Of a DNA stretch of 46,279 nt, positions 1 through 46,279 are shown in pieces. Position numbers and translations under genes: made by a program. Every line of letters begins with the position of its first letter. The first letter of the stretch is position 1. Under the pieces are notes generated by a model. The model was not told the origin of the DNA, searched no databases, and worked only from the letters and a program-made list of their open reading frames with translations. The stretch is taken from the IMG/VR virus record IMGVR_UViG_3300025300_000021, positions 1-46,279 of that record; one strand, written 5' to 3'. Source of the DNA: a virus.

Positions 1-114
1 GGCGAAGACTGGTCGTCCGTATCGGATGAAAGCGAAACGTGGTCGGAGATAAGTGCCGGGTCTGAAGTCTGGGCCACGGTATCGACAGGAAATGAAAGTT
101 GGGCGAGGCAATGA
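1..114 (+). CDS. Ala/Ser-repeat virion protein, C-terminal fragment
   Basis: This is the last 37 codons of the gene seen complete at 35576-36160, in a variant allele. It holds the three tryptophan decapeptide repeats of that protein (WSSVSDESET, WSEISAGSEV, WATVSTGNES) and ends WARQ instead of WVRQ. The 5' part is cut by the window edge, which falls just where the protein's 20-residue tandem repeat array ends. Its stop codon overlaps the next ATG (ATGA at 111-114). Confidence 0.85.
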   Translation, partial: GEDWSSVSDESETWSEISAGSEVWATVSTGNESWARQ

Positions 115-1556
115 CGGCAGTTAATTTTGGCGAATGGACGCCCGACCAGCCCACTCTTAATGCTGGCTGCGCAGAAGCCAAGAACGTCATACCCACGGCG
201 CGCGGCTACCGGCCATTGCCCAGTCTGTCAGCGCTATCGAACGCAGCCGATGCCCGGTTGCGTGGCATCTTTCCGGCCAAGCAGTCCAACGGCACGGTCA
301 AGCTATTTGCTGGCGATGGCACCAAGTTATACCTGTTCGGCGCTGGTGACAGTGACCTCGACAATGTCAGCAAGTCCGGTAATTACACGCTGAGCGGCGA
401 TGAGCCTTGGCGCTTCGTCCAATTTGGTAACATCGTCATAGCAGCCAGTAATTCGCAGATATTACAGAGCTACACGCTTGGCAGCTCATCGCTTTTCGCT
501 GACGTTTCCGGCGCACCGACGTGCAAATATATTGATGTCGTCAGGGACTTTGTGATGACGGCAAACACTTCGACATCCAACCAGCAAGTCCTCTGGTCGG
601 CGCTTGGCGACAGCACAAGCTGGGCGGCCAGCGCCACAACGCAGGCGGACAGTCAGACGATCTATGGCCTCGGTGCCATTACCGGCCTGGTTGGCGGCGA
701 GTTCGCCACCATCTTATGCGAAGAAGGCATTGTCCGCGGCACATACGCTGGTTCGCCTTTGGTCTTCCAGTTCGATGCCGTTGAAACCGCCAGGGGCTGT
801 GCCATTCCAGGCAGCGTGGCAGCAATCGGCAACAACACGATCTACTACAGCGGCGACGGATTTTATCTTTTTGATGGAGCGACATCGACTCCGATAGGCA
901 CGGAGAAAGTTGATAGGTTCTTCGCAGACGACCTGAACCTTGGTGATGTCGAACGCTGTTCGGCGGCTATCGATCCAGTAAACAAACTCTACGTCCTGGC
1001 GTATTCAGACGGCAATGGCGGATCGCAGCCAAACAAGTTGCTGGTCTACAATTATTCGCTTGGCCGCTGGTCACGAGGCGAGGTGGAAACGGATCTGGTC
1101 GCGCCAATTTACACGGCTGGCTACACGCTGGAAGAACTGAACAACGTCAACAGCAGCCTGGACGCACTGCCAGCCAGCTTGGATGACCCTATCTGGAAGG
1201 GTGGCGAGTTCGCTTTTGCTGGCAGTGATGACAGCAAGATCAGCACGTTCACCGGCACCGCCCTGACCAGTGTAATTGAAACTGGCGAACAGACATTGCC
1301 TGATGGCCAGCGAACAATGGTCAACGCGGTTACGCCTCTGGTCACTGGGATCAGCCCAACGACAACGGTGCAGGTGCTAACTCGCAACCGGCAGCAAGAC
1401 GATGAGACAGCTACGACTGCCGCCAGCGTTAACGATGACGGTTGGGCACCTGTTCGCGCCAATGGCCGCTTTCATCGGGTCAGGCTGAATGTCAGCGGCG
1501 TCTGGACAAATGCTCAAGGCGTTGATGTCCAGGCACAGGCCGCTGGTATGCGGTAA
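111..1556 (+). CDS. Virion protein, beta-propeller-like (P22 gp10-type candidate)
   Basis: This 481-residue protein starts at the ATG that overlaps the previous stop; an upstream TTG at 99 is possible but less likely. It begins MTAVNFGEWTPDQPTL and has a repetitive beta-rich body (KLFAGDGTKLYLF, NNTIYYSGDGFYLFDG, NKLYVLAYSDGNGG, GRWSRGEVETD). Proteins with this opening and blade-like repeats are common in podovirus tail modules. Some are likened to the P22 gp10 tail hub (packaged DNA stabilisation protein). The function is inferred from position and fold-like repeats. It is about 93% identical in protein to the copy at 36157, while the DNA differs more, mostly at third positions, so both alleles are under purifying selection. 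Confidence 0.65.
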   Translation: MTAVNFGEWTPDQPTLNAGCAEAKNVIPTARGYRPLPSLSALSNAADARLRGIFPAKQSNGTVKLFAGDGTKLYLFGAGDSDLDNVSKSGNYTLSGDEPWRFVQFGNIVIAASNSQILQSYTLGSSSLFADVSGAPTCKYIDVVRDFVMTANTSTSNQQVLWSALGDSTSWAASATTQADSQTIYGLGAITGLVGGEFATILCEEGIVRGTYAGSPLVFQFDAVETARGCAIPGSVAAIGNNTIYYSGDGFYLFDGATSTPIGTEKVDRFFADDLNLGDVERCSAAIDPVNKLYVLAYSDGNGGSQPNKLLVYNYSLGRWSRGEVETDLVAPIYTAGYTLEELNNVNSSLDALPASLDDPIWKGGEFAFAGSDDSKISTFTGTALTSVIETGEQTLPDGQRTMVNAVTPLVTGISPTTTVQVLTRNRQQDDETATTAASVNDDGWAPVRANGRFHRVRLNVSGVWTNAQGVDVQAQAAGMR

Positions 1557-1879
1557 TGGCTGACAACCAATTCAGGAGGCTTCCACAAGCTGGCGCTACG
1601 CCGCGCCAGGTCGCAGAAGTGGTCAACCGGGCGCTAGACGGCGGCATCAATGCCACTGGCAGCGTGACTCTGACCGCCAGTGCGGCAAGCACTGTGGTGG
1701 CTGACAAGCGACTAAGTGCGACTAGCTATTTCGGCCTGATGCCCACGACAGCCAACGCTTCGGCTGAAGTAGGCAACGGCACGATCTATGTAAGCAGTCA
1801 AGGAAAGCAGACTTTAACGCTGACCCATGCAAACAACAGCCAGAGCGACAGAACCTACCGCTACGTCATTCTGGGATGA
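1556..1879 (+). CDS. Small tail-module virion protein
   Basis: This 107-residue protein begins MADNQFRRLPQAGATPRQVAE at an ATG sharing a base with the upstream stop (TAATG). The N-terminal half resembles a short helix that names a repeat or assembly domain. The C-terminal half (ending THANNSQSDRTYRYVILG) is beta-rich and typical of small proteins beside podovirus tail genes. No catalytic motif is visible. The allele switch of the large repeat lies inside this gene at 1799. The last 53 bases are also read in another frame by the next gene. Confidence 0.7.
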   Translation: MADNQFRRLPQAGATPRQVAEVVNRALDGGINATGSVTLTASAASTVVADKRLSATSYFGLMPTTANASAEVGNGTIYVSSQGKQTLTLTHANNSQSDRTYRYVILG

Positions 1880-2225
1880 ATGGAAGCGCTTGCGTCACCA
1901 CATCCTGGCGGCTCTTGAACACGCGGGTGATACGCATACCGAGCATGACATCCTCGACCTTTTGCGGAACGACCAGGCGCAATTCTGGCCTGCCGAGAAC
2001 TCGGCAATGATTACGGAGATTGTTGGTTACCCAAACGGCAACCACTGCCGCATCTGGCTGGCTGGCGGTGAATACGACGAATTGCGGGAGCTTGAGCGTG
2101 ACCGGCTAATACCGTGGGCGCGCTCGCAAGGGTGTCGGCGTATTGAACTGGTGGGCCGTAAAGGCTGGGCGCGTCGGCTTAAAGATTACAAGGAAGTGGC
2201 CACTGTGTTGGCCAAGGAGATATAA
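1827..2225 (+). CDS. GNAT-like phage virion-module protein
   Basis: This 132-residue protein contains the pattern HAGDTHTEHDILDLL, then QFWPAENSAMITEI, then GCRRIELVGRKGWARRL. The order is that of small phage proteins with an acetyltransferase-like (GNAT) fold found beside internal virion protein genes. No acetyl-CoA loop can be confirmed by eye. The start at 1827 overlaps the preceding gene by 53 bases; an in-frame TTG at 1890 would remove the overlap but shorten the first helix. It lies between tail and ejection-type genes, so a structural or packaging-associated role is likelier than metabolism. Confidence 0.65.
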   Translation: MQTTARATEPTATSFWDEWKRLRHHILAALEHAGDTHTEHDILDLLRNDQAQFWPAENSAMITEIVGYPNGNHCRIWLAGGEYDELRELERDRLIPWARSQGCRRIELVGRKGWARRLKDYKEVATVLAKEI

Positions 2226-3083
2226 ATGTCTAAAGGCGGATCATCGCAACCTAGCGGACAGATCGTTACGACTGAAAATAGAGACCCATGGTCTGGCGTG
2301 CAGCCATACCTATCGTATGGTCTTGGTGAGGCGCAGCGGCAATACCAGACTGCGCCACAGGAATATTATCCATTCAGCACGGTAGCGCCACAATCGGCGG
2401 ATACCATCGCAGCGCAAAACCTCATTCGCTTGCGGGCGCTTGGCGGTAATCCGCTAAACCCCCTGGCGCAACAGGGCGCGGTGGATACTCTACAGGGTAG
2501 TTGGCTGGGCGGCCCCCGATATCAAGAGATGTATGGCGCTGCTGTAAGGCCTGCTGTGCAGCAATTCACGGAACAGGTACTACCAGGCATCACGTCGCAG
2601 TTTGCCCGCTCTGGCAGGCTTGGCAGCAACGCACAGGCCCTAGCTACCGAGAGGGCCACAGAGGCATTCGGTCGTGGTTTAGCCGACGTTGGTGCTACGC
2701 AATATGCAGCCGAACGGGCGAGACAAAATCAAATGATCGGCATGGCTCCGCAGATAGCAGCCACTGACTACGCCGACCCGGCAAGGCTGGCGGCAATCGG
2801 CGCAACCCAAGGGGCGCAGGCTCAAAGGGAACTGGCCGACAAGGTCGCACGTTTCGGCTTCTACCAGCAGCGTCCGAGGGACATGCTTAGTGCATACATC
2901 AGTCAAATCCAAGGGATGCCGTTGTCAGGCACGGGAAGTTGGCAAGCCGCCACGCCGTACTACGAGAACCCCGTGGCAAGCGGTCTTGGCGGCGCATTCT
3001 CTGGGGCGCAGTTCGCAAATATGGTGGGCGTCAATCCTTGGCTGGGCGCGCTTGGCGGCGCTGGCTTGAGTTTGTTGGGTTAG
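2226..3083 (+). CDS. Putative ejection/internal virion protein
   Basis: This 285-residue protein begins MSKGGSSQPSGQIVTTE, directly after the preceding stop and behind an AAGGAGAT ribosome site. A low-complexity polar N-terminus leads into a long Ala/Gln/Arg-rich helical body (ATERATEAFGRGLADVGATQ, AAERARQNQMIGMAPQIAA). The end is Gly/Ala-rich and could insert in a membrane (GVNPWLGALGGAGLSLLG). It is the first of three consecutive helical proteins downstream of the tail hub gene, the usual place for podovirus ejection proteins. That role is inferred; no enzyme motif is seen. Confidence 0.6.
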   Translation: MSKGGSSQPSGQIVTTENRDPWSGVQPYLSYGLGEAQRQYQTAPQEYYPFSTVAPQSADTIAAQNLIRLRALGGNPLNPLAQQGAVDTLQGSWLGGPRYQEMYGAAVRPAVQQFTEQVLPGITSQFARSGRLGSNAQALATERATEAFGRGLADVGATQYAAERARQNQMIGMAPQIAATDYADPARLAAIGATQGAQAQRELADKVARFGFYQQRPRDMLSAYISQIQGMPLSGTGSWQAATPYYENPVASGLGGAFSGAQFANMVGVNPWLGALGGAGLSLLG

Positions 3084-3092
3084 GGGGCGGCC

Positions 3093-4133
3093 ATGGCAAA
3101 TCCATTTTCAGGACTGTTCGGCCAGGTCGGCGGTGGCACTGGCTTTGGCGGCCTTCTCGACCCCCGGTGGGCGGCGTTAGGTGGTGCCGCGCAGGCGCTG
3201 ACACAAGCAGGCGGGCCAACCCGTATGCCGGTCAGCACGGGCGCGGCGATGGCGAACGCAATGGCTAACGCTACCGCTAATTACCGTCAGGCCCAGGCTG
3301 CTGGGATGCAGCAACAGATGAATAAGCTGCAATACCAGAATGCACTGCGGGCAGGAGCGTTGGCTCAACAACAAGCAAAAATTCGTAGTGCGGTATTGAG
3401 CCGCTACTTGGGTGGCCGGGGTTCGCTCCCAGGCGTGGGCACACCACTAGCCCCCACTAGTTCTGAATTAGTCTCTGCGCCTACCGGGCAAAGCGGTGAT
3501 GCTTTTAACGTATCCCCACAAATGGTTAGTTCGCCTCAGTCAATGGCTGCTGCTGGACCACCGCCTTTATCTGATACCGATGCCATGCGCCTCGCTCTAT
3601 CACCGGATATTGGCAAGACGCTGGGAGAATTTAAGGGTGAGGCCCGTCAGCGTCAGCAAGATGTCCAATCAAAGCGGCAGAGCATGCTGGATACAACGAC
3701 GAAATGGCGGAAGGAATACGACAAGAAAGTCAACGCCATCAGCCCGATTGTAAATATGGGAATGAGGGCGCAGGACATTCTGAAACTTCCCGAAATTGGT
3801 CCGACAGCGCAGCTTGAAACACTCTACTCATTTATCACGGCCCTAGACCCAGAAAGTGTCGTCCGAGAGGGTGAGGTCAAGTTGGGTCGGCAAGCGCAAA
3901 GCCTGATCGGTTCCATAATGTTGCAAATCGACAGAATTACTAAGGGCGGCATCATCGATCCAAAGGTTGCGAAGACAATGGCAGAGCGGATCATTCAACT
4001 ATCCGACCGCGCACGGGGCCGAATTAATGTCATCAGCGATAAATATAGAGCTTTGGCTATACGACATCAGTACGACCCAAAAGATGTTGTGATGAGGGAT
4101 CGCGCCGATTTTAACAATGCAGAGGAAGGCTAA
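3093..4133 (+). CDS. Putative ejection/internal virion protein, Gln/Ala-rich
   Basis: This 346-residue protein begins MANPFSGLFGQVGGGTGFGG. It has a Gly-rich start, then a helical Ala/Met/Asn/Gln segment at about residues 50-105 (ANAMANATANYRQAQAAGMQ, NKLQYQNALRAGALAQQQAK). A Pro/Ser linker is followed by a charged helical second half. Composition and position match structural or ejection proteins delivered with the DNA. Its stop overlaps the start of the next gene (TAATG), which suggests coupled translation. The specific role is not recognised. Confidence 0.6.
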   Translation: MANPFSGLFGQVGGGTGFGGLLDPRWAALGGAAQALTQAGGPTRMPVSTGAAMANAMANATANYRQAQAAGMQQQMNKLQYQNALRAGALAQQQAKIRSAVLSRYLGGRGSLPGVGTPLAPTSSELVSAPTGQSGDAFNVSPQMVSSPQSMAAAGPPPLSDTDAMRLALSPDIGKTLGEFKGEARQRQQDVQSKRQSMLDTTTKWRKEYDKKVNAISPIVNMGMRAQDILKLPEIGPTAQLETLYSFITALDPESVVREGEVKLGRQAQSLIGSIMLQIDRITKGGIIDPKVAKTMAERIIQLSDRARGRINVISDKYRALAIRHQYDPKDVVMRDRADFNNAEEG

Positions 4134-5734
4134 TGGCTGACCTAGTCGAAGCCGTAAAGAATGGGCGTCCCGGTTGGGGTCTGAAAACCCCGGATGGAAG
4201 ACAAATATTCTTTGGCCAGGACAAATATAAAACTCGTGGCTCTGCAAGTGCGGCTGCGGAAAAATATATGTCAGCCGGTGATATTCAACTTGCTGATAAC
4301 CCAGTAGCAGGGCCGCTTTCATGGTCGGATGTCGCGACGCAAGCTGTCTCTAATTTGCCTGAAAGCGCGGTCCAGTTAGGCAGCGATATAGTACAGCCAT
4401 TCACTGATCCGATAGGAACGGCAAAATCTATAGCGGCTCTTGGTAGAGGTATTTATCAAAAATTAATTCCTGGCCAACAGCCCGACGAAGCTGTTGCGGA
4501 CGCTGTGGGTCAGTTTTTCATGGACCGTTACTGGGGCGTTGAAAACATTAAGCGGACATTGGCGACAGACCCAGCCGGATCTTTAGCAGACCTCGCAACT
4601 GTATTAACCGGATTTGGTGGGGCAGCAGCCCGTGCGCCGTCTGCGTTAGGTAAAGTTGGCAGGGCTGTTCAAACCGCTGCGGATTTTGTTGATCCGGTCA
4701 CCGCAGCAACAAAGGTAGCCGCCCCTGTCGCTAAGATAGGCGTCGGACTAACAACGGGTGTCGGTTCTGACGCTTTAAGTGCAGCCGCAAAGGCAGGAAA
4801 AACCGGCGGCCAGATGGCCAAGGATTTTCTGGATAATATGCGGGGTAAGGCACCTCTTGATACGGTTGTGAATGACGCTAATAAGGCGTTGGCCCGTCTA
4901 CGTGAAGAACGAGCGGCGGCATACACCAGTAAAATGGCGGAAGTTACCTCTGATCCAAAGATTCTAGACTTTGGCCCCATTACAAAGAAGCTGGGCGATG
5001 TCGGAGAGGCCGGACTTTTCCACGGTAAAGTCGTCCGCGAAGAAGTAGCGGGTACGTTTGAAAAGATTGCAAATAAAGTTCAAGAATGGGCCGAGGCTGA
5101 TCCGGCCATATTCAGAACCGTCGAGGGCCTCGATGCTCTGAAGCAGGCCATAGGCAGCATCCGGCAAAATACGAAGTTCGGCACGCCTGACCGTAAAATA
5201 GCGGACGAGATGTATCACGCCGTCAGAGAAGTGATAGCTGAACAGGCCCCCGATTACGCCGACATCATGTCCGAATACGAGAGGGCCACCGGCCTGATCC
5301 TAGAGATCCAAGACGAGTTTAAGCTGGCGGGGAAAAAGGCAAAGGTTGGTTCATCCTTAAAGGCCCTGCAATCAATCATGCGAAACAATGTCTATACGAA
5401 TTGGGGCCGACGCGGACAGTTGGCGAAACAATTAGAGAAGGCCGGGGCAGCAACCCTGAGGCCGAAACTGGCGGGGCAAGCCTTACACGAAAAAGCCCCA
5501 CGTGGATTGGCTAGGGTGCCTGCTGCCGGTGCCGCCCTATACGCCTTCAGTGATCCAACATTTGTTGCAGGGCTACCGCTAACCATCCCCCGCTTGATGG
5601 GTGAGACCGCCTATTACGGCGGCAAATGGGGTGGGCTACTTGGCCCAGGCGGGAGGGCCGCATTCCAGGCAGGCCGCCTGCAAGACATGGAACCACAGCC
5701 GCCATACGCCAAGAGCGCTGGTCGGCGACAATAA
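4133..5734 (+). CDS. Large internal virion protein candidate
   Basis: This 533-residue protein is the third and longest of the ejection-type block. It opens with a compact domain (GWGLKTPDGRQIFFG, KYKTRGSASAAAEKY) of a kind that recurs at the head of large podovirus internal proteins. Next come Ala/Gly-rich weakly hydrophobic helices (residues about 150-240), then a charged helical region (NDANKALARLREERAAAYTS) and a C-terminus with a hydrophobic stretch (AAGAALYAFSDPTFVAGLPL). No lysozyme or transglycosylase motif is evident. A terminator follows directly, so it closes a transcription segment. Confidence 0.6.
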   Translation: MADLVEAVKNGRPGWGLKTPDGRQIFFGQDKYKTRGSASAAAEKYMSAGDIQLADNPVAGPLSWSDVATQAVSNLPESAVQLGSDIVQPFTDPIGTAKSIAALGRGIYQKLIPGQQPDEAVADAVGQFFMDRYWGVENIKRTLATDPAGSLADLATVLTGFGGAAARAPSALGKVGRAVQTAADFVDPVTAATKVAAPVAKIGVGLTTGVGSDALSAAAKAGKTGGQMAKDFLDNMRGKAPLDTVVNDANKALARLREERAAAYTSKMAEVTSDPKILDFGPITKKLGDVGEAGLFHGKVVREEVAGTFEKIANKVQEWAEADPAIFRTVEGLDALKQAIGSIRQNTKFGTPDRKIADEMYHAVREVIAEQAPDYADIMSEYERATGLILEIQDEFKLAGKKAKVGSSLKALQSIMRNNVYTNWGRRGQLAKQLEKAGAATLRPKLAGQALHEKAPRGLARVPAAGAALYAFSDPTFVAGLPLTIPRLMGETAYYGGKWGGLLGPGGRAAFQAGRLQDMEPQPPYAKSAGRRQ

Positions 5735-5738
5735 CCAA

Positions 5739-5763
5739 CCCGCCCGTCGATGGCGGGTTTTTT
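5739..5763 (+). terminator. Rho-independent terminator before tail fibre gene
   Basis: CCCGCC (5739-5744), a 7-base loop and GGCGGG (5752-5757) are followed by six T (5758-5763). It sits between the internal virion protein gene and the tail fibre gene, whose start is 14 bases downstream. It may lower fibre expression relative to upstream genes, or be bypassed by antitermination. Confidence 0.85.
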
Positions 5764-5776
5764 ACGGAGTTAATTT

Positions 5777-7156
5777 ATGGCAGACACAATATCAGCCTAT
5801 TCAAAAACGGCGGCATCCAACACGACGTTGCAGTCAATTTCGTGCGCGGAAGGCATGGCCCCATCGGACGTAAATAACTGGATGCGGGCGATTATGCAGG
5901 ATCTGGCCGAGCTGTACGACGGCACCCAGTCACTGGCGACATTGAAGACCACGACCGCGTTGTCGGCAGCCGCCGGGACGGTTTCGGCGCCTTCATTGCA
6001 GGCGACAGCGGACACTAACACTGGATTATATTTCCCCGCCGCCGATACCGTTGGAGTGACTGCTGGCGGCACGGAGCAATTCCGGTTCGGCAGTATAACT
6101 GGCGGCGCAAATCCAATTCCGGGCGGAAATAAGAATTTGCTTTTGAATGGCGGTTTCACAGTGGCTCAAAGATCGTCGGTGACGGGTATTGGCGGCACCA
6201 ACTATGTTTACTACGGAACTGATGGTTGGACACACTACGGAACATCCTCATCAGGCCGTTACACCGCCAGTCAAGCAACTGCTGGCACCACAGATGGCCC
6301 GTTTAGATATTGCCTACAAATTGACGTGACCACGGCTGACACTGACACTTCGGGCAATAACATCAGTGCCGTTCTCCAAAAGATGGAAGGGCAGAATCTA
6401 CAGCACTTGAATTGGGGGCAAGCAACTGACGATTATCCGTTGGCTTTGAGCTTCTGGGTTAAATCGCCAAAATCTGGCACTCATTGCGTTGCGGTGTATC
6501 TTCAGGAAGGAAATGACTCATGCTGCACGGAATATACCGTCACGTCGGCAAATACTTGGGAATACATAACTGTCGATTTCCCCGCCCCCGGCACCTCTGT
6601 CCCTGTTATCGACAACGATGCTAATGCAAGCCTGTGGCTGGTTTTTCCGCTGATGGCGACTGGCACGTACCAATCCACAGCGGACGCATGGCAGACCAGC
6701 ACAGAAGGGTATGCAACATCAAACCAGCAGAATTTACTCGACAACACGGGCAACGATTTCTTTCTAGCCAATGTGCAACTGGAATTAGGTAGTGTCTCCA
6801 CATCGTTTCAAGCAGAAGATTACGGGACGACATTAGCTAAGTGCCAACGCTATTACGTTAAATGGACTACTGCCAGTGGAGTTGGTCTGGCTGGAACCTG
6901 TAGGAGTACATCAACTGGTATTGTTGGCGGGTTAGACTTTCCAACCACAATGAGGGCAGCGCCAACCATGACATGGGGAACTTTTAACACCATCGATTCA
7001 TCTGCCGGCGGGGTTGATGGCACTCTGTCCACCAATGCGGCAGGGATTCATAGTGTAACTGCTACGATTGCCAGTGGTTCAGGATATGTGGATGGAAACG
7101 GTCTTTTTGTAGAACTTAAATCTGGCCAGGTACTTGAAGCAGCAGCGGAGTTATAA
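5777..7156 (+). CDS. Tail fibre / receptor-binding protein
   Basis: This 459-residue protein begins MADTISAYSKTAASNTTLQS behind an ACGGAG ribosome site. The N-terminal 140 residues are a typical phage fibre lead-in (SDVNNWMRAIMQDLAELYDG, then ATADTNTGLYFPAADTVGV). The body from about residue 120 (NLLLNGGFTVAQRSS) is a jelly-roll-like carbohydrate-binding module pattern (LSFWVKSPKSGTHCVAVYL, NDFFLANVQLELGS, CQRYYVKW). This layout occurs in many phage fibres that bind surface glycans. It is the likely host-range determinant. No neighbouring reverse transcriptase or variable repeat suggests targeted diversification. Confidence 0.85.
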   Translation: MADTISAYSKTAASNTTLQSISCAEGMAPSDVNNWMRAIMQDLAELYDGTQSLATLKTTTALSAAAGTVSAPSLQATADTNTGLYFPAADTVGVTAGGTEQFRFGSITGGANPIPGGNKNLLLNGGFTVAQRSSVTGIGGTNYVYYGTDGWTHYGTSSSGRYTASQATAGTTDGPFRYCLQIDVTTADTDTSGNNISAVLQKMEGQNLQHLNWGQATDDYPLALSFWVKSPKSGTHCVAVYLQEGNDSCCTEYTVTSANTWEYITVDFPAPGTSVPVIDNDANASLWLVFPLMATGTYQSTADAWQTSTEGYATSNQQNLLDNTGNDFFLANVQLELGSVSTSFQAEDYGTTLAKCQRYYVKWTTASGVGLAGTCRSTSTGIVGGLDFPTTMRAAPTMTWGTFNTIDSSAGGVDGTLSTNAAGIHSVTATIASGSGYVDGNGLFVELKSGQVLEAAAEL

Positions 7157-7158
7157 CT

Positions 7159-7329
7159 ATGAAATATTTTAAGCATATCGACAATGGCCGCACAAAATAT
7201 TATGCAGCAGAAGGTACTCCGAATGTGAATATTCCGCCAGACCCTAACAATACGGACTACGCCCGCATGATGGAAGAGGTCGAGGCGGGCACCTCCACGA
7301 TCCAAGAAGTAGACGGCACCCCCGAATGA
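7159..7329 (+). CDS. Small 56-residue protein after tail fibre
   Basis: This short gene encodes MKYFKHIDNGRTKYYAAEGT and continues with a Pro/Asn-rich middle and an acidic end (YARMMEEVEAGTSTIQEVDG). It starts two bases after the fibre gene's stop and its own stop overlaps the next start (ATGA), so it looks co-translated. The aromatic start and position suggest a fibre assembly or tail-tip accessory, but that is a guess. No domain is recognised. Confidence 0.65.
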   Translation: MKYFKHIDNGRTKYYAAEGTPNVNIPPDPNNTDYARMMEEVEAGTSTIQEVDGTPE

Positions 7330-7646
7330 CCCGCCTCGCCGCCGCCCTCGCAGCCGCCCTCGTGGCGGCTTTTTTAATGCCTGCCGTCCAGGCCCAGCAG
7401 ATGCCTTTAATCTGCCAGGCTCATCACAAGATAGCTGACCGGCTGTTGCAAGAATATCGGGAGATCGTCGTCGCCCATGGGCTTGCCGGGGATTCGCTAT
7501 TCGAACTTTTCGCGAGTTCGCACGGGAGCTGGACAGTCGTCGTCACTCGGCCCAACATGAATAATTTGGCTTGTATCCAGGGGACCGGGACCGATCTCTC
7601 TATGACCGGGAATAAGTACCCGCCACCGAAAGCTGACCCCGCGTGA
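7326..7646 (+). CDS. Exported protein with signal peptide
   Basis: This 106-residue protein has a clear signal peptide, MTRLAAALAAALVAAFLMPA, with probable cleavage after VQA (about residue 23). The mature part has a conserved look: CQAHHKIADRLLQEYRE, GLAGDSLFELFASSHGSW, then RPNMNNLACIQGTG with a second Cys that could pair with the first. Similar small periplasmic proteins are widespread in alphaproteobacterial phages and genomes without a known function. It opens the lysis/accessory block, so an envelope role is likely. Overlapping start and stop codons join it to both neighbours. Confidence 0.7.
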   Translation: MTRLAAALAAALVAAFLMPAVQAQQMPLICQAHHKIADRLLQEYREIVVAHGLAGDSLFELFASSHGSWTVVVTRPNMNNLACIQGTGTDLSMTGNKYPPPKADPA

Positions 7647-7840
7647 CGATCAGACCTGAAAACATAGACGCCGCTGCCGCCGGATCGGGTTTTGCCGCAT
7701 CACTTTGGAATTTTATTCTTGGCGGGGATTTCAACACTCTGCTCGGCACGGCCATCGGCGCTCTGTCGATTATTGTCCTCATTCAAAGATGGCGCATAAA
7801 TCGGAAAGCGTTGCGCGCGGAAAGCGCGGCAGAAAAGTGA
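7643..7840 (+). CDS. Small single-TM protein (lysis block)
   Basis: This 65-residue protein starts at a GTG overlapping the preceding TGA (GTGA). One membrane segment (LLGTAIGALSIIVLIQRW, about residues 33-50) is followed by a basic tail (RINRKALRAESAAEK), predicting an N-out/C-in orientation. Genes of this size beside spanin-like and endolysin genes can be holin or antiholin components. The assignment rests on size, topology and neighbours only. Confidence 0.55.
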   Translation: MTIRPENIDAAAAGSGFAASLWNFILGGDFNTLLGTAIGALSIIVLIQRWRINRKALRAESAAEK

Positions 7841-7846
7841 TTTCAT

Positions 7847-8161
7847 ATGGAATTCGATCTTCGAATGCTCCTGTCTGTCGGCGCTGTTTTTGCGAGCGTT
7901 GTCGCTGCCATGGCAATCGCCAGACATCAAATTGGCGCCATCACCGCTCAACTTGAAGAATTTAAGGCGTCAATCAGGCAACTCGATAATCGTCTTGACC
8001 GCATCGACGTAGAAACCAACAACCTGCGTCAGCGCGTCAACATTTTGACGGACATCTCTGCGCCGTCAAATCTGGAAGCCAAAGTTCGCGAACTAACGTC
8101 TCTGGGAAAAGACGTTGAGCATTTGAAAGAAGAAATTCGTCGGCTGGCGCGGGCAAGTTAA
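7847..8161 (+). CDS. Membrane-anchored coiled-coil protein (i-spanin-like)
   Basis: This 104-residue protein has an N-terminal membrane anchor (MLLSVGAVFASVVAAMAIA, residues about 7-25). The rest is a long coiled coil (ITAQLEEFKASIRQLDNRL, RIDVETNNLRQRVNIL, LGKDVEHLKEEIRRLARAS). That is the topology of inner-membrane spanins such as Rz, and of phage DUF1640/coiled-coil holin accessories. It lies directly upstream of a nuclease and the endolysin. No lipoprotein partner (Rz1-like) with a lipobox was found inside or beside it, so the spanin call is tentative. Confidence 0.55.
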   Translation: MEFDLRMLLSVGAVFASVVAAMAIARHQIGAITAQLEEFKASIRQLDNRLDRIDVETNNLRQRVNILTDISAPSNLEAKVRELTSLGKDVEHLKEEIRRLARAS

Positions 8162-8551
8162 TTGGTCGGCGACAACAATGATGTTGGTCGCGCAGGCGAA
8201 TATCTGGCGGCGGCCTGTCTTGAAAAGAACGGCTGGCGCGTGGTCGTGGCGACGACGGAAGGCGTTGACTTGATCGCCATGAAGGACAAACGCATCAAGC
8301 GTATCCAGGTCAAGGCTTCGAAATCACCACAAAAAGATGGCCGGTGGTACCAATTTATGACCAGCCGCGGAATACGGCGGCGGAAACTCACGAAGGATGA
8401 CTGCGACATCGTTTGCCTGGTGGCCGTCGATCTGGACGTTTGCTTATTTCGCCGAGTGCAGGACATCACCACCCTCACATCGACAATAGCGTGCGATATG
8501 ATGACGCCAGAAAATGAAGAAAAGAGTTTCAAAAAGGCATTCGGTAAATGA
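8162..8551 (+). CDS. PD-(D/E)XK nuclease, possible homing-type
   Basis: This 129-residue protein uses a TTG start immediately after the preceding stop; no in-frame ATG exists upstream of the first motif. It reads as a PD-(D/E)XK nuclease: GRAGEYLAAACLEKNGW supplies the first acidic residue, GVDLIAMKDK the catalytic Asp, and RIQVKASKS the QVK motif. A similar minimal fold serves Holliday-junction resolvases, restriction enzymes and the group I intron endonuclease I-Ssp6803I. It sits between lysis genes, an odd place for a replication enzyme. Given three endonuclease-less group I introns elsewhere in this genome, a free-standing homing role is worth testing but unproven. Confidence 0.7.
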   Translation: MVGDNNDVGRAGEYLAAACLEKNGWRVVVATTEGVDLIAMKDKRIKRIQVKASKSPQKDGRWYQFMTSRGIRRRKLTKDDCDIVCLVAVDLDVCLFRRVQDITTLTSTIACDMMTPENEEKSFKKAFGK

Positions 8552-9153
8552 GAAACCGCGCAGAAATTGAATTGCGCTATGCCGAATATCACGAAATTGA
8601 AGGCTACATCATAAACGGCTGGAAGTTCAACGGGCCGTTGAAAGGCCATACTGAAAACTATGACTGTCTGGTCTACCGCGAATTGCCGGAACGTATTTTC
8701 AACCGCCCCAAGCCGATAGAAAAAATGGACGCAAAACAACTTTCCGACGATTTGAAAATGGACGAAGGCGTCAAGCTGAAGCCGTACCATTGCACGGCTG
8801 GCGCCTTGACGATCGGCACCGGCAGAAATTTAGACGCCATAGGTATTTCCGCCGTCGAGGCGATGGATCTGCTGGACAACGACATCAAGCGCACTGTCAG
8901 TGAACTGAATGCCGGGTTTCCGTGGTGGAGCAAGATGCCGGAACCGGCCCAGCGCGGTCTGGCGAACATGGCATTCAATCTCGGGGTGCCCAGATTACGA
9001 GGATTTTCCCGTATGCTGGCGGCCTTGAAGGATGGTGATTTTGACACCGCCGCAACGGAAGCCCTGGACAGCCAGTGGGCCGACCAGGTCGGCGAACGGG
9101 CCAACAGAATTTCAGCATTGTTTTTGAAGGCGGAAGAAGACACCAATGGCTGA
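8548..9153 (+). CDS. GH24 (T4 lysozyme-type) endolysin with N-terminal extension
   Basis: This 201-residue protein carries the muramidase core from about residue 60 (MDAKQLSDDLKMDEGVKLKP, then TAGALTIGTGRNLDAIG). The active-site pattern is Glu73, Cys82, Thr88, the Glu-Cys/Asp-Thr triad of GH24 lysozymes. It would cut the glycan backbone of peptidoglycan. No signal peptide or SAR-type anchor is visible, so it needs a holin. The first 59 residues form an extra aromatic, charged domain (ELRYAEYHEIEGYIINGWKF). An internal ATG at 8725 would give a core-only form. The start overlaps the nuclease gene (ATGA). Confidence 0.85.
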   Translation: MRNRAEIELRYAEYHEIEGYIINGWKFNGPLKGHTENYDCLVYRELPERIFNRPKPIEKMDAKQLSDDLKMDEGVKLKPYHCTAGALTIGTGRNLDAIGISAVEAMDLLDNDIKRTVSELNAGFPWWSKMPEPAQRGLANMAFNLGVPRLRGFSRMLAALKDGDFDTAATEALDSQWADQVGERANRISALFLKAEEDTNG

Positions 9154-9472
9154 CAATGTGGTCAAGGTCGTTGAGACCTCCCGCGAATACGAATTGCTGG
9201 CCTCTGATCTGGCGCCCCCCACCGGGGACGACGCGCAAACTTGGTGCAATCAGACGGCTGGGTTGCTTGATAAGTTCCGGGTGATCCCCCGGCTGATAAT
9301 GCTGGCATATATATACGCCTTTTATGAATCCACGATGTGGTTCATGGCGCTGTCAGATCCAACCAATGCACAGGCGGCATTTATTTCCACAATCGTGGGC
9401 GCGGGTGCTGCGTTCTTCGGACTCTATGTAGGAAAAGGCGGATCGCCGATGCCCAGCGGGCGCAAAAGATGA
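9146..9472 (+). CDS. Two-TM membrane protein, holin candidate
   Basis: This 108-residue protein overlaps the end of the endolysin gene by 8 bases. A polar N-terminus of about 45 residues is followed by two hydrophobic segments (IMLAYIYAFYESTMWFMAL and ISTIVGAGAAFFGLYVG) and a basic tail SGRKR. Small two-TM proteins beside an endolysin are commonly holins. Its neighbour is also holin-like, so the pair may act as holin and antiholin or as subunits of one complex. Confidence 0.65.
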   Translation: MADNVVKVVETSREYELLASDLAPPTGDDAQTWCNQTAGLLDKFRVIPRLIMLAYIYAFYESTMWFMALSDPTNAQAAFISTIVGAGAAFFGLYVGKGGSPMPSGRKR

Positions 9473-9936
9473 TCGCACTTTTAGGCAGTCTTCTGGGCTT
9501 TTCCACGTCCATTATCCCTGAGATTCTCGGTTTTTTTAGGCAGGGCCAAGCCAACAAACAGGAATTAGCCATGCTGGCAGCCAAGGCACAGTATGCTCAG
9601 GCTCTGTCCACCATGAATTTACAGGAACTGGACGCCAAGGCTGATATAGTAGAAACGGAAAAACTCTATGAACACGACATGGCTCTGGCCGCACATGGCG
9701 GCTGGGTTGTGTCCCTTCAAGCCAGCGTCAGGCCGGTCATCACCTATCTTTTCATGGGAACATTTATAGCCGTAGAGGTGGGCTTGGTATACTCACTGAT
9801 TGCAAATCAAGACGTTGATTGGCCGACGGCTCTGGAAAGTGCCTTTGGGGAAGAAGAAATGGGGCTATTGGCTTGCATCATTTCGTTCTGGTTTGGAAAC
9901 CGGGCCATGAGCAGGGCAAGGGCGACGAAGAAATAG
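9469..9936 (+). CDS. Three-TM holin (GTA type)
   Basis: This 155-residue protein starts MIALLGSLLGFSTSIIPEIL at an ATG overlapping the previous stop; a longer upstream reading from 9337 is out of character. It has an N-terminal hydrophobic segment and a helical charged middle (QELDAKADIVETEKLYEHD). It ends in SVRPVITYLFMGTFIAVEVG and MGLLACIISFWFGNRAM, two membrane spans finishing in FWFGNRAM. This matches the holin family used by alphaproteobacterial gene-transfer agents (three TM holin, PF11351-type). It is the last rightward late gene and its 3' end overlaps a convergent gene. Confidence 0.8.
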   Translation: MIALLGSLLGFSTSIIPEILGFFRQGQANKQELAMLAAKAQYAQALSTMNLQELDAKADIVETEKLYEHDMALAAHGGWVVSLQASVRPVITYLFMGTFIAVEVGLVYSLIANQDVDWPTALESAFGEEEMGLLACIISFWFGNRAMSRARATKK

Positions 9937-10113
9937 CTGTTTCACCCGCCGCTTTGCCTTTGCCACAACTGCATCCCTGACGTACCGCGAAATTGAAACG
10001 TCACCACGGGCCTTGTCCACCAACGCGCGGTCTTCATCTGACAGATATACGTTGATGCGGTGCGGCCACTTATGGCTGCCCACCGGACGGCCAAGTTTTT
10101 TTTGATCAGTCAT
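9865..10113 (-). CDS. Ribbon-helix-helix DNA-binding protein
   Basis: This 82-residue protein has a CopG/Arc-like core: RINVYLSDEDRALVDKARG (strand plus helix) then SISRYVRDAVVAKAKRR. The basic start (KKLGRPVGSHKWPH) resembles AT-hook-like tails. It would bind DNA as a dimer of beta ribbons, probably as a repressor. It is the last of three leftward genes and overlaps the end of the holin gene by 72 bases in convergent orientation. A palindrome over the -10 box of this small operon (10749-10765) is a natural target for self-regulation. Confidence 0.75.
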   Translation of the reverse strand: MTDQKKLGRPVGSHKWPHRINVYLSDEDRALVDKARGDVSISRYVRDAVVAKAKRRVKQLFLRRPCPAHGPVSKPERNDASQ

Positions 10114-10291
10114 TCCATTGCGCTTCCAAATGGGAACGGTTTTCCAAGGCGCCGGTTTCTTTTTTCCGCCTTAATTCCAACCGCGCAATATCGTCCTCTA
10201 TGGCGGCTCTGCGGCCTTCATCTGCAGGTGTCTTGCCCTTGATCTTGGCAAGTTTTTCATAGAAAACTTCAATCTCTTTATTAAGGGCCAT
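10106..10291 (-). CDS. Small coiled-coil protein, unknown
   Basis: This 61-residue protein begins MALNKEIEVFYEKLAKIKGK, with a GGAGAAGG ribosome site just upstream. A longer upstream extension of the frame lacks such a site and crosses a hairpin. The sequence is helical and charged (EGRRAAIEDDIARLELRRKK), consistent with a short coiled coil. Its end overlaps the start of the ribbon-helix-helix gene by 8 bases, so the two are probably translated together. No family is recognised. Confidence 0.65.
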   Translation of the reverse strand: MALNKEIEVFYEKLAKIKGKTPADEGRRAAIEDDIARLELRRKKETGALENRSHLEAQWND

Positions 10292-10321
10292 AACCTTCTC
10301 CAAATTACTTTCACCCCAAAT

Positions 10322-10344
10322 GCCCCGCTCTAAAATCGGGGCAA
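10322..10344 (-). terminator. Hairpin between leftward genes
   Basis: TGCCCCG and CGGGGCA pair round a 9-base loop, in the gap between the 118-residue gene and the 61-residue gene. There is no T run, so it may be a processing site or weak attenuator, not a true terminator. Confidence 0.4.
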
Positions 10345-10373
10345 GAGGGCCGTTTAGGCCGGTGGGGCGGGGA

Positions 10374-10730
10374 TTAGCTATTCTCTTCCAGCCGTGCCAA
10401 TATCGCGTTGATCCGGCGGGGATTGCCGACCGCGGCCTGCTGAACGCGAGGCCTCGCAGCAAAAAGCCTAGCGGCTCGTTTTTCAGCCTGCGACGATGGT
10501 GCGGTTTCGACAATCCATGGCCTTTTGGCCGGATTATATTCGACGCGAATACCCAGCGCCTCAAGCCGGTCAGGATTTTGCGGCAAATCGGTGGAAAGCC
10601 AGCCACCGCGGTGATGGCTCGAAAAATCAGAAACTGCGGCTGCGAAGCCGTTACTGGCCATCTGGCGCAAGCACCGCTCTTCAGGCGCGGTGATCTTTTC
10701 GGTTTTGCCTTTGAAAGTGATCTTTTTCAT
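10374..10730 (-). CDS. Unknown 118-residue phage protein
   Basis: This protein begins MKKITFKGKTEKITAPEERC with an AAAGGAG ribosome site at good spacing. It is soluble, basic and rich in Ala/Arg in the second half (AEKRAARLFAARPRVQQAAV), with no obvious zinc or catalytic motif. It is the first gene of a three-gene leftward unit ending in a ribbon-helix-helix protein. The unit lies between the late region and the integrase, where phages often keep lysogenic-conversion or regulatory genes. Function unknown. Confidence 0.65.
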   Translation of the reverse strand: MKKITFKGKTEKITAPEERCLRQMASNGFAAAVSDFSSHHRGGWLSTDLPQNPDRLEALGIRVEYNPAKRPWIVETAPSSQAEKRAARLFAARPRVQQAAVGNPRRINAILARLEENS

Positions 10731-10748
10731 CGATTTTCTCCTTTGCTA

Positions 10749-10777
10749 CACCCTTTATATGGGTGCATATAATGTTT
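10749..10777 (-). promoter_or_regulatory. Leftward promoter with palindrome over the -10
   Basis: On the minus strand TTGTAA is followed after 17 bases by ATATAA, a fair sigma-70-like promoter for the three leftward genes ending at 9865. The -10 lies inside the inverted repeat CACCC-N7-GGGTG (10749-10765), so a protein bound there would block polymerase. The encoded ribbon-helix-helix protein is the obvious candidate regulator. Confidence 0.5.
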
Positions 10778-10855
10778 TTACAAGGGCTTTTTTCACCCCC
10801 ATTTAAGTTTTTGTAAAAATGTTCAACAATGAAAAGGAGAGCAACCGGCAAGTAG

Positions 10856-10899
10856 AACAAAAAGGGGGCAATAGACACGCCATGCGCGCCTATTGCCCC
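10856..10899 (-). terminator. Terminator of the integrase transcript
   Basis: On the minus strand GGGGCAATAG pairs with CTATTGCCCC (10890-10899 and 10865-10874 on the plus strand) and is followed by C and a T-rich run. It lies 75 bases beyond the integrase stop and fits an intrinsic terminator for leftward xis-int transcription. Confidence 0.75.
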
Positions 10900-10973
10900 G
10901 TAAGTGTTTGATTTATAATGAACGCATGATATCAATCATGTTATGATTCATATATAAATCAATGGGTTATGGC
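10900..10973. other. Candidate attP region
   Basis: This AT-rich stretch directly follows the integrase gene, the common place for attP. It contains clustered inverted ATGAT elements (CATGAT, ATCATG and ATGATT within 10925-10948), which could be arm or excisionase sites. No core can be named without a host junction, and no tRNA-like 3' end was recognised. Confidence 0.3.
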
Positions 10974-11834
10974 TTAATTAGCCGAATATTGTTCCAATTT
11001 TACAATGGCGGCTTTTGCCCGCCGGATCTGGTCTGCACCAGCCGTGTAATGCTCGATCATCTGCAAACTCTTGTGGCCGGTGATTGATGCAATCTCGTGA
11101 ACAGAGCAACCGGCTTCCGCCAGCTTGGCGGCGGCAGTCATCCGCAAGCCATGAAAGCGCAAGCCAAGTAATTTTGGCTGGCATCTGGCAATCATTTTTG
11201 ACATTGCACCGCATAACGCCGTCGCGGAATAAGGCTGGCCACTCGGCCTGGACAGAATTGTCATGGTCGTTCTGTCCACCTTCCACGCTTCCAGTTCTTG
11301 CCGCAATTCCAAATTGCACGGCAGCCACAAACTGGTGCCGGTCTTCTTCTGGGTGACCGTGATGCCTTCGCCATCAAAATCAGACCACTTCATCTTGACC
11401 AGGTCACTGGCGCGTTGGCCGGTGTGAAGGGCCAGAACGACAGCCCGCCTGAGATGCTCTGGAAAATTATCCAGGGCAAATTCCACATCCTGATCTGACC
11501 ATCTGCTATGCTCGCCAATCGGCAGCTTTTCAATTCCCGCCAGCAGGTCGTCCCGATACTCCATCATCACCGCAAATTTCATCAACACGCTGACAACTGA
11601 AACCAGATGATTTGCCGCGCCCGGGGTCTGGCGGATCTGATTTCTGAGCGTGATGATATGCCGCCGCCGGATTTCATCAACCTTGACGCGGTATAGCGGC
11701 GTCAGCCGATCTATCGATCTCAGATAGGCTTGTCTGGTTCCGTCAACCAGCCGGTCAAATTCCGGGCTGGCGCGGTATTCCTGGATCAAGGCTCCAAGAG
11801 AACCTTCCAGAATATATTTCCGTCGTTTATCCAT
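10974..11834 (-). CDS. int: Tyrosine recombinase (integrase)
   Basis: This 286-residue protein has the full tyrosine recombinase catalytic set. Arg141 lies in LHTGQRASDLV, Lys163/164 in VTQKKTGTS, His228 and Arg231 in RFHGLRMTAAA, His254 in SITGHKSLQM, and the nucleophile Tyr263 in EHYTAGAD. The first 100 residues form a SAM-like core-binding domain. It is shorter than lambda integrase and lacks an obvious arm-binding domain. It would catalyse site-specific insertion and excision, marking the phage as temperate. The start overlaps the excisionase gene by 8 bases. A terminator lies just beyond its 3' end. Confidence 0.95.
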   Translation of the reverse strand: MDKRRKYILEGSLGALIQEYRASPEFDRLVDGTRQAYLRSIDRLTPLYRVKVDEIRRRHIITLRNQIRQTPGAANHLVSVVSVLMKFAVMMEYRDDLLAGIEKLPIGEHSRWSDQDVEFALDNFPEHLRRAVVLALHTGQRASDLVKMKWSDFDGEGITVTQKKTGTSLWLPCNLELRQELEAWKVDRTTMTILSRPSGQPYSATALCGAMSKMIARCQPKLLGLRFHGLRMTAAAKLAEAGCSVHEIASITGHKSLQMIEHYTAGADQIRRAKAAIVKLEQYSAN

Positions 11835-12051
11835 GATTCACCTTTTTCAATAGTTGTATGTCCGGATCATCATACCCGCTTGTTGTTGATTTGGAATCGA
11901 TCAATAAATCAATTTTTTGCAAATCCCACCTGACGATCCCCGGCCCCAGTCTGATGGGGTCAGGCAATTCACCTCTTTTGGCCATGCGGCCAATGGTCGT
12001 TAGGCTGACGGATAAATAATCCGCCAGTTGCCGCTTGTTGATTAATCTCAT
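11827..12051 (-). CDS. xis: Excisionase / AlpA-like HTH protein
   Basis: This 74-residue protein is a MerR-type winged helix-turn-helix: KRQLADYLSVSLTTIGRMAK then GELPDPIRLGPGIVRWDLQK. Such proteins next to an integrase usually direct excision or regulate int. It overlaps the integrase start by 8 bases. There is no visible ribosome site, because the T run of an intrinsic terminator ends directly before the ATG. Expression may therefore depend on readthrough or an internal promoter. Confidence 0.8.
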   Translation of the reverse strand: MRLINKRQLADYLSVSLTTIGRMAKRGELPDPIRLGPGIVRWDLQKIDLLIDSKSTTSGYDDPDIQLLKKVNHG

Positions 12052-12088
12052 AAAAAAATACCGGACGGCGTTGTTAGCGCCGCCCGGT
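12052..12088 (-). terminator. Terminator abutting the excisionase start codon
   Basis: On the minus strand ACCGGGCGGCG pairs with CGCCGTCCGGT (one mismatch) round a 7-base loop, and seven T follow. The T run ends immediately before the excisionase ATG. It closes the leftward recombination operon and would shut off xis-int unless it is read through. Confidence 0.85.
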
Positions 12089-12099
12089 CCCTACTGCCG

Positions 12100-12732
12100 T
12101 TAGAACTGTGAAGCGGCAACCGCACCAGCCGGAGGAGGTGGTGACGGCGGCACAACTGCCGCTGGCTGTTCAACCGCAGGTTCTGGCTGGGTTCCGAATT
12201 GATCTCGGGTGATCCAGCCGGTGATTTCAAAAACAGGGGCGTAGTTAGTTGTGGTCCCCCCTGGCGTTTTCGTCACGACAGCATTGCTGCTTGCGCAGCC
12301 GATGATCGGAATTTTCGCCTCTTTGTATTCCGGCGATGCTTCCACCTTGTCTACCAGCGCATCCATCGCTGCGCAGACCACTTTTGCCGATGAGGAAAAT
12401 TCACGCAGATCGCCACCGCAGTCAGCAGACAATTTAACAGTCATGGAAAAACCCTGCTTGTGATCCGGAGATGTCTGCGGCGGTAATGGCTCGCCCATGG
12501 GGACCAATACCTTGCTGACGCCTTCATAGAATTTAAGCCAGCCGACCTCGCAATCCGCGACATCGAATGCAGCGGAAAAACTCGCCGTGATGTCGACAGC
12601 GTCAGATCCCCATATTCCGGACGCATCTTGCGAACGGTCTATGCGGGACCATCTCCCGGCTCTGGCGTCAAATTTTATTATGGGAAGAAAATCCCCCCCT
12701 TCACTGTTACCAATATTCAGTCCCAGTCCCAT
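12100..12732 (-). CDS. Probable ssDNA-binding/annealing partner of the exonuclease
   Basis: This 210-residue protein begins MGLGLNIGNSEGGDFLPIIK behind an AAAGGAG site. The body is beta-rich with repeated short strands (FLPIIKFDARAGRWSRID, VGWLKFYEGVSKVLVPMGEP, GFSMTVKLSADCGGDLREFS). It ends in a Pro/Ala tail (VVPPSPPPPAGAVAA) like the flexible tails of single-strand binding proteins. Proteins of this look regularly follow a phage PD-(D/E)XK exonuclease, as here with a 24-base gap. A recombination or replication partner role is inferred from that pairing. Confidence 0.55.
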   Translation of the reverse strand: MGLGLNIGNSEGGDFLPIIKFDARAGRWSRIDRSQDASGIWGSDAVDITASFSAAFDVADCEVGWLKFYEGVSKVLVPMGEPLPPQTSPDHKQGFSMTVKLSADCGGDLREFSSSAKVVCAAMDALVDKVEASPEYKEAKIPIIGCASSNAVVTKTPGGTTTNYAPVFEITGWITRDQFGTQPEPAVEQPAAVVPPSPPPPAGAVAASQF

Positions 12733-12756
12733 GATCTTTTCTCCTTTGCTCTGGGG

Positions 12757-13563
12757 TTAAAATCCAAAAATTTTCTGTGCTTCTTCAATTTGCGGCTCTG
12801 ACCACCGGAACCCCGAATAGTCAGGGATAACCAGTGCCGCCAATTCGGCGGGGTCATTGGAAATGGACAAAAATCTTTCAAGGGTCTGCGCGATGCCCGT
12901 TGCCGTGCGCAATGATGTGCGGCAGGTATCGGCATCCAGCTCCAGAATTTGTGCTTCCTTGGCGGTGGCGTAACAAAAACGCTGCGCCCGGTTGCCGCTG
13001 GCCGCCCAGTAGATTGACCCCTGTAGCCTGTGATCCGCGGCCATGAATGACGGCAACTTCGCTGGGCATTTCAGATCGATATCAACGCCGTGGTCGTCAT
13101 AGCTGAAATCCTTGAAGCCGGTGATCGGCACCGGCACACCTTCAAGCATGACTTCAATGCGTTCCTGGGCGGACGATGGCTTGCCATATGGGCGCAACGC
13201 TTCAACGGCATTACGAACGACGCCGGGGTATTCCATGCGGCTGGTTGAATATCCGGCCAGAAGCTGGCGCGTCTTCTCAACCTCATCCGGGTCGAATTTG
13301 CTGCCGGTGATCTTGCCGCCGGTTGTATTGCTTTTCAGAACACTTTCGGAGATGGCAATGGCTTCTTCGATTTCCATGTCGGGGTTGGCCAGCGCAGCGG
13401 CAACGCCGTCTTCGCCGGCAATCCCGCGATACATATGAAGCGATGCAGGGCCGCGAATTTTGTACAGGTACTGAAGCATCCACAGAGCCAGAGACGCCCT
13501 TGCCAAGTTCAAGGAAGATGATGACAGCCAAAATATGTTGTGGCGTTCAAGCGCGCTAGTCAT
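12757..13563 (-). CDS. PD-(D/E)XK exonuclease (RecB/Cas4-like)
   Basis: This 268-residue protein starts MTSALERHNIFWLSSSSLNL; the ATG overlaps the upstream gene's end. The SxSSLNL opening is typical of RecB-family phage nucleases that recognise DNA ends. A first acidic residue lies in RGIAGEDGVAAAL. The catalytic core is GVDIDLKCPAKLPS, with the D-x-K signature and a preceding Asp. It is probably the exonuclease of a phage recombination pair with the downstream beta-rich protein. No four-cysteine iron-sulphur cluster pattern was confirmed. Confidence 0.8.
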   Translation of the reverse strand: MTSALERHNIFWLSSSSLNLARASLALWMLQYLYKIRGPASLHMYRGIAGEDGVAAALANPDMEIEEAIAISESVLKSNTTGGKITGSKFDPDEVEKTRQLLAGYSTSRMEYPGVVRNAVEALRPYGKPSSAQERIEVMLEGVPVPITGFKDFSYDDHGVDIDLKCPAKLPSFMAADHRLQGSIYWAASGNRAQRFCYATAKEAQILELDADTCRTSLRTATGIAQTLERFLSISNDPAELAALVIPDYSGFRWSEPQIEEAQKIFGF

Positions 13564-13795
13564 GCCGCTGCATCCAAGTGCCAATGAAATCCAGAAGTTG
13601 TTTTTCCTCAGGTGATACCAACGTGAGAATTGGCTGGCATTCAGTTGTTTCGTACGTCGTAAATTTATGTTGACACTTCGGGCATTCGCGACGGCGGCGT
13701 ACGCAGTCCCGTGAAAAAGACCAGCGGCTATCCGTCACTCCCATGGCGCCGCTATAGCCGCAGGCACAAGACCATTGTGCTGAGGTTGCCGTCAT
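13556..13795 (-). CDS. NrdR-like zinc-ribbon protein
   Basis: This 79-residue protein has two CxxC-type pairs (CACG near the start, CPKCQHKFTTYETTE later). The stretch DSRWSFSRDCVRRRRECPKC closely follows the zinc ribbon of NrdR, the ribonucleotide reductase repressor. The ATP-cone domain that follows in NrdR is missing; only about 25 further residues remain. A DNA-binding or nucleotide-metabolism regulator is plausible. Its start overlaps a 34-residue membrane peptide gene and its end overlaps the exonuclease gene. Confidence 0.7.
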   Translation of the reverse strand: MTATSAQWSCACGYSGAMGVTDSRWSFSRDCVRRRRECPKCQHKFTTYETTECQPILTLVSPEEKQLLDFIGTWMQRHD

Positions 13796-13896
13796 TTCAG
13801 CAACGTCTCTAAAATGTCAGCCCAAAAAATTAGCGACAAGACGACAACGCTGAAAAGAACACCTTCAACAAGGTGCTGGGAAATTCGCGCGATCAT
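13792..13896 (-). CDS. 34-residue membrane peptide
   Basis: This tiny gene encodes MIARISQHLVEGVLFSVVVL and then SLIFWADILETLLK. It is a single strongly hydrophobic helix with a short amphipathic start. A GAGGGTGA ribosome site precedes it and both ends overlap neighbouring genes as ATGA, so it fits the operon exactly. Single-span phage peptides of this size often target membrane proteins or protect the lysogen. No specific function can be assigned. Confidence 0.6.
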   Translation of the reverse strand: MIARISQHLVEGVLFSVVVLSLIFWADILETLLK

Positions 13897-14054
13897 AGTT
13901 CACCCTCGCTGTCGCACCGCTGGCACTGTTTGATTACAAGTGAACCGTGGTCATCGACTTCTCGATAGAAGCCGTTGCCATGACATTCTGGGCAAATGAT
14001 CTTTACGCGACTGTCGTCAATGTGAATGATGCCGTCGTCTTTTGTGTCGGGCAT
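13893..14054 (-). CDS. 53-residue DnaJ-type zinc-finger protein
   Basis: The gene encodes a protein with CPECHGNGFYRE and then KQCQRCDSEGEL, two CxxCxxxG-type knuckles like one zinc site of the DnaJ central domain. It begins MPDTKDDGIIHIDDSRVKII with an AAGGAAC site upstream. Small proteins with this motif are frequent in phage early operons and their role is not known to me. The first 52 bases are also read by the upstream gene, and the stop overlaps the membrane peptide start. Confidence 0.7.
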   Translation of the reverse strand: MPDTKDDGIIHIDDSRVKIICPECHGNGFYREVDDHGSLVIKQCQRCDSEGEL

Positions 14055-14266
14055 TTTTTCTGTTCCTTTTTGCGTAACGCTGTCATCGGCACATTGGTGA
14101 CAACTAATTTCTTTTTTTCTGTATTCGGCAAAATGGCTTCATAAATTTCCACATTGAATTTCGGGTCTAATTCAACCGTGCGACCGACAATTCGGCCTTC
14201 ACGGCGCTTGTAATCAGTGCTGTAAACAACCTGATCGCCAAGCTGCGGCTCGTATTCGGATTTCAT
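14003..14266 (-). CDS. Unknown 87-residue early protein
   Basis: This protein begins MKSEYEPQLGDQVVYSTDYK, an SH3-like barrel pattern (GDQVVYSTDYKRREGRIVGR, then PKFNVEIYEAILP). It ends with a basic tail (KKEQKKCPTQKT). It overlaps the upstream gene's stop by 4 bases and the downstream zinc-finger gene by 52 bases. The barrel suggests a small binding protein but no function is recognised. Confidence 0.6.
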   Translation of the reverse strand: MKSEYEPQLGDQVVYSTDYKRREGRIVGRTVELDPKFNVEIYEAILPNTEKKKLVVTNVPMTALRKKEQKKCPTQKTTASFTLTTVA

Positions 14267-14487
14267 TTTTTGACCTCTGTTGGTGGGATGGCCACGGCGA
14301 TGTAGCTGTAATCAAGTTCGCCATGGCGCTTCTGAAAAAGATGGACCTGGCCTCTTTCCGACCGGAGCCACATGGCGTCACGCAGTTCACAAAGAGACCT
14401 TTGTTCTTCTGTCAGGTCCGTTTTCCGGCGCGCTTCATCGCCGCAGTCGATCGGCAGGTAGCCGCGATGGTAAACCCCGTCAGTCAT
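14263..14487 (-). CDS. Unknown 74-residue early protein
   Basis: This protein begins MTDGVYHRGYLPIDCGDEAR and contains a helical charged middle (EEQRSLCELRDAMWLRSERG) and a strand-like end (LDYSYIAVAIPPTEVKK). It is joined to both neighbours by overlapping codons, which supports it as a real gene of the leftward operon. No family recognised. Confidence 0.6.
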   Translation of the reverse strand: MTDGVYHRGYLPIDCGDEARRKTDLTEEQRSLCELRDAMWLRSERGQVHLFQKRHGELDYSYIAVAIPPTEVKK

Positions 14488-14687
14488 CAGGCGGCCTCGT
14501 CAGGCGTCAGCAGCGCCAGTTCGCGGCGGAAGACATTTCTGGCTTCCCAGAGTTGTTTCATCCGGTCGCGGGTATCGCGGTTGCTGTAGGTGGTTTCTCC
14601 GGCGTCCAGGTAGTCGATTTCATTGAGAACGTCGTCTAGGCGCGTCTGTACAAAGTGTCGCCATGTCGCTGTGATTTCCTGGTGCAT
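14487..14687 (-). CDS. First gene of leftward early operon, 66 residues
   Basis: This protein begins MHQEITATWRHFVQTRLDDV. It is a predicted helical protein with charged amphipathic segments (NRDTRDRMKQLWEARNVF) and an end of LALLTPDEAA. Its ATG is preceded by no ribosome site. It lies five bases past the -10 box of the operator-controlled leftward promoter, so its mRNA is probably leaderless. Function unknown; as the first gene of the repressor-controlled operon it may be regulatory. Confidence 0.6.
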   Translation of the reverse strand: MHQEITATWRHFVQTRLDDVLNEIDYLDAGETTYSNRDTRDRMKQLWEARNVFRRELALLTPDEAA

Positions 14688-14692
14688 GTCGC

Positions 14693-14722
14693 ATCATGCG
14701 CACCATTATGGTGACAAGTCAA
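14693..14722 (-). promoter_or_regulatory. Leftward early promoter PL with operator OL1
   Basis: On the minus strand TTGACT (14717-14722) and CATGAT (14693-14698) are 18 bases apart. The spacer contains the perfect palindrome CACCATTATGGTG (14701-14713). A repressor bound there would cover the promoter. The predicted start point falls at or next to the ATG of the first gene (14687). Confidence 0.65.
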
Positions 14723-14731
14723 GATATAAAA

Positions 14732-14742
14732 ACCAAAATGGT
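14732..14742. promoter_or_regulatory. Operator OL2
   Basis: ACCA-AAA-TGGT has the same half-site and spacing as OL1 (ACCA-N3-TGGT), and its centre lies 30 bp upstream of it, about three helical turns. This allows side-by-side binding by repressor dimers on one face of the DNA. Confidence 0.6.
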
Positions 14743-14788
14743 GACAGATCAGGGGAGCATCGGGACGGCAATAAAAAAACCTGCCTAT

Positions 14789-14917
14789 TTAAATAGCCTA
14801 TTTGTTTAGCCCGGTTCTCCCGGCAAAACTTCCGGGCAAAAAGAGAGTTTTGCAGGGGACTTTTGCAGGGAAATACCCCGGCTCCATCCCTCCGCAATTA
14901 AATACCCTATTTGTTTA
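14789..14917. repeat. Two AT-rich direct repeats in the immunity region
   Basis: TTAAATAGCCTATTTGTTTA (14789-14808) and TTAAATACCCTATTTGTTTA (14898-14917) differ at one position. A 17-bp version, AATTAAATACCCTATTT, also occurs at 14896-14912 and 20495-20511. The sites lie in the leader side of the leftward promoter, downstream of the repressor gene. They look like binding sites of a second regulator or host factor. Confidence 0.6.
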
Positions 14918-14948
14918 CGGAGTAATCATGGTGCATCGGGCCATTTTT

Positions 14949-15605
14949 TTATAGACGCTGCCAGCGTCCGACCACGCGACCAATGATGTGAACTTCTTCA
15001 GCAGTGAGTTCGTAGTCGGGGTATTCGGAATTATTCGAAACAAGACGAACGGCATGGGGATCACTACCAGAAAGAAACATCACCCGCTTGGCGACCAGAC
15101 CGATACCGTCATGGACAATAAAAATGCCTGGCGGCGTTGGCGACCTGGCGGCGATGTTTACGATCACCTTATCGCCAGGATCTAAGTCTCCGCGCCGAGA
15201 CGGTTCCGATTGCATGGAATCACCTTCGATGGTGATGATACGCAGATCAGAAACGGGAGCGGATAATTCAGCCCGCACCCAACCGGCGGGGAAAGCCCAC
15301 TGCTGGCCGTCATTCTCATGGTCGATAACACTACCGGCGCCCGCACTCGCAAAAACATCGACTTCTTGCACCATGGCGACTGTACCAGAAGGAATTGAAG
15401 GCGGTTGTTCAGTACCAGAAAAAAAATCCGCTGGTGCGCAATGTAATGCTGTAGCCAGCCTGGTCAGCCATTCCATGGTCAGTCGGCGCTGGCCGGTTTC
15501 CAGTCGGGCGATTTGCTGACGTGTGGATGCAGGAGTTACAGACTGGGCTAATTTTTCCTGGCTCCAGCCCCTCGTCGTGCGGAATTCCTTGATTCGATTT
15601 TTCAT
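14949..15605 (-). CDS. CI-like repressor (HTH + S24 peptidase)
   Basis: This 218-residue protein starts MKNRIKEFRTTRGWSQEKLA. A helix-turn-helix (about residues 5-55, with STRQQIARLETGQRRLT) leads to a LexA/UmuD-type S24 domain. Ser130 in EGDSM and Lys173 in LVAKRV form the self-cleavage dyad. The cut probably lies at an Ala-Gly bond in FASAGAGSV (residues 85-93). It should maintain lysogeny and be inactivated by RecA after DNA damage. A -10-like TATGAT lies five bases before the ATG and the -35 is weak, so expression may be leaderless and need activation, as in lambda PRM. Confidence 0.9.
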   Translation of the reverse strand: MKNRIKEFRTTRGWSQEKLAQSVTPASTRQQIARLETGQRRLTMEWLTRLATALHCAPADFFSGTEQPPSIPSGTVAMVQEVDVFASAGAGSVIDHENDGQQWAFPAGWVRAELSAPVSDLRIITIEGDSMQSEPSRRGDLDPGDKVIVNIAARSPTPPGIFIVHDGIGLVAKRVMFLSGSDPHAVRLVSNNSEYPDYELTAEEVHIIGRVVGRWQRL

Positions 15606-15610
15606 GGTCA

Positions 15611-15616
15611 ATCATA
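15611..15616 (-). promoter_or_regulatory. Repressor promoter -10 (PRM-like)
   Basis: TATGAT on the minus strand ends six bases before the repressor ATG (five bases between). No good -35 stands 16-18 bases upstream, and operator OR2 (15642-15652) lies behind it. This is the geometry of a promoter that needs bound repressor as activator. Confidence 0.45.
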
Positions 15617-15641
15617 GATGTAGTATTATTTTTTGTCTGTC

Positions 15642-15652
15642 GCCAATTTGGT
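15642..15652. promoter_or_regulatory. Operator OR2
   Basis: GCCA-ATT-TGGT matches the ACCA-N3-TGGT operator except one base. The centre lies 32 bp from OR1. It stands between the repressor and Cro-like promoters, next to a TATAAT at 15660-15665. Confidence 0.55.
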
Positions 15653-15664
15653 GACATTTTATAA

Positions 15665-15693
15665 TTGACCCGCACCATTTAGGTGCGTATGGT
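15665..15693 (+). promoter_or_regulatory. Rightward early promoter PR with operator OR1
   Basis: TTGACC (15665-15670) and TATGGT (15688-15693) are exactly 17 bases apart. The spacer is the palindrome CGCACCATTTAGGTGCG (15671-15687), so the operator fills the promoter. The expected start, seven bases past the -10, is the A of the Cro-like ATG at 15700, predicting a leaderless transcript. Confidence 0.7.
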
Positions 15694-15699
15694 CGCGCC

Positions 15700-15894
15700 A
15701 TGAAATTGACCGACTTCATTGAAGAAAATTCCACCACCCGCGCAGCTTTCGCCCGCCAGATTGGCACCAGCCGTCAGGCAGTAAACAGATATTGCGCAGG
15801 CGACCGCTTCCCCACGAAAAAAATCATGACGCGGATCTGGGAACAGACCCACGGCCACGTCACTGCCGATGATTTTATGGATCTGCCGGAGTAA
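15700..15894 (+). CDS. Cro-like HTH regulator
   Basis: This 64-residue protein begins MKLTDFIEENSTTRAAFARQ and has a single helix-turn-helix (FARQIGTSRQAVNRYCAGDR) followed by a short helix. It is transcribed divergently from the repressor across shared operators, the classical Cro position. It lacks a ribosome site, and the predicted transcription start is its first base. It should compete with the repressor for the operators and favour lytic growth. Its stop overlaps the rusA start (TAATG). Confidence 0.8.
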   Translation: MKLTDFIEENSTTRAAFARQIGTSRQAVNRYCAGDRFPTKKIMTRIWEQTHGHVTADDFMDLPE

Positions 15895-16346
15895 TGCGCG
15901 ATCCGGTTGTCTTCATCATCTGGTCTGAACCCGTCGCAAAGGGCCGTCCGCGGTTTTCAAGGAGGCGTACCTACACGCCCAAAAAAACCAAACAGTATGA
16001 AGACCGCGTTGCTGAAATCGCCAGACGCGAAATGCAGAGCAAGCCGCCGCTAGGCGGTGCAGTCAAAATGGAGGTGATGGCATGTTTCAGAGTTCCGGCT
16101 TCGTGGCCGACATGGAAACGGCTGGCCGCACAAGCTGGGCTGCTAGGCCATACACACCGACCGGATCTGGACAATCTTGGCAAGGCAATCAGCGATGCGC
16201 TGAATGGGATCGTCTACGAAGACGATTCCCAGATTACCGAAATGGATATCAAAAAATCCTACGGCTACCGGGATTGCGTACAGGTGAAAATCACACCGCT
16301 GAAAATTCACGCCGCCAAAAATATCGCCAAGGAAGATTTGGCATGA
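15894..16346 (+). CDS. rusA: RusA-type Holliday junction resolvase
   Basis: This 150-residue protein matches RusA: WSEPVAKGRPRFSRRR at the start, then THRPDLDNLGKAISDALNGI with Asp91, Asp93 and Lys97, and YEDDSQITEMDIKKSYG with the third acidic site (Asp110/111). RusA dimers cut four-way junctions symmetrically, resolving recombination or replication intermediates before packaging. It is the second gene of the rightward early operon and overlaps genes on both sides. Confidence 0.92.
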   Translation: MRDPVVFIIWSEPVAKGRPRFSRRRTYTPKKTKQYEDRVAEIARREMQSKPPLGGAVKMEVMACFRVPASWPTWKRLAAQAGLLGHTHRPDLDNLGKAISDALNGIVYEDDSQITEMDIKKSYGYRDCVQVKITPLKIHAAKNIAKEDLA

Positions 16347-16615
16347 AGGCGCGGAAACGGATCTTAAAAGAAGCGTCCAGCCTGATTTCTGGCGACCGCC
16401 ATAAGCAGCATGGCGACGCGAAAGAAAACTTCACCAATATAGCGAAGGGCTGGGAAGTCATTCTTGGAGTTGAAATTCCAATCTACAAGGTCGGTCTGTG
16501 TTTTGATTGGGCCAAGACCTGTAGAACGAACGCCAGTCCAAAGGAAATGGACAACTATACGGACGGCTGTGGCTACAAGGCATTGGCTGGCGAGTTGGCG
16601 GCAGATGAAGAATGA
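16343..16615 (+). CDS. Conserved phage protein with RHKQHGD motif
   Basis: This 90-residue protein starts MKARKRILKEASSLISGDRH at an ATG overlapping the rusA stop. The sequence HKQHGDAKENFTNIAKGWEV and the helical C-terminus (YKVGLCFDWAKTCRTNAS) match a small phage family (DUF6378-like from memory) usually found among early metabolic genes. The all-helical His/Asp/Glu pattern recalls MazG-like pyrophosphohydrolases, but I cannot confirm metal ligands. Its stop overlaps the methyltransferase start. Confidence 0.7.
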   Translation: MKARKRILKEASSLISGDRHKQHGDAKENFTNIAKGWEVILGVEIPIYKVGLCFDWAKTCRTNASPKEMDNYTDGCGYKALAGELAADEE

Positions 16616-17685
16616 CCGCCTACTACAACGAATTCGAACCCTTTGCCGCGGCATGGCTCAGAGAGCTGATCGCGGACGGGTTGATTGCGGATGGCGAGGT
16701 CGATGACAGATCAATACTCGATGTTCGGCCTGACGACCTCAGAGGCTACGACCAGTGCCACTTCTTCGCAGGCATCGGAGGATGGAGCCACGCTCTCAGA
16801 CTCGCCGGATGGCCAGATGACCGGCCAGTCTGGACAGGATCATGTCCTTGTCAGCCGCTTTCGAGCGCGGGACAGCAAAAAGGCCATGAGGACGAACGAC
16901 ACATCTGGCCCGCTTTTTACGGCCTCATCGCCGAGTGCCAGCCTACAACGGTCTTTGGAGAACAGGTTGGATCAAAACTTGGACTTGAATGGCTCGCTGG
17001 AGTTCGCGCTGATCTGGAAAGCAGTGGATATGCCTGCGGGGCCGCCGATCTACCGGCTGCGGGCGTCGGGGCGCCGCACATCAGGCAAAGATTATGGTGG
17101 GTGGGCCACGCCGACAGCGAGCGGCAACCCGCCGAGGTCACCGGAGTTCGTCAAGGGTTGCGACAGCCTATCACCGGAGGAGGCGCTGCCAGCCGGGTGG
17201 CCGACAACATCGGCGAACGATCACATGCCGCAAAGTCCGTTACCGGAACATCTAAACGCCTACATGGGTCAGCCGTCACCGCGGATGAAGGAAACGGGAT
17301 GGCCGACGCCAGTGACAGACGAGTGCGGGGAGTCAAGCCGAATGACGGGCTACCTAATGGGCAAGCCAGTACCGCCGTCAGAGCAATACAAGACGGCGGG
17401 ATGGCCGACGCCGACAGCGAGGGATTGGAAGGATACAAGGGAAACAACCCAGAAATTACGCGACCAATATACTCAGAACACGGAAGCAAACCGCCCGACC
17501 ACACTTGGGCTTCAGGCGAGCTTATCCCCTGCGCCGACGGAAAAGCGAGGCGCACTCAACCCGGAATTTTCCCTCTGGCTTATGGGATACCCAACAGAAT
17601 GGGCACGTTGCGCGGAGCGGGTAACGCGATCGTCCCGCAAGTCGCATCAGTCTTCATAACCGCATACATGGAGAGCGAGCAATGA
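16612..17685 (+). CDS. C5-cytosine DNA methyltransferase
   Basis: This 357-residue protein carries the Dcm-family motifs. Motif I is HFFAGIGGWSHALRLAGW (about residues 50-67). The catalytic Cys is in GSCPCQPLSSAGQQKG (about 77-91). The ENV-equivalent is VFGEQVGSK, motif VIII is APHIRQRLWWVGHADS, and the GN motif is GTLRGAGNAIVPQVASVF near the end. It transfers a methyl group from S-adenosylmethionine to cytosine C5, probably to evade host restriction. The region between motifs VIII and X is unusual because most of the gene is also open in another frame with a protein-like product (16703-17659). No partner restriction gene is visible. Confidence 0.92.
   Translation: MTAYYNEFEPFAAAWLRELIADGLIADGEVDDRSILDVRPDDLRGYDQCHFFAGIGGWSHALRLAGWPDDRPVWTGSCPCQPLSSAGQQKGHEDERHIWPAFYGLIAECQPTTVFGEQVGSKLGLEWLAGVRADLESSGYACGAADLPAAGVGAPHIRQRLWWVGHADSERQPAEVTGVRQGLRQPITGGGAASRVADNIGERSHAAKSVTGTSKRLHGSAVTADEGNGMADASDRRVRGVKPNDGLPNGQASTAVRAIQDGGMADADSEGLEGYKGNNPEITRPIYSEHGSKPPDHTWASGELIPCADGKARRTQPGIFPLAYGIPNRMGTLRGAGNAIVPQVASVFITAYMESEQ
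16703..17659 (+). CDS. Overprinted protein with WPTP repeats, inside the methyltransferase gene
   Basis: This 318-residue reading lies in the +1 frame of the methyltransferase gene. It starts MTDQYSMFGLTTSEATTSAT behind a GGCGAGG site. It has a Ser/Thr-rich start, then SLENRLDQNLDLNGSLEFAL. Repeats follow that are built on Gly-Trp-(Pro/Ala)-Thr-Pro (GWATPTASGN, GWPTTSANDH, GWPTPVTDEC, GWPTPTARDWKDT). It ends NPEFSLWLMGYPTEWARCAE. I recall the same motif series in phage and prophage proteins annotated as hypothetical or methylase-associated, which argues for a real product. Dual coding over about 950 bp is exceptional. Function unknown; a specificity partner or antirestriction role is only a guess. 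Confidence 0.6.
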   Translation: MTDQYSMFGLTTSEATTSATSSQASEDGATLSDSPDGQMTGQSGQDHVLVSRFRARDSKKAMRTNDTSGPLFTASSPSASLQRSLENRLDQNLDLNGSLEFALIWKAVDMPAGPPIYRLRASGRRTSGKDYGGWATPTASGNPPRSPEFVKGCDSLSPEEALPAGWPTTSANDHMPQSPLPEHLNAYMGQPSPRMKETGWPTPVTDECGESSRMTGYLMGKPVPPSEQYKTAGWPTPTARDWKDTRETTQKLRDQYTQNTEANRPTTLGLQASLSPAPTEKRGALNPEFSLWLMGYPTEWARCAERVTRSSRKSHQSS

Positions 17686-18284
17686 AACAGTGCAACGGAT
17701 GCGGTGAATTTTTCCATGGCAAAAACAAAACCTGCGCATCCTGCATTGTCGACATCTATGAACGATACAAGGCCGGTGAAACATCAAGAAGCATCGCCGG
17801 CGATTATGACATGACCCGCAACCAGGTCATCGGGCTGATGCACCGGCAGAAGCCGGAGGGCTTTCGTCACCTCGGGGCGGGAAACAAGGGCGGCAGACGT
17901 TCGCCAGCTCCAATCAGCACACGGGAAAAACAAGTGGTCGCGCAGGGTCTGAAGAATGGGCTGACCATCAGCCAGATGTCCAAACAACTTGATTACGGCA
18001 ATTACAGCAGCCGCGTTCTCAATCTGGCAGCGAAAATTCTTGAAGGCATCAAGAACAAGGTAAAAAACAAGGTTCCCGAAAACCGAGCTTGCCAGTACCC
18101 GTTTGGCGACCCTCAAGATATCGACTTTCATTTCTGCGGCCAACGCAAACAGATGGGTAGCAGTTATTGCGTGGTTCATCACGCGGTCTGCCACCAACAA
18201 GACAGCCAGTTGAACAAGAGCAGGCCAAAGGGGACTTTCCGACCGGCCAGCCGACCCAGCATACACACCATCCGGTGGCGGTAG
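17682..18284 (+). CDS. GcrA-family cell-cycle regulator homologue
   Basis: This 200-residue protein begins with a zinc-knuckle-like MKQCNGCGEFFHGKNKTCAS, then an HTH-like region (RYKAGETSRSIAGDYDMTRN, VIGLMHRQKPEGFRH). It ends with the GcrA signature CQYPFGDPQDIDFHFCG followed by GSSYCVVHH. GcrA is an alphaproteobacterial sigma-70 cofactor that binds RNA polymerase and senses adenine methylation at GANTC sites. A phage copy could redirect host transcription. It overlaps the methyltransferase stop (ATGA). The N-terminal Cys cluster is not typical of cellular GcrA. Confidence 0.75.
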   Translation: MKQCNGCGEFFHGKNKTCASCIVDIYERYKAGETSRSIAGDYDMTRNQVIGLMHRQKPEGFRHLGAGNKGGRRSPAPISTREKQVVAQGLKNGLTISQMSKQLDYGNYSSRVLNLAAKILEGIKNKVKNKVPENRACQYPFGDPQDIDFHFCGQRKQMGSSYCVVHHAVCHQQDSQLNKSRPKGTFRPASRPSIHTIRWR

Positions 18285-18289
18285 TGGCG

Positions 18290-20290
18290 ATGGTTGCCGC
18301 CGATACCCTGACCCCGCGCGAACAGGAATTGCTCGTTGACCAGGCTCTGAGACTGGCCGACGACGGGCTGCCGGTTTTTCCGTGTGCTGGCAACAAAGCG
18401 CCCACATGGTCTAAGGAAGACGGTGGACATGGCCACTTGGATGCGACCACTGACCCGAAAGAACTCGAACGGTTATTTGAGCATAAAAACGCAAAACTAA
18501 TTGGCCTGCGCACTGGAGAAGAAAGTGGGATTGTTGTCGTCGATATCGATATCAAGAAGGGTAAAAATGGGCGGCAGTGGGAACGCTATCACGATTTGCC
18601 TACGACCAGAAAGATCCAGACAGTCAGCGGCGGCGATCATTTCTATTTCAAACACCCAGGCCGGAAAGTCAAAACTGATACAGACCCCTTTTTTAAAGGT
18701 GTAGATATCAAGGGGGACGGTGGTTACGTCATTTGCCCACCGTCTGATGGTTATTCAATCGTTCTGGACGAAGATGTTGCCGAAATGCCGGATTGGCTGG
18801 TGGAACTTTGCGTCGCTCCAAATGCGACTGGACAAAAGTCTAAAGCCGTCGGGTTGGGGCTGTCTTTGGGATTTGATTCTGAAAAGCTCTTAAGTCAAAT
18901 CACCAATCAAGACGGATCATGGCACGACAAAGTTTTGCGCCTGACCGGCCATTGGATCGGACGGGGTTGGTCTGACGCCGACATCTTGACCTTTGCCCAT
19001 GTAATTACTTGGCCTGGGTATTCCGTAGAACAGACCCGCCGCGAAATGAAGAAAATGACCGACAGCGGGCGAGAGAAATGGAACGCGCCAGAGCCGGTGC
19101 ATGAATATGGTACCGCCTTAAAAAGCAACGGCACGGCAACGCCGGAGCGCAAAACAATCTTCGAACAGTGGAAACCCATAGCCGCCAGCGACATCGCACC
19201 AAGGCGGTGGCTGTACGGGCGTGATTACATACGGAAATTCCTGACGGCGACGGTGGCGCCGGGCGGGCTGGGTAAATCCACCCTGGTTCTGGCGGAAGCC
19301 ATTGCCATGGCCTCGGGTACGCCTGTGTTGGGCGTTCTGCCGGAAGGCGGGCGGGTCAAGGAAAGCCAACTACGGGTCGGCTATTTCAATGCGGAAGACC
19401 CCATGGATGAAATCCAGAGGCGTGTACTGGCGACTTGCCAGCAGTATTTCGTCAGCCAAGCAGCGCTGGCGGATCGCCTTTGGCTGGCAAGCGGTAGAGA
19501 CCACCGCCAGATGGTGCTGATGACGGGTGACGAAGGGACTGTAAATGAAGATGCCTTCGATTTCCTGCAAGGCTTCGCCATTTCGAATGATCTTGACGTT
19601 CTGATCTTCGACCCGTTGGCCAACATGACCACATCGCCTGAAACAAACGACGTTTTCCGGCTGTTGACCGCCAGATTGAACACATTGGCCGGGAATACCG
19701 ATACCGCCGTCCACATCGTCCACCACACGCGTAAGTTGCAACCGGGTATGGCGGCCACGGATAATGACGCCAGAGGCGGCAGGGCACTGGTAGACGGTGC
19801 GCGTTCCGTCAGGGTTCTGAACCATATGTCCGCCGAAGAAGCCGCCAAGGCGGGTCTGGAAAGCCATATCGATCACTTCCGGTCAGAAGATGCCAAGGCA
19901 AATCTGGCCAGACGGTCGGAACGGGCGTCATGGTTCGCCCGAATAGGCGTCAAACTGGAAAATGGCGACAATGTGGCGACGGTAGAACCATGGCAGTGGC
20001 CGGACGCCTTCGACGGGGTTACGGAAAGTGATTTGCTAAGGGTTCAGCAAGCCATCGAAAGGTCAGAACGTCCCGCCAGAAGGTCACCGCAAGCCAGGGA
20101 CTGGGCAGGCAATATCGTCGGCGATGTGCTGGGTCTGAATATGTCGGACCAGAGTGTCAGAGCGCGGGTCAGGGTCATGCTGGAGACATGGATCAAGAAC
20201 CACGCATTCAAAATCGATGAAATCAAGGACACCGAAAAGGGTCGAAAAACACCCATTTTATTGGTGGATAATTGGGTCGATGTGGAGTGA
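18290..20290 (+). CDS. Primase-polymerase / RepA-like helicase
   Basis: This 666-residue protein starts at 18290 (MVAADTLTPREQELLVDQAL); an upstream start at 18167 would overlap the GcrA gene. The N-terminal domain is a bifunctional prim-pol of the archaeo-eukaryotic type: VVVDIDIKKG (Asp85, Asp87), SGGDHFYFK (His117) and GVDIKGDGGYV (Asp139). A RecA-like ATPase follows, with APGGLGKSTLVLAEA near 322-336 and DVLIFDPLANM near 435-445, then a C-terminal winged-helix-like part. It would prime and unwind DNA as the phage replication initiator. G/C-rich repeats directly after the stop may be its origin. Confidence 0.9.
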   Translation: MVAADTLTPREQELLVDQALRLADDGLPVFPCAGNKAPTWSKEDGGHGHLDATTDPKELERLFEHKNAKLIGLRTGEESGIVVVDIDIKKGKNGRQWERYHDLPTTRKIQTVSGGDHFYFKHPGRKVKTDTDPFFKGVDIKGDGGYVICPPSDGYSIVLDEDVAEMPDWLVELCVAPNATGQKSKAVGLGLSLGFDSEKLLSQITNQDGSWHDKVLRLTGHWIGRGWSDADILTFAHVITWPGYSVEQTRREMKKMTDSGREKWNAPEPVHEYGTALKSNGTATPERKTIFEQWKPIAASDIAPRRWLYGRDYIRKFLTATVAPGGLGKSTLVLAEAIAMASGTPVLGVLPEGGRVKESQLRVGYFNAEDPMDEIQRRVLATCQQYFVSQAALADRLWLASGRDHRQMVLMTGDEGTVNEDAFDFLQGFAISNDLDVLIFDPLANMTTSPETNDVFRLLTARLNTLAGNTDTAVHIVHHTRKLQPGMAATDNDARGGRALVDGARSVRVLNHMSAEEAAKAGLESHIDHFRSEDAKANLARRSERASWFARIGVKLENGDNVATVEPWQWPDAFDGVTESDLLRVQQAIERSERPARRSPQARDWAGNIVGDVLGLNMSDQSVRARVRVMLETWIKNHAFKIDEIKDTEKGRKTPILLVDNWVDVE

Positions 20291-20356
20291 TTTCCCCCAC
20301 TTACCCCACTTAACCCCCACCAAACTCCACCAGGTGGGGGAAGTCCCTCCTTACCT

Positions 20357-20411
20357 CCCCCACCACCACCTATTTTATATAGGTGGGGGTGGTGGTGGTG
20401 GGGACGTTTTT
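20357..20411 (+). terminator. Large C/G-rich hairpin followed by T6
   Basis: CCCCCACCACCACCTAT pairs with ATAGGT and the following GGTGGTGG-type arm, with a 3-base bulge. Six T stand at 20406-20411. It may terminate early transcription after the prim-pol gene, or extrude as part of an origin. Confidence 0.45.
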
Positions 20412-20432
20412 TCATGGCGGAAAATTGATCGA

Positions 20433-20475
20433 TTTTACCCCACCTCCCCACCCACGGCGGACAGGTGGGGTAAAA
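20433..20475. repeat. 13-bp perfect inverted repeat
   Basis: TTTTACCCCACCT (20433-20445) and AGGTGGGGTAAAA (20463-20475) are perfect complements across 17 bases. The arms end in the same CCCCACC motif as the surrounding cluster, which suggests a dimeric protein site. Confidence 0.7.
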
Positions 20476-20494
20476 CTGCCAAATATTTTCCCGT

Positions 20495-20511
20495 AATTAA
20501 ATACCCTATTT
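20495..20511. repeat. AATTAAATACCCTATTT repeat, third site
   Basis: This 17-mer is identical to 14896-14912 in the immunity region, 5.6 kb away. It lies directly upstream of the GGGGGAG ribosome site of the next gene, so it may control that gene together with the leftward operon. Confidence 0.6.
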
Positions 20512-20523
20512 AATGGGGGAGAA

Positions 20524-21141
20524 ATGATGACGCAAAAAAAGCCTTCAACTGATGAAAAAGTCGATATCAGGTCAAGAACCTGGTCGAAGGCCGATTGGAG
20601 CCGTGTTCAGTCCACACTTGACGGGGTCGACGCGCTGGCAAATGAAATGGAACACAAGTGGGGGGTGGGGCGTCTGAGGTTGTTGGTTGATGATGATCTG
20701 CGCGCCAGGTTCGACGAACAGGCGCGGTTGTGGAACCTGTCGCTATGGGAAGGCGCTAGCCCGAGCCTTGACGGAAATAGACCCACAGCCGCTGAAGCCA
20801 TCCACCATGGACAGGCGATGAGGCGTGGCTGGGTTGCTCTCGACAAGTGGGCTACGACTAATAGTTGCAGGCCATTAGTACCGGCGGTGTGGGAGGTGGG
20901 TTTAGCTGACGGTACCGTGGCGGCTATTACCAGAACAAACGCGGAAGCGGCGGCAGCAACGCGCGAAAATAGGGCAATGCGCGTCTATACGCTGGATGAA
21001 ATAGGCCGACTTCTTTCATCGATTCCCAGCATTGCCAAGGTCAAGAAGCATTTCCCTGGCGCCGAGGTGACCGCGGTCAGGCCGGAATTGCCTGAATTGC
21101 CGCCGGATGGTGATGAATTTCCTGACATTTTCGCTGCATGA
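20524..21141 (+). CDS. Conserved phage protein, unknown (205 residues)
   Basis: This protein begins MMTQKKPSTDEKVDIRSRTW with a strong GGGGGAG site. A helical N-terminal part (DWSRVQSTLDGVDALANEME) leads to an AEAIHHGQAMRRGWVALDKW segment. A beta-hairpin-like WEVGLADGTVAAITRTNAEA and a short acidic tail follow. Proteins with this order commonly precede the terminase genes in alphaproteobacterial phages. A role in packaging or late control is possible but no motif proves it. It overlaps the next gene by 4 bases. Confidence 0.65.
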   Translation: MMTQKKPSTDEKVDIRSRTWSKADWSRVQSTLDGVDALANEMEHKWGVGRLRLLVDDDLRARFDEQARLWNLSLWEGASPSLDGNRPTAAEAIHHGQAMRRGWVALDKWATTNSCRPLVPAVWEVGLADGTVAAITRTNAEAAAATRENRAMRVYTLDEIGRLLSSIPSIAKVKKHFPGAEVTAVRPELPELPPDGDEFPDIFAA

Positions 21142-21668
21142 CTGACGCTGACGAACTAAAGCCAACCAAATACCGGCAGCGTCACAAGCCAGTTGATGTG
21201 CCGGGGCCAGCTATTGTCAGGGTTGACAAGCAAATCAAGGATGTTGATGGCAATATTGCGGCGCCATTCGTGGTGCGTGATGCAGTGGCAATCTTGGAGC
21301 GGGCTGGCAAGCTAGACCAACCGGCTGCCGATGCAGCGCGAAAGTTCGGCGAAGACTTCGCTACGGCGGCTTTATCGGGGTATCAGACGGTTGACCTGGC
21401 CCGGCCTATAGGAGGTGGCGGACAAGGCACTGGCGGGCCTACAGAGGCCGTTTATGGGGCCAGGGAGAGGGTCTGGAGGGCATTGCAGGCGCTCGGTGGC
21501 ATCGGTGCGCCCGGAGCATCTATCTGCTGGGACGTTCTGGGCATGGGGTTATCAATCAAGGAACATTCTGAACGTACGATTTTCGGATCACGGTCTTTAG
21601 ATCCGCGTACTGCGACGGGGATCTTGGTCGGAGCGGCGCATACGCTGTCGGTACACTACGGGTTTTAA
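21138..21668 (+). CDS. DUF6456-like protein, candidate late regulator
   Basis: This 176-residue protein begins MTDADELKPTKYRQRHKPVD. The C-terminal half has a conserved look: AVYGARERVWRALQALGGIG, CWDVLGMGLSIKEHSERTIF, then GILVGAAHTLSVHYGF, resembling DUF6456-type helical domains of alphaproteobacteria. It is the last early gene. Next come a 319-bp repeat region, an intrinsic terminator and terminase, which is the position of antiterminator Q in lambdoid phages. A late-gene activator role is inferred from place only. Confidence 0.55.
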   Translation: MTDADELKPTKYRQRHKPVDVPGPAIVRVDKQIKDVDGNIAAPFVVRDAVAILERAGKLDQPAADAARKFGEDFATAALSGYQTVDLARPIGGGGQGTGGPTEAVYGARERVWRALQALGGIGAPGASICWDVLGMGLSIKEHSERTIFGSRSLDPRTATGILVGAAHTLSVHYGF

Positions 21669-21730
21669 TAGGGAAAAGATCCATTCCTTTATAGGGAAAT
21701 TCACTACTCCTCCAATAAGAGGTGTTTTTC

Positions 21731-21841
21731 CCGCAAATCGTCGGAAAATAGAGCTATTTCACCGCAAAATGTCGAAAAATAGAGGTTAGTGTCGTTTTCC
21801 TATAAGAACCTCGAGGTTGGGGACGTTTTCCTATAAGAACC
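21731..21841. repeat. 31-bp-period repeat array
   Basis: Units start at 21731, 21762, 21793 and 21824, each 31 bp apart. The first two share a 23-bp block (CCGCAAA to ATAGAG, four mismatches). The last two share the perfect 18-mer CGTTTTCCTATAAGAACC. A 31-bp period is three helical turns, so bound proteins would align on one face. Confidence 0.75.
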
Positions 21842-21938
21842 CGGCAGTCGGCTCTAAACGACGCACACGTTATGCGTGTATTACGAAGGTTGACGACTAC
21901 CATTTTAATCGGTTAGGTTTGCCACAATTCTTTTTCTA

Positions 21939-21962
21939 CGCCCAGCAACCGCTGGGCGTTTT
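21939..21962 (+). terminator. Intrinsic terminator upstream of terS
   Basis: CGCCCAGC and GCTGGGCG pair round AACC and are followed by TTTT. It lies 25 bases before the terminase start, downstream of the repeat array, so late transcription from the array region must pass it. Confidence 0.85.
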
Positions 21963-21987
21963 GCGTTTCGGGGGACAGGAGTCAAGT

Positions 21988-22452
21988 ATGGCCGGAACGG
22001 GTAATCAAAAGTTGACGCCGAAGCAAGATGACTTCTGCCATAAGTTCTTGGAGCTGAAGAGCGCAAGCGCTGCATACAGAGCGGCATACGATGCCGAGAA
22101 AAGCCGACCAGAGACAGTCCATAGGAATGCGACGACTTTGTTGAACAACACCAAGGTTGCAACACGACTGGATGAGCTAAGGGCTAAGGCTGACCAGTAC
22201 ACGGAAATCACGCTGGAAGAGGTGTCTGGAGCGCTGAGAACTGCGCTTGAGATGGCGCTGGAAACTGGTCAGGTCAGTGCCGCCACGGCGGCTGCAATGG
22301 GCCTGGGCAAGCTGGGCGGCCTGGTCACCGACCGGCAGCGGATCGAAACCGTCGACGAAGGCCAAGCGCACCTGGAAGCATTGCAAGAAATGGCAGAAAA
22401 CCGCGAAAAACTCAATGAAGGGCTGAAGGTAGTCAATGGTGGCAGGCAGTGA
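21988..22452 (+). CDS. terS: Terminase small subunit
   Basis: This 154-residue protein starts MAGTGNQKLTPKQDDFCHKF behind GGGACAGGAG; the same frame is open upstream but has no matching start. It has the Terminase_2 N-terminal HTH pattern (KLTPKQDDFCHKFLELKSAS, AYRAAYDAEKSRPETVHRNA), then a helical oligomerisation region and an acidic C-terminal tail that contacts the large subunit. It recognises phage DNA to start packaging. A 29-bp interrupted palindrome spans its stop codon. Confidence 0.85.
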   Translation: MAGTGNQKLTPKQDDFCHKFLELKSASAAYRAAYDAEKSRPETVHRNATTLLNNTKVATRLDELRAKADQYTEITLEEVSGALRTALEMALETGQVSAATAAAMGLGKLGGLVTDRQRIETVDEGQAHLEALQEMAENREKLNEGLKVVNGGRQ

Positions 22453-22477
22453 CATAATACTGACGATATTGTGTCAC
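22449..22477. repeat. Interrupted palindrome at the terS stop
   Basis: GTGACA-t-AATA and TATT-g-TGTCAC face each other across 7 bases, giving an 11-bp stem with one U-G pair. It includes the terS stop codon. A C-rich then T-rich run follows, so it may be a weak terminator or a DNA-binding site. Confidence 0.5.
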
Positions 22478-22531
22478 CCCTTGTTTTCAATGACTTACGG
22501 GCAATTCGGGCGGCCAGGGTAAATCCCGGCG

Positions 22532-22551
22532 GGTTTTCGGCCTTGAAAACC
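22532..22551. repeat. GGTTTTC/GAAAACC inverted repeat
   Basis: A perfect 7-bp pair across 6 bases, extended by GGC/GCC with a bulged base, lies in the 167-bp gap between terS and the next gene. ATTTTC follows. It may be a weak terminator or part of the packaging region. Confidence 0.45.
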
Positions 22552-22619
22552 GCCATTTTCGATGACCCCCCCCTTAGAGCGACGGGCCGGGGCGGTTGTG
22601 ATTTGGATACCCCCCACCC

Positions 22620-22817
22620 ATGTCTGACATCATATTTTTGACTCCTCCGAAAAAAAATCCAGATTTATCTACCGGGGTCTGCGATTGCGGTAACGACACC
22701 TTCCACACGCTATTCGGCGAGGAAGACCCAGAGACCGAGCTATGTCACCTGATCGCGCTGCAATGCAGTGATTGCGGCCAGGAATTGCGTGCAAACGAAC
22801 ACAGATATGACGCCTAA
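22620..22817 (+). CDS. Small zinc-ribbon-like protein upstream of terL
   Basis: This 65-residue protein begins MSDIIFLTPPKKNPDLSTGV. It has two cysteine pairs, CDCGNDTFHTLFGEED and LQCSDCGQELRANE, spaced like a zinc ribbon. No ribosome site is visible before the ATG. Its last 11 bases overlap terL. Small zinc proteins at this place are often seen next to phage terminases, but its role is not known. Confidence 0.6.
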   Translation: MSDIIFLTPPKKNPDLSTGVCDCGNDTFHTLFGEEDPETELCHLIALQCSDCGQELRANEHRYDA

Positions 22818-24225
22818 ATTGAAAGCCAAGGCCACCACGGCCTATAAAACCTTCCTTGACCAGTACAGGTCCGACCCGGTCGCCTTTGCCCAGGATTGCC
22901 TACAGTTAGACCCCCTGGAGTGGCAGGCCAGCGTCATGGTCGCGGTTGCTGCCAGGGAGCGCCGTCTGACCGTGAGATCCGGCCATGGTGTCGGCAAGTC
23001 AACCTGCGCGGCAGGCTTGATGCTCTGGTATTTGTTAACCAAGTACCCCTGCAAGGTCACGGTGACGGCACCCACGGCCAGCCAGCTATACGATGCACTA
23101 TTTGCCGAGGTTAAGAGCCTGATGAAGCGGCTACCGCCGCCGGTCGGCAAATTGATCGAGGCAACCAGCGACAGAGTGGTCTTGAAAGCAGCGCCGTCCG
23201 AGGCGTTTATCACCGCCCGCACGTCATCGAAGGAGCGGCCCGAGAGCCTCGCTGGCGTCCATAGTACAAATGTTCTTTTGGTAGCTGACGAAGCCTCTGG
23301 CATACCTGAAGAGGTTTACGAGAGTGCCGCTGGCAGCATGTCCACTGCCGGTGCGACAACCCTGTTGCTTGGTAATCCGGTGCGCAACCGTGGTTTCTTT
23401 CACAGAACCCACAACGAGCTGGCCGATAGCTGGCGAACATGGCACGTCAGCAGCGTCGATAACCCGCTGGTCTCGCCGGACTTCATATCGGACATGGCCG
23501 CCAGATACGGCGAGGAGAGCAACGCCTTCAGGGTTCGCGTACTGGGCGAGTTCGCCCTGGACGACGGCGAGAGCCTGATCCAGCCATCGCTGATCGAGGC
23601 CGCCATCGCCCGTGACGTCGAGGGAGTGCAGACAGCCCCCCTGGTCTATGGGGTCGATGTCGCAAGGCATGGCACAGACAAATCAGCTCTGGTCAAGCGC
23701 CGGGGCAATTCGGTCGTCGGTGTTCAGACCTGGCGGCAACTGGATCTGATGCAACTGGTCGGCGCCGTCGCCCATGAGATCGAACAGGAGGAGGACACCG
23801 TTGAAGAAATTCTTGTCGATGCCATTGGATTGGGCGCAGGGGTTGCTGATCGCCTGCAGGAACTCGGTCACCCGGTTATTTCGGTCAACGTGGCAGAGAG
23901 TTCTGCAATGCATCCCACGGCTATGCGTCTGCGGGACGAATTGTGGCTGCGGGCGAAAGAGTGGCTAGAATTGAAAGATTGCGTTTTGCCGGACAACGAG
24001 ATGCTGGCAAAGGAACTGGTAGCACCGCGCTACACATTCACGAGTTCTGGAAAACTGAAAGTTGAAAGCAAAGAGGAAATGAAAAGGCGCGGACTACATT
24101 CTCCTGACGTTGCGGATGCCTTCTGCCTCACCTTCGGTGGTGTCGCGGGTACCGTTGCGCGTGGCGCAATGTCGCGCCGCTGGCAGCAACCCATCGACTA
24201 CCCCTCCGGCGCCTGGATCGTCTGA
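22807..24225 (+). CDS. terL: Terminase large subunit
   Basis: This 472-residue protein starts MTPKLKAKATTAYKTFLDQY. The ATPase has Walker A GHGVGKST (about residues 59-66), an adenine-binding region before it, and Walker B LLVADEASG (about 157-165). The RNase H-like nuclease shows three acidic sites: VYGVDVARHG, EEILVDAIGLGAG and PDVADAFCL. It would translocate DNA into the head and cut the concatemer. The family resembles headful (pac) terminases, consistent with a circularly permuted genome and the overlapping contig ends. Confidence 0.93.
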   Translation: MTPKLKAKATTAYKTFLDQYRSDPVAFAQDCLQLDPLEWQASVMVAVAARERRLTVRSGHGVGKSTCAAGLMLWYLLTKYPCKVTVTAPTASQLYDALFAEVKSLMKRLPPPVGKLIEATSDRVVLKAAPSEAFITARTSSKERPESLAGVHSTNVLLVADEASGIPEEVYESAAGSMSTAGATTLLLGNPVRNRGFFHRTHNELADSWRTWHVSSVDNPLVSPDFISDMAARYGEESNAFRVRVLGEFALDDGESLIQPSLIEAAIARDVEGVQTAPLVYGVDVARHGTDKSALVKRRGNSVVGVQTWRQLDLMQLVGAVAHEIEQEEDTVEEILVDAIGLGAGVADRLQELGHPVISVNVAESSAMHPTAMRLRDELWLRAKEWLELKDCVLPDNEMLAKELVAPRYTFTSSGKLKVESKEEMKRRGLHSPDVADAFCLTFGGVAGTVARGAMSRRWQQPIDYPSGAWIV

Positions 24226-25856
24226 TGGCCGGTCTTCTCGACAACGCCCGTCCACTGGATAAATGGCGTAGTCTGTTAGCGCCAGACCCTGGATGGCAGT
24301 ACAGCGGCATGGTGCCGATGAAGTCTCGCACCCCGCGAGATCCAATTTACGGTGCCCCGCAGATCATGCAGACAGAGTTTAAGCCTGCGATCCCTGGCAT
24401 GGCGAGGGAAATGCTGGGAAGTCTGTTTAATACTCTTGAGGCCCCATATACAGGCGTGATGCCGACACCGGCGGATGTTTTCAACATAATGCCGATGACC
24501 TCAACACCGGGTCTGCTGGCCAAGATCCCAGCGGGTGCATTGGCGTCAGGTGCGGCCAGACGTGCGGCGGCTCCTGACGATCCGATGATTGTGCAGCACA
24601 ACATTCACCCGAATGCCCTGGAACGGGCGGATCGCCTTGGCGGCATCCCGATGCCGTCCATGGCGGTGGCAAAGGCTGATAGCCCACTAACTGGGTTTGG
24701 AGAGATTACCCTAATTGGATCGCCAGATATGGCGAAGCCGTCAGCGAGAAACCCGGTTTGGAGCGCGGACGCCTATACCACTCGGATGCCGCACATTGAT
24801 ATTCAGCCAAACAAGGTTGCGGAAAAAATTATTGATAAGGATTACGGAGAAAACTTAGGCAAATTAAAATCCCACTATTACGGCCTCGGCGGAGCGGACG
24901 TGGCTCAGGATTTGCGTAAGGGGTTTCACGGTTCAAATATTACGATTGTCGCAAAATATCTGAATGATAAGGGTTTGATGCCAGACCCCGATGATTTTCA
25001 AGACATGCAACAATTTAGTCGGGCGATAAGGGTAATTAGAGATCGCTTTACCCCTAAAAATATCGACGAATTTAATACTTGGTCAGCCAATGAAGTCCGC
25101 CGGATAAAGGACGCAGGCGGCGAGTTTAATGAGCGGATATTTCGCGGGTTCACTAATCTCGGCAATCGCCGCTATGCACCAGCCACGCTAGAAAACATTG
25201 TACGCGAGATGCGCGGCAAGGGCGCTGGCGGGGAAGGGCTGCACAATACGTTCGGAAGCCTCCGCGCCAAGTTGAGACCGAAGTTCAAATCCCTCGCTGA
25301 ACTGAAGCGCAAGCGGGGTCAGGTCACAAGCTACGGGAAGGCCAAGACATCTTTCGATGAAGCTGACCAGTTACTGGCGAACTATCGGGGCGCTGTCAGC
25401 GATGCTGCGACAGCCGTAAACCCCGATGTGTCGATGAATACAATCGATGAACTGGTCGAGGACATATTACTGAAGCGTGGCGATCACGAATATTCGAAGC
25501 AATATATGCCTGCCATTACCAAGCAGATCAGGGATCAGGCAGACGAATTGCGCGAAGTGTTCCGCGACATGCCGACAGAATATTTTGAGATCAAGCCGCA
25601 ACGCGGTGTGCCGCTGTCGGAGTTCAGGGGCGCAATCGTTCCAAAGGAAACATCTGCCAGCACCCTCAAAATATTGAAGGATGCCGGTATCACCAAGATT
25701 TACAAATATGGGGATGAGGCGGAACGTCAGGCGTTGTTCAAGAAATTCCCTGAAGTGATGTTCTCTAACCCAGCCGCAGCCTCTGCCCCCGGTTTGTTAA
25801 GCACTCAGCAGCCCCAGCAGCGGATACCGCGCGGTCTATTGGACGCCGCAGCCTGA
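24225..25856 (+). CDS. Polyvalent-protein-like virion effector 1
   Basis: This 543-residue protein starts MAGLLDNARPLDKWRSLLAP at the base where terL ends. A conserved block, QHNIHPNALERADRLGGIPM followed by FGEITLIGSPDM and WSADAYTTRMP (about residues 125-190), matches a domain recurring in phage polyvalent proteins. Those are large proteins packaged with the head and injected to counter host defence or modify host targets. No protease or ART active site is identified. The rest is helical. It ends with PGLLSTQQPQQRIPRGLLDA. The place between terminase and portal is unusual for such a gene. Confidence 0.65.
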   Translation: MAGLLDNARPLDKWRSLLAPDPGWQYSGMVPMKSRTPRDPIYGAPQIMQTEFKPAIPGMAREMLGSLFNTLEAPYTGVMPTPADVFNIMPMTSTPGLLAKIPAGALASGAARRAAAPDDPMIVQHNIHPNALERADRLGGIPMPSMAVAKADSPLTGFGEITLIGSPDMAKPSARNPVWSADAYTTRMPHIDIQPNKVAEKIIDKDYGENLGKLKSHYYGLGGADVAQDLRKGFHGSNITIVAKYLNDKGLMPDPDDFQDMQQFSRAIRVIRDRFTPKNIDEFNTWSANEVRRIKDAGGEFNERIFRGFTNLGNRRYAPATLENIVREMRGKGAGGEGLHNTFGSLRAKLRPKFKSLAELKRKRGQVTSYGKAKTSFDEADQLLANYRGAVSDAATAVNPDVSMNTIDELVEDILLKRGDHEYSKQYMPAITKQIRDQADELREVFRDMPTEYFEIKPQRGVPLSEFRGAIVPKETSASTLKILKDAGITKIYKYGDEAERQALFKKFPEVMFSNPAAASAPGLLSTQQPQQRIPRGLLDAAA

Positions 25857-27277
25857 TGGCTGGTCTGTTTGACGACCTATCGGCTGGCAAGTACCAGAAA
25901 GTGGCCCGTGGCCTCTTAGGACCGGCCTACGAACCGCTGGCGGCATTGCCGGGTCTGTTGGGCGAGTTCACGCTGGGTGCCGACCTTAGGGACTATCAAG
26001 CCTACGGCAGTGAAGCGGTACGGAAGGCCCTGCGCGGCGACTATGGTCAAGCTGGATCAGACGCACTATGGGCTGCGGCCTCATTGGCAGGCGTAGCCTT
26101 GCCGGGTCATGCTTCCATGGCTGATCCAAGAAGATATAAGGGCGCAGCGCCGGATCGCACGACTGGGACGGTGGAGAGGCACATCGCCCCGAAGGGAACA
26201 TCTGCCCGTCTAACGGATTTACTGGGTCGATTTAGGACCGATAAAAAACTTAAAAAGAGCCTGACGGATGTTGTTAAGCGCGGCGTCAAGCGTGGCGGAC
26301 TGGACTGGTATAATACTGAAGAACTTCGTGACCGATTTATTGCCGAGCTAGGCGAGAAGGCCGGTGATGCGGAATGGAAGCGGTACATGACCCTGATGGG
26401 GCCGACCAGTCCCAACCAAGCCGTACAGCCGAATTTAAGAACGGCCTCGTTTTGGCATACACAAAGCGAACCCGCCATGAAGAAGCGCTTGGCTGAATTT
26501 GAGCGTGGTGAAATGGTGCCGCCGAAAGGCAGTGGCTACGGATCACAAACGCAACGGTATCAATCAAGACTGTTGGGTAAGTTTTTTGAACATGGGCCGG
26601 AAGGCTTTCTTCACGATTTACCGGGCATTGTCGCGCCCAAACCGCGTGGCTTTGCACAGAGTTTGCGGGGCAACCCGATTAACATGGCGGCAGATAAGCA
26701 CTTCACCCGCTTAATGGCGATGCAAGCAGGTAACCCTGATTGGCTGCACGGTTCCGCTACAATCGCTCACCGTCTTGTTGATAGCCTGAAGAAGGATTTC
26801 CCAGGCGTCGAGAAGTACATAAGAATGCGTAAGGTGAGCGGTAAGGACGTTCCATCTTTCAATGCAAAGAAAGCTGCGCGTGAATTACCCAACGGCGACG
26901 CCTTGGTCCGCCGCCTACGCAATGAGCCAACTGTCTGGGAAGACTTGCCTGGGGAAAATGAATACGCGGCATTTGAACAGTATATGGGCGAATTGGCCGA
27001 AGAGATGGGCATGACCACGCCGCAGCTCCAGGCCGCGTTCTGGGTAGGGGCGGCTGAAAAGACCGGGGTGCGCGGCGGCTCTCTGAATACTTTTATGAAT
27101 ATCTTTAATGAAAATTTAGAGAAACAGGCGAAGAAGCGCGGCATGACACCGGACGAGTTGTTCAAAAAGTTTGCCAGAAGGGAAGAGGCTCTGGTCGTAC
27201 CGCTGGCTGCTGTAGGCACAGGCGGTCTTTTGGCCAGCCAGCAAGATCGCGAAGGCCCAAACGGGCTGCTTTATTAG
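25856..27277 (+). CDS. Polyvalent-protein-like virion effector 2
   Basis: This 473-residue protein starts MAGLFDDLSAGKYQKVARGL, overlapping its neighbour by one base and sharing the opening MAGL and a similar end (GGLLASQQDREGPNGLLY). Its middle has DWYNTEELRDRFIAELGEKA, YMTLMGPTSPNQAVQPNLRT and NMAADKHFTRLM, which resemble the DUF7178-like helical domain of polyvalent proteins. The C-terminal QLQAAFWVGAAEKTGVRGGS also recurs in that group. Like its neighbour it probably enters the host with the DNA. No catalytic residues can be assigned. Confidence 0.6.
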   Translation: MAGLFDDLSAGKYQKVARGLLGPAYEPLAALPGLLGEFTLGADLRDYQAYGSEAVRKALRGDYGQAGSDALWAAASLAGVALPGHASMADPRRYKGAAPDRTTGTVERHIAPKGTSARLTDLLGRFRTDKKLKKSLTDVVKRGVKRGGLDWYNTEELRDRFIAELGEKAGDAEWKRYMTLMGPTSPNQAVQPNLRTASFWHTQSEPAMKKRLAEFERGEMVPPKGSGYGSQTQRYQSRLLGKFFEHGPEGFLHDLPGIVAPKPRGFAQSLRGNPINMAADKHFTRLMAMQAGNPDWLHGSATIAHRLVDSLKKDFPGVEKYIRMRKVSGKDVPSFNAKKAARELPNGDALVRRLRNEPTVWEDLPGENEYAAFEQYMGELAEEMGMTTPQLQAAFWVGAAEKTGVRGGSLNTFMNIFNENLEKQAKKRGMTPDELFKKFARREEALVVPLAAVGTGGLLASQQDREGPNGLLY

Positions 27278-27414
27278 TCGGTTAGATTTATATCGCCAAT
27301 AGCAACACGGGCCTGGAACAGGGCTTCCAGTTCAAATTCAGTTTTCGCCTCTGGCATCGTGCCGCCGCATAACTGCTGGGCGTATTTTTCGATCAAATCA
27401 CGCAAATGGTTCAT
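27274..27414 (-). CDS. 46-residue antisense ORF, doubtful
   Basis: A short minus-strand reading begins MNHLRDLIEKYAQQLCGGTM and ends EALFQARVAIGDINLTD, with balanced protein-like composition and an amphipathic helical start. It fills most of the 165-bp gap between the second polyvalent-type gene and the small basic gene, against the direction of all neighbours. No ribosome site is seen, though TATAAA lies just upstream. It may be a real moron or chance. Confidence 0.4.
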   Translation of the reverse strand: MNHLRDLIEKYAQQLCGGTMPEAKTEFELEALFQARVAIGDINLTD

Positions 27415-27442
27415 GCGAATTTTATACCACGCGGAAATACAA

Positions 27443-27574
27443 ATGCCCATCAAGAAAACCAAAGGCGGCTACCGTTGGGGAAGCCGCGGCAAGACATACA
27501 AAACCAAGGCAGGCGCGGCAAAACAAGCCCGCGCAGCCCATGCCGCTGGCTACAAGCCAAAGCGGCGCAAATAA
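27443..27574 (+). CDS. Small basic protein upstream of portal
   Basis: This 43-residue protein encodes MPIKKTKGGYRWGSRGKTYK and ends AAHAAGYKPKRRK. It is strongly basic, with a Tyr/Trp/Gly hairpin-like start. Small basic proteins of this pattern lie just before portal genes in many phages. They may neutralise DNA charge or decorate the head. The upstream extension of the same frame lacks a ribosome site, so the ATG at 27443 is chosen. Confidence 0.65.
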   Translation: MPIKKTKGGYRWGSRGKTYKTKAGAAKQARAAHAAGYKPKRRK

Positions 27575-27583
27575 GGCAGAAAC

Positions 27584-29626
27584 ATGGCCAAACTTGACGA
27601 CACCGAAATCCATCGGATCGTGCAGAACGAGATCGATGACGCTGTCCTCTATCAAGAGGAGGAGCATACCGGGTTTCGGGATAAGGCGACCAACTACTAC
27701 TACGGCGAGCCGTTCGGCAATGAAGTCGAGAACCAGAGCCAGGTCGTAAGCCGGGACGTCGCCGACACCGTTGGCTTTATTATGCCTTCTCTGATGAAGA
27801 TCTTTGCCAGCAGCAAGGACTACGTCAGCTTTCAGCCGCGCCACCCTGAAGACGAAGACGCCGCCAAGCAAGCCAGCGAATACGTTAACTGGATCGTGAC
27901 CGACCAGAACCCCGGCTACAAGGTCATCCAGAACTGGATGCACGACGCCCTGGTGTTCCGCCTTGGCGTGGTCAAGTTCTACTGGCGTGACCCGGAATTT
28001 GACGGCCCCGAATCCTACGACGGCCTGACCGAGAACCAACTGGCCATGCTGGTCAACGACCCCAAGGTCGAGATCCTTGAACAGGAAATAGGTTACGGCG
28101 GTTACGCCGACAACGAGGCCGACGAGGAATACGGCGATATGGCGCAGGCCCTGCCGCCAACCTATTCAGTCAAAATCAGAACCAAGTTGGAAAACGGCCA
28201 GTGCGTTCTGGAGAACGTGCCGCCCGAAGAGTTTCTGTATTCACGCCACGCGAAGTCCCTGGAAGATGCGGACTTCGTCGGCCACCGCCGCATGATGAGC
28301 GTCAGCGAACTGATCACCATGGGTTACGACCGCGACGACATCGAGCGGTATAGCGGCGGCGAAGAGAGCAACATGAGCGAGGAGGTGACGGCCCGCTTTC
28401 AAGATTTATCGAGTGGTGGCGGCGACAGCACTATCGACCCAAGCAGGCGCGAGGTCGAGTGCGTTGAAGCCTATATGAAAGTAGACGACGGCACGGGCGT
28501 CAGCGAGTTGCGGCGCTTCTTCTGCGTCGGCGCGGGCCGCGAGATTTTAGAAGACGAGCCATTTGACCAACTACCTTTTGCCACATTAACGCCACATTTG
28601 ATCCCGCACCGCCTGGTTGGCCGGTCGGTCACCGACGACACGCAAGACTTGCAGTTGATCAAGTCCACGGTACTGCGGCAGATCATGGATGGTGCTTACC
28701 AATCTACAAATCCGCGAGTGATGGCGGTCGAGGGCCAAGTCAATATCAGCGACCTGATGGAGAACCGGCCCGGCAACATAGTGAGAGTCCGCGCACCGGG
28801 CATGGTGCAGCCGTTGCCGATACAGCCGGTCTGGCAGTCCACATTCCCGTTGCTGGAATACCTCGACAACGTGCGCGAGACCCGCACCGGGATCAGCAAA
28901 GCCTCTATGGGCTTAGACCCTGACGCATTGCAGTCAACTACGGCCACGGCAGTCGCAGCCACAGTCAGCGCAGCCCAGTGCAAAGTTGAACAGATCGCCA
29001 GGGTATTTGCCGAAACGGGCTTCCGCGACCTGTTCAAAGGCATCCTACGTCTGGTTACCCACTATCAGGATGCCCCGCAGATCATCAGACTCACTAACAA
29101 TTATGTGGAAATGGACCCACGCGAGTGGACCTCCGGTTTCGATCTGATCGTGAATGTCGGCCTGGGCACCACACAACAAGATCAAAAATTAGCGTTACTC
29201 GCACAGATCGCTGGCAAGCAAGAACAGTTATTGCAAACACTCGGCCCAGCCAATCCGGTCGTGGGCGTCAATCAATATGTCGGCACCCTGCGCAAAATGG
29301 TCGAGGCTGCTGGCTTCAAGGACGCTGGACAGTTCTTTAACGACGTGCCGCCGGAAGTCGCGCAACAGATGGGCCAGCAAGAGCAACAGCCCGACCCGAT
29401 GGCGCAAGCCGCCATGGCTGCGGTTGAGATCGATAAGGCCAAGGCCGAAGCCGACATCCAGATCAAGCGCGAGAAAATGGAAGCCGACATCCAGTTGGCC
29501 AGAGAAAAATTGCAGATGGAAATGCAACTCAAGCAGGCCGAGCTTGAAAACGAAGCGCGGCTGCAAGGTATCAAGTTGGCTAACAAGATTGGTGAACAGG
29601 GCACCAATATTAAGGCGGTGGTTTAG
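27584..29626 (+). CDS. Portal protein (P22/SU10-like)
   Basis: This 680-residue protein begins MAKLDDTEIHRIVQNEIDDA. The N-terminal part has the podovirus portal pattern (YYGEPFGNEVENQSQVVSRD, ADTVGFIMPSLMKIF, PGYKVIQNWMHDALVFRLG). The middle includes QDLQLIKSTVLRQIMDGAY and PNRVMA-like clip residues. The C-terminal 130 residues are a long Gln/Lys/Glu coiled barrel (IDKAKAEADIQIKREKMEAD). Twelve copies form the DNA channel at the head vertex. Its length is usual for this group. The stop is followed at once by the next ATG. Confidence 0.9.
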   Translation: MAKLDDTEIHRIVQNEIDDAVLYQEEEHTGFRDKATNYYYGEPFGNEVENQSQVVSRDVADTVGFIMPSLMKIFASSKDYVSFQPRHPEDEDAAKQASEYVNWIVTDQNPGYKVIQNWMHDALVFRLGVVKFYWRDPEFDGPESYDGLTENQLAMLVNDPKVEILEQEIGYGGYADNEADEEYGDMAQALPPTYSVKIRTKLENGQCVLENVPPEEFLYSRHAKSLEDADFVGHRRMMSVSELITMGYDRDDIERYSGGEESNMSEEVTARFQDLSSGGGDSTIDPSRREVECVEAYMKVDDGTGVSELRRFFCVGAGREILEDEPFDQLPFATLTPHLIPHRLVGRSVTDDTQDLQLIKSTVLRQIMDGAYQSTNPRVMAVEGQVNISDLMENRPGNIVRVRAPGMVQPLPIQPVWQSTFPLLEYLDNVRETRTGISKASMGLDPDALQSTTATAVAATVSAAQCKVEQIARVFAETGFRDLFKGILRLVTHYQDAPQIIRLTNNYVEMDPREWTSGFDLIVNVGLGTTQQDQKLALLAQIAGKQEQLLQTLGPANPVVGVNQYVGTLRKMVEAAGFKDAGQFFNDVPPEVAQQMGQQEQQPDPMAQAAMAAVEIDKAKAEADIQIKREKMEADIQLAREKLQMEMQLKQAELENEARLQGIKLANKIGEQGTNIKAVV

Positions 29627-31120
29627 ATGCCTATTGGAACCTGGGCACCACCGACGCCCGAATATCTGACTGCACCGGGTTTTGCCACCTACGCGCCCAC
29701 AAGAGCCTACGCCTATTCCCCGACAGGCGGCGACTGGTCGGGCACTTATCCGAGCTATGGTGGCGGTGGCGGTGGAGGCTTGACATCAGGCGACTTCGGC
29801 GGCGGCGCGGACACCAGCACGCTGGGCGGCTTACTGTCGGCTGCATCCGTGCTTGGCGGTGCCAACAACCTGTCCAGTCTACTGACGGGCAAAAGCCTGC
29901 TTGACCATGCTGGCATCGATACCGGCAACCTGAACTGGGACGCATTGAATCCATTCAGTGACGTGCCGCTCAGTGATTTCTTCAGCACGTCGTTCGGGCC
30001 TAGCGATATGCCAGCGGGATTAATTGAGGCTTACCAGAGCGGCGCTATCCCAGAGATGCCCGGTGGCGCGTTTGGTGAGGGGATCGCACCAACGCTAGAC
30101 GGTGGCTTACTTTCAAACGCCCCGGTTCAATCGTTGACGCCGCCAATGGTGGATGCCTTCCCGATGGTTGACCCTGCTTCAGTTGCCGCGCAACCTGGCA
30201 ACCTAGGCCTGCCTATTGATGCCACTCAATTATATGGCGATGGCGGTCTGGCAACGTCAGAATTCGCCCCGACTTGGGCGGAACAAGCTCAGGCTATTCA
30301 GTCAGCTTATGGGACCACGACACCGGGGCTAACAACGGCGCAGCAGGCGGCTATGGACTTGGGCGGCATTCAGGCGCTTGGTTCTGGAGCAACGCCAACG
30401 ATTGCACAGCAAGCGGTTATGGATTTAGGCGGTATTGGCGCAACGGGCTTTGGAGCAGCACCAGCATTTTTAGGCACGACTTACCTTGGCGCTCCAATGT
30501 CGGGTTTCGCATCCGGTGCCCTAACAGGCGGCGCACTCGGCGGCCCAGGCTCTGCCGCTGCCGGTTCATTTGCAGGCGCAGCTTTGCCGCTGGCCTTAGC
30601 GATGTACGGCATGCGACGCATGGCCCCAGATCCGACCGCTGATCCCAGAATGGCTAACCAGCTAGAGAACTATTTCCAGCGTGCGTTGCAAGGCCCAGAA
30701 CAAGAAGCGCTCGAACTGGAAAATCTAAGGCAACAAGTCTTTCTGAACCCAGCATCGATTGAAGTCATGAAGAGAGCCGCGGAAGGCGGCGTGCCCGGCG
30801 CAGTTCATACATCCGGCGGAACCAATATCGTGCCGTGGGTGGGCGATGTCCCTGCCAAGTTTAGGGAGTTCCTACCAGAATTGGAGCGGGTAGCGGCTGA
30901 GAGTGGGCTGGCTCAACATGGCGGCATGTACAACATTGGTGAGTATGGCCTGATGGGATCACCGCCAAATCCGTATGGTGAAAATACGAGGGTATTTGAT
31001 CCAGACACGGTGACTTGGCAGGCTCCGCCGCCACCGCCGCCAGACCTTTCCCTTCCTGAAGACGAAAGGCGAGTGAAGCCGAAGAAACAATCTTATCCTG
31101 ACATGTTCCTAGGCCCATGA
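29627..31120 (+). CDS. Gly/Ala-rich structural protein, unknown
   Basis: This 497-residue protein starts MPIGTWAPPTPEYLTAPGFA. It is low-complexity (a run of seven Gly near residue 45, many Ala/Gly/Thr/Pro) and contains an imperfect internal duplication (AQQAAMDLGGIQALGSGATP and AQQAVMDLGGIGATGFGAAP). A hydrophobic Gly/Ala segment lies near residues 300-330. The C-terminus is charged and has a proline run (APPPPPPDLSLP). It lies between portal and scaffold, so it is probably a minor virion protein. No homologous family is recognised. Confidence 0.6.
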   Translation: MPIGTWAPPTPEYLTAPGFATYAPTRAYAYSPTGGDWSGTYPSYGGGGGGGLTSGDFGGGADTSTLGGLLSAASVLGGANNLSSLLTGKSLLDHAGIDTGNLNWDALNPFSDVPLSDFFSTSFGPSDMPAGLIEAYQSGAIPEMPGGAFGEGIAPTLDGGLLSNAPVQSLTPPMVDAFPMVDPASVAAQPGNLGLPIDATQLYGDGGLATSEFAPTWAEQAQAIQSAYGTTTPGLTTAQQAAMDLGGIQALGSGATPTIAQQAVMDLGGIGATGFGAAPAFLGTTYLGAPMSGFASGALTGGALGGPGSAAAGSFAGAALPLALAMYGMRRMAPDPTADPRMANQLENYFQRALQGPEQEALELENLRQQVFLNPASIEVMKRAAEGGVPGAVHTSGGTNIVPWVGDVPAKFREFLPELERVAAESGLAQHGGMYNIGEYGLMGSPPNPYGENTRVFDPDTVTWQAPPPPPPDLSLPEDERRVKPKKQSYPDMFLGP

Positions 31121-31365
31121 ACCGCGAAGAGGAAATCGCACGCGGCAAAGCCGCCGAGTTGCTTCTTCGAAACGAACTGTTAGCGGAAGCATTTGAAACA
31201 TTGGAATCGACCTACACGGCTAGTTGGAAAGCAACAGCCACAGGTCAAACGGACGAGCGTGAGAGATTATTCGCGCTCACCACAGCCCTGCGCGACGTGC
31301 GCGGGCACATCGAGCAAATCGCCGTAACAGGCGAACTCTCCCGGCGGCAACTAGGCATCGACTAA
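31117..31365 (+). CDS. Small helical head-module protein
   Basis: This 82-residue protein encodes MNREEEIARGKAAELLLRNE and is entirely helical (AFETLESTYTASWKATATG, then RDVRGHIEQIAVTGELSRRQ). Proteins of this form sit between portal and scaffold genes in many podoviruses. The function is unknown; assembly help is plausible. The start overlaps the preceding stop (ATGA). Confidence 0.65.
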   Translation: MNREEEIARGKAAELLLRNELLAEAFETLESTYTASWKATATGQTDERERLFALTTALRDVRGHIEQIAVTGELSRRQLGID

Positions 31366-31392
31366 CCGCCACAATCGAAAGGTTAATTAATT

Positions 31393-32433
31393 ATGGCTGA
31401 TACCAGCATCCCTGAAGGGACTGGCACCGGCCCGCTGTCTGTAAACAGCGCGGTCGAACACCTTCTGTCTATACCGGCTCCAGAACAGGAACCTCCGGTC
31501 GAAGCGGAAGAGCAACCAGCGCCGGAAATACTCGACGCTGGCACAGACGACGCCGAGGACGACGCGCCCGTGGAAGCGGCAAACGCAGACGCCGAGGATG
31601 ACCAAGACCAGGTCGCAGACGACGATGACGACGACAGTGATGAAGCCACCATTGACTACTACACGGTAAAGGTTGCCGGTGAGGATGTTGATGTATCGGC
31701 GGACGAGCTGATCGCTGGCTATCAGCGTGGTGGCGACTATACGCAAAAGACGCAGGCATTAGCTGCCGACCGTAAAGCGGTCGATGGCGAACGCCAGCAA
31801 TTTGCGCAGGCGAGCCAGGAGCTTTCAGAGATGAGAGCGCACCTCGCCACCAGGCTGCAAATGGCCGACGAGATGTTGCAGACAGGTGCCGGGGAACCGG
31901 AACCAAACTGGGACCAGTTGCGAGACGACGACCCAATGGAATACATGGTTCAGCGGGATCAGTTTCGTGACCGTCAAGAAAAACAACGCCAAGTCCAAGA
32001 AGAACGGGCAGCGTTGCAGGCCCAGCACACCGCCGCTACGCAACAGCAGTGGGCGGCGCATCTCCAGAATGAACACGCAGCACTTCTTGAGCGAATACCC
32101 GAATGGCGGGATAACGACGTGGCGGCGAAGGAGAAATCCGACGTCATCACATACGCCCAGCGCTCCGGATTCAGTGAGCAAGAGCTAAGCCAAGCATCTG
32201 ATAGTCGGGCAATTTCGATTTTGCGTAAGGCAATGTTATTCGACGCCTTGCAGAACGAAACGCCCAAGGCCAAGGTCAAAGTCAAGAACGCGCCCCGAAT
32301 GGTTCGCGCTGGCCGACCTAAAAGCAAAGCCGAAAAATCCTCAAGGCGGCAGGCTGACAAGCTCTCCCGCATTTCACAAACCAAGGGCAGAGATTCTATG
32401 GATGCAGCCGTTGAATATCTGCTTGAACGATAG
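31393..32433 (+). CDS. Scaffolding protein
   Basis: This 346-residue protein starts MADTSIPEGTGTGPLSVNSA. Residues 25-85 are highly acidic (many Asp/Glu, including a run of Asp). A domain with VKVAGEDVDVSADELIAGYQ and GDYTQKTQAL follows, which is a common phage scaffold motif. Then comes a long Gln/Glu/Arg coiled coil (QEKQRQVQEERAALQAQHTA) and a basic C-terminus (MVRAGRPKSKAEKSSRRQAD) that would bind the capsid protein. It is placed directly before the capsid gene. It would guide procapsid assembly and then leave. Confidence 0.85.
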   Translation: MADTSIPEGTGTGPLSVNSAVEHLLSIPAPEQEPPVEAEEQPAPEILDAGTDDAEDDAPVEAANADAEDDQDQVADDDDDDSDEATIDYYTVKVAGEDVDVSADELIAGYQRGGDYTQKTQALAADRKAVDGERQQFAQASQELSEMRAHLATRLQMADEMLQTGAGEPEPNWDQLRDDDPMEYMVQRDQFRDRQEKQRQVQEERAALQAQHTAATQQQWAAHLQNEHAALLERIPEWRDNDVAAKEKSDVITYAQRSGFSEQELSQASDSRAISILRKAMLFDALQNETPKAKVKVKNAPRMVRAGRPKSKAEKSSRRQADKLSRISQTKGRDSMDAAVEYLLER

Positions 32434-32444
32434 GAGGTGCCATC

Positions 32445-34140
32445 ATGGCAACCTACACAACCTCGTCAGCTATTGGCGAAAAGGAAGATTTGGTTAATGT
32501 CATAACCAGAATCGACCCAGACGAGACGCCCATTTTCTCGAATGCCAAACGGGAAGTAACTAAGGGCGTGTTTCACGAATGGCAGGTCCAGGAATTAGCA
32601 GCCGCAGATAATGGTAATGCTAAAAACGAAGGGGCCGATTATTCGTATGTTAACCCAACGGCTTAATTTGTAGGCCCGTTACGTCGCAAGGCGTGACTGA
32701 AAATTCCGTGAATTGCTGGGAAGTCTCTCCGAGATAATCAGCAGCCAAGCCCGCAAGGGAAGGTTCAACGACTATCCGAAAGGAGTACCTGCCAAGCGGC
32801 GGGGAAGCGCGGAACACCCCACCGGGGTGATAATATAGTCTCATCTGCATGGCGACATGCAGCGGCCCTGAGGGGCGGGGATGGTTTAGCGAACTGTCCT
32901 GAAGATAATGACCACAAGATTGGGTAACTACCATCAGATCTCGGCCAATGCCGCCAGCGTATCCGGCACATTGGACGCGGTCGATAAGGCAGGCCGTGAC
33001 AAGGAAACGGCCTACGTTAAGCTGCTTAGTATTTTTGGGTAGCCTGTCTGGTAACAGGCAGCAAACAACTGGGTGAATTGCTGGAACATCCTAACGCATG
33101 ATGGCGAGGACAATCAGCAGCCAAGCCCCTGCGGGGGAAGGTTCAGAGACTATTCCGCTAGGAAGTAGGATTAAGCAATCCGAAGCGCCCAGCCCCTCAT
33201 AGGGTGAAGATATAGTCCGCTCTGTATGGAAACATGCAGCAGTCCAATATTGGACGGGCAGGGTTTTGCGAACTCTGTTGAACAAAAGGCAAAGGGTTAG
33301 AGCAAAGACGCGACATTGAGAAATGTCTCATCACTGTTGAAGCGCGTAATGCTTCGGACACTCGTAAAGCCGGTAAATTGGCTTCGTACATGACAAACCA
33401 GAGCGTGATTTCGCCGTCTACGACAGCGACGGGCGATGGTTCAAATGTCAGCGATCTCGCCGGGACTAACGCAGCGTTGACGTTGGCTAAAATCGATACG
33501 GCCATGAAAGCGGCCTACACCGATGGCGGCCAGCCCGACATGATGGTGGTTAGCCCCACCAACAAGGTCAATTTCTCCGACCTTAATTCGGGCAGCGCAG
33601 TGACCAACCAGTTGCACATGACTTCCCCGAAGGAAGCCACAATCATCGGAAGCGTTTCGATGTATTTGACGGATCAAATTCACTAGCCGAGGTCCGTCTA
33701 AAATTCCGTGAATTGCTGGAAGCCTAAACCGTAAGGCAAGGTAATCAGCAGCCAATCCTGTCAGTAATGGCAGGCAGGTCCAGAGACTAGGTCATGGAGT
33801 CCCACCGGGACGGTAAAGGCCCAAGAGCGCGGAACACCCCATCGGGGTGATGATATAGTCCGACACCCATCTAAAGGTGGGAGCGGGGATAAAGAGCCTC
33901 GCAGTAAACAGCAAGTTCGGCATGTTGGACGTCGTCATTGATAGATTCAATGAAGACGACCGTATCTGGTTGCTAGATTCGGATTTCTACAGCATCGGCC
34001 ACCTTCCAGGCCGCATGTTTAATGTAGAATCTGTAGCGCCAACGGGAGACGCTACCAAGTTCGTCGTGCTTTCAGAATGGACTCTCATAATGAAAGCTCC
34101 AAAAGCAAGCGCGTGGGTAGCTGACCTGAACGGCTCCTAG
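32445..34140 (+). CDS. Major capsid protein (SU10/DUF5309 type), split by three group I introns
   Basis: The gene has a strong AGGAGG site and begins MATYTTSSAIGEKEDLVNVI, but stops after 74 codons in the unspliced DNA. Joining exons 32445-32663, 32911-33026, 33290-33674 and about 33889-34140 gives 972 bases, one frame and 323 residues. The restored joints read NPTA-TTRLGNYHQISA, AYVKLL-KGLEQRRDIEKC and SMYLTD-IKSLAVNSKFG, which match the capsid family (GNYxQI, VSGT, aGR, RDIE, LLDSDFY). The protein builds the head shell, so splicing should be essential. The last acceptor is uncertain by a codon or so (33885 or 33888). No unspliced fragment would form a capsid. Confidence 0.85.
32664..32910 (+). 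ncRNA. Group I intron 1 in the capsid gene (247 nt)
   Basis: P1 pairs exon AACGGCU with the guide GGCCCGUU (32673-32680, one bulged C), putting a U-G pair at the 5' site. P2 is ACGUC-GCAA-GGCGU. P4 pairs UGCUG (in 32711-32720) with CAGCA (32738-32742). P6a is CCC-GCAA-GGG. P7 pairs GACTAT (32770-32775) with ATAGTC (32835-32840). P8 is CACCCC/GGGGTG, and a GCGA-capped P9 hairpin follows. The last intron base is G. There is no endonuclease ORF. After splicing the codons are GCT then ACC. Confidence 0.9.
33027..33289 (+). ncRNA. Group I intron 2 in the capsid gene (263 nt)
   Basis: P1 pairs exon GCUGCU with GGUAGC (33038-33043), with a U-G pair at the 5' site. UUUG just before that guide pairs with CAAA of the next exon as P10, supporting the 3' site after G33289. 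P2 is GCCUG/CAGGC. P4 is UGCUG/CAGCA. P7 pairs GACTAT (33148-33153) with ATAGTC (33212-33217). A P9 hairpin TGTATG-GAAA-CATGCA and a stem GTCCAA/TTGGAC follow. The joined codon is CTC and the reading restores AYVKLLKGLEQRRDIE. No ORF is present. Confidence 0.9.
33675..33888 (+). ncRNA. Group I intron 3 in the capsid gene (about 214 nt)
   Basis: P1 pairs exon GACGGAU with GUCCGUC (33692-33698), seven pairs with U-G at the 5' site. P4 is UGCUG/CAGCA. P7 pairs GACTA (33785-33789) with TAGTC (33856-33860). P8 and P9-like hairpins follow (CCCATC-TAAA-GGTGGG). Several core blocks are nearly the same as intron 1, for example AAATTCCGTGAATTGCTGG and GGAACACCCCA-CGGGGTGAT. The 3' site is less certain because no P10 is clear; ends at 33885 or 33888 keep the frame. 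It has no ORF. Confidence 0.85.
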
Positions 34141-34154
34141 TACCAGTATCTAAC

Positions 34155-34207
34155 GGGGGAGGCTTCGGTCTCCCCCACCTTTTCCAGCGGCTCAGGCCGC
34201 TTTTTTT
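34155..34207 (+). terminator. Tandem terminators after the capsid gene
   Basis: The first hairpin is GGGGGAGGC-TTCG-GTCTCCCCC (34155-34176), with a UUCG tetraloop, followed by ACCTTTT. The second is GCGGC-TCAG-GCCGC followed by seven T. They would cap the abundant capsid transcript and reduce expression of the adaptor and tail genes downstream. Confidence 0.85.
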
Positions 34208-34218
34208 ATGGCGAGGCC

Positions 34219-34545
34219 ATGGGTAAAAGACTTTTATCATCTGATCCACTTTTGCGAAGAAAGACCTGGCTGACTGATGACGCCGATGGTCTGGGCTTCA
34301 GGACTGAACAAGATGCTTCGCCGGTTTTGGATGCTGCCAAGGCAGAGGAATCCGCTTGGCGACCCGGCCAGATGATTGGCAACACGCAGAAGCACCATCA
34401 GAAAGTGGCCGAGATACCGACTGCAATTTACTTCGACTTGCTGGCCAAGTTCGGCGACCCGAAGCACAACAAGAAACGCTGGATGCGCTGGTTGCAAGAT
34501 CCAGACAACAAACATTTCCGCACCACAGGCGGCAGGCTGGTTTAG
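34219..34545 (+). CDS. Small head-module protein, unknown (108 residues)
   Basis: This protein begins MGKRLLSSDPLLRRKTWLTD behind GCGAGG. It is polar and helical in the second half (NTQKHHQKVAEIPTAIYFDL, HNKKRWMRWLQDPDNKHFRT) and ends in the GGRLV tail. Phage proteins with this order often follow the capsid gene of podoviruses. A head completion or stabilisation role is possible but not shown. The next gene begins at the following base. Confidence 0.6.
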   Translation: MGKRLLSSDPLLRRKTWLTDDADGLGFRTEQDASPVLDAAKAEESAWRPGQMIGNTQKHHQKVAEIPTAIYFDLLAKFGDPKHNKKRWMRWLQDPDNKHFRTTGGRLV

Positions 34546-35169
34546 ATGGCTATCACAACATTCGATGAATTGAAGACGGCGGCGGCGAATTGGCTGGGCA
34601 GAGATGACCTGACCGACCGCATACCGGAGTTCATCGCACTGGCCGAAGGCCGGATCAACAGGACCGTTTTTGCGCGTGCGCAAGAGGTGCGTTCTACCGC
34701 GACCCTGGTGGCCGACGATGCTTACACGTCGTTGCCTACTGATCTTCGCACGATCAGGGCAGTCCAGTTGAACACCACGCCGACAACGGTGCTGCGCTAC
34801 ATGCCGCCTAGCCAACTAGAGCGGACCTATCCCAGCACGACGACCGGCAAGCCATTGGTCTATACGGTGATCGGCACCGAAATAAAATGGGCACCGACAC
34901 CGGACAGCGGCTACACCGCCGAGATTTTATATACCCAAGGCATCCCGGCCCTAAGTTCAAGCAACGCGGTCAACACCTATCTGACGCGATCCCCAGACGC
35001 CTACTTGTACGGCACGCTGACAGAGGCTCACAGATATTTGATGGGCCCCAACCAAGCCAACAACTTTGACCAGTTATTCAGTAGGGCGATGTCCGAGATC
35101 AAGGCCGAGGACGACGAGGCGCGTTGGGGCGGATCGCCTCTACAAATGAAAACCGGCTCTACCCCGTAA
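34546..35169 (+). CDS. Head-tail adaptor protein (SU10/P22 gp4-like)
   Basis: This 207-residue protein starts MAITTFDELKTAAANWLGRD. The pattern DLTDRIPEFIALAEGRINRT, then SLPTDLRTIRAVQLNTT and a final helix (YLYGTLTEAHRYLMGPNQAN) is typical of phage adaptors that ring the portal and connect the tail. It is the first gene of the tail module, beyond the capsid terminators. Length is usual for the family. Confidence 0.8.
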   Translation: MAITTFDELKTAAANWLGRDDLTDRIPEFIALAEGRINRTVFARAQEVRSTATLVADDAYTSLPTDLRTIRAVQLNTTPTTVLRYMPPSQLERTYPSTTTGKPLVYTVIGTEIKWAPTPDSGYTAEILYTQGIPALSSSNAVNTYLTRSPDAYLYGTLTEAHRYLMGPNQANNFDQLFSRAMSEIKAEDDEARWGGSPLQMKTGSTP

Positions 35170-35181
35170 GGAGAATATTAA

Positions 35182-35571
35182 ATGGCAGCTTTAAGTAATT
35201 TTGCCGAAAACGAAATGTTAGATCACATGCTTGGAACGGGGTCATACACAGCGCCGACCAACGTGTTCCTTTCACTCTGGACATCGGACCCGACCGACGC
35301 CGGGTCTGGGACAGAAATTTCAGGGAACGGGTATGCGCGGCAGGATATTAACTTCGGCGCAGCGTCCGGTGGTGTAGCCACCTCTTCAGGCGTGGTGACC
35401 TTCCCTACGGCCTCAGGGGGAGCTTGGGGCACTTTGACACATATCGGAATACACGACGCTGTGAGTTCTGGAAACTTGCTCTTTCACGGAAGCCTCACGG
35501 CCTCCAAGGTCATTTCTGACGGGGACGTCATGCAGATCGCCAATGGCGCGATTACCATAACGGCGGCCTAA
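35182..35571 (+). CDS. Tail/virion decoration-like protein
   Basis: This 129-residue protein starts MAALSNFAENEMLDHMLGTG behind a GGAG site. The sequence GYARQDINFGAASGGVATSS, WGTLTHIGIHDAVSSGNLLF and SKVISDGDVMQIANGAITI matches a common small phage family (tail-fibre-like virion protein) with a beta-sandwich fold. It probably decorates the tail or neck. No enzymatic residues are visible. Confidence 0.75.
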   Translation: MAALSNFAENEMLDHMLGTGSYTAPTNVFLSLWTSDPTDAGSGTEISGNGYARQDINFGAASGGVATSSGVVTFPTASGGAWGTLTHIGIHDAVSSGNLLFHGSLTASKVISDGDVMQIANGAITITAA

Positions 35572-35575
35572 TCAC

Positions 35576-36160
35576 ATGGCCGACATTGTTGGCCCAACAC
35601 TAGACCAACTCGACTCTTGGTATGGCGGGAACCTTGATAACTTCCCGACGTCGCTTGATAACTCGTTCTGGGACACTGCGACACTAAGGGATGGTGCGTC
35701 TGCGCTAAGTGTTTCGGCCACGGTTGCAGCGACAGCCGAAAAGATCATCGGCGGTGCGGCAGCACTAAGCGTTTCGGCAACAGTTGCAGCGGCAGGAACT
35801 AGGGTCGCGCTAGGCGCGGCTACGCCAAGTGTTTCAGCAACAGTTGCAGCGGCTGGCGTACGGGTTGCGCTAGGCGCAGCCACGCCAAGTGTATCGGCTA
35901 CGGTTGCTGCCGCTGGCACGCGGGTTGCATTGGGTGAAAGCGCCCTGGCGGTGAGTGCCGCAATCAGCGCGGAGGCTACACGCACAGCCCTTGGTGAGGC
36001 CGCACTGGCGCCAACAGTGACGGTGGTTGCTGCTGGAGAAATCCTTGGCGAGGACTGGTCGTCCGTATCGGACGAGAGCGAGACATGGTCAGAAATCAGC
36101 GCCGGGTCTGAAGTCTGGGCTACGGTATCGACAGGAAATGAAAGTTGGGTGAGGCAATGA
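35576..36160 (+). CDS. Ala/Ser 20-residue-repeat virion protein
   Basis: This 194-residue protein begins MADIVGPTLDQLDSWYGGNL. Residues 41-157 consist of six copies of a 20-residue unit (GAATPSVSATVAAAGTRVAL). Three ten-residue units follow, each starting with Trp (WSSVSDESET, WSEISAGSEV, WATVSTGNES), then a short WVRQ end. Such repeats suggest a rigid beta or helical rod. Repeat number could vary by recombination between 60-bp DNA units. It is placed between tail decoration and tail hub genes. The fragment at 1-114 is a variant of its end. Confidence 0.7.
   Translation: MADIVGPTLDQLDSWYGGNLDNFPTSLDNSFWDTATLRDGASALSVSATVAATAEKIIGGAAALSVSATVAAAGTRVALGAATPSVSATVAAAGVRVALGAATPSVSATVAAAGTRVALGESALAVSAAISAEATRTALGEAALAPTVTVVAAGEILGEDWSSVSDESETWSEISAGSEVWATVSTGNESWVRQ
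35696..36043. repeat. 60-bp tandem repeats
   Basis: Six head-to-tail units of 60 bp encode the 20-residue repeats of the preceding entry; the third and fourth are the most alike. The other copy of this locus at the window start begins exactly after the array, as if assembly broke there. Such arrays are prone to expansion and collapse. Confidence 0.8.
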
Positions 36161-37602
36161 CGGCAGTTAATTTTGGCGAATGGACGCCCGACCAGCCAAG
36201 CCTGGGGTCTGGCTGTGCGGACGCCCTGAACGTAATACCTACGGCGCGTGGCTACCGGCCATTGCCCAGTTTATCGGCGTTATCGAATGCTGCGGACGCA
36301 CGCCTGCGGGGGATTTTCCCGGCCAAGCAGTCCAGTGGCACAGTCAAGTTGTTTGCCGGGGATGGCACGAAACTATATCTATTTGGTGTTGGTGACAGCG
36401 ACCTCGACAATGTTTCCAAGTCCGGTAATTACACGCTGACCGGCGACGAACCCTGGCGGTTTGTGCAGTTCGGAAACATCGTCATCGCGGCCAGTAATTC
36501 GCAGATATTGCAGTCCTACACGCTCGGCAGTTCATCGCTTTTCGCTGATGTTTCCGGCGCACCGACAGCCAAATATATCGCGGTCGTCAGGGACTTCGTC
36601 ATGACCGCCAACACCTCGACCAGCAACCAACAGGTACGCTGGTCCGGCTTAGGAGACAGCACGGCTTGGGCGGCCAGCGCTACAACGCAAAGTGACGCCC
36701 AAACAATCTATGGATTGGGTGCCATTACCGGCCTGGTCGGCGGTGAGTTCGCGACCATCTTATGCGAAAAAGGCATTGTCCGCGGCACATACGCTGGTTC
36801 GCCTTTGGTCTTCCAGTTCGATGCTGTGGAAACCACCAGGGGCTGTTCGATACCCGGTAGCGTCGCAGCTCTCGGCAACAACACAATTTATTACAGCAAC
36901 GACGGATTTTATTTATTTGACGGCGCGGCATCGACGCCAATCGGCACCGAGAAGGTGGACCGCTTTTTTGCTGATGACCTGAACCTTGGTGACGTCGAAC
37001 GCTGTTCTGCGGCCATCGACCCGGTCAACAAACTCTATGTCCTGGCCTACAGCGGTGGCAACGGCGGATCACAACCAAACAAGTTACTGATTTACAATTA
37101 TTCACTGGGCCGTTGGTCAAGAGGCGAGGTGGAGACGGATGTGGTCGCGCCAATTTTCACGGCTGGCTACACACTCGAACAGTTAAACAACGTCAACAGC
37201 AGCCTGGACGCCTTGCCTGCTAGTCTGGACAGTTCGATTTGGAAAGGCGGCGAGTTCGCTTTTGCTGGCAGTGACGCCAGTAAGATCAGCACGTTCACCG
37301 GCACCGCCCTGACCAGCGTTATCGAAACCGGCGAACAGGCATTGCCCGATGGCCAACGCGCCATGGTCAATGCGGTCACGCCGTTGGTCACTGGGATCAG
37401 CCCGACGACAACCGTGCAGGTGCTGACCCGCAACCGGCAGCAAGACGACGAGACAGCAACCACGGCGGCTAGCGTTAATGCGGACGGATGGGCACCTGTT
37501 CGCGCCAATGGCCGCTTTCACCGCGTCCGGCTGAATGTCAGCGGCGTCTGGACAAATGCCCAAGGCATCGATGTTCAGGTACAGGCCGCCGGTATGCGCT
37601 GA
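36157..37602 (+). CDS. Virion protein, beta-propeller-like (second allele)
   Basis: This is the counterpart of 111-1556, 481 residues, and it keeps the same start overlap with the preceding gene. About 34 residue differences are spread along the length (for example SLGSGCADALN for TLNAGCAEAKN near the start). Silent changes are far more common, so the two alleles are separated by ordinary divergence under purifying selection, not by sequencing error. Function as for the first copy: a tail hub-like structural protein, inferred. Confidence 0.65.
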   Translation: MTAVNFGEWTPDQPSLGSGCADALNVIPTARGYRPLPSLSALSNAADARLRGIFPAKQSSGTVKLFAGDGTKLYLFGVGDSDLDNVSKSGNYTLTGDEPWRFVQFGNIVIAASNSQILQSYTLGSSSLFADVSGAPTAKYIAVVRDFVMTANTSTSNQQVRWSGLGDSTAWAASATTQSDAQTIYGLGAITGLVGGEFATILCEKGIVRGTYAGSPLVFQFDAVETTRGCSIPGSVAALGNNTIYYSNDGFYLFDGAASTPIGTEKVDRFFADDLNLGDVERCSAAIDPVNKLYVLAYSGGNGGSQPNKLLIYNYSLGRWSRGEVETDVVAPIFTAGYTLEQLNNVNSSLDALPASLDSSIWKGGEFAFAGSDASKISTFTGTALTSVIETGEQALPDGQRAMVNAVTPLVTGISPTTTVQVLTRNRQQDDETATTAASVNADGWAPVRANGRFHRVRLNVSGVWTNAQGIDVQVQAAGMR

Positions 37603-37925
37603 TGGCTGACAATCAATTTCGGAGGCTTCCACAAGCTGGCGCTACGCCCCGCCAGATCGCGGAAGTCGTCAACAGAGCTTTAGACGGCGGCATCAACGCC
37701 ACTGGCAGCGTGACATTAACGGCCAGTGCAGCAACGACAGCAGTGGCTGATAAGCGCCTTAGCGCCACTAGCTATTTCGGACTGATGCCAACCACGGCCA
37801 ATGCCGCTGCCGAGATTGGCAACGGTACCATCTACGTGAGTGCCCAAGGAAAGCAGACTTTAACGCTGACCCATGCAAACAACAGCCAGAGCGACAGAAC
37901 CTACCGCTACGTCATTCTGGGATGA
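37602..37925 (+). CDS. Small tail-module virion protein (second allele)
   Basis: Counterpart of 1556-1879, 107 residues, with six residue differences, all before position 37845 (for example RQIAEVV for RQVAEVV). After that point the copies are the same. The join between diverged and identical sequence therefore lies inside this gene. Confidence 0.7.
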   Translation: MADNQFRRLPQAGATPRQIAEVVNRALDGGINATGSVTLTASAATTAVADKRLSATSYFGLMPTTANAAAEIGNGTIYVSAQGKQTLTLTHANNSQSDRTYRYVILG

Positions 37926-38271
37926 ATGGAAGCGCTTGCGTCACCACATCCTGGCGGCTCTTGAACACGCGGGTGATACGCATACCGAGCATGACATCCT
38001 CGACCTTTTGCGGAACGACCAGGCGCAATTCTGGCCTGCCGAGAACTCGGCAATGATTACGGAGATTGTTGGTTACCCAAACGGCAACCACTGCCGCATC
38101 TGGCTGGCTGGCGGTGAATACGACGAATTGCGGGAGCTTGAGCGTGACCGGCTAATACCGTGGGCGCGCTCGCAAGGGTGTCGGCGTATTGAACTGGTGG
38201 GCCGTAAAGGCTGGGCGCGTCGGCTTAAAGATTACAAGGAAGTGGCCACTGTGTTGGCCAAGGAGATATAA
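37873..38271 (+). CDS. GNAT-like phage virion-module protein (second copy)
   Basis: Identical in protein to 1827-2225 (132 residues; HAGDTHTEHDILDLL and GCRRIELVGRKGWARRL). It is the first gene wholly inside the identical part of the repeat. Confidence 0.65.
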   Translation: MQTTARATEPTATSFWDEWKRLRHHILAALEHAGDTHTEHDILDLLRNDQAQFWPAENSAMITEIVGYPNGNHCRIWLAGGEYDELRELERDRLIPWARSQGCRRIELVGRKGWARRLKDYKEVATVLAKEI

Positions 38272-39129
38272 ATGTCTAAAGGCGGATCATCGCAACCTAG
38301 CGGACAGATCGTTACGACTGAAAATAGAGACCCATGGTCTGGCGTGCAGCCATACCTATCGTATGGTCTTGGTGAGGCGCAGCGGCAATACCAGACTGCG
38401 CCACAGGAATATTATCCATTCAGCACGGTAGCGCCACAATCGGCGGATACCATCGCAGCGCAAAACCTCATTCGCTTGCGGGCGCTTGGCGGTAATCCGC
38501 TAAACCCCCTGGCGCAACAGGGCGCGGTGGATACTCTACAGGGTAGTTGGCTGGGCGGCCCCCGATATCAAGAGATGTATGGCGCTGCTGTAAGGCCTGC
38601 TGTGCAGCAATTCACGGAACAGGTACTACCAGGCATCACGTCGCAGTTTGCCCGCTCTGGCAGGCTTGGCAGCAACGCACAGGCCCTAGCTACCGAGAGG
38701 GCCACAGAGGCATTCGGTCGTGGTTTAGCCGACGTTGGTGCTACGCAATATGCAGCCGAACGGGCGAGACAAAATCAAATGATCGGCATGGCTCCGCAGA
38801 TAGCAGCCACTGACTACGCCGACCCGGCAAGGCTGGCGGCAATCGGCGCAACCCAAGGGGCGCAGGCTCAAAGGGAACTGGCCGACAAGGTCGCACGTTT
38901 CGGCTTCTACCAGCAGCGTCCGAGGGACATGCTTAGTGCATACATCAGTCAAATCCAAGGGATGCCGTTGTCAGGCACGGGAAGTTGGCAAGCCGCCACG
39001 CCGTACTACGAGAACCCCGTGGCAAGCGGTCTTGGCGGCGCATTCTCTGGGGCGCAGTTCGCAAATATGGTGGGCGTCAATCCTTGGCTGGGCGCGCTTG
39101 GCGGCGCTGGCTTGAGTTTGTTGGGTTAG
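38272..39129 (+). CDS. Putative ejection/internal virion protein (second copy)
   Basis: Identical to 2226-3083 (285 residues), with a helical Ala/Gln body and a Gly-rich hydrophobic end. First of the three ejection-type genes; role inferred from position and composition. Confidence 0.6.
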   Translation: MSKGGSSQPSGQIVTTENRDPWSGVQPYLSYGLGEAQRQYQTAPQEYYPFSTVAPQSADTIAAQNLIRLRALGGNPLNPLAQQGAVDTLQGSWLGGPRYQEMYGAAVRPAVQQFTEQVLPGITSQFARSGRLGSNAQALATERATEAFGRGLADVGATQYAAERARQNQMIGMAPQIAATDYADPARLAAIGATQGAQAQRELADKVARFGFYQQRPRDMLSAYISQIQGMPLSGTGSWQAATPYYENPVASGLGGAFSGAQFANMVGVNPWLGALGGAGLSLLG

Positions 39130-39138
39130 GGGGCGGCC

Positions 39139-40179
39139 ATGGCAAATCCATTTTCAGGACTGTTCGGCCAGGTCGGCGGTGGCACTGGCTTTGGCGGCCT
39201 TCTCGACCCCCGGTGGGCGGCGTTAGGTGGTGCCGCGCAGGCGCTGACACAAGCAGGCGGGCCAACCCGTATGCCGGTCAGCACGGGCGCGGCGATGGCG
39301 AACGCAATGGCTAACGCTACCGCTAATTACCGTCAGGCCCAGGCTGCTGGGATGCAGCAACAGATGAATAAGCTGCAATACCAGAATGCACTGCGGGCAG
39401 GAGCGTTGGCTCAACAACAAGCAAAAATTCGTAGTGCGGTATTGAGCCGCTACTTGGGTGGCCGGGGTTCGCTCCCAGGCGTGGGCACACCACTAGCCCC
39501 CACTAGTTCTGAATTAGTCTCTGCGCCTACCGGGCAAAGCGGTGATGCTTTTAACGTATCCCCACAAATGGTTAGTTCGCCTCAGTCAATGGCTGCTGCT
39601 GGACCACCGCCTTTATCTGATACCGATGCCATGCGCCTCGCTCTATCACCGGATATTGGCAAGACGCTGGGAGAATTTAAGGGTGAGGCCCGTCAGCGTC
39701 AGCAAGATGTCCAATCAAAGCGGCAGAGCATGCTGGATACAACGACGAAATGGCGGAAGGAATACGACAAGAAAGTCAACGCCATCAGCCCGATTGTAAA
39801 TATGGGAATGAGGGCGCAGGACATTCTGAAACTTCCCGAAATTGGTCCGACAGCGCAGCTTGAAACACTCTACTCATTTATCACGGCCCTAGACCCAGAA
39901 AGTGTCGTCCGAGAGGGTGAGGTCAAGTTGGGTCGGCAAGCGCAAAGCCTGATCGGTTCCATAATGTTGCAAATCGACAGAATTACTAAGGGCGGCATCA
40001 TCGATCCAAAGGTTGCGAAGACAATGGCAGAGCGGATCATTCAACTATCCGACCGCGCACGGGGCCGAATTAATGTCATCAGCGATAAATATAGAGCTTT
40101 GGCTATACGACATCAGTACGACCCAAAAGATGTTGTGATGAGGGATCGCGCCGATTTTAACAATGCAGAGGAAGGCTAA
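39139..40179 (+). CDS. Putative ejection/internal virion protein, Gln/Ala-rich (second copy)
   Basis: Identical to 3093-4133 (346 residues). Gly-rich start, Ala/Asn/Gln helical segment and charged helical second half. Its stop overlaps the next start. Confidence 0.6.
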   Translation: MANPFSGLFGQVGGGTGFGGLLDPRWAALGGAAQALTQAGGPTRMPVSTGAAMANAMANATANYRQAQAAGMQQQMNKLQYQNALRAGALAQQQAKIRSAVLSRYLGGRGSLPGVGTPLAPTSSELVSAPTGQSGDAFNVSPQMVSSPQSMAAAGPPPLSDTDAMRLALSPDIGKTLGEFKGEARQRQQDVQSKRQSMLDTTTKWRKEYDKKVNAISPIVNMGMRAQDILKLPEIGPTAQLETLYSFITALDPESVVREGEVKLGRQAQSLIGSIMLQIDRITKGGIIDPKVAKTMAERIIQLSDRARGRINVISDKYRALAIRHQYDPKDVVMRDRADFNNAEEG

Positions 40180-41780
40180 TGGCTGACCTAGTCGAAGCCG
40201 TAAAGAATGGGCGTCCCGGTTGGGGTCTGAAAACCCCGGATGGAAGACAAATATTCTTTGGCCAGGACAAATATAAAACTCGTGGCTCTGCAAGTGCGGC
40301 TGCGGAAAAATATATGTCAGCCGGTGATATTCAACTTGCTGATAACCCAGTAGCAGGGCCGCTTTCATGGTCGGATGTCGCGACGCAAGCTGTCTCTAAT
40401 TTGCCTGAAAGCGCGGTCCAGTTAGGCAGCGATATAGTACAGCCATTCACTGATCCGATAGGAACGGCAAAATCTATAGCGGCTCTTGGTAGAGGTATTT
40501 ATCAAAAATTAATTCCTGGCCAACAGCCCGACGAAGCTGTTGCGGACGCTGTGGGTCAGTTTTTCATGGACCGTTACTGGGGCGTTGAAAACATTAAGCG
40601 GACATTGGCGACAGACCCAGCCGGATCTTTAGCAGACCTCGCAACTGTATTAACCGGATTTGGTGGGGCAGCAGCCCGTGCGCCGTCTGCGTTAGGTAAA
40701 GTTGGCAGGGCTGTTCAAACCGCTGCGGATTTTGTTGATCCGGTCACCGCAGCAACAAAGGTAGCCGCCCCTGTCGCTAAGATAGGCGTCGGACTAACAA
40801 CGGGTGTCGGTTCTGACGCTTTAAGTGCAGCCGCAAAGGCAGGAAAAACCGGCGGCCAGATGGCCAAGGATTTTCTGGATAATATGCGGGGTAAGGCACC
40901 TCTTGATACGGTTGTGAATGACGCTAATAAGGCGTTGGCCCGTCTACGTGAAGAACGAGCGGCGGCATACACCAGTAAAATGGCGGAAGTTACCTCTGAT
41001 CCAAAGATTCTAGACTTTGGCCCCATTACAAAGAAGCTGGGCGATGTCGGAGAGGCCGGACTTTTCCACGGTAAAGTCGTCCGCGAAGAAGTAGCGGGTA
41101 CGTTTGAAAAGATTGCAAATAAAGTTCAAGAATGGGCCGAGGCTGATCCGGCCATATTCAGAACCGTCGAGGGCCTCGATGCTCTGAAGCAGGCCATAGG
41201 CAGCATCCGGCAAAATACGAAGTTCGGCACGCCTGACCGTAAAATAGCGGACGAGATGTATCACGCCGTCAGAGAAGTGATAGCTGAACAGGCCCCCGAT
41301 TACGCCGACATCATGTCCGAATACGAGAGGGCCACCGGCCTGATCCTAGAGATCCAAGACGAGTTTAAGCTGGCGGGGAAAAAGGCAAAGGTTGGTTCAT
41401 CCTTAAAGGCCCTGCAATCAATCATGCGAAACAATGTCTATACGAATTGGGGCCGACGCGGACAGTTGGCGAAACAATTAGAGAAGGCCGGGGCAGCAAC
41501 CCTGAGGCCGAAACTGGCGGGGCAAGCCTTACACGAAAAAGCCCCACGTGGATTGGCTAGGGTGCCTGCTGCCGGTGCCGCCCTATACGCCTTCAGTGAT
41601 CCAACATTTGTTGCAGGGCTACCGCTAACCATCCCCCGCTTGATGGGTGAGACCGCCTATTACGGCGGCAAATGGGGTGGGCTACTTGGCCCAGGCGGGA
41701 GGGCCGCATTCCAGGCAGGCCGCCTGCAAGACATGGAACCACAGCCGCCATACGCCAAGAGCGCTGGTCGGCGACAATAA
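40179..41780 (+). CDS. Large internal virion protein candidate (second copy)
   Basis: Identical to 4133-5734 (533 residues). It carries the GWGLKTPDGRQIFFG head domain, long weakly hydrophobic helices and the same terminator just downstream. Confidence 0.6.
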   Translation: MADLVEAVKNGRPGWGLKTPDGRQIFFGQDKYKTRGSASAAAEKYMSAGDIQLADNPVAGPLSWSDVATQAVSNLPESAVQLGSDIVQPFTDPIGTAKSIAALGRGIYQKLIPGQQPDEAVADAVGQFFMDRYWGVENIKRTLATDPAGSLADLATVLTGFGGAAARAPSALGKVGRAVQTAADFVDPVTAATKVAAPVAKIGVGLTTGVGSDALSAAAKAGKTGGQMAKDFLDNMRGKAPLDTVVNDANKALARLREERAAAYTSKMAEVTSDPKILDFGPITKKLGDVGEAGLFHGKVVREEVAGTFEKIANKVQEWAEADPAIFRTVEGLDALKQAIGSIRQNTKFGTPDRKIADEMYHAVREVIAEQAPDYADIMSEYERATGLILEIQDEFKLAGKKAKVGSSLKALQSIMRNNVYTNWGRRGQLAKQLEKAGAATLRPKLAGQALHEKAPRGLARVPAAGAALYAFSDPTFVAGLPLTIPRLMGETAYYGGKWGGLLGPGGRAAFQAGRLQDMEPQPPYAKSAGRRQ

Positions 41781-41784
41781 CCAA

Positions 41785-41809
41785 CCCGCCCGTCGATGGC
41801 GGGTTTTTT
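41785..41809 (+). terminator. Terminator before tail fibre (second copy)
   Basis: Same CCCGCC/GGCGGG hairpin and six T as at 5739-5763, between the internal virion protein and fibre genes. Confidence 0.85.
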
Positions 41810-41822
41810 ACGGAGTTAATTT

Positions 41823-43202
41823 ATGGCAGACACAATATCAGCCTATTCAAAAACGGCGGCATCCAACACGACGTTGCAGTCAATTTCGTGCGCGGAAGGC
41901 ATGGCCCCATCGGACGTAAATAACTGGATGCGGGCGATTATGCAGGATCTGGCCGAGCTGTACGACGGCACCCAGTCACTGGCGACATTGAAGACCACGA
42001 CCGCGTTGTCGGCAGCCGCCGGGACGGTTTCGGCGCCTTCATTGCAGGCGACAGCGGACACTAACACTGGATTATATTTCCCCGCCGCCGATACCGTTGG
42101 AGTGACTGCTGGCGGCACGGAGCAATTCCGGTTCGGCAGTATAACTGGCGGCGCAAATCCAATTCCGGGCGGAAATAAGAATTTGCTTTTGAATGGCGGT
42201 TTCACAGTGGCTCAAAGATCGTCGGTGACGGGTATTGGCGGCACCAACTATGTTTACTACGGAACTGATGGTTGGACACACTACGGAACATCCTCATCAG
42301 GCCGTTACACCGCCAGTCAAGCAACTGCTGGCACCACAGATGGCCCGTTTAGATATTGCCTACAAATTGACGTGACCACGGCTGACACTGACACTTCGGG
42401 CAATAACATCAGTGCCGTTCTCCAAAAGATGGAAGGGCAGAATCTACAGCACTTGAATTGGGGGCAAGCAACTGACGATTATCCGTTGGCTTTGAGCTTC
42501 TGGGTTAAATCGCCAAAATCTGGCACTCATTGCGTTGCGGTGTATCTTCAGGAAGGAAATGACTCATGCTGCACGGAATATACCGTCACGTCGGCAAATA
42601 CTTGGGAATACATAACTGTCGATTTCCCCGCCCCCGGCACCTCTGTCCCTGTTATCGACAACGATGCTAATGCAAGCCTGTGGCTGGTTTTTCCGCTGAT
42701 GGCGACTGGCACGTACCAATCCACAGCGGACGCATGGCAGACCAGCACAGAAGGGTATGCAACATCAAACCAGCAGAATTTACTCGACAACACGGGCAAC
42801 GATTTCTTTCTAGCCAATGTGCAACTGGAATTAGGTAGTGTCTCCACATCGTTTCAAGCAGAAGATTACGGGACGACATTAGCTAAGTGCCAACGCTATT
42901 ACGTTAAATGGACTACTGCCAGTGGAGTTGGTCTGGCTGGAACCTGTAGGAGTACATCAACTGGTATTGTTGGCGGGTTAGACTTTCCAACCACAATGAG
43001 GGCAGCGCCAACCATGACATGGGGAACTTTTAACACCATCGATTCATCTGCCGGCGGGGTTGATGGCACTCTGTCCACCAATGCGGCAGGGATTCATAGT
43101 GTAACTGCTACGATTGCCAGTGGTTCAGGATATGTGGATGGAAACGGTCTTTTTGTAGAACTTAAATCTGGCCAGGTACTTGAAGCAGCAGCGGAGTTAT
43201 AA
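41823..43202 (+). CDS. Tail fibre / receptor-binding protein (second copy)
   Basis: Identical to 5777-7156 (459 residues). That the fibre, normally among the fastest-changing phage genes, shows no difference while the tail hub gene upstream does argues that this part of the two copies is the same molecule or a very recent exchange. Confidence 0.85.
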   Translation: MADTISAYSKTAASNTTLQSISCAEGMAPSDVNNWMRAIMQDLAELYDGTQSLATLKTTTALSAAAGTVSAPSLQATADTNTGLYFPAADTVGVTAGGTEQFRFGSITGGANPIPGGNKNLLLNGGFTVAQRSSVTGIGGTNYVYYGTDGWTHYGTSSSGRYTASQATAGTTDGPFRYCLQIDVTTADTDTSGNNISAVLQKMEGQNLQHLNWGQATDDYPLALSFWVKSPKSGTHCVAVYLQEGNDSCCTEYTVTSANTWEYITVDFPAPGTSVPVIDNDANASLWLVFPLMATGTYQSTADAWQTSTEGYATSNQQNLLDNTGNDFFLANVQLELGSVSTSFQAEDYGTTLAKCQRYYVKWTTASGVGLAGTCRSTSTGIVGGLDFPTTMRAAPTMTWGTFNTIDSSAGGVDGTLSTNAAGIHSVTATIASGSGYVDGNGLFVELKSGQVLEAAAEL

Positions 43203-43204
43203 CT

Positions 43205-43375
43205 ATGAAATATTTTAAGCATATCGACAATGGCCGCACAAAATATTATGCAGCAGAAGGTACTCCGAATGTGAATATTCCGCCAGACCCTAACAATACG
43301 GACTACGCCCGCATGATGGAAGAGGTCGAGGCGGGCACCTCCACGATCCAAGAAGTAGACGGCACCCCCGAATGA
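43205..43375 (+). CDS. Small 56-residue protein after tail fibre (second copy)
   Basis: Identical to 7159-7329; begins MKYFKHIDNGRTKYYAAEGT and its stop overlaps the next start. No domain recognised. Confidence 0.65.
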   Translation: MKYFKHIDNGRTKYYAAEGTPNVNIPPDPNNTDYARMMEEVEAGTSTIQEVDGTPE

Positions 43376-43692
43376 CCCGCCTCGCCGCCGCCCTCGCAGC
43401 CGCCCTCGTGGCGGCTTTTTTAATGCCTGCCGTCCAGGCCCAGCAGATGCCTTTAATCTGCCAGGCTCATCACAAGATAGCTGACCGGCTGTTGCAAGAA
43501 TATCGGGAGATCGTCGTCGCCCATGGGCTTGCCGGGGATTCGCTATTCGAACTTTTCGCGAGTTCGCACGGGAGCTGGACAGTCGTCGTCACTCGGCCCA
43601 ACATGAATAATTTGGCTTGTATCCAGGGGACCGGGACCGATCTCTCTATGACCGGGAATAAGTACCCGCCACCGAAAGCTGACCCCGCGTGA
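43372..43692 (+). CDS. Exported protein with signal peptide (second copy)
   Basis: Identical to 7326-7646 (106 residues): signal peptide with likely cleavage after VQA, then a two-cysteine periplasmic domain. Confidence 0.7.
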   Translation: MTRLAAALAAALVAAFLMPAVQAQQMPLICQAHHKIADRLLQEYREIVVAHGLAGDSLFELFASSHGSWTVVVTRPNMNNLACIQGTGTDLSMTGNKYPPPKADPA

Positions 43693-43886
43693 CGATCAGA
43701 CCTGAAAACATAGACGCCGCTGCCGCCGGATCGGGTTTTGCCGCATCACTTTGGAATTTTATTCTTGGCGGGGATTTCAACACTCTGCTCGGCACGGCCA
43801 TCGGCGCTCTGTCGATTATTGTCCTCATTCAAAGATGGCGCATAAATCGGAAAGCGTTGCGCGCGGAAAGCGCGGCAGAAAAGTGA
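43689..43886 (+). CDS. Small single-TM protein (second copy)
   Basis: Identical to 7643-7840 (65 residues, GTG start, one membrane span and a basic tail); possible holin component. Confidence 0.55.
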   Translation: MTIRPENIDAAAAGSGFAASLWNFILGGDFNTLLGTAIGALSIIVLIQRWRINRKALRAESAAEK

Positions 43887-43892
43887 TTTCAT

Positions 43893-44207
43893 ATGGAATT
43901 CGATCTTCGAATGCTCCTGTCTGTCGGCGCTGTTTTTGCGAGCGTTGTCGCTGCCATGGCAATCGCCAGACATCAAATTGGCGCCATCACCGCTCAACTT
44001 GAAGAATTTAAGGCGTCAATCAGGCAACTCGATAATCGTCTTGACCGCATCGACGTAGAAACCAACAACCTGCGTCAGCGCGTCAACATTTTGACGGACA
44101 TCTCTGCGCCGTCAAATCTGGAAGCCAAAGTTCGCGAACTAACGTCTCTGGGAAAAGACGTTGAGCATTTGAAAGAAGAAATTCGTCGGCTGGCGCGGGC
44201 AAGTTAA
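43893..44207 (+). CDS. Membrane-anchored coiled-coil protein (second copy)
   Basis: Identical to 7847-8161 (104 residues): N-terminal anchor followed by a long coiled coil, i-spanin-like topology. Confidence 0.55.
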   Translation: MEFDLRMLLSVGAVFASVVAAMAIARHQIGAITAQLEEFKASIRQLDNRLDRIDVETNNLRQRVNILTDISAPSNLEAKVRELTSLGKDVEHLKEEIRRLARAS

Positions 44208-44597
44208 TTGGTCGGCGACAACAATGATGTTGGTCGCGCAGGCGAATATCTGGCGGCGGCCTGTCTTGAAAAGAACGGCTGGCGCGTGGTCGTGGCGACG
44301 ACGGAAGGCGTTGACTTGATCGCCATGAAGGACAAACGCATCAAGCGTATCCAGGTCAAGGCTTCGAAATCACCACAAAAAGATGGCCGGTGGTACCAAT
44401 TTATGACCAGCCGCGGAATACGGCGGCGGAAACTCACGAAGGATGACTGCGACATCGTTTGCCTGGTGGCCGTCGATCTGGACGTTTGCTTATTTCGCCG
44501 AGTGCAGGACATCACCACCCTCACATCGACAATAGCGTGCGATATGATGACGCCAGAAAATGAAGAAAAGAGTTTCAAAAAGGCATTCGGTAAATGA
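44208..44597 (+). CDS. PD-(D/E)XK nuclease (second copy)
   Basis: Identical to 8162-8551 (129 residues, TTG start); motifs GRAGEYLAAACLEKNGW, GVDLIA and RIQVKAS. Confidence 0.7.
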   Translation: MVGDNNDVGRAGEYLAAACLEKNGWRVVVATTEGVDLIAMKDKRIKRIQVKASKSPQKDGRWYQFMTSRGIRRRKLTKDDCDIVCLVAVDLDVCLFRRVQDITTLTSTIACDMMTPENEEKSFKKAFGK

Positions 44598-45199
44598 GAA
44601 ACCGCGCAGAAATTGAATTGCGCTATGCCGAATATCACGAAATTGAAGGCTACATCATAAACGGCTGGAAGTTCAACGGGCCGTTGAAAGGCCATACTGA
44701 AAACTATGACTGTCTGGTCTACCGCGAATTGCCGGAACGTATTTTCAACCGCCCCAAGCCGATAGAAAAAATGGACGCAAAACAACTTTCCGACGATTTG
44801 AAAATGGACGAAGGCGTCAAGCTGAAGCCGTACCATTGCACGGCTGGCGCCTTGACGATCGGCACCGGCAGAAATTTAGACGCCATAGGTATTTCCGCCG
44901 TCGAGGCGATGGATCTGCTGGACAACGACATCAAGCGCACTGTCAGTGAACTGAATGCCGGGTTTCCGTGGTGGAGCAAGATGCCGGAACCGGCCCAGCG
45001 CGGTCTGGCGAACATGGCATTCAATCTCGGGGTGCCCAGATTACGAGGATTTTCCCGTATGCTGGCGGCCTTGAAGGATGGTGATTTTGACACCGCCGCA
45101 ACGGAAGCCCTGGACAGCCAGTGGGCCGACCAGGTCGGCGAACGGGCCAACAGAATTTCAGCATTGTTTTTGAAGGCGGAAGAAGACACCAATGGCTGA
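44594..45199 (+). CDS. GH24 endolysin with N-terminal extension (second copy)
   Basis: Identical to 8548-9153 (201 residues) with the Glu73, Cys82, Thr88 triad and the 59-residue N-terminal extension. Confidence 0.85.
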   Translation: MRNRAEIELRYAEYHEIEGYIINGWKFNGPLKGHTENYDCLVYRELPERIFNRPKPIEKMDAKQLSDDLKMDEGVKLKPYHCTAGALTIGTGRNLDAIGISAVEAMDLLDNDIKRTVSELNAGFPWWSKMPEPAQRGLANMAFNLGVPRLRGFSRMLAALKDGDFDTAATEALDSQWADQVGERANRISALFLKAEEDTNG

Positions 45200-45518
45200 C
45201 AATGTGGTCAAGGTCGTTGAGACCTCCCGCGAATACGAATTGCTGGCCTCTGATCTGGCGCCCCCCACCGGGGACGACGCGCAAACTTGGTGCAATCAGA
45301 CGGCTGGGTTGCTTGATAAGTTCCGGGTGATCCCCCGGCTGATAATGCTGGCATATATATACGCCTTTTATGAATCCACGATGTGGTTCATGGCGCTGTC
45401 AGATCCAACCAATGCACAGGCGGCATTTATTTCCACAATCGTGGGCGCGGGTGCTGCGTTCTTCGGACTCTATGTAGGAAAAGGCGGATCGCCGATGCCC
45501 AGCGGGCGCAAAAGATGA
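45192..45518 (+). CDS. Two-TM holin candidate (second copy)
   Basis: Identical to 9146-9472 (108 residues): two membrane segments and a basic SGRKR tail, overlapping the endolysin gene end. Confidence 0.65.
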   Translation: MADNVVKVVETSREYELLASDLAPPTGDDAQTWCNQTAGLLDKFRVIPRLIMLAYIYAFYESTMWFMALSDPTNAQAAFISTIVGAGAAFFGLYVGKGGSPMPSGRKR

Positions 45519-45982
45519 TCGCACTTTTAGGCAGTCTTCTGGGCTTTTCCACGTCCATTATCCCTGAGATTCTCGGTTTTTTTAGGCAGGGCCAAGCCAA
45601 CAAACAGGAATTAGCCATGCTGGCAGCCAAGGCACAGTATGCTCAGGCTCTGTCCACCATGAATTTACAGGAACTGGACGCCAAGGCTGATATAGTAGAA
45701 ACGGAAAAACTCTATGAACACGACATGGCTCTGGCCGCACATGGCGGCTGGGTTGTGTCCCTTCAAGCCAGCGTCAGGCCGGTCATCACCTATCTTTTCA
45801 TGGGAACATTTATAGCCGTAGAGGTGGGCTTGGTATACTCACTGATTGCAAATCAAGACGTTGATTGGCCGACGGCTCTGGAAAGTGCCTTTGGGGAAGA
45901 AGAAATGGGGCTATTGGCTTGCATCATTTCGTTCTGGTTTGGAAACCGGGCCATGAGCAGGGCAAGGGCGACGAAGAAATAG
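45515..45982 (+). CDS. Three-TM GTA-type holin (second copy)
   Basis: Identical to 9469-9936 (155 residues) including the SVRPVITYLFMGTFIAVEVG and FWFGNRAM segments. Confidence 0.8.
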   Translation: MIALLGSLLGFSTSIIPEILGFFRQGQANKQELAMLAAKAQYAQALSTMNLQELDAKADIVETEKLYEHDMALAAHGGWVVSLQASVRPVITYLFMGTFIAVEVGLVYSLIANQDVDWPTALESAFGEEEMGLLACIISFWFGNRAMSRARATKK

Positions 45983-46159
45983 CTGTTTCACCCGCCGCTT
46001 TGCCTTTGCCACAACTGCATCCCTGACGTACCGCGAAATTGAAACGTCACCACGGGCCTTGTCCACCAACGCGCGGTCTTCATCTGACAGATATACGTTG
46101 ATGCGGTGCGGCCACTTATGGCTGCCCACCGGACGGCCAAGTTTTTTTTGATCAGTCAT
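45911..46159 (-). CDS. Ribbon-helix-helix protein (second copy)
   Basis: Identical to 9865-10113 (82 residues), convergent with and overlapping the holin gene. Confidence 0.75.
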   Translation of the reverse strand: MTDQKKLGRPVGSHKWPHRINVYLSDEDRALVDKARGDVSISRYVRDAVVAKAKRRVKQLFLRRPCPAHGPVSKPERNDASQ

Positions 46160-46279
46160 TCCATTGCGCTTCCAAATGGGAACGGTTTTCCAAGGCGCCG
46201 GTTTCTTTTTTCCGCCTTAATTCCAACCGCGCAATATCGTCCTCTATGGCGGCTCTGCGGCCTTCATCTGCAGGTGTCT
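46152..46279 (-). CDS. Small coiled-coil protein, 5' part cut by window end (second copy)
   Basis: Corresponds to 10106-10233 of the 61-residue gene whose start is at 10291 in the first copy. Only the C-terminal 41 codons plus stop and part of one codon are in the window. Confidence 0.6.
   Translation of the reverse strand, partial: TPADEGRRAAIEDDIARLELRRKKETGALENRSHLEAQWND

Follow-up and report, generated by a model that had tools for sequence, protein, structure and literature searches.

Canonical C5-cytosine DNA methyltransferases carry ten motifs on one chain. M.EcoHK31I is built from two, and the gene for its small chain begins inside the large-chain gene and is read in another frame. 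To our knowledge, bacteria and their viruses have few long overlapping genes that are at once certain, ancient and widely distributed. In M.EcoHK31I, the large chain holds motifs I–VIII and X and the small chain motif IX, and in M.AquI a C5 methyltransferase is naturally split in its variable region (PMC3404938). Here we analyze a viral locus in which a methyltransferase gene, alpha, is overlapped in its +1 frame by a second gene, beta. We consider it highly probable that alpha and beta together form one two-polypeptide C5-cytosine DNA methyltransferase. The motif split would be that of M.EcoHK31I (from E. coli, recognizing YGGCCR), to which we liken the locus by its motif layout.

The window, that is the whole stretch of DNA analyzed, comprises 46,279 nucleotides of an IMG/VR virus record (IMGVR_UViG_3300025300_000021). 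Positions 1–10233 recur at 36047–46279 (10,233 bases, offset 36,046, 97.1% identical), and judged from this repeat the window looks like a genome of about 36 kb that was run through more than once, the assembly having mixed two variants. Portal (27584–29626; phrog_1216, E 2e-160) and head scaffolding proteins (31393–32433) are encoded elsewhere in it. We take the portal family to be P22-like, so the virus is presumably a podovirus.

Two reading frames at one locus

Alpha (16612..17685, plus strand, 357 amino acids) is the large chain of a C5-cytosine DNA methyltransferase, matching phrog_363 (DNA methyltransferase; E 1.6e-75) and PF00145 (E 2.6e-13). Within its motif I–VIII and X complement, five plus-strand motifs follow each other in the expected order: motif I (FFAGIGG, 16756..16809), motif IV (PCQ with the catalytic cysteine, 16840..16872), motif VI (GEQV replacing ENV, 16951..16968), motif VIII (GAPHIRQRLWW, 17068..17103) and motif X (GNAIVPQVA, 17611..17646). 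An earlier sequence-only reading had credited this frame with all motifs of the family, which holds for these five but fails for motif IX: among the window's alpha and 154 relatives, none has motif IX in frame 0 (0/155).

The start of alpha overlaps the stop of the upstream ORF and its stop overlaps the start of the downstream ORF, as in a tight operon. The upstream ORF (16082–16615) covers a RusA gene over most of its first 88 codons. Because its DUF6378 domain begins only at residue 93, its true start probably lies at the ATG near 16337. Alpha is followed by a gene (17682–18284) with a match to PF07750 (E 1.7e-15), the GcrA cell-cycle regulator known from Alphaproteobacteria, hinting at an alphaproteobacterial host.

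The +1 frame is free of stops from 16685 to 17659, and the ATG at 16703 opens beta (16703..17659, plus strand, 318 amino acids; phrog_1008, E 1.1e-22), a putative motif-IX/target-recognition subunit. GAGG stands three bases 5' of this ATG (16696..16705, plus strand), and Shine-Dalgarno matches accompany 41% of beta-frame ATGs near the start vs 6% of control ATGs inside alpha. The frame of 318 codons with its own ATG and ribosome site, as first read from the letters, was thus correctly placed, and so were its repeated Gly-Trp-Pro-Thr-Pro units. We find four GW(P/A)T(P/T) units on the plus strand (17099..17425; starts at 17099, 17195, 17297 and 17399), in a region where beta is more constrained than alpha and which is a possible target-recognition or linker region. 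They are flanked by a conserved N-terminal module, a helix and a beta-hairpin, that lies over alpha motifs VI–VIII (16952..17083, plus strand), and by a motif IX-like segment, ALNPEFSLWLMGYPTEW (17552..17602, plus strand), picked out by a profile match and by its position before motif X. Beta's motif IX-like LNPEFSLWLMGYP sits just 5' of alpha's motif X. Across the beta family, the two conserved modules are this N-terminal helix and hairpin and an LNPxxSxWLMGxPxEW segment; the number of W-P-T-P units between them varies.

Searches of beta against Pfam, NCBIfam and solved structures returned no match, and the N-terminal module has no counterpart among the solved structures searched. An AlphaFold model of beta built from 106 sequences is poor overall (pLDDT 58.7, pTM 0.25); only the N-terminal module, its best-predicted part with a 10-residue mean pLDDT of up to 89, and the motif-IX helices are predicted well. 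All 26 beta proteins scanned match both PHROG 1008 and PHROG 31772, which are named 'DNA methyltransferase'. The entries as shown make no mention of being the second frame of phrog_363, and the name presumably stems from overlapping annotations.

Conservation and selection in the overlap

A long second frame could be a mere by-product: the MADADS-like repeats of alpha, written in GC-rich codons, would read WPTPTA in the +1 frame, and GC-rich DNA has few stops. Indeed, the repeats mirror each other on the same DNA (GGATGGCCGACGCCGACAGCG reads both MADADS and GWPTPTA) and the gene is moderately GC-rich. Yet this account, which we regard as the least probable of all those considered, does not survive permutation of alpha's synonymous codons with protein and codon usage retained. 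The longest +1 open run averaged 118 codons in 5000 shuffles (99.9th percentile, 279), and none reached the 324 codons of the window; the +2 frame of the window is ordinary, with a longest open run of 88. Such shuffles destroy the open frame also at 45–55% GC. A composition artefact was rejected on the same count of 0/5000, and the dual-coding observation is real and far above chance.

Relatives fetched by similarity to alpha alone behave in the same way. In nearly all 80 of them, the +1 frame stays free of stops along most of alpha, and the +2 frame is broken as expected. Many second-frame stops in homologous methyltransferases would have spoken against dual coding; over a fixed alpha-anchored stretch, 40 of the 47 non-redundant complete loci among these relatives have no +1 stop vs 0.7 expected. 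The 47 loci contain 8 stops in +1 vs 182 expected and 602 in +2 vs 545 expected. The result extends to more remote loci, retrieved with alpha queries from Lactobacillus phage Lc-Nu and the environmental phage ctgrD200 and ranging from 41 to 62% GC: 36 of 37 exceed the 95th percentile of their own shuffles for +1 openness.

Whether homologues of the second frame always lie over a methyltransferase, a check proposed with the sequence-only reading, can be answered from 244 beta loci in viruses and in the genomes of bacteria from several phyla, pooled from the hits of a beta profile and those of the alpha search. All but one, 243 in total, have beta in the +1 frame of an overlapping alpha; in the exception (L143), the best alpha piece lies outside beta, yet a second alpha piece overlaps it. 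We also scanned viral contigs with a DNA pattern that encodes only EWLMGFP and takes no account of methyltransferases; of the 75 loci with a detectable C5-methyltransferase core, 73 have the motif in the +1 frame of that core. Homology of the betas found by this pattern to that of the window extends along 215 columns (hhalign 99.9%, a score that the repeats may inflate). In locus L365, the EWLMGFP segment lies in frame +2 of the core within a short ORF, which may reflect a frameshift in sequencing or a locus in decay.

Selection acts on both frames. In 33 independent pairs of relatives, we classed changes as altering alpha, beta, both or neither. Two estimators gave omega values of 0.61 (0.54–0.69) and 0.43 (0.36–0.52) for beta and of 0.48 and 0.34 for alpha; with pairs picked greedily by distance and multiple hits uncorrected, these rates are indicative, and what stands firm is how the overlap differs from the sequence outside it. 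Alpha and beta are both under purifying selection. Outside the overlap, alpha's four-fold sites vary at 0.40 (first 25 codons) and 0.41 (beyond the stop of beta); inside it, the values are 6–36%, lowest over beta's N-terminal module (0.062) and 0.069 over beta's motif IX (the WLMGYP segment). The excess of synonymous-site constraint that the earlier reading had proposed to look for is thus present, and only within the overlap, which refutes the by-product account. Constraint on the DNA unrelated to coding of beta was considered and rejected, since the constraint follows beta's frame and conserved modules.

Alpha evolves almost neutrally in the variable middle (0.82 and 0.68), and beta is tighter (0.65 and 0.54). 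There, alpha's first codon positions, which are beta's third, change more than alpha's third positions, making beta the more constrained frame of the variable region, again contrary to a by-product. Alpha looks like the passenger in this stretch. Together, the shuffles, the relatives and the selection analysis strongly support the original proposal that this DNA encodes two proteins.

Motif IX, its in-frame counterparts and natural fusions

Of the same 155 loci, 152 have a motif IX-like segment in the +1 frame, and 59 nt separate it from motif X in frame 0 in 129 loci. Along the DNA, motifs I, IV, VI and VIII in alpha's frame are followed by the repeats and motif IX in beta's frame and then by motif X, back in alpha's frame. 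Single-chain mycobacteriophage enzymes carry LNPAFPEWMMGWPTGW in frame, directly 5' of motif X, and this segment aligns with beta's LNPEFSLWLMGYPTEW (hhalign 89.5%, P 2e-6, over a short 23 columns). WillSterrel gp71 and Papez gp46, both from mycobacteriophages, have the same core type and an EWMMGWP/EWLMGLP segment before motif X. They differ in that all motifs stand in one frame, and motifs IX and X are 90 nt apart in the WillSterrel type vs 59 nt in the alpha/beta loci. The C-terminus of the single-chain enzymes gave a non-significant match among solved structures (E 0.88), to the C-terminal segment of the DNA methyltransferase 4onj. Taken with the short profile match, the position before motif X and the fusions described below, this marks beta's ALNPEFSLWLMGYPTEW as a putative motif IX. 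In four mycobacteriophage loci with the recognition region and motif IX in frame (L248, L303, L308 and L318), the +1 frame still shows a beta-like N-terminal module, for example GSIEYSETWPKTGYMSGG.

Since this motif order is collinear with that of single-chain enzymes, programmed frameshifting might be thought to join both frames into one chain. We consider this very improbable, because beta's N-terminal module lies 5' of the needed shift point, over alpha motifs VI–VIII, because beta starts on its own, at ATGs enriched in Shine-Dalgarno matches, and because motif X could be reached only by two opposite shifts.

That two chains work together is classically signalled by the fusion of their genes. 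In contig L363 and in MT837127, the latter found by tblastn on phages, one ORF encodes alpha with motif X and then a beta-type tail; the two are 52.8% identical. Against phages PS-1, BUCT711 and Shamal, the first two thirds of the L363 protein, its alpha part, match one frame (E at most 6e-43), and the last third, its beta part, matches the frame overlapping it (E at most 4e-18). As a query in viral contigs, the fusion returned only itself. The window's beta matches the fused-type tail over 29 columns at 65% probability, and the proposed link between the two draws chiefly on their common position, frame and motif. AlphaFold gave no usable model of a natural alpha–beta fusion from single sequence (pLDDT 34.7).

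Could beta instead be a genuine overlapping protein that acts outside the enzyme, such as a counter-defence protein or a regulator? Its conserved N-terminal module without a solved-structure counterpart and its lack of a Pfam or NCBIfam family would allow it. We nonetheless judge this unlikely: the motif IX that alpha misses is present in beta, the segment stands in frame within single-chain enzymes, two contigs encode alpha fused to a beta-type tail, and beta is almost never found without alpha. Because alpha lacks motif IX, beta has it, and both in-frame counterparts and fusions exist, beta is most likely the motif-IX/target-recognition subunit. The sequence-only reading had offered a hidden subunit or an antirestriction factor; the in-frame counterparts and fusions make the subunit the better suggestion, and the antirestriction role found no support. 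Its further idea that the partner was born by overprinting finds no support for the C-terminal part of beta, which looks like an ordinary methyltransferase segment shifted into another frame.

These comparisons suggest how the enzyme may work. One mRNA with two starts would yield two chains, with beta translated from its own ribosome site inside alpha. Alpha, carrying the cofactor-binding and catalytic motifs I–VIII and the closing motif X, would bind AdoMet and flip and methylate the base. Beta would complete the small domain with motif IX and probably provide most of the target-recognition surface, such that a segment read in frame by single-chain enzymes is now apparently read in the other frame. 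Alpha and beta would assemble on DNA into one active enzyme, which we expect to modify the phage genome, most likely to shield it from restriction by the host.

Breadth and comparison with known two-chain enzymes

Phages with the alpha/beta overlap infect hosts of three phyla, Bacillota, Actinomycetota and Pseudomonadota. We see even chances that dual-frame coding is the usual form in a large class of C5 methyltransferases of phages across these phyla, with specificity lying largely in the beta frame, which would place it among the most widespread long same-strand overlapping pairs known. If so, recognition can evolve where alpha is free to change. The pair, of about 950 nt, is conserved between proteins that are only 30–50% identical and is a strong test case for two proteins evolving on one DNA.

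The overlap is present in hundreds of phages, and beta is missing from most public annotations. The records of K1ind2 and PhiXhv-5 annotate both genes, with the beta of K1ind2 labelled 'Mte8-like protein'; for the classic phage N15, only alpha is annotated; and for XFactor (L253 2302–3161) and Shamal (L249 2279–2978), beta alone is annotated, as a hypothetical protein, and alpha is missed. Many phage cytosine methyltransferases annotated as one gene probably need two, and assays of alpha alone would wrongly score them as inactive. We found no earlier description of the phage methyltransferase overlap in the literature searched, in which subscription journals were thinly covered.

Beyond the motif split, the comparison with M.EcoHK31I brings out two differences. 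M.EcoHK31I is part of a restriction-modification system with a nuclease, whereas alpha and beta stand among phage genes; among 82 ORFs neighboring bacterial relatives, no restriction endonuclease appeared in the commonest 25 of 37 Pfam matches, although many such enzymes have no Pfam family. The literature places the predicted recognition domain of M.EcoHK31I in its large chain. Unlike in that prediction, alpha is under almost no constraint in the corresponding region, and under less than beta. M.AquI shares the natural split, but its second chain holds motifs IX and X, whereas alpha keeps motif X. In Gordonia phage GordDuk1, alpha ends soon after motif VIII and the +1 chain holds motifs IX and X, an arrangement that by its motif layout looks M.AquI-like. 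A precedent for the motif split is thus known from M.EcoHK31I, and what the phage loci add is the breadth over three phyla, the evidence from selection and the fusions.
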